Below, one piece after another: positions 1 to 35,109 of a DNA stretch of 35,109 nucleotides. A program made the position numbers and the translations under genes. The stretch lies in NCBI GenBank assembly GCA_021777635.1, contig JAJYDI010000002.1, positions 1-35,109 on the forward strand. Direction: 5' to 3'. The notes below the pieces were generated by a model that did not search any database, had not been told where the DNA came from, and was given only the letters and a program-made list of their open reading frames with translations. This DNA is from Pseudomonadota bacterium (lineage in GTDB: Bacteria > Pseudomonadota > Gammaproteobacteria > Xanthomonadales > Rhodanobacteraceae). Positions within the stretch are counted from its first letter, which is position 1, and each line of letters begins with the position of its first letter.

Positions 1-124
1 GCAAATTCCGGTCATAGCGAGAGTCTTTGAGTTTCACAAAAAGCGAGTTTAGCCTTGCACTATCTGCATTGCCGGTATCATCAAGTAACATAAGTGTCTC
101 TCTGAAAATCCCAATTGCGTAGGC
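1..124 (-). pseudogene. In-frame open continuation beyond the stop at 125-127, running off the window edge
   Basis: Reading the minus strand from 124 down to 2 in the frame of the upstream small gene gives 41 codons without a stop, including an internal ATG at 91-89. It could be the downstream half of a gene broken by the TAA at 127-125, or the start of a separate gene beginning at 91. Only about 40 residues are visible, so the two cases cannot be separated here. Confidence 0.3.
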
Positions 125-352
125 TTAAGATCTTGGGTCATATATCTCATTTAGCTCTTGTTGCAATCTCGCAGCCCGCTTTAAATCTTTGATTTCTTCT
201 CCATGCCAATAGATTTCCGCAAGATAACTCTTGGCTTTCATGCTGCCGAGCTTGATGAGTGGCTCCAGCAGCTCTATGGCGCGCCTGTATTCACCTCGCT
301 CAAAACTGTCAATAGCAGGCTGCATATTATTTACTTGGCCAGATTCAGTCAT
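125..352 (-). CDS. Small hypothetical protein with TPR/Sel1-like helical pattern, possibly 5' part of a broken gene
   Basis: The 75-residue product has the alternating small/large helical spacing of TPR or Sel1 repeats (ERGEYRRAIELLEPLIKLG, then AKSYLAEIYWHG). This suggests a protein-protein interaction scaffold, but no function can be assigned. The TAA stop at 125-127 is followed in the same frame by 41 open codons running to the left edge of the window. That continuation reads in the same style (AYAIGIFRETLMLLDDTGN), so the gene may be interrupted by a nonsense mutation. It lies in the lower-GC accessory patch left of cca and is not obviously part of an operon. It may equally be an intact short gene. 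Confidence 0.45.
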   Translation of the reverse strand: MTESGQVNNMQPAIDSFERGEYRRAIELLEPLIKLGSMKAKSYLAEIYWHGEEIKDLKRAARLQQELNEIYDPRS

Positions 353-480
353 TTCAGGCTAAGCCCCAAAGTGGTAGTGGTTACATCGTACCGAATAGTC
401 TGACCGTTAAACTGGGATCAAGTTGCACTTTTCTGAAACTGCGCCCTGACCCCGGTTTTGGTTCAAATTGTCCATCGGAT

Positions 481-571
481 TAAGGGGACGGAGGCAATTA
501 AGCGGATTTCAACGTGAACCTCATGCCTCTGTATGACCTCTGTGATCGATTTAATTCCATCCGTCCCCTTA
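481..571 (+). repeat. 91-bp repeat with inverted terminal arms, copy 1, plus an extra right arm at 581-601
   Basis: The left arm at 481-501 (AAGGGGACGGAGGCAATTAA) is the near-perfect inverse of the right arm at 551-571 (TTAATTCCATCCGTCCCCTT). A further right-arm copy follows at 581-601. The interior is almost the same as in a second copy at 1210-1300, with 84 of 91 positions identical by my alignment. No transposase is encoded inside, so this is a non-autonomous REP/MITE-like element. Arms of this kind are familiar as intergenic repeats near REP-associated tyrosine transposases in proteobacteria, but that link is from memory. This element fills most of the gene-free stretch at 353-661; I saw nothing else firm there. 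Confidence 0.8.
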
Positions 572-661
572 TTGCGGGATTTAATTCCCTCCGTCCCCTT
601 ATTGCCGGCTCTGACCCAGTTCGGTTTTCGCATCAACCGCTGCACTGTTTGGAACATAACG

Positions 662-1135
662 TCAATGTTCAACAACAAGGTTGCCCAGTGCAATGATGCG
701 CCCACCCATCTCCTCAAATTTAGGTACTGTCACTTCCTGAGTTTCGATGGCTTCGCCATCCGTGCAGCATGGGCATGCGTAAATGACGACAGGGTGTTTG
801 TAGAGTTTCTTGAATTCGGAAAATGGAATTCCCGCTGCGGGCTCGGAACCCCGCTCAATACACTTAATGTGCAGTATGCAGAAATCCTTCATCTCTGAAG
901 AGCCACTTAGGCGAGGTGGCAGCGTTGATAAGCCCCCAGATTGAATCGCCCTCCACTCCTCCAACGTTGTTTCTGCTATCACGATATCTAGGACATTACA
1001 TCGGGCCGCAGAGCAAAACCCCACCGAGTCTGTATCTGTTTCCGCTTCAAATTCGAAAAGTGGCAAGGTCGCCAGACAATTCCGGCAGGTCACGATTTTC
1101 ACGGAGCCATGAACAACTTTACTCTTGCTCATCAT
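662..1135 (-). CDS. Hypothetical cysteine-rich protein, possible integron cassette gene
   Basis: The 157-residue soluble protein has several paired cysteines: CRNC near the N-terminus, CSAARC, CILHIKC, and CPCC about 40 residues from the C-terminus. These suggest a zinc-binding or redox protein. I do not recognise a family. Two adjacent ATGs (1135 and 1132) are possible starts. The gene lies on the same strand as the cassette gene at 1386-1643, beyond the attC at 1324-1391, so it may be the next cassette, but I do not see its own attC downstream. It is bracketed by the two 91-bp repeats. Base composition is lower in GC than the core genome to the right. Confidence 0.55.
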   Translation of the reverse strand: MMSKSKVVHGSVKIVTCRNCLATLPLFEFEAETDTDSVGFCSAARCNVLDIVIAETTLEEWRAIQSGGLSTLPPRLSGSSEMKDFCILHIKCIERGSEPAAGIPFSEFKKLYKHPVVIYACPCCTDGEAIETQEVTVPKFEEMGGRIIALGNLVVEH

Positions 1136-1209
1136 TTCACACCCTTCGAACCGAACAGGATAAGGTTAACTCCGCCATCGGCCTGAGCGGATGGCGCAAT
1201 AATGCCGAT

Positions 1210-1300
1210 TAAGGGGACGGAGGCAATTAAGCGGCTTCTAACGTGAACTTTATGCCTCTGTATGACCTCTGTGATCGATTTAATTCCCTCCGTCACCTTA
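1210..1300 (+). repeat. 91-bp repeat with inverted terminal arms, copy 2
   Basis: This is a second copy, in the same orientation, of the element at 481-571, with the same length and about seven substitutions. The left arm is 1210-1230 and the right arm 1280-1300; the right arm has one mismatch within CCGTCACC where copy 1 has CCGTCCCC. It sits between the start of the cysteine-rich gene (1135) and the attC site (1324), in the leader of that gene. Confidence 0.8.
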
Positions 1301-1323
1301 TTGCGTTCATAGCTTCCCCTATC

Positions 1324-1391
1324 ATCTAACGCCTAGGTTAAGCCGACGCCGCGGCTTTTCGCGGCGGTCGGCTTTGAACCGCTGGTTAGGC
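1324..1391 (-). other. Integron attC recombination site (59-base element type)
   Basis: The site runs from ATCTAAC (1324-1330, fits RYYYAAC) to GTTAGGC (1385-1391, fits GTTRRRY). The 68 bases between and including them fold into an imperfect hairpin. AAGCCGAC pairs with GTCGGCTT and GCCGCG with CGCGGC, leaving a single bulged G, and outer GGTT pairs with AACC. Core sites plus extrahelical bases are the defining features of attC. The minus-strand gene at 1386-1643 ends with its TAA inside the core (GCCTAAC), the usual arrangement of cassette gene and attC, so the cassette reads on the minus strand. No integrase gene is in the window. Confidence 0.85.
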
Positions 1392-1643
1392 TGAATACTG
1401 ATCTGCAAGCTCTAGTAGAGCGGAGGACAAACGACGCAAGAAGTCGCTGTCTGTTGGCAGAGTAAATATTGCAGAGGAGTCTCCAGCTCTTTCACCCGCG
1501 TAATGCATATTTATCTCGTGATGATCGTGAGTGATGTATACGGCGGTTGGAGCCCACTCGAAGCGAGGTTTGCCAAAGTTTTTTGAGACGGTAACGGAAA
1601 ACGGCTGCTTGATTCCGACGTATTTCCCTTTTTGGATTTTCAT
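1386..1643 (-). CDS. Integron cassette gene, hypothetical 85-aa protein
   Basis: The product is a small soluble protein with a mixed beta/alpha pattern (KQPFSVTVSKNFGKPRFEW, ITHDHHEINMHYAG). I do not recognise a family. The start is the ATG at 1643, with AGGGAGAA as a possible ribosome site just upstream. The TAA stop overlaps the attC core, and a GTTRRRY core (GTTGGGC, minus strand) lies about 14 bases upstream of the start codon. The gene plus attC therefore form a compact cassette of about 270 bp. Cassette genes usually rely on an external promoter, and none was seen. Confidence 0.65.
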   Translation of the reverse strand: MKIQKGKYVGIKQPFSVTVSKNFGKPRFEWAPTAVYITHDHHEINMHYAGERAGDSSAIFTLPTDSDFLRRLSSALLELADQYSA

Positions 1644-1657
1644 AAGTTCTCCCTAAA

Positions 1658-1664
1658 GCCCAAC
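1658..1664 (-). other. Candidate cassette boundary core site (GTTGGGC)
   Basis: The minus strand reads GTTGGGC, matching the GTTRRRY core, 14 bases before the ATG of the cassette gene. This is where the 5' end of a cassette would have joined the preceding attC or attI. No complete attC is recognisable on the far side (1665 onwards), so this may be the eroded end of an array. Confidence 0.4.
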
Positions 1665-1962
1665 AAGAAGTAGTCCCCGGATCCGGGGGGATAGCGCCGG
1701 ATATTCAGCTTCATCCTGCGTGCTGTCAATCCGAAAATTCCTGCGCCGATCAGCGGCCAGGATGACGGCGCAGCCGCGCGCCAAGGCTGGCATGCGCCTT
1801 GCCAGTCGCGCAAAGCGAGGGGTATGAATTATCACCCCGGATCCGAGGGCATGAATGCAGTGGCGCCCGCCACGCGGGCACTTCGTCTGATGGACGAAGT
1901 GCGTCGCCGTTTGCGTTCAAATTGTCCCTGACACCTTTACCTGTGCGTGGCACAATCCGGCC
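1665..1962. repeat. Gene-free stretch with palindromes between cassette and cca
   Basis: I see no gene here. It contains a perfect 14-bp palindrome CCCCGGATCCGGGG at 1675-1688, whose first 11 bases recur at 1835-1845. It also has a perfect hairpin GCACTTCGTC / GACGAAGTGC (1878-1887 and 1893-1902) with a 5-nt loop and no following T-run, so it is more REP-like than a terminator. The 13-mer GTTCAAATTGTCC at 1915-1927 is shared with 461-473 beside the 91-bp repeat. The region looks like a junction of repeat debris abutting the core gene cca. Confidence 0.55.
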
Positions 1963-3195
1963 ATGCGCATTTACCTCGTCGGCGGCGCGGTGCGCGACCG
2001 CCTGCTCGGCCGCGCCGGCGGCGACCGCGATTACGTGGTGGTCGGCGCGCGCCCCGAGGATCTGCTGGCCCTGGGCTACAAGCCGGTCGGCCGCGATTTT
2101 CCGGTGTTCCTGCATCCCGAGACCGGTGCCGAGTACGCGCTGGCGCGCACCGAGCGCAAGACCGCACCCGGCTATCACGGCTTCGAGTTCCACGCCGATC
2201 CCGCGGTGACGCTGGAGCAGGACCTGGCGCGCCGTGATCTCACCATCAACGCGATGGCCGAGGACGCCGACGGGCGCCTGATCGATCCCCACGGTGGCGC
2301 GCGCGATCTCGAAGCGCGACTGCTGCGCCATGTCGCGCCGGCCTTCGTCGAGGATCCGGTGCGGCTGCTGCGAGTGGCACGCTTCGCCGCCCGCTTCGCG
2401 CCGCTGGGTTTTCGCGTCGCCGACGAAACGCAGGCCTTGATGCAGGCGATGGTGGCCGCCGGCGAGGTCGATCATCTGGTACCCGAGCGAGTGTGGACCG
2501 AGATGGCGCGCGCGCTGGCCGAGCCGCAGCCGTCGGCCTTCCTGCGCACGTTGCGCGCCTGCGGTGCGCTGGCGGTGCTGCTGCCCGAGGTGGACGCGCT
2601 GTACGGCGTGCCGCAGCGGGCGGATTTCCATCCCGAGATCGACACCGGCCTGCACATCGAGCTGGTGCTGGACCAGGCGGCGCGGCTGGCGCCCGGCGAC
2701 GCCGAGGTCGCCTTCGCGGCGCTGACCCACGATCTGGGCAAGGCGCTGACGCCTGCGGACGTCCGGCCTCGGCACATCGGCCATGAGCACGCTGGCCTCG
2801 CGCCTCTGGCCGCGCTGTGCGCGCGGCTGAAGGTACCCAACGCGCACGCCGAACTGGCGCGACTGGCTTGCCGCGAACATCTGCGCGTGCATCAGGCGCT
2901 GCAGCTGCGGCCCGCCACCGTGCTGGACCTGCTGGAGCACTGCGATGCCCTGCGCCGGCCCGGGCGTTTCGCGCAACTGCTGGCGGCGTGCGAGTCCGAC
3001 CAGCGCGGGCGCGACGGCCACGCCGAGGATGCCTATCCGCAGGCCGCGTGGCTGCAGCGCGCGCGCGCCGCCGCGGCCGCGGTCAGTGCGGCGCAGGTGA
3101 TGCGCGAGGGGCTCGACGGCCCTGCGCTGGGCGAGGCGCTGCGCCAGGCCCGCGTGCGCGCGATCGCTGCGCTGACGCGAGTTCCGAATCAATAG
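1963..3195 (+). CDS. cca: Multifunctional CCA protein (tRNA nucleotidyltransferase with HD phosphohydrolase domain)
   Basis: This enzyme adds and repairs the 3'-CCA end of tRNA using CTP and ATP. The N-terminal class II nucleotidyltransferase head has LVGGAVRD (residues 5-12) and the metal-binding pair in [10 protein letters not shown] (D21, D23). [10 protein letters not shown] lies near 90-99 and the [16 protein letters not shown] neck motif near 130-145. The C-terminal HD domain has HDLGK (256-260) and HIGHEHAG (271-278), which in the family give phosphohydrolase activity. At 410 residues it matches the E. coli form (about 412). It marks the change from the accessory patch to the core-like high-GC sequence. 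The stop is immediately followed by the promoter of the aromatic operon. Confidence 0.97.
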
Positions 3196-3224
3196 TTGAC
3201 CGGGGCGGGGACGCGTCATACAGT
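3196..3224 (+). promoter_or_regulatory. Sigma70-type promoter for the anaerobic aromatic operon
   Basis: TTGACC (3196-3201) and TACAGT (3219-3224) are separated by exactly 17 bases. The -35 matches 5 of 6 and the -10 matches 4 of 6 consensus positions. The predicted start of transcription is near 3231. The promoter begins one base after the cca stop codon and is the only convincing promoter I see ahead of the 23-gene unit. Confidence 0.55.
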
Positions 3225-3234
3225 TCAGACCCGG

Positions 3235-3256
3235 ACCGAACGAACGTTCGAGCGGT
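3235..3256. promoter_or_regulatory. Candidate operator palindrome for the TetR-family regulator
   Basis: A 22-bp dyad with outer arms ACCG/CGGT and a perfect core CGAACGTTCG (3241-3250); 18 of 22 positions are symmetric. It lies just downstream of the -10, across the predicted transcription start, where a bound repressor would block initiation. The size and GC-rich dyad suit a TetR-family dimer of the acyl-CoA-responsive kind, and such a gene is in the operon at 6230-6892. The pairing is an inference. Confidence 0.55.
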
Positions 3257-3288
3257 ATTGACTGCAATTGTTTGATAGAGCCCTTCGA

Positions 3289-4350
3289 ATGCCAGCCATT
3301 GAAGCGTGGGGAATGTTCTGCGTCGCCATCGGCGAGCCACTGCAGCGCCGCAGCTTCGACGTGCCGGCGCCGGCCGCCGCAGATGTGGTGGTGGCGGTGG
3401 CCGGATGTGGCCTGTGCCATACCGATCTCGGCTTCCTGTCCGGCGCGGTCAAGACCAGGCAGGAGTTGCCGCTGGTGCTTGGGCACGAGATCAGCGGCAC
3501 CGTGGTCGCGGCCGGGGAAGGCTTTTCAGAGCTGCTCGGCCGCCGGGTGGTGGTTCCGGCGGTACTGCCCTGCGGCGACTGCGAGCTGTGCCACGCCGGA
3601 CGCGACAACATCTGTCAGCGCCAGCGCATGCCGGGAAATGATTTCAACGGGGGGTTCGCCAGCCATTTGACCGTGCCGGCTCGCTTCCTCTGCCCGTTGC
3701 CCGATGAACTCGGCGACTTTCCGCTGGCCGAACTCAGCGTGGTGGCGGATGCCATCACCACGCCGTACCAATCAGTGCTGCGCAGCGGCTTGGCCGCCGG
3801 CGAACTGGCCATCGTGGTTGGTGTCGGCGGGGTCGGCCTCTACCTGGTACAGCATGCCCGCAACGTCGGCGCCCATGTGGTGGCCGTGGATGTCGACCCG
3901 GCCCGACTCGAGGCAGCATCGGCGCAGGGCGCCGAGCTGGGCATCGATTCCCGCTCGCTCGACGAGCGCGAACTGCGCAAGGTTATTCGCGCGTTCGCGA
4001 AGGAAAAAGGCTTTCCCGACACGCGCTGGCGGGTATTCGAGGCTAGCGGCAGCGCTGCCGGCCAGCGCGTCGCCTATTCGCTGCTGAACTTTGCCGGCAC
4101 GCTTGGCGTGGTCGGCTTCACCCTGGACAAGATCGATCTGCGCTTGTCCAACATCATGGCCTTTGATGCAGACGTGTTCGGCAACTGGGGGTGCCGCCCG
4201 GCGCACTACCCGGCAGTGGTGGCCGACGTGCTGGCTGGGCGCATCGAGTTGCGCCGTAACGTGCGCCAGTTTCCGCTGGCCGAGATCAATGCCGTCATTG
4301 CCGATGCCCAAGCGCATCGCCTTGGTGTTCGCGCCGTGCTGGTGCCCTGA
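3289..4350 (+). CDS. had: 6-hydroxycyclohex-1-ene-1-carbonyl-CoA dehydrogenase (zinc alcohol dehydrogenase family)
   Basis: In the Thauera-type benzoyl-CoA pathway this enzyme oxidises 6-hydroxycyclohex-1-ene-1-carbonyl-CoA to the 6-oxo compound with NAD+. The sequence is a medium-chain zinc dehydrogenase. It has a catalytic zinc motif CGLCHTDLG followed by GHEISG, a structural zinc motif CX2CX2CX7C (PCGDCELCHAGRDNIC), and a Rossmann motif VGVGGVGLYLVQHA. The family alone does not fix the substrate; the call rests on the adjacent oah, dch and bcr genes. The start is taken as ATG 3289 (353 aa). A TTG at 3268 would add 7 residues but sits very close to the operator. It is the first gene of the operon. 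Confidence 0.85.
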   Translation: MPAIEAWGMFCVAIGEPLQRRSFDVPAPAAADVVVAVAGCGLCHTDLGFLSGAVKTRQELPLVLGHEISGTVVAAGEGFSELLGRRVVVPAVLPCGDCELCHAGRDNICQRQRMPGNDFNGGFASHLTVPARFLCPLPDELGDFPLAELSVVADAITTPYQSVLRSGLAAGELAIVVGVGGVGLYLVQHARNVGAHVVAVDVDPARLEAASAQGAELGIDSRSLDERELRKVIRAFAKEKGFPDTRWRVFEASGSAAGQRVAYSLLNFAGTLGVVGFTLDKIDLRLSNIMAFDADVFGNWGCRPAHYPAVVADVLAGRIELRRNVRQFPLAEINAVIADAQAHRLGVRAVLVP

Positions 4351-4378
4351 GTTCCGCCCTCCGATGCCATTTGACGCC

Positions 4379-5464
4379 ATGAAAAATCATCACCTGCTCG
4401 ATAGTTACAGCTACCGCGACATCCTGGTCGAGAGGCGTCCGCTGCGCGACGTCGACGGCCGCCCCATCGAAGGTCTGTACAACGCCTGGATCCTTCTCAA
4501 CAACCCGGGCCAGATGAACTCCTACACCACGCAGGCGGTGAAGGAACTGATCTTGGCTTTCCGTGAGGCCTCTTGCGACCGCTCGGTAGTCGCGGTGGTG
4601 TTCACAGCGGTCGGTGACAAGGCGTTCTGCACCGGCGGCAACACCAAGGAATATGCCGAGTACTACGCCGGCAATCCGCAGGAATACAAGCAGTACATGC
4701 GGCTGTTCAACGACATGGTCACGGCGATCCTGTTGTGCGACAAGCCAGTGATCAACCGGGTCAATGGCATGCGTATCGCTGGTGGCCAGGAAATTGGCAT
4801 GGCCTGCGATTTCACCCTCGCCGCGGATACCGCCCGTTTCGGTCAGGCCGGCCCCAAGCATGGCTCGGCGCCGGACGGCGGCTCCACCGATTTCCTGCAT
4901 CTGTTCGTAGGCATGACCCGGGCAATGGAGTCCTGCACCCTGTGCGAGCACTGGTCAGCGCATGCTGCCGTGGACTTCGGACTGATCAACCGCATCGTGC
5001 CGGTGCTCCGCAAGCCGGACGGCGAGTTCATCGCCAATCCGATGGTGTCCACCGAGCGGTTCGATGCCTGGGGCAATCCGGCCTACGGCGCCTACAGAAC
5101 CGGCTCGTCACGCGAGGCCGGCAAGGCGGCGATGGAAGGTTGCACGGTCGACTTCAGCCTACTCGATGCCGAGGTCGAGGCGCTGGCCTACAAGCTTTCG
5201 CTGACCATGCCCGACTGCCTGAGCAAGACCCTCGAGTCGGTACGCAAGAAGAAGCTCGAGCACTGGCAGCGCAACTGCGAAACAAACCGCTCGTGGCTGG
5301 CGCTGAACATGATGACAGAGGGACGCGCCGGATTCCGCGCCTTTAACGAAGGACCCAGACAGCAGCGCGAGGTCGACTTCCACGAGTTGCGCCGGGCACT
5401 GGCCGATGCGCAGCCGTGGGACGAGCAACTGCTGGCGCGCATCCTGCCGAGGGCGGAGCGGTGA
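4379..5464 (+). CDS. oah: 6-oxocyclohex-1-ene-1-carbonyl-CoA hydrolase (ring-opening crotonase-family enzyme)
   Basis: This enzyme adds water twice to 6-oxocyclohex-1-ene-1-carbonyl-CoA and cleaves the C-C bond to give 3-hydroxypimelyl-CoA, the ring-opening step. The crotonase fold is visible: an oxyanion-hole region FTAVGDKAFCTGGNTKEYAEYY, then NRVNGMRIAGGQEIGMACDF, and GQAGPKHGSAPDGGSTDFL. The last segment, together with the long C-terminal region, is typical of Oah/BamA rather than ordinary enoyl-CoA hydratases. The length of 361 aa is close to the roughly 375 of Thauera Oah. An in-frame ATG at 4364 would add 5 residues; neither start has a clear ribosome site. The stop overlaps the GTG start of the next gene. 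Confidence 0.88.
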   Translation: MKNHHLLDSYSYRDILVERRPLRDVDGRPIEGLYNAWILLNNPGQMNSYTTQAVKELILAFREASCDRSVVAVVFTAVGDKAFCTGGNTKEYAEYYAGNPQEYKQYMRLFNDMVTAILLCDKPVINRVNGMRIAGGQEIGMACDFTLAADTARFGQAGPKHGSAPDGGSTDFLHLFVGMTRAMESCTLCEHWSAHAAVDFGLINRIVPVLRKPDGEFIANPMVSTERFDAWGNPAYGAYRTGSSREAGKAAMEGCTVDFSLLDAEVEALAYKLSLTMPDCLSKTLESVRKKKLEHWQRNCETNRSWLALNMMTEGRAGFRAFNEGPRQQREVDFHELRRALADAQPWDEQLLARILPRAER

Positions 5465-6237
5465 GCTTCTCGACGCTGGCGCTGACCGAACTCTGTGACG
5501 GCCAAGTGCTGAGGGTGGCGTTGAACACGCCGCCGGCCAACATCCTAAGCGCACAGATGATTGGGGAGCTGCGGGCGCTGCTGGCCGACGAGCGCGCGCC
5601 GTCCAAGCGCAAGGCGATCGTGCTGGTCGGCGCCGGTGCACACTTCTGCTACGGCGCCAGCGTGCCCGAACACCGCGCCAGAGAAGTCGGGGCGATGCTC
5701 CCACAATTTCACGGCCTGATCGACGACCTGCTATCGCACCCGGTGGCCAGCATTGCCCTGGTTTCGGGCCGTTGCCTGGGCGGCGGTTTCGAACTGGCGC
5801 TGGGCTGCAGCCTGCTGTTCGCGGACGAGTCGGCCCGCTTTGCCTTGCCAGAAATCCAGCTTGGTGTGTTCCCGCCGGTGGCGGCGGTGCTGTTGCCGCA
5901 AATGGGCGCGGCGGCATTGGCGCCGCGCCTGGTGCTTTCAGGTGAAATCGTCGATGCCGCGCTACTGGAGCGGTTCGGCCTGCTCGCCGCGCGCGCGCCG
6001 ACCGGCGGCGCCGATGCCGCCGTCGATGCCTGGATCAGCAAACACCTGTTGCAGCGAAGCGCCGCCAGCTTGCGCTGCGCCCACCGCGCGCTGCGCGCCT
6101 CGTTGCTGGCGCACTACCGTGCCCAGATAGGCAACGCCGAACGGCTTTACCTCGATGAACTCATGGCCACGCACGACGCCAACGAGGGCATCGCAGCCTT
6201 CATGGACAAGCGCGCGGCGGTTTGGACCGATGCCTGA
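5461..6237 (+). CDS. dch: Cyclohexa-1,5-diene-1-carbonyl-CoA hydratase
   Basis: This crotonase-family enzyme hydrates the dienoyl-CoA product of benzoyl-CoA reductase to 6-hydroxycyclohex-1-ene-1-carbonyl-CoA. It has the oxyanion-hole segment GAGAHFCYGASVPEH, the helix motif VSGRCLGGGFELALGCSLLF, and ALPEIQLGVFPPVAAVLLP. The start is taken as the GTG at 5461, inside the GTGA overlap with oah and preceded by GAGGGCGGAG. This gives 258 aa, the usual Dch length; an upstream in-frame start at 5416 would lie inside oah. The set had-oah-dch covers all steps from dienoyl-CoA to 3-hydroxypimelyl-CoA. Confidence 0.88.
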   Translation: MSFSTLALTELCDGQVLRVALNTPPANILSAQMIGELRALLADERAPSKRKAIVLVGAGAHFCYGASVPEHRAREVGAMLPQFHGLIDDLLSHPVASIALVSGRCLGGGFELALGCSLLFADESARFALPEIQLGVFPPVAAVLLPQMGAAALAPRLVLSGEIVDAALLERFGLLAARAPTGGADAAVDAWISKHLLQRSAASLRCAHRALRASLLAHYRAQIGNAERLYLDELMATHDANEGIAAFMDKRAAVWTDA

Positions 6238-6892
6238 CGTGGACGCTACCGCCGTCACTTGCCAGCCTTGCCCGGACGACATCCTCGCCCAGAGCGCGGC
6301 CCTGATGTCCAGTCAGGGCTACCACGGCACCAGCATGCGCGACCTGGCGCGCACTACCGGGCGCAGCCTGTCAGGGCTGTACCACCACTTCGCCAACAAG
6401 GAAGAGCTGCTGTACCTGATCAACGAGCGCGGCTTTTCCCCGCTGCTGACCAATGCCGAGCACCTGCGCCGCGAATACCGCAGCGGCACCATCCGCGCAC
6501 ACGCCGCCGGCCCGGCCAGCGCCGCCCTGCTATGCGACCTGATCGGTGCCCATCTCGGCTATTTCGGCAGCCACCTCAGCGAGATGAGGGTGATGATGTT
6601 CGGAACTCAACCGATGAGTTCGGCCCACGGCCAGGCGATCCGGCAAATGAAGGACCGCTACACCGAGATCTTCAAGTTCGCGGTCGGCGAGTACATCGGC
6701 GCCCGGCGCGAAGCGGCAACGGCGACCGAAATCGAGCGCAAGACCTACCTCCTGTTCGGAATGATGAACTGGATCTTCGGCTGGTACTCGTTAGAAGAGC
6801 ACGGCCCAGTCGAGGCGCTGGCCGAGGAAATCTACACCACCTTCACCAAGGGTTGCCTCGCCTTGCGCCCGCCTGCTGCGCGCGACGAGTAG
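6230..6892 (+). CDS. TetR/AcrR-family transcriptional regulator
   Basis: A 220-aa regulator with an N-terminal TetR helix-turn-helix: SSQGYHGTSMRDLARTTGRS then LSGLYHHFANKEELLYLI (about residues 27-65). The rest is an all-helical ligand-binding domain of the FadR/PaaR-like type that usually senses an acyl-CoA. The start ATG at 6230 overlaps the end of dch by 8 bases; an upstream in-frame ATG at 6155 lies inside dch and is less likely. Its place inside the operon, three bases before bcrC, suggests it controls its own operon through the dyad at 3235-3256. Known benzoyl-CoA pathway regulators (BzdR, BadR) belong to other families, so its ligand is unknown. Benzoyl-CoA or a dienoyl-CoA is a reasonable guess. 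Confidence 0.88.
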   Translation: MPDVDATAVTCQPCPDDILAQSAALMSSQGYHGTSMRDLARTTGRSLSGLYHHFANKEELLYLINERGFSPLLTNAEHLRREYRSGTIRAHAAGPASAALLCDLIGAHLGYFGSHLSEMRVMMFGTQPMSSAHGQAIRQMKDRYTEIFKFAVGEYIGARREAATATEIERKTYLLFGMMNWIFGWYSLEEHGPVEALAEEIYTTFTKGCLALRPPAARDE

Positions 6893-6895
6893 ACC

Positions 6896-8056
6896 ATGGG
6901 CACCCAATCGATCATCGACCGCTGCGAACGCCTGTATCGAGACATTGATCTTGGCTGTGTGAAGGAATGGAAGCAGCGCACTGGCGGCAAGGCAGTCGGC
7001 CACTTGCCCGTCTATGTGCCGCGCGAGCTGATCCATGCCGCGGGTCTGCTGCCAGTCGGCATCATGGGTGGCGGCGACGACGTCGAGATCATTCGCGGAG
7101 ACGCCTATTTCCAGTCCTACATCTGCCACCTGCCGCGTTCGACCGTCGAGCTTGGCCTGGGCGGCAGGCTCGACTGCTTGGATGGGATGTTGTTCCCGGC
7201 CATCTGCGACGTGATCCGCAATCTGAGCGGCATGTGGCAGATGATGTTCCCGGACAAGTACGTCAAGTACCTCGACTTCCCGCAGACCTTCAACGGCGCC
7301 GGTCGCGAGTTCTACCGCCTCGAGATGGCCGAACTGCTGCTGGGCCTAGAGACCCTGTCCGGCATCCGTGCGACCCCGGAGCGGCTCAATCATTCGATCA
7401 CCCTATACAACGCCAACCGCCAAGCGCTGAAGGATCTCTACGAACTGCGCGCGTCCGAGCCGCATCGGGTGCCGACCAGCGAGCTCTATCTGCTGCTGCG
7501 TGCCGGCAACGTGCTGGAGGTGAGCGCGCACACGGCGATGCTGCACGATTACTTGGCCGCTGCCCGGCGCAGCACGCGTCCGCTGCGCGACAACGTGCGG
7601 GTGGTTGCTACGGGCCTTTTCTGCGAGCAGCCGCCGCTGTCGATGGTGCGCGCCATGGAGAACAGCGGCTGCTACATCGTTGACGACGACTGGGTACTTG
7701 GCGCGCGCTACCAGCTTGAAGTCACGCCAGTCGGCGGCAACCCGCTCGCTGCCATCGTCGATTCCTACATGAGCGGCACCGTGGCCACCGCCACCCGGTA
7801 CGTCGAGGGCGACGACAAGGGCGCCTTCCTGGTCGAACAGGTACGCCGCTGCAACGCCGAAGGCGTGATCTTCGCCGCTGCCAGTTTCTGCGACCCGGCC
7901 CTGCTCGACCGGCCGATGGGGCAGAGGGTGCTGACCGAAGCCGGCATTCCCTATACCGCCTTCACTTACTCGGAAAATACCGGTCAGGTCCAGGTCATCA
8001 AGGAACAGGCCGGCACCTTCGCCGATTCCATCAAGCTCTGGGGAGCCGTGTCATGA
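6896..8056 (+). CDS. bcrC: Benzoyl-CoA reductase subunit C (HgdB/2-hydroxyacyl-CoA dehydratase family)
   Basis: This is one of the two subunits that bind benzoyl-CoA and the active-site [4Fe-4S] clusters in the ATP-dependent reductase. The protein (386 aa) has the family pattern throughout. GHLPVYVPRELIHAAGLLPV comes near the N-terminus, then QSYICHLPRSTVELGLGGRL with conserved cysteines, DCLDGMLFPAICDVIRNLSG, and a C-terminal AASFCDPALLDRPMGQRVL. The gene order bcrC-B-A-D matches Thauera. It overlaps bcrB by 4 bases (ATGA). Confidence 0.93.
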   Translation: MGTQSIIDRCERLYRDIDLGCVKEWKQRTGGKAVGHLPVYVPRELIHAAGLLPVGIMGGGDDVEIIRGDAYFQSYICHLPRSTVELGLGGRLDCLDGMLFPAICDVIRNLSGMWQMMFPDKYVKYLDFPQTFNGAGREFYRLEMAELLLGLETLSGIRATPERLNHSITLYNANRQALKDLYELRASEPHRVPTSELYLLLRAGNVLEVSAHTAMLHDYLAAARRSTRPLRDNVRVVATGLFCEQPPLSMVRAMENSGCYIVDDDWVLGARYQLEVTPVGGNPLAAIVDSYMSGTVATATRYVEGDDKGAFLVEQVRRCNAEGVIFAAASFCDPALLDRPMGQRVLTEAGIPYTAFTYSENTGQVQVIKEQAGTFADSIKLWGAVS

Positions 8057-9327
8057 GCAGCGCCGAAGCCCAGAAAGAAGAAAGCATGGTGCTGCAGAAG
8101 AAAATGCTCGGCGAGCACTTCGAGACCCTGTCCAAGGCCAAGGAAAACGGGCGCAAAGTGGTCTATACCTTCGTGCCGGGCAACCTCAACGAGCTGATCC
8201 TCGCCTTCGATCTTTTGTCGGTTCATCCAGAGGTCAACGCCCTTCAGTCGGGCATGCGCAAGCTGTCCGGCGACTACATCCAGGAAGCCGAGAAGCAGGG
8301 CCATTCCGAGGACGTTTGCACCTACGTCAAGTGCGATATCGGCATGCTCAAGAAGGGCAACATCGGCCCCACCGGCGAGAAGCTTCCGGCGCCCGACTTG
8401 CTGTTGCTCAGCTACACCGGCTGCTTCACCTTCATGAAGTGGTTCGAGCTTCTCAAGAAGGAATACGGTTGCCCGGTGGTGATGCTGCAGGTGCCCTACC
8501 AGGCCGACGGCAAGATCACCGCCAGCCAGCGCGAGTTCGTCGCGCGCCAATTGCGCGAGGTGGTCGTTCCGGCGCTGGAGCAGCTGGCTGGCAAGAAGCT
8601 CGACGAGGACCGCTTACGTGAACTTCTGGCCAGTTCGGCGCGCGCCGAAGACGACCTGGTCTATGTCTGGGAATCGGCCAAGCACAAGCCCTCGCCGATC
8701 GACGCCTACTTCGGCGGCGTCTACTACATCGGTCCGATCTTCACCGCGTTCCGCGGTCTGCCAGAATGCGAGCAGTACTACCGCTCGCTGCGCGGCGAGG
8801 TCGAGTACCGGATCGCCCATGGCATGGGCCCGACCACCCCGGAAGGCGAGCTTCGTCGGCAGAAATACCGCATCGTCGTCGAAGGACCGCCAAACTGGAC
8901 CAGCTTCCGCGATTTTTGGAAGATCTTCTACGACGAGGGTGTGGTGATGGTGGCGTCGACCTACACCAAGGTCGGCGGCCTGTACGAGCAGGGCTTCCGC
9001 CACGACCCGGATCACCTGTTCGAAACGCTGGCTGAGTACTGCCTCGGTTGCTACACCAACCGCAGCCTGCCGGCCCGGGTCGACATCCTCGCCGAGTATG
9101 TCGAGGCCTACGAGGCCGACGGCGTCCTGTTCAACTCGATTAAGAGCTGCAACTCGTTCTCGGCCGGGCAGCTGATGATGCTGCGCGAGCTGGAAAAGCG
9201 CACCGGGAGGGCCGGCGCGTTCATCGAAAGCGACTTGGTCGACCCGCGCTACTTCAGCGCGGCCAACATCAAGAACCGACTCGAATCCTACTTCCAGATG
9301 CTCGAAGCCAAACGGCAAGCGGCCTGA
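8053..9327 (+). CDS. bcrB: Benzoyl-CoA reductase subunit B (HgdB/2-hydroxyacyl-CoA dehydratase family)
   Basis: This is the second subunit of the substrate-binding half of class I benzoyl-CoA reductase (424 aa). It has conserved cysteines in EDVCTYVKCDIGMLKKGN (Cys89, Cys94) and LLLSYTGCFTFMKWFELL (Cys124), then VEGPPNWTSFRDFWKIF and VASTYTKVGGLYEQGF, AEYCLGCYTN, and SIKSCNSFSAGQLMM near the C-terminus. These segments match the BcrB/BadE branch rather than true 2-hydroxyglutaryl-CoA dehydratases, as the neighbours confirm. The stop TGA sits just before the AAGGAGG ribosome site of bcrA. Confidence 0.93.
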   Translation: MSSAEAQKEESMVLQKKMLGEHFETLSKAKENGRKVVYTFVPGNLNELILAFDLLSVHPEVNALQSGMRKLSGDYIQEAEKQGHSEDVCTYVKCDIGMLKKGNIGPTGEKLPAPDLLLLSYTGCFTFMKWFELLKKEYGCPVVMLQVPYQADGKITASQREFVARQLREVVVPALEQLAGKKLDEDRLRELLASSARAEDDLVYVWESAKHKPSPIDAYFGGVYYIGPIFTAFRGLPECEQYYRSLRGEVEYRIAHGMGPTTPEGELRRQKYRIVVEGPPNWTSFRDFWKIFYDEGVVMVASTYTKVGGLYEQGFRHDPDHLFETLAEYCLGCYTNRSLPARVDILAEYVEAYEADGVLFNSIKSCNSFSAGQLMMLRELEKRTGRAGAFIESDLVDPRYFSAANIKNRLESYFQMLEAKRQAA

Positions 9328-9338
9328 AGGAGGGCACC

Positions 9339-10727
9339 TTGGACTGCTGTTATATCGGAATCGATCTCGGCTCGACCACCACCAAGGCGGTGTTCCTCGA
9401 CGAGCGCGAGCGCATCATCGGGCGCGGCATCACCAATTCGCGCAGCAACTACGAACTGGCCTGCCAGGTGGCGCGCGAAGAAGCAGAGATCGACGCCCGC
9501 TTCGGCCTGCTGCGGGGCAAACTCGAGGCCAGTCCGCAGATCGGCACCTTGGCCGAGCCGCTGATGGCAATACTGGCCTGCAACTACGCCTTGGCCCAGC
9601 ACCTCGAACAGCTGCGTGCCCTGCACGCCGGGTGCCGGCAACTGGCGGTCGCGCACGCGCTGCCGGCGACGGAAATGGCCACGGTCGAACGAGCCCTCGG
9701 CGCCATCTTCGCCGCTCTCGAAAGACAGGCCGAGCTGGACTTCTTCCCCGGCAGCGCGACCGCCAGCGACTTCTTCCGCGACCTCGCCACGAGCCAATAC
9801 CTGAAGCAGGCCGAGCAGGTCACGCGTGAGTTGGCTGTGTCCTTCGATCGCCTCGTCGGCCTGTTCGACGCCGCCATCATCCAAGTCGAAAACCACAGTT
9901 TCGCCAGTCTGTACCGCAACTATCTCGACTTCGCCACCCGCCGCGTCGCCGCCGACGGGCGCTTCGCACCGTTCGCCGACGAGATCGCCGCAGCCGTGGG
10001 CAACACCGCCGAGCGGCGATTCAACGTGCTCAGCATCGTTGGTACCGGTTACGGCCGCCTGACCTTGCCATTCGCACGCGAGCAGATCCGCTCGGAGATC
10101 CTCTGCCACGGTCTTGGCGCGCACTACATGTTTCCGCGCACGCGCAGCGTGCTCGACATCGGCGGCCAGGACACCAAGGCGATCCAGATCGATGGCAACG
10201 GCATCGTCACCGGGTTCCAGATGAACGACCGCTGCGCCGCCGGTTGCGGCCGCTACCTCGGCTACATCGCCGACGAGATGAGTATCGGCGTACACGAACT
10301 GGGGCCGCTGGCGATGCAGTCGACCAAGACCGTCAAGATCAACTCGACCTGCACGGTGTTCGCCGGTGCCGAGCTGCGCGAGCTGATGGCAATGGGTGAA
10401 AAGCGCGAGGACATCCTCGCCGGCTTGCACCGAGCCATCGTGCTGCGAGCCATGTCGCTGCTGGCGCGCTCGGGAGGGGTCAGTTCCGAGTTCACCTTCA
10501 CTGGCGGCGTCGCACGCAACCAGGCGGTGACCTCGGCGTTGCAAAAGCTGGTATTCGAGAACTACGGGAAGATGACCATCAACATCAGCGCCGACAGTAT
10601 CTTCACCGGCGCCGTCGGCGCCGCCCTGTACGCCAAACGCGACCCCAAGGGCGTGATGGCCGACCTCGAAGTCAGCAAGCTCGCCAGCAAACGTTCCGCC
10701 TGCAGCGGCGCGACCTGCCCGGTCTGA
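9339..10727 (+). CDS. bcrA: Benzoyl-CoA reductase subunit A (ASKHA-family ATPase/electron activase)
   Basis: This is one half of the ATP-hydrolysing activase that drives electrons from ferredoxin onto the BcrBC clusters. It has a phosphate-1 motif YIGIDLGSTTTKAVFLDE at the N-terminus, an insert of about 200 residues, then GTGYGR, VLDIGGQDTKAI, and the cluster-ligand segment DRCAAGCGRYLGYI (Cys299, Cys303), STCTVFAGAE (Cys338) and FTGGVARN. The 462-aa length is slightly above the usual 438. It starts at TTG 9339, supported by a strong AAGGAGG (9327-9333) five bases upstream and by the motif right at the N-terminus. Confidence 0.92.
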   Translation: MDCCYIGIDLGSTTTKAVFLDERERIIGRGITNSRSNYELACQVAREEAEIDARFGLLRGKLEASPQIGTLAEPLMAILACNYALAQHLEQLRALHAGCRQLAVAHALPATEMATVERALGAIFAALERQAELDFFPGSATASDFFRDLATSQYLKQAEQVTRELAVSFDRLVGLFDAAIIQVENHSFASLYRNYLDFATRRVAADGRFAPFADEIAAAVGNTAERRFNVLSIVGTGYGRLTLPFAREQIRSEILCHGLGAHYMFPRTRSVLDIGGQDTKAIQIDGNGIVTGFQMNDRCAAGCGRYLGYIADEMSIGVHELGPLAMQSTKTVKINSTCTVFAGAELRELMAMGEKREDILAGLHRAIVLRAMSLLARSGGVSSEFTFTGGVARNQAVTSALQKLVFENYGKMTINISADSIFTGAVGAALYAKRDPKGVMADLEVSKLASKRSACSGATCPV

Positions 10728-10737
10728 GGAGGCCCTC

Positions 10738-11589
10738 ATGTTTCATACGGTCGGTATCGACGTCGGATGCGACTCAGTCAAGACCACCCTGATGGCCTTC
10801 GCGGCCGACGGTAGCCAGCCACGCCTATTGTTCAAGGACCTAGACAAGATTCGCAAGCGCAACATCAAAGACGTGGTGCGCTCGGCCTACGAGCGAGCCC
10901 TGCTGCGACACGGCCTAGGCGAATCCGACATCGCCTACATCGCCACCACCGGCGAGGGCGAGCTTGTCGATTTTCGCCGCGGCCACTTCTTCTCAATGAC
11001 CGCGCACGCGCGTGGCGCCATCTTCCTCGATCCCTCGGTGCGCGCCGTGGTCGATTGTGGTGCGCTGCACGCAAAGGCGATGCTGATTGACGAGCGGTCC
11101 AAGGTGCTGACCTACCGCATGACCTCGCAGTGCGCATCGGGATCCGGGCAGTTCCTGGAGAACATCGCGCGCTATCTCGGCGTGGCCATCGACGACATTG
11201 GCGAACTGTCGCTGCGCGGCGACTCGCCTGAGCAGGTTTCCGGCATCTGCGCTGTGCTGGCCGAGACCGACGTCATCAACATGGTCAGCCGCGGCATTTC
11301 CACCGCCAATATCCTGCGCGGCATCCATCTGTCGATGGCCAAGCGCCTGATCGGTTTGATGCGCATGATCAGGACCAGCGGTGACGTACTGGTCACTGGC
11401 GGACTGGCGCGCAATCCCGGCTTCGTTGCGGCAATGCAGGAAATGGCCAATCAGGACAAACGCCTGAAGGCGAACATCAAGGTGCATCCGGACTCCGTGT
11501 ACGCCGGCGCGATCGGCGCCACGCTCTGGGCTGGCTACCGGCATTTGCGCCTGCAAGGGCAGCCGGCGGCGCAGCCGCAGGCGGCGTGA
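10738..11589 (+). CDS. bcrD: Benzoyl-CoA reductase subunit D (ASKHA-family ATPase/electron activase)
   Basis: This subunit pairs with BcrA to bind a shared [4Fe-4S] cluster and two ATP. It has VGIDVGCDSVKTTLMAF at the N-terminus, ATTGEGE, VVDCGALHAKAM, SQCASGSGQFLENIARYLG (Cys132), SGICAVLAETDVINMVSRG (Cys171), and VTGGLARNPGFVAAM. The 39-residue spacing of the two cysteines is the same as in BcrA. Length 283 aa fits the family (about 282). AGGAGG lies 5 bases before the ATG. The TGA stop overlaps the next ATG (TGATG). Confidence 0.92.
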   Translation: MFHTVGIDVGCDSVKTTLMAFAADGSQPRLLFKDLDKIRKRNIKDVVRSAYERALLRHGLGESDIAYIATTGEGELVDFRRGHFFSMTAHARGAIFLDPSVRAVVDCGALHAKAMLIDERSKVLTYRMTSQCASGSGQFLENIARYLGVAIDDIGELSLRGDSPEQVSGICAVLAETDVINMVSRGISTANILRGIHLSMAKRLIGLMRMIRTSGDVLVTGGLARNPGFVAAMQEMANQDKRLKANIKVHPDSVYAGAIGATLWAGYRHLRLQGQPAAQPQAA

Positions 11590-13388
11590 TGGCCACTGCG
11601 GACGCCACGACGATGCCGGTGCTGCGCAGCGCGCAGGCACTCGGCGCCGTGGTGCCGAATATTGGCAGTCTGGTGCTCGACAACGCAGCGCACCACGCGG
11701 CGGCGCCGGCGTTCGCCGAGCGCGTCGACGGACCCTATTGCATGCGCAGTTGGACCGACTTCGGCGAGGACATGCTGCGCCTCGCTGCCTGGCTGCTGAG
11801 TCTGCGCGAGGCCGCCGGAGCAAACTGGCAGGGTCGGGTCGCCTTCATTGCCGGCAATAGCTATGTGCGCCACGTAACCGAGCTCGCCACGATGGCCAGC
11901 GGCCTGGTCAGCGTGCCGATCTTCGCCGGCTATCCGGCCGAGTTGGCGGGCGAGCTGTTGCGCTTCTCCGCTGTCGACCTGCTGGTCACCGATCAGCCGG
12001 ACAAGGTGCTCGGGCTCGATCCAGGCTGCCTGCCTTCGCGCCTGCTGTTGCTGGTGGAGCCGGTGGTGCGCGATTGCACCGCCTACACCGGTGGCGGCGG
12101 GCGTGTCGAGCGTTGTACCGAATTGCTGGCTGCATCGCCCGATGCGGCGACGCGCGCCCGCGTCGAACGCGAGCTTCGCACGCTGGCGGCCGACAGCGTG
12201 TGCCTGATCATGTACACCTCCGGCACGAGTGGATTCCCCAAGGGCGTGCAGCTGAGCCATCGCAACCTGCTCAGCCAGCAGAAGGCGCTGGCGCAGTGCT
12301 GGCAACCGGAGCCGGGGCTGCGCATGCTCTGCTACTTGCCCTGGCACCACAGCTTCGGCGGCCTGTTCGAACGTTTCTTCGCGGTCGCCTTCGGCGGTTG
12401 CCTCGCGCTCGAAGACGGCTCCGGCAAGGACATTGATCGACTCCTTGCCAATTTCGCCGAGATCCGGCCGCAGGTGTTCTTCAGCGTACCCAAGATCTAT
12501 CAGGAAATCGCCGTACGCGTGCAGGCGCAGCCGGCGCTCGAGCGGGCGTTCTTCCATTCGGAACTCAAGTTCGTGTTTACCGCTGCCGCGCCCTTGCCGC
12601 TGAGCGCATCCGAGGTGTTCCGCGCGCACGGCGTGCCAGTGGTGGAGGGTTGGGGCCTGACCGAAACCTCGCCCTGCTGCAGCCTGACCCCGCTTAGCCT
12701 CGACCGCACACCGGGCGTGGTCGGCTGGCCGATTCCGGGGGTGGAACTGGCGCTCGCCGAGGATGGCGAAATCCTGGTGCGCGGGCCGAACGTGATGCGC
12801 GGCTATTTCCGCAATGAGGCGGCGACCAAGGCCGCTTTCACCGCCGACGGCTGGTTCAAGACCGGCGACATCGGTGAGTTCGGGCCCGAAGGGGTGCGCA
12901 TCGTTTCGCGCAAGGAGCGCATGTTCAAGCTGAGCAACGGCGAAAAGGTGTTCCCGGCGCAGATCGAGTCGCGCATCCACGCTCGCTGCCAGTTCGTGAA
13001 ATACGCCTACGTGTTCGGCTCCGGCCAGCGTGCGCCGCATCTGCTGGTGTTCCCGAACCGCCAGGCTATCGAGGGCGGCGTCGGTAGCGGCCGCTGTGGC
13101 GATGATGGCTGTGCCCGGCCGCAGGACTGCGAGCAGCTCGCGCGCTGCCTGTCGACCTGCCTGTCGGAGATCAATGCGCGCCAGGCGACCGGCTTCGAGT
13201 CGATCCGTCGTGCGCTGGTGGTGGGCCGCGAGCTGTCGATCGACGACAACGAATTGACGCCCTCGTTCAAGCTGATTCCGCGACGCATCGAGGAGCGCTA
13301 CGCCAACTGCATCGAGGCGATGGAGCAGGGGTGTTACGGGAGCCTGCCGGCCGACGTGTACGTGCTCGACCTGGAGGTGCGCAAATGA
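11589..13388 (+). CDS. AMP-forming acyl-CoA synthetase (long-chain/FadD15-like), substrate unknown
   Basis: This ANL-superfamily ligase (599 aa from ATG 11589; a GTG at 11586 is also possible) activates a carboxylic acid with ATP and CoA. Seen are the adenylate P-loop MYTSGTSGFPKGVQLSH (about 208-224), PWHHSFGGLFERFF, GWGLTETSP, the hinge region DGWFKTGDIGEFG, KLSNGEKVFPAQIES, and a catalytic lysine in ELTPSFKLIPRR. The domain layout is of the long-chain type, not the roughly 520-aa benzoate-CoA ligase type. Given the beta-oxidation genes downstream, phenylpropanoids, alicyclic or dicarboxylic acids are possible substrates. An unusual cysteine cluster (Cys503, 508, 514, 520, 524) lies in the C-terminal lid. 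Confidence 0.85.
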   Translation: MATADATTMPVLRSAQALGAVVPNIGSLVLDNAAHHAAAPAFAERVDGPYCMRSWTDFGEDMLRLAAWLLSLREAAGANWQGRVAFIAGNSYVRHVTELATMASGLVSVPIFAGYPAELAGELLRFSAVDLLVTDQPDKVLGLDPGCLPSRLLLLVEPVVRDCTAYTGGGGRVERCTELLAASPDAATRARVERELRTLAADSVCLIMYTSGTSGFPKGVQLSHRNLLSQQKALAQCWQPEPGLRMLCYLPWHHSFGGLFERFFAVAFGGCLALEDGSGKDIDRLLANFAEIRPQVFFSVPKIYQEIAVRVQAQPALERAFFHSELKFVFTAAAPLPLSASEVFRAHGVPVVEGWGLTETSPCCSLTPLSLDRTPGVVGWPIPGVELALAEDGEILVRGPNVMRGYFRNEAATKAAFTADGWFKTGDIGEFGPEGVRIVSRKERMFKLSNGEKVFPAQIESRIHARCQFVKYAYVFGSGQRAPHLLVFPNRQAIEGGVGSGRCGDDGCARPQDCEQLARCLSTCLSEINARQATGFESIRRALVVGRELSIDDNELTPSFKLIPRRIEERYANCIEAMEQGCYGSLPADVYVLDLEVRK

Positions 13389-14308
13389 GTACCCACTATG
13401 GCGTGGTCGGCACCGGCCCGGTCGGACGCGTGTTCGCCGGTCTGCTGCGCCAGGCCGGACATCGAGTCACCGTACTGTGCCACCGGCCGCAGACCCAGCA
13501 CATCCTGAAGCGCCGCCCAGTGGTGGTAAAGGGCAAGCTGAACGCCTACGCGCAGCTCGACGAGGTGCTGCTGGAAGTCGCCGAGTTCGTGCGCGCTGGG
13601 CCCGACGTGGTGCTGATCTGCACCAAGAGCGTGGACACCGAGCACCTGCTCAAGACTCTGCGCGAGCATTGCCCGAGACCCGAAACGCTTTACGTATCCT
13701 GCCAGAACGGTATCGACACCGAGCGCGTGGTGGCCGAGGTGTTCGGTGCCGACCGCGCGCTGCGCATCATGCTCAATATGGGCTGCGACGTGTCTTGCGG
13801 CAACGAAGTGATCGTTGCTTTCTGCACCACTAATGTCATGTCGAGGCCGGCATCGGTCGATGGTGACCGGGTCGAGCGCATCGCCAGCGACCTGCAGGAG
13901 TCCGGGCTGCCGCTGACGCTCAGCGAGCACTGGCGCAATGACGTGTTCATGAAGGCGTTGCTCAACGCCTCGCTAGGCAGCCTGTGTGCGGTGACGCGGC
14001 ACTGCATGGGGTGCGTTATGGGCCAGCCCGAGGCGCGTGCCATGGTCGAAGACATGCTTCGCGAGGGTGTCGCAATCTGCGCGGCCGAAGGCATTGAGCT
14101 GCGCCCGGATTTCCTCGCCTACGCGATGCACTACCTCGATCAGGGCGGTGAGCACCGGCCCTCGATTCTGGTCGACGTTGAGAAGGGGAATGTCACCGAG
14201 AACGAGGTCCACTGCGGCGAACTGGCGCGACTGGCGCACCGGCACGGCATACCCGCGCCGACCATCGAATTCGTCGACAAGGTTCTGCGCTGCACGGAGA
14301 ACTTCTGA
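13385..14308 (+). CDS. Ketopantoate reductase (PanE/ApbA)-family NAD(P)H oxidoreductase
   Basis: This 307-aa protein has an N-terminal Rossmann motif (GVVGTGPVGRVFAGLLRQAG) and ICTKSVDTEHLL. The PanE C-terminal domain includes the catalytic-lysine helix FMKALLNASLGSLCAVTR and the motif PSILVDVEKGNVTENEVHCG, followed by RLAHRHGIPAPT. The family reduces 2-oxo acids, typically ketopantoate for coenzyme A synthesis. Its place between an acyl-CoA ligase and a beta-oxidation fusion suggests a catabolic 2- or 3-oxo substrate, or support of CoA supply; neither can be decided from sequence. It overlaps the ligase by 4 bases and the next gene by 1. Confidence 0.8.
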   Translation: MSTHYGVVGTGPVGRVFAGLLRQAGHRVTVLCHRPQTQHILKRRPVVVKGKLNAYAQLDEVLLEVAEFVRAGPDVVLICTKSVDTEHLLKTLREHCPRPETLYVSCQNGIDTERVVAEVFGADRALRIMLNMGCDVSCGNEVIVAFCTTNVMSRPASVDGDRVERIASDLQESGLPLTLSEHWRNDVFMKALLNASLGSLCAVTRHCMGCVMGQPEARAMVEDMLREGVAICAAEGIELRPDFLAYAMHYLDQGGEHRPSILVDVEKGNVTENEVHCGELARLAHRHGIPAPTIEFVDKVLRCTENF

Positions 14309-16317
14309 TGCACGGCTTCCACACCGTCGCCGTGGTCGGCGCCGGCACCATGGGCTCGGCGATTGCCCAGCATTTTCTGATGAAGGGCCTCACCGTGCGC
14401 CTTGTCGACACGACTGCCGAGAGGCTTGCGCGCGGCCAGCGCCTGATTGAGGCATCACTCGACGAAGCGGTGACGCGGCGCCTGCTCGATGCCGAAGGGC
14501 GCGGGGCCATCCTTGCGCGGCTGCATCCGACGCTGGATCCGGCCGACCTGGCCGACGCCGACCTGGTGGTTGAAGCAGTGTTCGAGGATCTCGCACTGAA
14601 GCGCGAACTTCTGGGTCGGCTCGAAAGTATCGTCGCGCAAGACTGTGTGCTCGCCACCAACACCTCCTCCTTCCGGGTGAGCGACGTCGCCTCCGGACTG
14701 GCGCATCCGCAACGCCTGATTGGCACGCACTACTTCTACCATGCCGCCAAGAACAAGCTGATCGAGCTGATCCCTGGTGTGCGTAGCGATCCGGGCCTGC
14801 TGCGCGAACTGGAAGGTTTCTACTCCGAACTCGGCAAGATCCCGATCCGCGCCGCCGACGCGCCCGGCTTCGCGGTCAACCGTTTCTTCGTGCCGTGGTT
14901 GAATGAGGCAGTGCGTGTGTACGAGGAGGGTCTCGGCAGCATTCCCGGCATCGACGCGGTGGCGCGCGCGACCTTCGGTGTTGGCATGGGCCCGTTCGCA
15001 CTGATGAATGCCACTGGTGTGCCAATCGCGCGCCATGCCGCCGAAGGACTGTCGGCGCGTCTGGGATCGTTCTATGCACCTGCCAAGACCTTGTGCCGGC
15101 AGGTCGACAGCGGCTGCGACTGGGATCTCGCTGACGATCGAGTTGCGGACGATGGTAGCGAGCAGCCTGAAACAATCCGCCGCCGTCTAATCGGTGCCGC
15201 ACTCGGCTGCGCCGCGGCCCTGGTCAGCGAGGGCGTTTGCGACGTCACCGCCACCGACCTTGGCGCGCGCGCAGGCCTGCGCTGGCCGCGCGGCCCGTTC
15301 GAGCTGTGCGCTGCGCTCGGCAAGGACGTCGTCGCCGGCATGGTCAGTGAGCTGTTCGGGCGATGGGGACTGCCGCTTCCGGCAGTGCCGTTCGCCCAGG
15401 CTGAGGAGCTGGCGCTGGAATGGGTGCAACGTGAAGTCCACGGCGATACCGGTCTGATCGTCTTTAACCTGCCCGATCGCATGAATGCGCTGGGCGAGGC
15501 AGTGCTGGGACAGCTGGAAGCCGCCTGGGCGCAACTGGAAGTCGACCCAGCGGTGCAGCGGGTGTTTTTCTGTGGTCGCGGCAAGGCCTTCGTGGCTGGC
15601 GCCGACATCCGCTTCTTCCTCGATGCCATCGATGCCGGCGATTTCGAACGCATCCAGACCTTTACCGAACGTGGCCAGCGCCTGCTCGCGCGTATCGAAG
15701 CCTCCCCAAAATTGACTTGCGCCTTCCTCGATGGCCTGACGTTGGGCGGTGGCCTTGAGCTGGCGCTTGCGTGCCGCTACCGGCTTGGCACCCGCAACAC
15801 CTCGATCGCTCTGCCGGAAACCGGCATCGGCATTTATCCCGGACTCGGTGGCACCCAGCGCACCCGCCGCCTGCTGGGCAGGGGCGTGGCCAAATTCCTG
15901 ATCGCCACCGGCCGCCGAGTCGATGCCGCGCGTGCATTGCAATTCGGCCTGATCGACGCCGAGATCGATCCGCCGAGGCATTTGCAGGATTTGGCGGCGG
16001 TGCCGCTGCCGGCGCCTCAGTCCGGTCGCTGCTCGCAGCCGGAACTGGAGCAGGCATTCGCCGACTATCGGGGTGAACTGGACGCGGCCACGCTAGCGTC
16101 GCCGGATCTGGCGGCGTTCGCGCGCGAGCTCTCGCGCAAGGCGCCGCTCGCACTGGCGACCGCAATGCGACTGGTGGATGAGGGACTTGCGCTCGACCTG
16201 CGGGCCGCGCTTGCGCTGGAGCTGGCCGGCCTGAAGACGATCTTCACCACTCGCGACGCCCGCGCTGGCCTCGCCAGCGTGCTCGACGGGAGCCGCCCGC
16301 AATACCTCGGACAGTGA
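14308..16317 (+). CDS. Fused 3-hydroxyacyl-CoA dehydrogenase / enoyl-CoA hydratase (dehydrogenase domain first)
   Basis: This 669-aa bifunctional beta-oxidation enzyme has an N-terminal NAD-binding dehydrogenase: VAVVGAGTMGSAIAQHF, ATNTSSFRVSD, IGTHYFYHAAKNKLIELIPG with the catalytic His, and DAPGFAVNRFFVPWLNEA. A second C-terminal HAD-type domain follows to about 360. The C-terminal crotonase domain (about 375-669) has NALGEAV, GRGKAFVAGADIRFFLDA, DGLTLGGGLELALACRYRL and ALPETGIGIYPGLGGTQR, keeping both glutamates expected of hydratases. The order HAD then ECH is the reverse of FadB/FadJ. Candidate substrates are 3-hydroxypimelyl-CoA (lower benzoyl-CoA pathway) or cinnamoyl-CoA-type intermediates. 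Confidence 0.87.
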   Translation: MHGFHTVAVVGAGTMGSAIAQHFLMKGLTVRLVDTTAERLARGQRLIEASLDEAVTRRLLDAEGRGAILARLHPTLDPADLADADLVVEAVFEDLALKRELLGRLESIVAQDCVLATNTSSFRVSDVASGLAHPQRLIGTHYFYHAAKNKLIELIPGVRSDPGLLRELEGFYSELGKIPIRAADAPGFAVNRFFVPWLNEAVRVYEEGLGSIPGIDAVARATFGVGMGPFALMNATGVPIARHAAEGLSARLGSFYAPAKTLCRQVDSGCDWDLADDRVADDGSEQPETIRRRLIGAALGCAAALVSEGVCDVTATDLGARAGLRWPRGPFELCAALGKDVVAGMVSELFGRWGLPLPAVPFAQAEELALEWVQREVHGDTGLIVFNLPDRMNALGEAVLGQLEAAWAQLEVDPAVQRVFFCGRGKAFVAGADIRFFLDAIDAGDFERIQTFTERGQRLLARIEASPKLTCAFLDGLTLGGGLELALACRYRLGTRNTSIALPETGIGIYPGLGGTQRTRRLLGRGVAKFLIATGRRVDAARALQFGLIDAEIDPPRHLQDLAAVPLPAPQSGRCSQPELEQAFADYRGELDAATLASPDLAAFARELSRKAPLALATAMRLVDEGLALDLRAALALELAGLKTIFTTRDARAGLASVLDGSRPQYLGQ

Positions 16318-16331
16318 AGGAGAACCCTCGC

Positions 16332-17594
16332 ATGAGCGCCGCCGCCACTGGTTTCCGCAACGACAACGGCATCGGCGCGCTATTCGACGACGTCTACCTG
16401 CTCGACGGTCGGCGCACGCCGTTCGGCAAGTTCTGCGGGGCCCTGTCCACGGTCTCGCCAACGGATCTTGGAATCCATGCCGCGCGTGCCGCGATCGCCG
16501 CAGCCGGCGTCGACGCCGCAGAAGTCGACCAGAGCATCGTCGCAAATATCGGCCAGGCCAGCGCCGATGCCTTCTTTCTGCCGCGCCACATCGCGCTGTA
16601 CGCCGGGACCCCAGAGAGGCGCCCTGCCTTGCTGGTGCAGCGCATCTGTGGTTCCGGCCTCGATGTGCTGGCGCAGGCTGGCGAGCAGATCGCGCTCGGT
16701 AAGGCGCAGCTGGTGCTGGGTGTCGGCACCGACAACATGAGTCGCTTCCCGCTGGTCTCCTACTCGGCGCGCCAGGGCTTCGCGCTAGGCCGACCGGAGT
16801 TCACCGACTTGCTGTGGGAGGCGCTGGACGACACCGCCGCGGTGCCGATGGGCCGCACCGCCGACAACCTCGCCGAGCGCTACGGGCTCAGCCGTGCCGA
16901 AGTCGATGGCTTCGCCATGGCTAGTCAGCAGCGCTACGCCGCGGCGCGCTCGCGGGGCTTCTTTGCCGGGGAACTCGCGGCGCTGCCAGGACAGGGCAGC
17001 TTCGAGATCGAAGGGCTGAAAACGCGCTCGTTCCGCTGCAAGAGCAAAGCTGGCCTGACCGAGGATGAGCATCCGCGCGAAACCAGCGCCGAGCAGCTCG
17101 CCTCGCTGTCGCCGGTATTCAGCAAGGCCGGGCCGACTACCGCCGGCTCGGCGTCCGGCATCGTCGACGGTGCCGCGGCGGTGCTGGTGGCTGCGGGCGA
17201 GTTCGTGCGGGCGCACGGCCTGAGACCGATCGCCAGGCTTCGCGGCCATGCCGCGGTCGGGGTGGCGCCAGCCTATATGGGCATCGGTCCGGCACCGGCC
17301 ATCCGCGCCCTGCTCGGGGCTGTCGGAATGAGCCTTGGCGATATTGGCCGCTTCGAGATCAACGAGGCATTCGCCGCCCAGTGTCTGGCGGTGGCGCGCG
17401 AGCTCGGCATCGAACACGAACGCCTGAACGTCAACGGCGGCGCCATCGCCATCGGCCACCCGCTCGGTGCGACCGGCCTTCGCTTGGCCCTGACCTTGAT
17501 GCACACCCTGCAGCGCGACGATGCCAGCTTAGGCATCGCCTCGGCCTGCGTCGGCGGAGGCCAGGGCGTCGCCCTGATGCTGGAACGATGCTGA
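16332..17594 (+). CDS. Thiolase (acetyl-CoA C-acyltransferase), copy 1
   Basis: The enzyme cleaves a 3-oxoacyl-CoA with CoA, releasing acetyl-CoA. It has the nucleophilic cysteine in LVQRICGSGLDVLAQAG (Cys106), NEAFAAQCLAVARELG, NVNGGAIAIGHPLGATGLR with the active-site His, and the second catalytic cysteine in SACVGGGQGVALML. Length is 420 aa from ATG 16332, supported by AAGGAG at 16317-16322. Likely role: 3-oxopimelyl-CoA to glutaryl-CoA plus acetyl-CoA, or release of an aromatic acyl-CoA from its side chain. Which thiolase in this operon does which cannot be told from sequence. Confidence 0.9.
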   Translation: MSAAATGFRNDNGIGALFDDVYLLDGRRTPFGKFCGALSTVSPTDLGIHAARAAIAAAGVDAAEVDQSIVANIGQASADAFFLPRHIALYAGTPERRPALLVQRICGSGLDVLAQAGEQIALGKAQLVLGVGTDNMSRFPLVSYSARQGFALGRPEFTDLLWEALDDTAAVPMGRTADNLAERYGLSRAEVDGFAMASQQRYAAARSRGFFAGELAALPGQGSFEIEGLKTRSFRCKSKAGLTEDEHPRETSAEQLASLSPVFSKAGPTTAGSASGIVDGAAAVLVAAGEFVRAHGLRPIARLRGHAAVGVAPAYMGIGPAPAIRALLGAVGMSLGDIGRFEINEAFAAQCLAVARELGIEHERLNVNGGAIAIGHPLGATGLRLALTLMHTLQRDDASLGIASACVGGGQGVALMLERC

Positions 17595-18346
17595 AGCGAC
17601 TCGACAAGCGGGTCGCTCTGGTCACCGGCGCCGGCCGCGGCATCGGCGCGGCGATCGCCCGCCGCCTGGCAGAGGAAGGTGCCGCACTGGTGCTGGTCGA
17701 TCGCGATGCCAGCGCGCTCACGGCACTTGCCGAAGCCATGCAGGCGGACGGCCAGCAGGCGCTGCCACTGGTAACCGACGTCGCCGATCGGGCGCAGGTC
17801 GAGGGCCTGATGGCTCAGGTTGGCGAGACTCTGGGTGGGCTCGACATCCTGGTCAACAATGCCGGCATTATCCGCGACGGCTTCCTCGCCAAGCTCAGTG
17901 ACGCCGACTGGGACCGAGTGTTGGAGGTCAACCTGAAAGGCCCGTTCTTGTGCTGCCAGGCCGCTTTGCCACTGCTGCGCCAGCGCGAGCGCAGCGGAAT
18001 CATCAACATCGCCTCGCGCGCCTGGCTTGGCAACATCGGCCAGGCCAACTACGCGGCCAGCAAGGGCGGAGTGGTCAGCCTGACCCGCACCTTGGCACTG
18101 GAGCTCGCGCGTTACCGAATCAACGTCAACGCGGTGGCGCCGGGGCTGATCGACACGCCGATGACCCGCGCCATGCCCGAGTCCGCGCGCGAGCGCCTGC
18201 TTCGTATGCAGCCGACCGGCGAAATGGGTACGGTCGAGGACATCGCCGCTGCGGTCGCGTTTCTCGCCAGTCCAGACGCGCGCTTCATCACCGGGCAGGT
18301 GCTGCACGTCGACGGCGGCAAGAGCTGCGGGCTGCTGGCGCTGTAG
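17588..18346 (+). CDS. Short-chain dehydrogenase/reductase (FabG-like)
   Basis: A 252-aa classical SDR: cofactor motif TGAGRGIGAAIARRL, DILVNNAGIIRDGFLAKL, the catalytic Ser in NIASRAWLGNIGQ, YAASK, and a C-terminal HVDGGKSCGLL. An acidic residue after the second strand (VLVDRDASAL) suggests NAD(H). Flanked by two thiolases, it probably oxidises a 3-hydroxyacyl-CoA, giving a second dehydrogenase besides the HAD-ECH fusion. It starts at ATG 17588, overlapping the thiolase by 7 bases. Confidence 0.88.
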   Translation: MLKRLDKRVALVTGAGRGIGAAIARRLAEEGAALVLVDRDASALTALAEAMQADGQQALPLVTDVADRAQVEGLMAQVGETLGGLDILVNNAGIIRDGFLAKLSDADWDRVLEVNLKGPFLCCQAALPLLRQRERSGIINIASRAWLGNIGQANYAASKGGVVSLTRTLALELARYRINVNAVAPGLIDTPMTRAMPESARERLLRMQPTGEMGTVEDIAAAVAFLASPDARFITGQVLHVDGGKSCGLLAL

Positions 18347-18348
18347 CC

Positions 18349-19518
18349 ATGGCCAGCTCACGCGTCAGTTCCCGTTTTGGTACCGGCGCCCGCCTGGTGG
18401 CGGCACGGCGCACGCCGATCGGCCGCAGCCATGCGGACAAGGGCGCGCTGCGCGGTCTGCGCGCGGACGAACTGCTGGCACGGCTGATCAGGGATGTCGC
18501 ACAGACCCTGCCCGAGCCTGCTGCAATCGACGACGTGCTGATCGGCTGCGTCGGCCAGCATCTGGAGCAGGGCAAGAACATCGCTCGCCTGGCCTCGTTG
18601 CTGGCCGGACTGCCCGACAGCGTGCCGGGCGCCACCTTTAACCGGCTGTGCGCGTCGAGCCTGGAAGCCTTCAACAGCGCGGCGACTCGGATCGCCGCCG
18701 GTGACGCCGACCTGCTGCTGGCCGGCGGTGTGGAGCACATGCACCACGTGCCGATGACCGCGGCAATCGACTACCACCCGGCGCTGCTTGCGCGGCCGCC
18801 GTTTCCGTTCAACAACATGGGCCTGGCCGCCGAATGGCTGGCTGCACGCGATGGCATCGGCCGCGCGGCGCAGGACGACTGGGCGCTGACAAGCCATCGG
18901 CGCGCAGTCGCGGCGCAGGGCAGTGGCCGTTTCGATGCCGAGCTGCTGCCGCTGGAAGTGGACGGCGCGCGCATCGACGCCGACCAGTTGCCGCGTGCCG
19001 ACGCGAGCCTGCAATCGCTGTCCGAACTCAAGCCGGCTTTCAAGGCTGACGGCAGCGTCACCGCCGGCAACGCCTCGCCGTTCAGTGATGGCGCAAGCTT
19101 GGCGCTGTTGGCCTCGGCAGATGCTTGCGCACGACTTGGCCTAGCGGCACGCGCCGAGGTACTCGGCGCGGCGGTGATCGGTACCGCACCGGAAGCGATG
19201 GGCCGCAGTCCGGTGCTGGCGATCCGCCGCCTGCTCGAACGCAGCCGCCTGAATGTCGCCGACATCGACCGCTTTGAGATCAATGAGGCCTTCGCCGCGC
19301 AGCTGTTATCCAACGTGCGCGAGCTCGAACTCGACCCGGAGCGGGTTAACCCCTGGGGTGGTGCCATCGCCCTAGGCCATCCGCTGGGCGCCACCGGCAC
19401 CCGCCTGATTACCACCTTGCTGCATGGCCTGGAGGCCGATGGTGGCGAGTTCGGCATTGCCGCCCTCTGCGTCGGCCACGGCCAGGGCGTCGCCACCCTC
19501 ATCCGGAGGCTGCACTGA
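18349..19518 (+). CDS. Thiolase (acetyl-CoA C-acyltransferase), copy 2
   Basis: A second thiolase of 389 aa with catalytic Cys101 (FNRLCASSLEAFNSAA), GGVEHMHHVPM, NEAFAAQLLSNVRELELD, NPWGGAIALGHPLGATGTR and the second Cys in ALCVGHGQGVATL. It differs clearly from copy 1, so it is not a recent duplicate and probably has another chain-length or aryl specificity. It is two bases after the SDR, and its stop overlaps the ATG of hcrC by one base, which ties the beta-oxidation block to the 4-hydroxybenzoyl-CoA reductase genes. Confidence 0.9.
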   Translation: MASSRVSSRFGTGARLVAARRTPIGRSHADKGALRGLRADELLARLIRDVAQTLPEPAAIDDVLIGCVGQHLEQGKNIARLASLLAGLPDSVPGATFNRLCASSLEAFNSAATRIAAGDADLLLAGGVEHMHHVPMTAAIDYHPALLARPPFPFNNMGLAAEWLAARDGIGRAAQDDWALTSHRRAVAAQGSGRFDAELLPLEVDGARIDADQLPRADASLQSLSELKPAFKADGSVTAGNASPFSDGASLALLASADACARLGLAARAEVLGAAVIGTAPEAMGRSPVLAIRRLLERSRLNVADIDRFEINEAFAAQLLSNVRELELDPERVNPWGGAIALGHPLGATGTRLITTLLHGLEADGGEFGIAALCVGHGQGVATLIRRLH

Positions 19519-20036
19519 TGGACACCTGCAGCAAATACACGGCGCGGCAAAGCGGAGTGGCGCGCCTGCTCAGCCTCGAGGTCAACGGCAAGCGACAGCA
19601 GCGCGCGGTGGCGGCAGACATCACCCTGCTTGATTTCCTACGCGAGGAATTGGGCCTGACCGGCAGCAAGCGCGGATGTGACCTCGGCGAGTGCGGCTGC
19701 TGCGCGGTGCTGGTCGATGGCCGGCCGATGCTGGCCTGCCTGCTGCCGGCCGCCGACCTCGAACATAGCGCGATCACCACGATCGAGGGCGTTGCCAAGG
19801 GCACCACGCTGCACCCGCTTCAGCAGGCGATGATCGACGAGGGAGCCGTGCAGTGCGGCTACTGCACGCCGGCGATGGTGATCAACGGCGTGCACCTGTT
19901 CTCGGGCGAGTCGCATCCGGACGCTGAGGCCATCCGCACCTGCATCTCGGCCACCATCTGCCGTTGCACAGGCTACAACCGCATCGTGCAGGCGTTCGAG
20001 AGCACCGCTGATGGACTCGCGGGGGAGCGGCGGTGA
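19518..20036 (+). CDS. hcrC: 4-hydroxybenzoyl-CoA reductase small (gamma) subunit, two [2Fe-2S] clusters
   Basis: This is the iron-sulfur subunit of the molybdenum enzyme that reductively removes the para-hydroxyl of 4-hydroxybenzoyl-CoA, forming benzoyl-CoA. Seen are the plant-type cluster motif CDLGECGCCAVLVDGRPMLAC and the second cluster motif with QCGYCTPAMVI and ATICRCTGYNRIV, as in all xanthine oxidase-family small subunits. At 172 aa it is slightly longer than the usual roughly 160, owing to an N-terminal extension of about 15 residues. The identity among family members rests on the HcrB cysteine set and the benzoyl-CoA context. Confidence 0.88.
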   Translation: MDTCSKYTARQSGVARLLSLEVNGKRQQRAVAADITLLDFLREELGLTGSKRGCDLGECGCCAVLVDGRPMLACLLPAADLEHSAITTIEGVAKGTTLHPLQQAMIDEGAVQCGYCTPAMVINGVHLFSGESHPDAEAIRTCISATICRCTGYNRIVQAFESTADGLAGERR

Positions 20037-22417
20037 ACGTCTACCGCATCGTCGGCACGCCGCAGCCGCAGATCGACGCCCGCGACAAGGTCACCGGGCG
20101 TGCGCGCTATACCGACGACATCCGGCTGCCGAGCTGCCTGCACGCGGCGATCCTGCGTTCGCCGCACGCCAGCGCGCGCATCCGGGCGATCGACATGGCG
20201 CGTGCCGCGGCACTGCCCGGCGTCAAGGCGGTACTGACGGGCGCCGATTTCGAGCGCACCTTCGGCGTGCTGCCGATCAGCAAGGACGAACCGGCGCTGG
20301 CGCGCGAGCGGGTGCGGTACGTCGGTGAGCCGGTCGCCGCGGTGGCGGCGGAAACTGCCGAACTCGCCGCCGCCGCCGTGGCACTGATCGCGGTCGACTA
20401 CGCGCCGACGCCGCCGGTGCTCGAAGCGCGCCAGGCGCTCAAGCCCACCAGCGACCCGCTGCACCCCGAGCTGCGGCGCGAGAACAATTTGCACAAGCAG
20501 GTCGAGCAGCGGTTCGGCGATCCCGAGGCCGGCTTCGCGAAAGCCGACATCGTGATCGAGAAGCGCTTCATCTTCCCAAGCGTCACCCACGCCTTCACCG
20601 AACCGCATGCAGTGCAGGTGGAAATCGACGGCCGTGGCAACCTCACCGTGTACAGCGCAACGCAGGTTCCGCACTACGTGCATCTGGCGCTGGCGGAGGT
20701 GCTGGGTATTGACGAGCACCGGGTGCGGGTAATCAAGCCGCACCTCGGCGGCGGCTTCGGCGGCAAGAGCGACCCGTTCCCGCACGAGATGATCGCGGCC
20801 AAGCTGGCCCTTGTCACCGGCCGCAACGTGCGCCTGCGTTTCTCGCGTGAGGATGTGTTCTGCAGCCACCATGGCCGTCATCCGACTCAATTGACGATGA
20901 AGCTCGGCTTCCACCACGCGCGCGGCATCACCGCCCTGACCGGCGATTTTCTGATTGACGGCGGTGCCTACGGCAGCTTCGGTGTGGTCACCACCTACTA
21001 CAACGGCGTGCTGCTGCAAGGCCCATATCCGGTGCCGAACTTCGCTTTCCGCTGCCGCCGCATGTACACCAACAAGCCGATGTGCGGCGCGATGCGTGGC
21101 CACGGCGGCGTCAACCCGCGCTTCGCTTACGAGGTGCTGATGGACATGGCCCTGGTCCAGTCGGGGCTCGATCCCTGCCAGGCGCGCATCGACCTGATCC
21201 ATCGCGAGAACACGCTCACCTGCAACGAGTTCCGGATCACTTCGGTTGGGCTCAAGCGTGGGCTTGAGGAGGCCATGCGCCGAAGCGGTTGGCACGAGAA
21301 ATACGGCAAGCTTCCGTACGGCAAGGGTATCGGCGTCGCCTGCGGCTTCTTCATCAGCGGCAGCGCCCTGCCGATCCACCGCAACGAGCGGCCTGCCAGT
21401 ACGGTGCGGATGACTGTCGAATTCGACGGCGCGGTGACGGTTTATTCGGGCGCGTCCGACATCGGCCAGGGTAGCGACACCCTGCTGGCGATGATGGCGG
21501 CCGAAGTGCTGGGCGTGGAGCTCGACCAAGTCAAGGTGGTAGCAGCCGATACCCGGTTGACCCCGGTTGACCTCGGCAGTTACAGCTCGCGGGTGACCTT
21601 CATGGCTGGCAACGCCGCCCGCAATGCAGCGATTCGCGTGCGCCGGCTGCTGGTCGCGGCGGCCTGCCGGCTGCTGGCTCTGCCCGAGCCCGAGTATCCG
21701 ACGCCGGCCTCGCCCGAGGACCAGTTCCGCCAAGGCGGACGTGCGGCAGATTTCGACGCCGACTTCCTGGGCGCCAATCCCGACTACGGCGATGGCTTCG
21801 AGTTCGCCTGCGGCCGCATCCGCCATCTCGACAGCGGCAAGGAAACCGGTTTCATCGCGGCCGTGCACGCGGCGATCGAAGGTCCGGGCATCCTGCAGAC
21901 GGTCGGCAGCTACCGCGCGCCAAAGCTCGGCGGCAGCTTCAAAGGTGCCGGCGCCGGCCTGTCGCCGGCGTACAGCTTCACGGCCTTCATCGTAGAGGTC
22001 AGCGTCGATCCAGAGACCGGCTTCGTCAAGGTCGAGCGCGCCACTTGCGCGCACGACTGCGGCTTCGCGCTGAACCCGCTGGCGGTGCGCGGGCAGATCG
22101 AGGGCTGCTTCCACATGGGCATGGGCCAGGCACTGATGGAGGAAGTGCTGCACTACGACGGTGCGGTGCAGAACGCCGGCTTTCTCGAATACAAGATTCC
22201 ATCGCCGTTCGAGCAGCCCGAAATCGACCTCGTGCCCTCGATCAGCAACGAGAGCGAGGGCCCGTTCGGTGCCAAGGAAGCCGGCGAGGGGCCGCTGGCA
22301 CCGGTGATCCCGGCGATCGCCAATGCGATCTTTGATGCGGTTGGCGTGCGCCTGTTCGAATTGCCGTTGCGCCCCGACCGGGTACTGGCCGCAATGCGCA
22401 AGGCTGCTGACCGATGA
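20033..22417 (+). CDS. hcrA: 4-hydroxybenzoyl-CoA reductase large (alpha) subunit, molybdopterin-binding
   Basis: This is the catalytic molybdenum cofactor subunit of the xanthine oxidase family. It has an N-terminal domain GRARYTDDIRLPSCLHAAIL and YVGEPVAAVAAET, then the cofactor-binding segments HLGGGFGGKSDPFPHEM, CGAMRGHGGVNPRFAYE and GASDIGQGSDTLLAMMAAE. GPFGAKEAGEGPLAPV carries the conserved catalytic glutamate (about residue 749). It has 794 residues and begins with GTG at 20033, overlapping hcrC by 4 bases, with GGGGGAGCGG as ribosome site. In this enzyme electrons flow from ferredoxin to Mo, the reverse of xanthine oxidase. Confidence 0.9.
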   Translation: MNVYRIVGTPQPQIDARDKVTGRARYTDDIRLPSCLHAAILRSPHASARIRAIDMARAAALPGVKAVLTGADFERTFGVLPISKDEPALARERVRYVGEPVAAVAAETAELAAAAVALIAVDYAPTPPVLEARQALKPTSDPLHPELRRENNLHKQVEQRFGDPEAGFAKADIVIEKRFIFPSVTHAFTEPHAVQVEIDGRGNLTVYSATQVPHYVHLALAEVLGIDEHRVRVIKPHLGGGFGGKSDPFPHEMIAAKLALVTGRNVRLRFSREDVFCSHHGRHPTQLTMKLGFHHARGITALTGDFLIDGGAYGSFGVVTTYYNGVLLQGPYPVPNFAFRCRRMYTNKPMCGAMRGHGGVNPRFAYEVLMDMALVQSGLDPCQARIDLIHRENTLTCNEFRITSVGLKRGLEEAMRRSGWHEKYGKLPYGKGIGVACGFFISGSALPIHRNERPASTVRMTVEFDGAVTVYSGASDIGQGSDTLLAMMAAEVLGVELDQVKVVAADTRLTPVDLGSYSSRVTFMAGNAARNAAIRVRRLLVAAACRLLALPEPEYPTPASPEDQFRQGGRAADFDADFLGANPDYGDGFEFACGRIRHLDSGKETGFIAAVHAAIEGPGILQTVGSYRAPKLGGSFKGAGAGLSPAYSFTAFIVEVSVDPETGFVKVERATCAHDCGFALNPLAVRGQIEGCFHMGMGQALMEEVLHYDGAVQNAGFLEYKIPSPFEQPEIDLVPSISNESEGPFGAKEAGEGPLAPVIPAIANAIFDAVGVRLFELPLRPDRVLAAMRKAADR

Positions 22418-23427
22418 GCGCACAACCGGCCCACTTTGAGTTCGAGCGCCCGGACAGCTTGGCGGCGCTGATCGCCCGACTCGCGCAGTTGTCCGCCGCC
22501 GGCCACGACTATGCGCTCGCCGCCGGTGCCACCGACCTTATGCCGCAGATCAAGCTGGGGGTTAAATCACCTGCGCTGCTGATCTCGCTCAATGGTCTGC
22601 CCGAACTGGACGGTGTGCAGGCGCGAGCCGATGGCGGCCATCGCCTCGGCGCTCTGACCCGGCTCGCCGACGTCGCCGGCAACGCGCAACTGCGCCAGCA
22701 CTATCCGGCCCTGTGCGCCGCCGCCGGCCGCGTCGCCAGCCCGCCGATCCGCCAGCGCGCCAGCCTCGGTGGCAACCTGTTGGTCGACAACCGCTGCATC
22801 TACATCAACCAGAGCCCGCTCAATCGCTCTGCCCACGCCGCCTGCTTCAAGGCCGGCGGCGAGGTCTGCCACTTGGTCAAGTCGGCGGTACGAGGCGAGC
22901 TGCCTCAATGCCAGGCGCGTTTCGTCTCCGATACCGCGCCGGTGCTGCTGCTGCTCGATGCGGTGCTGTACCTGGTCTCGCCGCGCGGCGAGCGGCGCCT
23001 GCCGCTGGCGCAATTCTATTGCGACGACGGCATGCAGCGTCATGTCCTCTCAAGTGACGAGGTACTGGTCGCCATCGAGCTTCCGCCAGCGGACGGCTTG
23101 CGCATCGACTACGACAAGCTGGCAATTCGCCGGGCGCTGGACTTCCCCTCGTTGGGCATCGCCCTGGGCGTGCGCGCGGACGCCGTGGGCTCGATCAGTG
23201 AGCTGTCGCTGGCGATGACCGGCATCGGCACCCATCCCGGGTGCTGGCGCTTTACCGCCACCACGCACAAAAGCGCGAACGCCATGCTGGACGCCGCCTG
23301 CGCCGCTGCGCGCGATTCCGCCACGACCTACCTGCAGGACTTTTTCCCGCGTGACTACCGCAAGCGCATGATCGATGTGTTCATCCACAGGGCCGCGCAA
23401 CGGCTGGGAGTCGCCCAATGGACGTGA
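22414..23427 (+). CDS. hcrB: 4-hydroxybenzoyl-CoA reductase medium (beta) subunit, FAD and extra [4Fe-4S]
   Basis: This FAD-binding subunit of the CO dehydrogenase/xanthine oxidase type has LAAGATDLMPQIKLG and QRASLGGNLLVDNRC near the flavin site. HcrB differs from relatives by a loop with four cysteines holding an additional [4Fe-4S] cluster that adjusts the potential for reduction. Here Cys128, Cys144, Cys152 and Cys166 lie in the right loop, supporting the HCR assignment over other hydroxylases. The last interval is longer than I recall for Thauera. Length is 337 aa against roughly 324. It overlaps the following gene by 10 bases. Confidence 0.88.
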   Translation: MSAQPAHFEFERPDSLAALIARLAQLSAAGHDYALAAGATDLMPQIKLGVKSPALLISLNGLPELDGVQARADGGHRLGALTRLADVAGNAQLRQHYPALCAAAGRVASPPIRQRASLGGNLLVDNRCIYINQSPLNRSAHAACFKAGGEVCHLVKSAVRGELPQCQARFVSDTAPVLLLLDAVLYLVSPRGERRLPLAQFYCDDGMQRHVLSSDEVLVAIELPPADGLRIDYDKLAIRRALDFPSLGIALGVRADAVGSISELSLAMTGIGTHPGCWRFTATTHKSANAMLDAACAAARDSATTYLQDFFPRDYRKRMIDVFIHRAAQRLGVAQWT

Positions 23428-24617
23428 GGCCGATCGATGTGAAGCAGGTCATGCGTGACTACTTCGTTGATCTCGGAGAGGCAGCGAAAGACCCCGCGCG
23501 AAGGGTTGCGTGGTGCACCTCGGTGGGCCCGGCCGAGATCCTGCGGGCGATGGGCTTCGCGGTCTATTTTCCGGAAAACCATGGCGCCCTGCTCGGCGCC
23601 ACCCGGGTGTCCACCGATACCATTCCGGTTGCCAACGCGCACGGCTATTCGCCGGAGATTTGCAGCTACCTCACGTCCGACATCGGCGCCTGCCTGAAGG
23701 GTGTGACTCCGTTGAGCAAGGCTTACGGCCTGGACGGTGTGCCACGGCCGGATGTGCTGGTTTACTGCACCAACCAATGCAAGGACGTGATGCACTGGTT
23801 CGCCTGGTACGCGCGGCAATGGAATGTGCCGCTGCTCGGCATCCACCCGCCAAACCACCTGCCGGAAGTGCTGCCCGAACATGTGGCCGATGTCGCTGCC
23901 CAGTACCGGCGCATGATTGGACAGCTCGAAGCCATCACCGGCACACCGCTCGATCCAGAAGCGCTGCGCCTGGTCGTAGCCCGCTCGCGCGAGGCCACCG
24001 ACCTGTGGGAAGCGGTGCTCAATACCGCACGGGCCCGACCGGCACCGCTGAGCTTCTTCGATGGCGCAATCGTCATGGGCCCAATCGTGGTGCTGCGCGG
24101 TACCCAGACCGCCATCGACTATTACCGGGCGCTGCTCGCCGAGCTGCAGATCAAGGTCGCCGGCGGGCAGGCGGCGGTACCGGGCGAGCGCCTGCGCATC
24201 TACTGGGAGGGCATGCCGGTGTGGGGCCGGCTGAGGCACCTGTCCGACCTGTTCGCCAACAACCGCGCCACGGTAGTCGCCTCGACCTACTGCAATTCTT
24301 GGATCTTCTCCGATTTCGACGCCGCGAAGCCGCTGGACAGCATGGCGCGGGCTTACCTGAAGATCTTCATCAACCGCGATGATGCCTACAAGGAGGCCTA
24401 CGTCGAGCGGCTGGCCGACGAATTCGCTATTGACGGCGTGGTCTACCACGCCGCCCGGACGTGCCCGAACAACAGCAACAGCCACTACAACTTGCCGCAG
24501 CGACTGGCTGCCAAGGGCATTCCCGGCATCGTCGTCGATGGCGACCTGTGCGACTTGCGCTGTTTTTCCGACGAGCAGAGCACCACTCTTATTGAGGCCT
24601 TCCTGGAAACGCTATGA
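23418..24617 (+). CDS. Second HgdB/BcrB-family iron-sulfur reductase component, function unknown
   Basis: This 399-aa protein of the 2-hydroxyacyl-CoA dehydratase/benzoyl-CoA reductase family is distinct from BcrB and BcrC. It has nine cysteines: 33, 82, 92, 117, 121, 292, 349, 378, 382. Segments such as AWCTSVGPAEILRAMGF, EICSYLTSDIGACLKG, LVYCTNQCKDVMHWFAWY, IYWEGMPVWGRLRHLSDLF and VDGDLCDLRCFSDEQS align by eye with those of BcrB and HgdA/B. It is followed by one ATPase partner rather than two. Such single-subunit plus single-activase pairs resemble the double-cubane cluster proteins (YjiM/YjiL type), which reduce small molecules with ATP, but the cysteine layout is closer to the BCR branch. 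The substrate is unknown. The position between hcrB and the ferredoxin suggests a low-potential reduction of an aromatic or alicyclic CoA ester. Confidence 0.85.
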   Translation: MDVRPIDVKQVMRDYFVDLGEAAKDPARRVAWCTSVGPAEILRAMGFAVYFPENHGALLGATRVSTDTIPVANAHGYSPEICSYLTSDIGACLKGVTPLSKAYGLDGVPRPDVLVYCTNQCKDVMHWFAWYARQWNVPLLGIHPPNHLPEVLPEHVADVAAQYRRMIGQLEAITGTPLDPEALRLVVARSREATDLWEAVLNTARARPAPLSFFDGAIVMGPIVVLRGTQTAIDYYRALLAELQIKVAGGQAAVPGERLRIYWEGMPVWGRLRHLSDLFANNRATVVASTYCNSWIFSDFDAAKPLDSMARAYLKIFINRDDAYKEAYVERLADEFAIDGVVYHAARTCPNNSNSHYNLPQRLAAKGIPGIVVDGDLCDLRCFSDEQSTTLIEAFLETL

Positions 24618-25519
24618 GCACCGTCGCCGACTGCGATCGCCCGAGCACCGATTCCGAGGTCCGAACCGAGGTGTTCTGGGGCGTGGACTGCGGCAGCGCC
24701 GAAATCAAGGTTGCCGCGCTCGATCGCGAAGGGCGGCTGCTGACCACGCGCAGGCTCCGCACACTGTTTCCGCTGGTCGAGCACGTGCACCGTGGCCTGG
24801 CCGCCCAAGGTGACGAACTCTCGGCGATTGCCGAAGGTGATCGCGACCGGCTGCCGATCGACGGCCGGCAGCCGAGTCTGCGCCCCGGCCACAAGGTATT
24901 CGCCACAGGCTACGGGCGGCACCACATCGGCTTCGTGCACGGCCAGCTGACCGAGATCAAGGCTCATTACCTCGGCGTGCAGCACCAACTCCGGCTACAG
25001 CAGGACTACACCATCATCGACATCGGCGGCCAAGACGCCAAGGTAATTCGTGCCACCCCGAGCCGGGTCGAGCAGTTTGCCATCAACCGCAAGTGCGCGG
25101 CCGGCACCGGCGCCTACATTGAGGAACTCGCGCACCGGCTGGAAGTGCCGATGCAGGAGCTGCCGCGGCTCGCCGCCGCGCACGACAAGGTTCTTACCCT
25201 CAACAGCTACTGCACAGTGTTCTCCGGGCAGGAAGTGATCAAACTGCTGATGCAGGGCGAGCGGGTGGAGAACCTGATCCATGCCCTGTATCGATCGGTG
25301 GTCAAGCGGGTGCTGGAAATGACCGCGATCGATACCGACACCCTGGTGTTTTCCGGTGGCGTGATGAGCCACCACCCCATTCTCGTGCCGCTGTTCGCCG
25401 AACGCTTCGGCGAGGTGCGCACCATTCTCGCTCCCAATGCGCAGTTTTGCGGTGCGCTGGGCGCGGCAATCCATGGCATCAACGAGGAGAGCGACGATGG
25501 CCTACCGAATCACGAGTGA
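24614..25519 (+). CDS. ASKHA-family ATPase/electron activase paired with the second HgdB-like protein
   Basis: This 301-aa protein has the motifs of HgdC/BcrD-type archerases: FWGVDCGSAEIKVAALD, ATGYGRHHI, IIDIGGQDAKVIRATPSR, KCAAGTGAYIEELAHRLEV (Cys161), SYCTVFSGQEVIKLL (Cys200) and FSGGVMSHHPILVPLF. The cluster cysteines are 39 residues apart, exactly as in BcrA and BcrD. A homodimer would bind one [4Fe-4S] between two monomers, as in HgdC. It overlaps the HgdB-like gene by 4 bases (ATGA) and the ferredoxin gene by 23. Its likely job is ATP-driven electron injection from that ferredoxin into the HgdB-like protein. It could also be a spare activase for BcrBC. Confidence 0.87.
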   Translation: MSTVADCDRPSTDSEVRTEVFWGVDCGSAEIKVAALDREGRLLTTRRLRTLFPLVEHVHRGLAAQGDELSAIAEGDRDRLPIDGRQPSLRPGHKVFATGYGRHHIGFVHGQLTEIKAHYLGVQHQLRLQQDYTIIDIGGQDAKVIRATPSRVEQFAINRKCAAGTGAYIEELAHRLEVPMQELPRLAAAHDKVLTLNSYCTVFSGQEVIKLLMQGERVENLIHALYRSVVKRVLEMTAIDTDTLVFSGGVMSHHPILVPLFAERFGEVRTILAPNAQFCGALGAAIHGINEESDDGLPNHE

Positions 25520-25787
25520 TTGCAACCTGTGCGACGCCTGCGTGCTCGAATGCCCGAACGAGGCCATCACGGTCGGCGCCAACATCTATACGATCGATCC
25601 GGCCAAGTGCACCGAATGCGTCGGTTTCTTCGACGAAGCGCAATGCGCGGCGGTGTGCCCCCAGGAATGCTGCGAGCCCGACCCCGACTGTATCGAGCCC
25701 GAGGCGGCACTGCTCGAGCGCGCCCGTCGCCTGCATCCGGACGAGGAATTCTCAGGCGATGTGCCCTCGCGCTTTTCCAGCCACTGA
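25497..25787 (+). CDS. fdx: 2[4Fe-4S] ferredoxin of the Allochromatium/Thauera type
   Basis: A 96-aa ferredoxin with CNLCDACVLECPNEAI (CX2CX2CX3C) and CTECVGFFDEAQCAAVCP (CX2CX8CX3C). The long CX8C loop and the C-terminal extension are typical of the low-potential ferredoxin that carries electrons from KorAB to benzoyl-CoA reductase and HCR. The start is ATG 25497, inside the end of the ATPase gene. Its location just before korAB fits. Confidence 0.92.
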   Translation: MAYRITSDCNLCDACVLECPNEAITVGANIYTIDPAKCTECVGFFDEAQCAAVCPQECCEPDPDCIEPEAALLERARRLHPDEEFSGDVPSRFSSH

Positions 25788-25820
25788 TCGCTGATTCCGC
25801 CCTCCCACGCAGGCAGCCCC

Positions 25821-27704
25821 ATGAACCCCGTCCACGCCACTGTCGATCTGCCCGATCCGGACCTGATCCAGGTCCAGACCCTGGACGAGATCACCGTCAA
25901 GTTCGCCGGCGATTCCGGTGACGGTATCCAGCTGGCGGGGCAGAAGTTCGCCCTGCTGGCCAGCGCCGCTGGCGAGACCGTGCGCACCATGCCCGACTAC
26001 CCGGCTGAAATCCGGTCGCCGGCCGGCACCCCCGGTGGCGTCTCCGGCTTCCAGGTGCGTATCGGCAGCGCCGGCATCCACACTCCCGGCGATCGCATCG
26101 ATCTGCTGGTGGCGTTGAATCCGGCTGCATTGCGCACCAATCTTTCCGAGCTCAAGACAAACGGCATCGTCGTCCTCGACGAAAGTGCATTCACCGCAAC
26201 CAATCTGATCAAGGCGGGTTACGCCAGCAATCCGCTGGAAGACGGCTCCTTGCGCGACTACCGGGTGTTCCCGGTGCAGATCGGCAAGCTCACTCGCAGT
26301 GCGCTCAAGGGTCTGGCGCTGTCGACCAAGGAGACCGACCGCAGTCGCAACTTCTTTGCGCTAGGGCTGTTTTGCTGGCTGTTCCCGCGCCCCAGGGCGG
26401 CCGTCGACGAGTGGATCGAGCAACGTTTCGCCGCCAATCCGGAAGCGGCCAAGGCCAACCATCGTGCCTTCCACGCTGGCTGGAACTACGGCGAGACCGC
26501 CGAGTATTTTGTCAGCCCGTTGCGCGTAGCCGCCGACCAGCGCATGCGCGAGGCCGGTGTCTATCGCTTTGTCACCGGCAATGCGGCGCTCGCCAAAGGT
26601 TTGGTGCAGTCCGCCCGCCGCGCCGGGTTGTCGTTGTTCCTAGGCGGCTATCCGATCACACCGGCGACCGAGGTGATGCAGGAACTCGGCCGCTATCGTG
26701 ATCCCGACGTGCACATGTTCCAGGCCGAGGACGAGATCGCCGCGATCGGCAGCGCCATCGGCGCCGCTTTCGCCGGCGCGCTTGGGGCGACCAGCACCTC
26801 TGGCCCGGGGCTGTCGCTGATGGGCGAGTTCCTCAACCTCGCAGTGATCGCCGAGCTGCCACTGGTGGTGATCGACGTGCAGCGCGCAGGCCCGTCCACT
26901 GGCATTCCGACCAAGTCCGAGCAGGCCGACTTGCTGCAGGCCCTGCACGGCCGGCACGGCGAATCGCCGCTGCCGGTGCTGGCTGCCGCCACGCCTGCGG
27001 ACTGCTTCGACACCGTGGTCGAGGCCAGCCGCATCGCCCTGCGTTACATGACGCCGGTGGTCGTGCTCAGCGACCTGTCGCTGGCCAGCAGCGCCGAAGT
27101 CTGGCGTGAGCCGGCGCTGGATGAGCTGCCCGAGTTCACACTGCACCGCAGCGTCGATGCGGCGGATTTCAAACCCTACCGGCGCGATCCGGAAACCCTG
27201 TCCCGGCCCTGGGTGGTGCCCGGCCGCCCGGGCATGGAGCACGTGATCGGTGGTCTGGAGAAAGCCGGTGAGAGCGGTGCGGTGTGTTACGAGGCTGAAA
27301 ACCACGCGGCGATGGTGCAGCTGCGCCACGACAAAGTCGCCGGCATCGCCCGCGACTATCCGGTCACGGTGGTGCATGGCGGCACCGATGCCCGCCTGCT
27401 GCTGCTGGGTTGGGGCAGCAGCTTCGGCGCCATCCGCGAGGCCACCGATCGCCTGCGCCAGCGCGGCCGTTTGGTGGCCTGCCTGCATCTGCGCCACCTC
27501 AACCCGCTGCCGCGAGACTTGGGGGAAGCATTGCGCAACCACCGCGCCGTACTGGTGATCGAGAACAACAGCGGCCAACTTTGGCAGCAGCTGCGGGCGA
27601 ACTACCTGCTCGACCTGCAGCGCCTGAACAAAGTGCAAGGCACCGCGTTCCGGATCGCCGAGATCGTCGAGGCCGCCGAATCGCTGCTGGAGACCCTCCA
27701 ATGA
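25821..27704 (+). CDS. korA: 2-oxoglutarate:ferredoxin oxidoreductase, fused gamma-alpha subunit
   Basis: This subunit helps oxidise 2-oxoglutarate to succinyl-CoA and CO2, reducing ferredoxin. It has a gamma domain first (about 20-200: VKFAGDSGDGIQLAGQKFAL, MPDYPAEIRSPAGTPGGVSG), then the alpha pyrimidine-binding domain (GGYPITPATEVMQELGRY, FQAEDEIAAIGSAIGAAFAG, STSGPGLSLMGEFLNLAV, QRAGPSTGIPTKSEQADL). Length 627 aa suits the fused type. The 33-base gap before it is the largest in the operon, and no promoter was seen there. In T. aromatica the homologous KorAB supplies the electrons for dearomatisation. Confidence 0.92.
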   Translation: MNPVHATVDLPDPDLIQVQTLDEITVKFAGDSGDGIQLAGQKFALLASAAGETVRTMPDYPAEIRSPAGTPGGVSGFQVRIGSAGIHTPGDRIDLLVALNPAALRTNLSELKTNGIVVLDESAFTATNLIKAGYASNPLEDGSLRDYRVFPVQIGKLTRSALKGLALSTKETDRSRNFFALGLFCWLFPRPRAAVDEWIEQRFAANPEAAKANHRAFHAGWNYGETAEYFVSPLRVAADQRMREAGVYRFVTGNAALAKGLVQSARRAGLSLFLGGYPITPATEVMQELGRYRDPDVHMFQAEDEIAAIGSAIGAAFAGALGATSTSGPGLSLMGEFLNLAVIAELPLVVIDVQRAGPSTGIPTKSEQADLLQALHGRHGESPLPVLAAATPADCFDTVVEASRIALRYMTPVVVLSDLSLASSAEVWREPALDELPEFTLHRSVDAADFKPYRRDPETLSRPWVVPGRPGMEHVIGGLEKAGESGAVCYEAENHAAMVQLRHDKVAGIARDYPVTVVHGGTDARLLLLGWGSSFGAIREATDRLRQRGRLVACLHLRHLNPLPRDLGEALRNHRAVLVIENNSGQLWQQLRANYLLDLQRLNKVQGTAFRIAEIVEAAESLLETLQ

Positions 27705-28672
27705 TCCCAACCCCTGTCATTCCGGAAGCCACCGCGGAGTTGCCGACACGCCCCGAGCGCTCGTACTTCCTCAGTGGCACCGCACCACGCTGGTGTCCCG
27801 GCTGTGGCTGCTTTGCGGTGCTCAAGTCGCTGACCGCCACCTATGCCCGCATCGGAGTGCCGCGCGAACGGCTGGTCACCGTCTCCGGCATCGGCTGCAC
27901 CTCGCGCCTTCCGTACTACACAGCCACCTACGGATTCCATACGTTGCACGGTCGCGCCCCGACCGTGGCGATGGGGGTCAAACTGGCCAATCCCGAACTA
28001 TCGGTCTGGGTTATTTCCGGCGACGGCGATGCGCTGGCAATCGGCACTAGCCACACTCTGCATCTGTTGCGGCGCAACCCCGACATCAAGATGCTGCTGC
28101 TGAACAACCAGATCTACGGGCTGACCAAGGGCCAGGCCTCGCCCACCAGCCCGCTCGGCCTGGTTACGCGCTCGACTCCCTATGGCGTGGCCGATACCCC
28201 GATCAATCCGGTCAACCTGGCGCTGGCCGCCGGCGCCACCTTCGTCGCGCGTGTCGCCGACACCAACGGCGCGATGATGGAAGAGGTATTTGCCGCGGCG
28301 CACGCTCATCGCGGCGTGGCCTTCGTCGAGGTGCTGCTCAATTGCATCACCTTTCACGAAGGCGCTTACGCCATGATTACCGGCAAGGACACACGCGACG
28401 AGTACGCGCTGACGATGCATCCCGGCCAGCCGTTGCTCTACGGCAAGCAACAGCGCAAGGTGCTGGTGGCCGACAACGGCCGGATCCTGGCGCTGTCGCT
28501 GGCCGACGGGGAGGCGGCGCCCGAACAGGCCCTGCGCCACGACCCGCAAGCGGGCGACACCGGCTTAGCCCAGCAGCTTGCCTTGATGGCGCCGCCCGGT
28601 CTGCCCTGCGCCCTGGGTATCTTCAGGCAGGTGCAGGCACCGGTCTACGGCCTCGACCTGAAGCACGACTGA
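27701..28672 (+). CDS. korB: 2-oxoglutarate:ferredoxin oxidoreductase beta subunit
   Basis: This thiamine diphosphate and [4Fe-4S]-binding subunit (323 aa) has APRWCPGCGCFAVLKSL and VSGIGCTSRLPYY, both with cluster cysteines, and the TPP motif GDGDALAIGTSHTLHLL ending at LLLNNQIYGLTKGQASPTS. VEVLLNCITFHEGAY follows. It starts at ATG 27701, overlapping korA by 4 bases. Confidence 0.93.
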   Translation: MIPTPVIPEATAELPTRPERSYFLSGTAPRWCPGCGCFAVLKSLTATYARIGVPRERLVTVSGIGCTSRLPYYTATYGFHTLHGRAPTVAMGVKLANPELSVWVISGDGDALAIGTSHTLHLLRRNPDIKMLLLNNQIYGLTKGQASPTSPLGLVTRSTPYGVADTPINPVNLALAAGATFVARVADTNGAMMEEVFAAAHAHRGVAFVEVLLNCITFHEGAYAMITGKDTRDEYALTMHPGQPLLYGKQQRKVLVADNGRILALSLADGEAAPEQALRHDPQAGDTGLAQQLALMAPPGLPCALGIFRQVQAPVYGLDLKHD

Positions 28673-29109
28673 TGGACAATCTCTACGTGCATCGTGCCCC
28701 GGTGCGCTTTACCCACACCGATCCCGCCGGCTACGTGTTCTTCCCGCGCTTTTTCGAGATGTTCCAAGCTGCGGTCGAAGACTGGTTCAGCATCTGCCTC
28801 GGCCTGAACTACGCCGAGCAGATCCTGAAGCATGGTATCGGCTTCCCGACCGCGCATACCGAATGTGATTTCGTGCGCCCCTGCCGGCTCGGCGAAACGC
28901 TGGAACTGCGGTTGGTGCTGGAAAAAATCGGCCGCAGTTCGCTGACCCTGCGTTTTGATGGCAGCGTGCGGGGGGAGACGCGGCTGCGCGCGCGCTCGGT
29001 GCTGGTGACGATCGAGATGCAATACGGCCGTCCGCAACCGATCGGCGTCGATCTGCGCGCGCGCTTGCAGGCCTATCTGGCGCTCTGCCGGGCCGACTCG
29101 GCTGCCTAG
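28672..29109 (+). CDS. Hotdog-fold acyl-CoA thioesterase (4-hydroxybenzoyl-CoA thioesterase type)
   Basis: A 145-aa hotdog thioesterase with VRFTHTDPAGYVFFPRFFEM, carrying the catalytic Asp of the Pseudomonas 4-HBA-CoA thioesterase class, followed by HTECDFVRPCRLGETLEL. It hydrolyses an aromatic or small acyl-CoA to the free acid. As the last gene of the operon it may free CoA when intermediates pile up. ATG 28672 overlaps the korB stop by one base. Eleven bases separate its stop from the convergent gene at 29121, and no clear terminator is visible. Confidence 0.88.
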   Translation: MDNLYVHRAPVRFTHTDPAGYVFFPRFFEMFQAAVEDWFSICLGLNYAEQILKHGIGFPTAHTECDFVRPCRLGETLELRLVLEKIGRSSLTLRFDGSVRGETRLRARSVLVTIEMQYGRPQPIGVDLRARLQAYLALCRADSAA

Positions 29110-29120
29110 CGGTAGCGGCG

Positions 29121-30422
29121 TCAGCGGAAGTGGTCGATGCGCCGGCATTCGGCCCGGTATCGGTGGGCGGCGCGCAGCAAGTTCACCTCGAGCAGGGCGA
29201 AGTCGGCCAGCCACAGTGCTGCGGCGGGGCGCAGCAGGAATGGCAGCGGCACTCCGGCCAGAAGAACCGACAGCGCCGCCAAGTGCAGGTAGAACTGCTG
29301 CTGGCTTCGAGGTTCCGGCAGTATCGACTTCATGCTCGGCAGAACGATGCGGTGGCGCACCTCCATCCTCGTGGCAAGGCGCTGCTGCAGATGCAGCCAG
29401 ACCAGGAACGGTACGATCTTGTAGAGCATGCCGTTGACAACCGACAGCGCGAAGCCGAGCAGGAACATCAAGGTCGCCGCCAGCGCCAGGCGTGCCGACA
29501 CCGCTGGCGGCGCCAGCAAGGACGCGGCATCAATTGCTGCGGCCAGCAGCAGCGCCGCCATGCTCAATCGCCAGAAGGCGAGGCTGGCATCGCCGACCTT
29601 GCGTCGGCGTTGGGCCAGCAGCCGCAGGGTGATCAGCGCAAAGGTGACGAGTGCCGCCACCAGCAGAAGCGCCGGCAACGGTGCGAGCGGCCAGCCGCGC
29701 AATACCGCTAGCGAGTGCCAGCCCAGCAGCGCGAACATGCCGGCGGCCAGCCAGCGGCGCAGCCACGGTGGGTAAAGCGGCGTCATCTGGAACATCGGCA
29801 CCAGCTGCCAGGCGACGACTGCTACCAGGGTCGCGATCCAGCCGAGCAGGCCCCAGGCCAGGTGCAGGTCGGTCAGCGGCCAGCGCAGCAGCGGCAGCCC
29901 GAGACCGCTGTGGCCGAGCCCGAGCGACACGCCGAGGCCAGCCGTCACCGCCAAGCCGAGCAGGGCCCAGCGCATCCCGCGCACACTGTCGTGCACATGA
30001 GGCGCCCGGGCCAGGCCAAACCCCATTATCACCAGGAACCCGCCGAGGCCGAGTCCAAGCAGCGCCACCGCGACACGAAAGCTGTTCTGACCGGCGCCAA
30101 GAAAGCCGGCCGCCAGACCCAGCGTACCCGCTACCAGAAGGCCATGGCAGAGCCCGCCGATGATCCGCGGCCTTGCCACCCGAACACCGACCAGCACCGG
30201 CAGCATCTGCAACAGCGCGCCGCACATCACCATCGTCAGCACGCCGAGCACCACCAGATGGGTCAGCGCGAGCGTTCCCGCGCTCCAGCGCGACACCAGC
30301 ACGTCGGGGCCGAGCCACAGCATCAGGCTGGCGGCGGCGAGGCCAAACAGCGGTGCGCTGAGGAAAAAGCGCAGCGGAACCGAAAGCGGCGGCGCCTGTT
30401 CCAGCGACAGACCCGCGTTCAT
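29121..30422 (-). CDS. Polytopic membrane protein of the NnrS / heme-copper-oxidase-like type
   Basis: A 433-aa protein with about 12 hydrophobic segments. It contains LTHLVVLGVLTMVMCGALLQMLPVLVG and DLHLAWGLLGWIATLVAVVAWQLVPMFQMTPLY, resembling NnrS-type or cbb3-subunit-I-like proteins found with nitrogen oxide metabolism genes. Several histidines lie at helix ends (THLV, LHLAWG, WLHLQQ), but I cannot confirm a heme or copper site. It is the last gene of a minus-strand operon after the hemerythrin and DUF2249 genes, overlapping DUF2249 by 4 bases. Likely role: tolerance to, or handling of, NO in denitrifying conditions; inferred from context. Confidence 0.7.
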   Translation of the reverse strand: MNAGLSLEQAPPLSVPLRFFLSAPLFGLAAASLMLWLGPDVLVSRWSAGTLALTHLVVLGVLTMVMCGALLQMLPVLVGVRVARPRIIGGLCHGLLVAGTLGLAAGFLGAGQNSFRVAVALLGLGLGGFLVIMGFGLARAPHVHDSVRGMRWALLGLAVTAGLGVSLGLGHSGLGLPLLRWPLTDLHLAWGLLGWIATLVAVVAWQLVPMFQMTPLYPPWLRRWLAAGMFALLGWHSLAVLRGWPLAPLPALLLVAALVTFALITLRLLAQRRRKVGDASLAFWRLSMAALLLAAAIDAASLLAPPAVSARLALAATLMFLLGFALSVVNGMLYKIVPFLVWLHLQQRLATRMEVRHRIVLPSMKSILPEPRSQQQFYLHLAALSVLLAGVPLPFLLRPAAALWLADFALLEVNLLRAAHRYRAECRRIDHFR

Positions 30423-30679
30423 TCGCTGCCTACCGCTACCTGCAAGTCACCGGCGCGCCAGACGAGCAGTTCGCAGCGGCCCTCCGCGACCTCGACCACA
30501 CGCCAGTTGAAACCGCGCTGCTGAAGCATCGGAAACAGCGGCAGCGGTTCTCGGCTGATCAGCGCACGCAGACGCTGCCCCGGGAGCAACCGATCGCTGC
30601 TGGCGAGAATCCGCTCCATCGGCTCGCATGGCGGCAGGTCGCGCACGTCGAGGTCCAGATCAGTGGCTCCTATCGCCAT
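30419..30679 (-). CDS. DUF2249 (TusA-like fold) small protein
   Basis: An 86-aa protein with LDVRDLPPCEPMERILA, LPGQRLRALISREPLPLFPM and LQQRGFNWRVVEVAEGRCEL, the pattern of DUF2249, which resembles the TusA/SirA fold. The family's function is not settled, but it often neighbours hemerythrin and NO-related genes. A cysteine (Cys17 in PPCEP) sits near where TusA has its active cysteine. Start ATG at 30679 overlaps the hemerythrin stop (ATGA), so the two are translationally coupled. Confidence 0.82.
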   Translation of the reverse strand: MAIGATDLDLDVRDLPPCEPMERILASSDRLLPGQRLRALISREPLPLFPMLQQRGFNWRVVEVAEGRCELLVWRAGDLQVAVGSE

Positions 30680-31107
30680 CAGTACGCCTGCATGCGTTCC
30701 AGCAATGCCTCGGCACGGTCGGCCAAGGCGCGATCGCAGATCGGATAGAGCATCTGCTCTTCCTTCATGTTGTGCTGCTGAATCAAAATGTTGAGCGTTT
30801 CACTGCAGCCGAGAAAGTCGTCCAGTTCGCCGCATTCCAGCGCCTGCCGCGTCTGCGCCATCATCGCGCGCATTTGCTCGTGTTCCACGCGCATCACCGT
30901 GGTCGGGCCGCCGACCATGCCGCTGCGCGCCTCGAATTCGGGAAACAGCACACTCTCCTCGATCGACAGGTGACGCGCCATCGCCGCTTCGAACTCGGCA
31001 TAAGCGGCGCGAGCGGCATCGAAGCCGCCGTCGCTGGCGGCGTTTTCGGCCTTGGCGAACAGTGCGTCGCAATCGCGATGATCGGAAGTGAGGAAGTTGG
31101 TCAGCAT
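30679..31107 (-). CDS. Hemerythrin HHE-domain protein
   Basis: A 142-aa four-helix HHE protein. Di-iron ligands are visible in SDHRDCDALF, ARHLSIEESVLFPEFE, VEHEQMRAMM and IQQHNMKEEQMLYPICD. It probably binds O2 or NO or helps repair iron-sulfur centres, as related YtfE/DnrN-type proteins do. The start is ATG 31107 with GAGGT upstream; longer in-frame starts up to 31404 would run into the neighbouring gene and have no family support. I saw no clear FNR/DNR box (TTGAT-N4-ATCAA) in the 188-base gap before it (31108-31295). Confidence 0.9.
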   Translation of the reverse strand: MLTNFLTSDHRDCDALFAKAENAASDGGFDAARAAYAEFEAAMARHLSIEESVLFPEFEARSGMVGGPTTVMRVEHEQMRAMMAQTRQALECGELDDFLGCSETLNILIQQHNMKEEQMLYPICDRALADRAEALLERMQAY

Positions 31108-31295
31108 GGGGACCTCGCGCGTTCGGATTGCACAAGACTCTGCCACATTCGAGCGCCAGCGCCAGCGCTCCAGATTGTGCCTGAGCGATGTTTTCGAAGC
31201 AGTCGTCGGGCACCAGCTTTGCTGGGCGCACCGGAGCGTGGCGCACCGGCAATGCTCATTGGGTGTCATCACCGGGGGGTGGAGGTTGCCGCGCG

Positions 31296-32666
31296 CTAAC
31301 CCGCCAGCGGCTCGAAGCGTGCGGTGAAGTGCCGCAGCGTGGGGGGCTCGTCGACGATTCTGTAGCCGCGCAGTTTGCCGGCGCGGGCCGCGACCTCGGC
31401 ACAAATCTCGATGACGTAGTCGATGTGACTCTGGGTATAGGTACGGCGGGGAATGGCGAGGCGGACAAGATCAAGGGCGGCGGGTGTTTCGCTGCCGTCG
31501 GGGTGGCGGCCGAACATGACGGTGCCGATCTCGCAGCTGCGGACGCCTCCATCCTCGTAGAGCGCGACGGCGAGTGCCTGGCCGGGGTACCGCAGCGGCG
31601 GGATGTGGGGGAGCAGGGCGCGGGCGTCTATGTAGACCGCGTGGCCGCCGATCGGGCGCATGACCGGGATGCCGGCGGCGTGCAGGCCATCGCCGAGGTA
31701 GCTGGTGGAGCGGATGCGGTAGCGGAGGTAGTCATGCTGAACGACCTCCTTCAGGCCCTGGGCAATGGCGTCGAGGTCGCGCCCGGCAAGGCCGCCGTAT
31801 GTCGGGAAGCCCTCGGTCAGGATCAGCAGATTGCGGCAGCGTGCGGCGAGTTCGTCGTCGCGGACGGCGAGCCAGCCTCCGATGTTGGCGAGCCCATCCT
31901 TCTTGGCGCTCATGGTCATGCCGTCGGCGAGGGTGGCAATCTCGCGCACGATGTCAGCGATATCGCGCTCGCCCTGACCGCTTTCGCGCTCGCGGATGAA
32001 CCAGGCGTTCTCCGCGAAGCGGCAGGCGTCGAGGAACAGCGGAATGCGGTGGCGGTCGCACAGCGCGCGCACGCCACGAAGGTTCTCCAGCGAAACCGGC
32101 TGGCCGCCACCGGAGTTGTTGGTGATTGTGATGAACACGGCAGGTACGTCGTCGTGACGCGCACTCAGCAGGGCATCGAGCCGGCCGAGGTCCATGTTGC
32201 CCTTGAACGGATGCTCGAGGGTGGGGTCGAGACCTTCGGGGATGACCAAGTCGACGGCCTCGGCACCGGTGGCCTCGACATTGGCGCGGGTGGTGTCGAA
32301 GTGGGTGTTGTTGGGGATGATGCGTCCGGGGCCGCCGATGGCCGCCATCAGGATCTTCTCGGCGGCGCGGCCCTGGTGGGTAGGGATCACGTGCGCGAAG
32401 GGGAACAGCCCCTGGACCGCGGCTTCGAAGCGGTACCAGGAGGGTGAGCCGGCGTAAGCCTCGTCACCCCGCTGGATGCAGGCCCACTGCTCACTCGACA
32501 TGGCGCCGGTTCCGGAGTCGGTGAGCAGGTCGATGAGCACGTCCTCGCTCCTGAGCGAGAACAGGTTGTAGCCGGCGCGGACGATCGCCTCGCGCCGCTC
32601 GGCCGCGGAACTCATGCGCAGTGGCTCGACCGAGTGAATGCGGAAGGGTTCGATGATCGTAGGCAT
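31296..32666 (-). CDS. Beta-eliminating lyase, tryptophanase-like (tyrosine phenol-lyase family)
   Basis: This PLP enzyme of 456 aa has IDLLTDSGTGAMS, GDEAYAGSPSWYRFE, IPTHQGRAAEKIL, NNSGGGQPVS, the PLP lysine in MSAKKDGLANIGG (about Lys256), GFPTYGGLAGRDLDA and RLAIPRRTYTQSHIDYV. Three positions that separate tryptophanase from tyrosine phenol-lyase read as tryptophanase here: Asp124 (FDTTR), Ile380 (VRSCEIG), His446 (LRHFTARF). Length is that of tyrosine phenol-lyases. It should release indole (or another leaving group), pyruvate and ammonia. No tnaC-like leader was recognised. It is divergent from an aromatic aminotransferase. Confidence 0.82.
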   Translation of the reverse strand: MPTIIEPFRIHSVEPLRMSSAAERREAIVRAGYNLFSLRSEDVLIDLLTDSGTGAMSSEQWACIQRGDEAYAGSPSWYRFEAAVQGLFPFAHVIPTHQGRAAEKILMAAIGGPGRIIPNNTHFDTTRANVEATGAEAVDLVIPEGLDPTLEHPFKGNMDLGRLDALLSARHDDVPAVFITITNNSGGGQPVSLENLRGVRALCDRHRIPLFLDACRFAENAWFIRERESGQGERDIADIVREIATLADGMTMSAKKDGLANIGGWLAVRDDELAARCRNLLILTEGFPTYGGLAGRDLDAIAQGLKEVVQHDYLRYRIRSTSYLGDGLHAAGIPVMRPIGGHAVYIDARALLPHIPPLRYPGQALAVALYEDGGVRSCEIGTVMFGRHPDGSETPAALDLVRLAIPRRTYTQSHIDYVIEICAEVAARAGKLRGYRIVDEPPTLRHFTARFEPLAG

Positions 32667-32809
32667 GGGGCGGCATTAGTTCCGACAGGGCAGAGGGGAG
32701 AGCGCGGGCCTTATGTTGACCTCAGAGCATGACAACCGGCTTCATGCAAGACAAGCCAGCACCCGCCCCGAGCCTCTAAGCTGTTGCCACTGCCATTGCC
32801 GAGACACCC
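32667..32809. promoter_or_regulatory. Divergent intergenic region between lyase and aminotransferase
   Basis: This 143-base stretch must carry promoters for both divergent genes. A TTGACC is present on the plus strand near 32714, but no matching -10 hexamer follows at the right distance. No palindrome stood out. Confidence 0.3.
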
Positions 32810-34003
32810 ATGTTCAGCCATCTGCAAGCGGCTGCCGCTGACCCCATCCTCGGTCTGATGGCGCAGTTCCAGAGGGAACCGCGCGCCTGCAAGATCGACC
32901 TCGGGGTTGGGGTGTACCGCGACGCCGCCGGCCACACGCCGATCCTCGACTGCGTGCACGAGGCCGAGCGGCTGCGCCTTGCCGAGGAGGACACCAAATC
33001 CTATCAAGGCATGGCTGGCGATCTCGCTTTCACCGACGCCATTGAAGCACTGGCCTTGGACGATCATCCGGTTCGCCGCGACCGGCGGGTGTTCACTGTC
33101 CAGACGCCCGGTGGAACCGGCGCCCTGCGCGTGGCGGCTGAACTGGTGCGCTACAGTCGTCCCGACGCCTGTCTGTGGCTGCCCGATGCCACTTGGGGCA
33201 ATCATCCTGGCGTGTTTCAGGCGGCAGGACTGCGCCTGCACGAATACCCCTACTACGACCTGCCGACTCAAAGCCTGCGGACCGATGCCCTGCTTGCCGC
33301 GCTGGCGCAGGTACCGGCAGGCGATGTGGTGCTGTTGCATGCCTGCTGCCACAACCCCAGCGGCGTCGACATTCCTGCCGGGCTGTGGCCTGAAATTGCC
33401 GCGCTGGCGCAGCAACGAGGTTTCGTGCCGTTGCTGGACATGGCCTACCAGGGCTTTGCCGAGGACCTCGACCGCGATGCCATCGGCGCACGCATACTGG
33501 CCGGCGCGGTGCCGGAAATGCTGCTGTGCACTTCTTGTTCGAAGAACTTCGGCCTCTACCGGGAGCGCATCGGCGCGCTCAGCCTGATCGCCGACCGCGC
33601 CAGCGCGGCGGCGGCGGCGGGCTCGGTCATGCTCGAGCGGATCCGCAACATCTATTCGATGCCGCCGGCGCACGGCGCCGCCATCGTCGCGCGCATCCTG
33701 TCGCGGCCGGCGCTAACGGCCCAGTGGCATGGCGAGCTGGCCGCCATGCGAGAACGCATCTGGCGCATACGCGTACAGGCCGTGTCCCAATTGGCGGCAA
33801 CTGGCCTGCAACAGGATTTCGGCTTCATCCAGCGCCAGCGCGGCATGTTCTCTTTCCTGGGCATCGGCCCCGAACAGATCGATCGCCTGCGCAGCGAATT
33901 CGCGATCTACCTGCTCGGCAGCGGTCGCATCAACCTTGCGGGCCTGAGCGAAGGCAACATCGAATACTTCGCCGGCTCGGTGGCCGCCGTGCTGAGCGGG
34001 TGA
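32810..34003 (+). CDS. Aromatic amino acid / aspartate aminotransferase (class I PLP)
   Basis: A 397-aa class Ia aminotransferase: IDLGVGVYRDAAGHTPIL at the N-terminus, SYQGMAGDLAFTDA, TPGGTGALRVAAE, HACCHNPSGVDIPAGLW, LDMAYQGFAEDLD, and the PLP lysine in CTSCSKNFGLYRERIGAL. RINLAGLSEGNIEYFA follows at the C-terminus. The family includes AspC and TyrB; the pairing with a tryptophanase-like lyase points to aromatic amino acid catabolism. Substrate preference cannot be fixed from sequence alone. Confidence 0.9.
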   Translation: MFSHLQAAAADPILGLMAQFQREPRACKIDLGVGVYRDAAGHTPILDCVHEAERLRLAEEDTKSYQGMAGDLAFTDAIEALALDDHPVRRDRRVFTVQTPGGTGALRVAAELVRYSRPDACLWLPDATWGNHPGVFQAAGLRLHEYPYYDLPTQSLRTDALLAALAQVPAGDVVLLHACCHNPSGVDIPAGLWPEIAALAQQRGFVPLLDMAYQGFAEDLDRDAIGARILAGAVPEMLLCTSCSKNFGLYRERIGALSLIADRASAAAAAGSVMLERIRNIYSMPPAHGAAIVARILSRPALTAQWHGELAAMRERIWRIRVQAVSQLAATGLQQDFGFIQRQRGMFSFLGIGPEQIDRLRSEFAIYLLGSGRINLAGLSEGNIEYFAGSVAAVLSG

Positions 34004-34271
34004 TGTGCGGTACAACCGCGCCCCATTCGAGCGGATAGCGCTTGCGGTTGATTGAAATGGACAAGCACCAGCGCGCCGCATACGCCATCTCGGTGAACGA
34101 GCAGCCGCGCTTGAGCCGCACAGGGATGACCGGTTCTCCCATCGGGGACGGTGAGCTTTCACTCTTGACTTGCTCGCCAGCGTTCATTCCTGGAATGCGT
34201 CGGGCTTTCGCGCCGGTGCCGTGCAGGGCACGACCCGGGGCGGCTAGGGATTCGCAAGGGCGCCAGACGAA

Positions 34272-35109
34272 TCAGTCGCGAGCCAGCCTGCTGCGGCGGA
34301 TGCCGTAGCCGAAATAAACCGCCAGCCCGATCACCATCCACACCACGAAGCGTTCCATGGTGATCCACGGCAGGCCGGCGATCAGCAGCAGCGAGAAGGC
34401 GATGCCGATCGGTGCCACCGCCCACACCGCCGGCACGCGGAAGGCGCGAGGCAGCTCCGGCCGGCGCCGGCGCAGGACCAGCACCGACGCGCAGATGATA
34501 ATGAAGGCCATCAGCGTGCCGATGTTGATCAGCTCGGCGACCTCGCCGATCGGCAGCAGGCCGGCGACCAGCGCGGTGAACGCGCCGAGAATCACGGTCG
34601 GGCGATAGGGCGTGCCGTAGCGCGGATGCACGCGCGCGAACCAGCCCGGCAACAGGCCGTCGCGCGCCAGCGCGAAGGCGATGCGCGCCGCCGCCAGCAT
34701 GAAGGCAAACATCACGCTGGTGATGCCGGCCACCGCCGCCACCGAGATCGCGATCATCACCCAATGCAGGCCCAGCGCCTGGAACGCGCTGGCCACCGGC
34801 GCGGCGCTGTTGAGGCTGGCGTAGGGAACCATGCCGGTCAGCACCAGCGACACCGCCAGATACAGCGCCATCGCGATCGCCAGCGACAGCAGCACCGCGC
34901 GCGGCAGGTCGCGCTGCGGATCTTTCGCCTCCTCGGCGGCGGTGGTCAGCGTGTCGTAGCCGAACACCGCGAAAAACACCACGCTGGCCGCGGCCAGCAC
35001 GCCGTGCCAGCCGAAGTGCGCCACGCCGGCGGCATCGACCACGCGCGGCGGGATGAACGGATGCCAGTGGGCGGTGTTGACGTAGAACGCACCGACGCCG
35101 ATCACCAGC
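34272..35109 (-). CDS. APC-superfamily amino acid permease, C-terminal part (cut by window edge)
   Basis: The visible 279 codons carry about seven membrane segments of an APC transporter (cationic amino acid transporter/YfnA type): VVFFAVFGYDTLTTAAEEAK, DPQRDLPRAVLLSLAIAMAL, ARIAFALARDGLLPGWFARV, HPRYGTPYRPTVILGA, and RRRRPELPRAFRVPAVWAVA. FGYD followed by AEE(A)KDPQRDLP is a family hallmark. The frame is open to 35109, so the N-terminal half lies outside. It could import an aromatic or cationic amino acid for the neighbouring lyase or aminotransferase, but adjacency is the only support. Confidence 0.88.
   Translation of the reverse strand, partial: LVIGVGAFYVNTAHWHPFIPPRVVDAAGVAHFGWHGVLAAASVVFFAVFGYDTLTTAAEEAKDPQRDLPRAVLLSLAIAMALYLAVSLVLTGMVPYASLNSAAPVASAFQALGLHWVMIAISVAAVAGITSVMFAFMLAAARIAFALARDGLLPGWFARVHPRYGTPYRPTVILGAFTALVAGLLPIGEVAELINIGTLMAFIIICASVLVLRRRRPELPRAFRVPAVWAVAPIGIAFSLLLIAGLPWITMERFVVWMVIGLAVYFGYGIRRSRLARD

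What the first reader, a model, noticed from the sequence alone, without database searches (positions are those of the whole stretch)
23418..25519. Orphan two-gene HgdB-like / ASKHA ATPase module embedded between hcr and ferredoxin-korAB genes
Besides the complete bcrCBAD, the operon encodes one further BCR/2-hydroxyacyl-CoA dehydratase-family protein (nine cysteines) and one further activase (Cys161 and Cys200, spaced as in BcrA and BcrD). Both are translationally coupled to hcrB upstream and to the ferredoxin downstream. A 1+1 composition differs from the four-subunit benzoyl-CoA reductases and from HgdABC. It recalls the double-cubane cluster protein/reductase pairs (YjiM/YjiL type), which reduce small molecules with ATP. 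Yet segments like CTNQCKDVMHWFAW look closer to BcrB. Possibilities: an extra low-potential reductase for a substituted or alicyclic CoA ester; a reactivation system for HCR or BCR; or an ATP-driven side reductase. I know of no described role for such a pair inside an anaerobic aromatic operon.
Basis: partly seen in the sequence, partly recalled or inferred. Interest (0 to 1): 0.8.

Follow-up and report, generated by a model that had tools for sequence, protein, structure and literature searches.

The report
Lone dehydratase-like enzyme beside benzoyl-CoA genes
Two adjacent genes in an oxygen-free aromatic-degradation operon encode a one-piece relative of enzymes that normally need two different catalytic pieces, plus its ATP-driven starter; it may help feed tyrosine- or phenylalanine-like compounds into ring breakdown, which has yet to be tested.

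Summary
In detail: a 399-aa HgdB/BcrB-family protein (HGD, 23418-24617) and a 301-aa ASKHA activase (ACT, 24614-25519) overlap each other, hcrB and the ferredoxin gene. HGD is not a double-cubane protein and not a BcrB. In a 59-row tree it forms its own clade (100/100) in the catalytic-subunit half of the family (HadB, BcrB, MbdO, BzdO); its best structural and profile match is HadB. In 7 of 36 genomes it is the only family member found, so it seems to need no partner subunit. In 146 genomes of one class, HGD occurs in 16, and all 16 carry the ring-cleavage marker Oah/BamA, against 7 of the 130 others. A PanE-type 2-oxoacid reductase gene lies in 29 of 41 long HGD loci; deltaproteobacterial loci often add an acyl-CoA ligase, beta-oxidation enzymes and indolepyruvate:ferredoxin oxidoreductase. 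Best reading: a single-subunit (R)-2-hydroxyacyl-CoA (aryllactyl-CoA) dehydratase that sends arylpyruvates through cinnamoyl- or coumaroyl-CoA to (4-hydroxy)benzoyl-CoA. Against it: one tree makes BcrB/MbdO its sister (95/93), the operon's hcr genes score under their family cut-offs, and no activity is known. A new variant of a known kind; moderate confidence.

The parts
23418..24617 (+). HGD: single-subunit HadB/BcrB-like catalytic protein (PF06050), proposed 2-hydroxyacyl-CoA dehydratase
24614..25519 (+). ACT: ASKHA activase with Cys161/Cys200 (TIGR00241 154 bits, over its cut-off of 125.4)
25497..25787 (+). YfhL-type 2[4Fe-4S] ferredoxin (profile match starts at residue 21 of ORF 25437-25787)
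25821..27704 (+). korA-like 2-oxoacid:acceptor oxidoreductase alpha (TIGR03710 614 bits, over its cut-off)
27410..28672 (+). korB-like beta subunit (ORF as listed; the match starts at residue 123, so the true start is later; TIGR02177 236 bits, under its cut-off of 262)
13331..14308 (+). PanE/ApbA-family reductase, proposed arylpyruvate reductase
11586..13388 (+). AMP-forming acyl-CoA ligase, substrate not assigned
14308..16317 (+). fused 3-hydroxyacyl-CoA dehydrogenase / enoyl-CoA hydratase
16314..17594 (+). thiolase 1
17950..19518 (+). thiolase 2 (best match starts at residue 150)
19518..23427 (+). hcrCAB-like genes (hcrC 19518-20036, hcrA 20033-22417, hcrB 22414-23427), all under the NCBIfam cut-offs for 4-hydroxybenzoyl-CoA reductase
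6896..11589 (+). bcrCBAD class I benzoyl-CoA reductase
4091..5464 (+). oah, 6-oxocyclohex-1-ene-1-carbonyl-CoA hydrolase (match from residue 100 on)
32810..34003 (+). aromatic amino acid transaminase (possible source of the arylpyruvate; outside the operon)

Best explanation
HGD is a single-subunit, probably homodimeric member of the 2-hydroxyacyl-CoA dehydratase / class I benzoyl-CoA reductase radical family, and ACT is its activase. Proposed mechanism: reduced ferredoxin (the YfhL-type ferredoxin, charged by KorAB) gives one electron to the ACT homodimer's [4Fe-4S] cluster (Cys161/Cys200); ATP hydrolysis injects it into the [4Fe-4S] cluster of HGD held by Cys82, Cys121 and Cys349; the cluster then drives radical elimination of water from an (R)-2-hydroxyacyl-CoA. 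Proposed pathway: tyrosine or phenylalanine -> arylpyruvate (transaminase) -> aryllactate (PanE-family reductase) -> aryllactyl-CoA (CoA ligase) -> coumaroyl- or cinnamoyl-CoA (HGD) -> beta-oxidation -> 4-hydroxybenzoyl-CoA (then HCR) or benzoyl-CoA -> BCR. Shown by computation: family, own clade, cysteine ligands by alignment, absence of a partner subunit in some genomes, gene linkage, co-occurrence with a ring-cleavage marker. Inferred: homodimer, cluster type, electron route, reaction, substrate, direction.
Against: In the catalytic-half tree HGD is sister to BcrB/MbdO (95/93), and grouping it with HADs is only just not rejected (p-AU 0.058, or 0.097 with pairA_L096). Known HADs are heterodimers. 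HGD carries two more near-invariant cysteines than the HadB site needs (Cys33 81 of 81, Cys292 80 of 81), role unexplained. In the window PanE and the ligase lie 10 kb upstream in the same operon and may serve other steps: no 6-hydroxycyclohexenecarbonyl-CoA dehydrogenase was seen among the ORFs scanned, and a (hydroxy)benzoate-CoA ligase would be needed anyway. The window PanE is 17-28% identical to 21 of the 25 other PanE rows aligned (25-33% in tblastn segments), so the two groups of PanE may differ in substrate. Of 41 long loci, 12 have no PanE in the stretch held. The hcr genes are under their family cut-offs, so 4-hydroxybenzoyl-CoA as the product is not secure. The transaminase is not in the operon, and IorA is in 0 of 15 alpha/gamma loci.
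Confidence: 0.45

Rival explanations
1. HGD/ACT is a homodimeric ATP-dependent aryl-CoA (or dienoyl/enoyl-CoA) reductase of BCR type for a substituted ring.
For: Sister of BcrB/MbdO at 95/93 in the catalytic-half tree; embedded with hcr-like and bcr genes in the window; nearly confined to genomes with Oah/BamA in the class sampled; in six deltaproteobacterial loci (L029, L033, L035, L038, L047, L049) a hydratase 40-43% identical to the window's dch-like protein stands just upstream of the activase.
Against: HAD-type PEN motif and highest scores to HadB; only one activase; linkage to PanE, CoA ligase and, in deltaproteobacteria, IorAB is not explained; class I bcrB is over its cut-off in only 21 of 48 HGD genomes.
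Confidence: 0.27
2. HGD/ACT is a double-cubane-cluster pair of YjiM/YjiL type that reduces small molecules.
For: 1+1 gene composition; Cys82, Cys121, Cys292 and Cys349 align with four of the six double-cubane ligands.
Against: NF040772 69 bits v cut-off 350; the fifth ligand has no counterpart and the first is one residue out of register; DCCP and six NF040772 proteins fall in the other half of the tree, 100/100.
Confidence: 0.05
3. HGD pairs with BcrC as an alternative catalytic subunit, giving a hybrid BCR/HAD.
For: BcrC is encoded in the same operon, and BCR/HAD subunits are homologous.
Against: In 7 of 36 genomes HGD is the only PF06050 protein found (MAGs may be incomplete); class I bcrB is over its cut-off in only 21 of 48 HGD genomes.
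Confidence: 0.06
4. HGD/ACT reactivates or maintains HCR or BCR.
For: Translational coupling to hcrB in the window; hcrA-hcrB directly upstream in 11 of 15 alpha/gamma loci; in G011-G013, where they are not next to HGD, an HcrA-like gene (542-568 bits) lies 11-16 kb away.
Against: Four alpha/gamma loci (L006, L010, L013, L014) have HGD/ACT without hcr in the stretch held, and hcrA was found in only 2 of the 65 other loci; 7 of 36 genomes show no other PF06050 protein.
Confidence: 0.04

Closest known systems
(R)-2-hydroxyisocaproyl-CoA dehydratase HadBC with activase HadI (Clostridioides; PDB 3o3m, 4eht)
   Different: No beta subunit beside it; Cys33 and Cys292 added; 28% identity; own clade; sits in benzoyl-CoA degraders
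Phenyllactyl-CoA dehydratase FldABC of Clostridium sporogenes (recalled, and named in passages of PMC13416013)
   Same: Proposed reaction and substrate class
   Different: Fld has several subunits with its own CoA-transferase and, as I recall, serves a fermentative reductive pathway; no Fld sequence was compared here
Class I benzoyl-CoA reductase BcrCBAD, MbdONPQ, BzdNOPQ
   Same: Same family; BcrB/MbdO may be the sister clade
   Different: BCR has four subunits with two ASKHA subunits, and BzdN carries a double-cubane cluster (PMC11971306); TIGR02260 128 bits v cut-off 486.55
Double-cubane cluster protein DCCP/DCCP-R (YjiM/YjiL type; PDB 6eno)
   Same: One catalytic plus one activase gene
   Different: Other half of the tree; the six-Cys ligand set is not complete

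Membership tests
2-hydroxyacyl-CoA dehydratase (HAD) | Catalytic subunit with three Cys for a [4Fe-4S] cluster with an open iron site | tested here: met
   Cys82/121/349 align with the HadB/BzdO ligands, 81 of 81 (ligands from PMC11971306); that the cluster forms was not tested
2-hydroxyacyl-CoA dehydratase (HAD) | Heterodimer with a beta subunit encoded alongside | tested here: not met
   No second PF06050 gene beside HGD in the window; sole copy found in 7 of 36 genomes
2-hydroxyacyl-CoA dehydratase (HAD) | Score over the NCBIfam HadB cut-off | tested here: not met
   208 v 750 bits; that model is specific to one enzyme
2-hydroxyacyl-CoA dehydratase (HAD) | Groups with HAD catalytic subunits in a tree | tested here: inconclusive
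   Own clade, nearer BcrB/MbdO in the best tree; HGD+HAD not rejected, p-AU 0.058 and 0.097
2-hydroxyacyl-CoA dehydratase (HAD) | Single ASKHA activase with two cluster Cys | tested here: met
   TIGR00241 over cut-off; Cys161/200
2-hydroxyacyl-CoA dehydratase (HAD) | ATP-dependent dehydration of (R)-2-hydroxyacyl-CoA | not testable with these tools
   needs enzyme assay
Class I benzoyl-CoA reductase | Two catalytic plus two ASKHA subunits | tested here: not met
   1+1 genes; the operon's four-subunit BCR is bcrCBAD
Class I benzoyl-CoA reductase | Score over the BcrB cut-off | tested here: not met
   128 v 486.55 bits
Class I benzoyl-CoA reductase | Nested within BcrB/MbdO or BzdO | tested here: not met
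   HGD is a separate clade, 100/100 and 100/99, outside BcrB/MbdO and BzdO; a sister relation to BcrB/MbdO is the best tree
Double-cubane cluster protein | Six Cys ligands for [8Fe-9S] | tested here: not met
   Four align, the first is offset by one, the fifth has no counterpart: a Cys anywhere in 293-345 in only 3 of 81
Double-cubane cluster protein | Score over NF040772 cut-off | tested here: not met
   69 v 350 bits
Double-cubane cluster protein | Groups with DCCP in a tree | tested here: not met
   Opposite halves, 100/100

The most novel reading that the evidence does not exclude
HGD/ACT defines a third, single-subunit class of the HAD/BCR radical family, with a five-cysteine metal site unlike both the three-Cys [4Fe-4S] and the six-Cys double-cubane site, and it runs an oxidative route by which benzoyl-CoA degraders take tyrosine and phenylalanine through aryllactyl-CoA and coumaroyl- or cinnamoyl-CoA to 4-hydroxybenzoyl-CoA or benzoyl-CoA. 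(A route from phenylpyruvate through cinnamoyl-CoA to benzoyl-CoA has been put forward on paper for a benzene degrader, PMC13416013; an enzyme of this class was not identified in the passages I saw.)
Probability: 0.3. Interest if true: 0.75.

Novelty: new variant of a known kind. Interest (0 to 1): 0.6.

Why it matters
If right, anaerobes that respire aromatic compounds use clostridial-type radical dehydration to carry the intact ring of aromatic amino acids to benzoyl-CoA, besides the known route through arylacetate.

Tried and rejected

Selections and rows left out of counts: loci shorter than 19 kb in the long-locus counts (41 of 80 kept); for I gave 48 of the 80 loci (one per genome, mostly longer ones), for 44, for 17, for together 36; 12 of the 17 loci had shown PanE.

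Full report
WHAT IS THERE. The window holds a long run of + strand genes: oah, a dch-like hydratase, a TetR-like regulator, bcrCBAD, an AMP-forming CoA ligase, a PanE-family reductase, a fused 3-hydroxyacyl-CoA dehydrogenase/enoyl-CoA hydratase, two thiolases with an SDR between them, hcrCAB-like genes, HGD, ACT, a YfhL-type ferredoxin and korAB. I call it an operon from spacing and strand; transcription was not tested. The hcr-like genes fall under the NCBIfam cut-offs (hcrC 152 v 258, hcrA 816 v 995, hcrB 217 v 405 bits).

TREE. With 27 HGD rows and 32 reference rows (59 in all) HGD is one clade, 100/100, inside the catalytic half with HadB, BcrB, MbdO and BzdO; DCCP, six NF040772 rows, BcrC, MbdN, BzdN and HadC make up the other half, 100/100. 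In a second tree of 38 catalytic-half rows HGD is sister to BcrB/MbdO at 95/93; the grouping HGD+HAD is not rejected (p-AU 0.058; 0.097 with pairA_L096), and the program warns of long branches, this join among them. So its nearest relative is open, and the tree leans against my reading.

METAL SITE. PMC11971306 (abstract, passages and section 8 read) gives BzdO [4Fe-4S] ligands Cys95/128/380 and BzdN [8Fe-9S] ligands Cys36/73/100/263/293/327. In 81 HGD sequences (window plus 80 loci) Cys82, Cys121 and Cys349, which align with the first set, are kept in 81 of 81; Cys33 in 81, Cys292 in 80, Cys382 in 66. Cys292 aligns with the fourth double-cubane ligand; the fifth has no counterpart (a Cys anywhere in 293-345 in 3 of 81), and Cys33 is one residue off the first. 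Gly37 (81 of 81) stands where HadB and the two rows that group with it have Phe, so there may be room for something beside the cluster. Five near-invariant cysteines instead of three or six is unexplained. Glu53, the counterpart of BzdO Glu65, is kept in 81 of 81. The PEN motif around it (79 of 81; PET in 2) is found in HadB, the two rows that group with it and pairA_L096, and in none of the eight other catalytic-half reference rows (BcrB twice, MbdO, BzdO, and pairA of L085, L087, L088, L095).

NO PARTNER. PF06050 was sought in 36 genomes with HGD: in 7 (G006, G017, G021, G023, G028, G029, G031) HGD is the only hit. Most of these are MAGs and may be incomplete. Several others carry BcrC/BcrB-like pairs elsewhere. 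Hence homodimer, by inference.

LINK TO BENZOYL-CoA DEGRADATION. Oah/BamA (TIGR03200) passes its cut-off in 40 of 48 genomes with HGD and in 0 of 14 control genomes; of the 8 misses, G010, G018 and G021 hold partial matches (292, 426 and 217 bits) and G017, G030, G033, G044 and G045 only weak ones. bcrB passes in 21 of 48, among them 12 of the 14 alpha/gamma genomes searched. As a less selected test, 146 genomes of the class of Citrifermentans bremense (G007, itself chosen for its HGD) were searched for both at E<=1e-100: HGD in 16, Oah/BamA in 23, and all 16 are among the 23, so 16 of 16 v 7 of 130; Fisher p 2.8e-16, with no correction for kinship, and at least seven of the 16 were already known to me. 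HGD thus goes with ring degraders, with or without class I BCR.

NEIGHBOURS. hcrA-hcrB stand directly upstream in 11 of 15 alpha/gamma loci. In the other four (L006, L010, L013, L014) HGD-ACT follows a related CoA ligase; PanE lies within 4 kb in L006, L013 and L014, and an HcrA-like gene of 542-568 bits lies 11-16 kb away in their genomes and that of L010. In the 65 remaining loci ACT precedes HGD in most, and an ADP-forming acyl-CoA ligase is present in 46. Over all 80 loci: activase 74, ligase or CoA-transferase 55, PanE 42, thiolase 32, enoyl-CoA hydratase 28, 3-hydroxyacyl-CoA dehydrogenase 26, IorA 20 (0 of 15 alpha/gamma), PaaK-like ligase 19, ACT-domain protein 17; 39 of the 80 loci are under 19 kb, so these are lower bounds. 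PanE is in 29 of 41 long loci. In 17 genomes searched for PF02558, 15 have a PanE of 50 bits or more within 10.4 kb of HGD; G010 and G012 do not (168 and 31 kb away on the same contig). Twelve of those 17 loci had shown PanE, so the set is biased. I count 40 such PanE hits in about 70.5 Mb, so about 0.01 would be expected per span of that size (counted by eye). In 26 aligned PanE rows Asn126, Lys208, Asn212 and Ser278 are invariant; that such residues are catalytic in PanE is recalled. The window PanE is 17-28% identical to 21 of the other 25 rows, 40-44% to three alphaproteobacterial ones and 88% to that of L002. One PDB relative, 3wfi, is, as I recall, a D-mandelate dehydrogenase. L041 (C. 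bremense) shows the fullest set: ACT, HGD, ADP-forming ligase (79% to the annotated L021 protein), thiolase, enoyl-CoA hydratase, 3-hydroxyacyl-CoA dehydrogenase, CoA-transferase, IorA, an IorB-like protein and an ACT-domain protein.

READING. A reductase of 2-oxo acids, a CoA ligase, a HadB-like enzyme with one activase, then hydratase, dehydrogenase and thiolase form a complete route from arylpyruvate to an aryl-CoA shorter by one two-carbon unit; indolepyruvate:ferredoxin oxidoreductase in deltaproteobacteria and an aromatic transaminase beside the window operon (32810-34003, also in L002) point to aromatic amino acids. In the window the product would be 4-hydroxybenzoyl-CoA from tyrosine, which would explain hcrCAB and bcrCBAD in one operon, if the hcr-like enzyme is a true HCR. 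PMC9765128 (passages) describes phenylalanine going to phenylacetyl-CoA and 3-(4-hydroxyphenyl)propanoate going by beta-oxidation to 4-hydroxybenzoyl-CoA in Aromatoleum; the second shows the lower half of the route exists, the first that another route is known. PMC13416013 (passages) puts forward, for a benzene degrader, a route from 2-oxo-3-phenylpropanoate through cinnamoyl-CoA to benzoyl-CoA that would need a phenyllactyl-CoA dehydratase, and names a singular gene 30% identical to FldB, which may be this family; not tested. PMC1924859 (passages) reports a G. metallireducens activase with no catalytic subunits found, a different case.

LIMITS. No activity, cluster or substrate is shown. In the alpha/gamma group the ligase and PanE could serve the main benzoyl-CoA route. 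The BCR-sister tree keeps an aryl-CoA reductase alive.

Noticed in passing
window 4091-19518: No zinc-type 6-hydroxycyclohex-1-ene-1-carbonyl-CoA dehydrogenase (had) was seen between oah, dch and hcr among the ORFs scanned; the SDR at 17381-18346 or PanE might replace it.
   Followed up: no
window 19518-23427: All three hcr-like subunits score under their NCBIfam cut-offs; HcrA matches in two segments, as in its relatives. HcrB has four Cys (128, 144, 152, 166) that could hold the extra [4Fe-4S] of HCR (spacing compared from memory).
   Followed up: partly
window 31296-32666 (-), 32810-34003 (+), 34272-35105 (-): Tryptophanase/tyrosine phenol-lyase-like gene, aromatic transaminase and amino-acid permease beside the operon; the lyase is also present near the clusters in L001, L002 and L005. 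Substrate of the lyase undecided.
   Followed up: partly
window 29121-30422 (-): 433-aa ORF with no Pfam or NCBIfam match at the thresholds used, conserved at 67-87% in L001, L002 and L005 next to a hemerythrin-domain ORF.
   Followed up: no
window 6155-6892 (+): TetR-like regulator between dch and bcrC, its listed start overlapping the dch ORF.
   Followed up: no
L013, L014; L019, L030: Two HGD copies in inverted orientation on one gammaproteobacterial contig; three HGD copies in Geobacter argillaceus.
   Followed up: no
L096 1501-2664 (-), with L089: A HadB/BcrC-like gene pair in G025 whose catalytic subunit is 33% identical to HGD, the highest outside the clade among the rows printed.
   Followed up: partly
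G011, G012, G013 (genomes of L006, L010, L013): HcrA-like genes of 542-568 bits 11-16 kb from HGD, besides others of 780-798 bits elsewhere in the same genomes.
   Followed up: no
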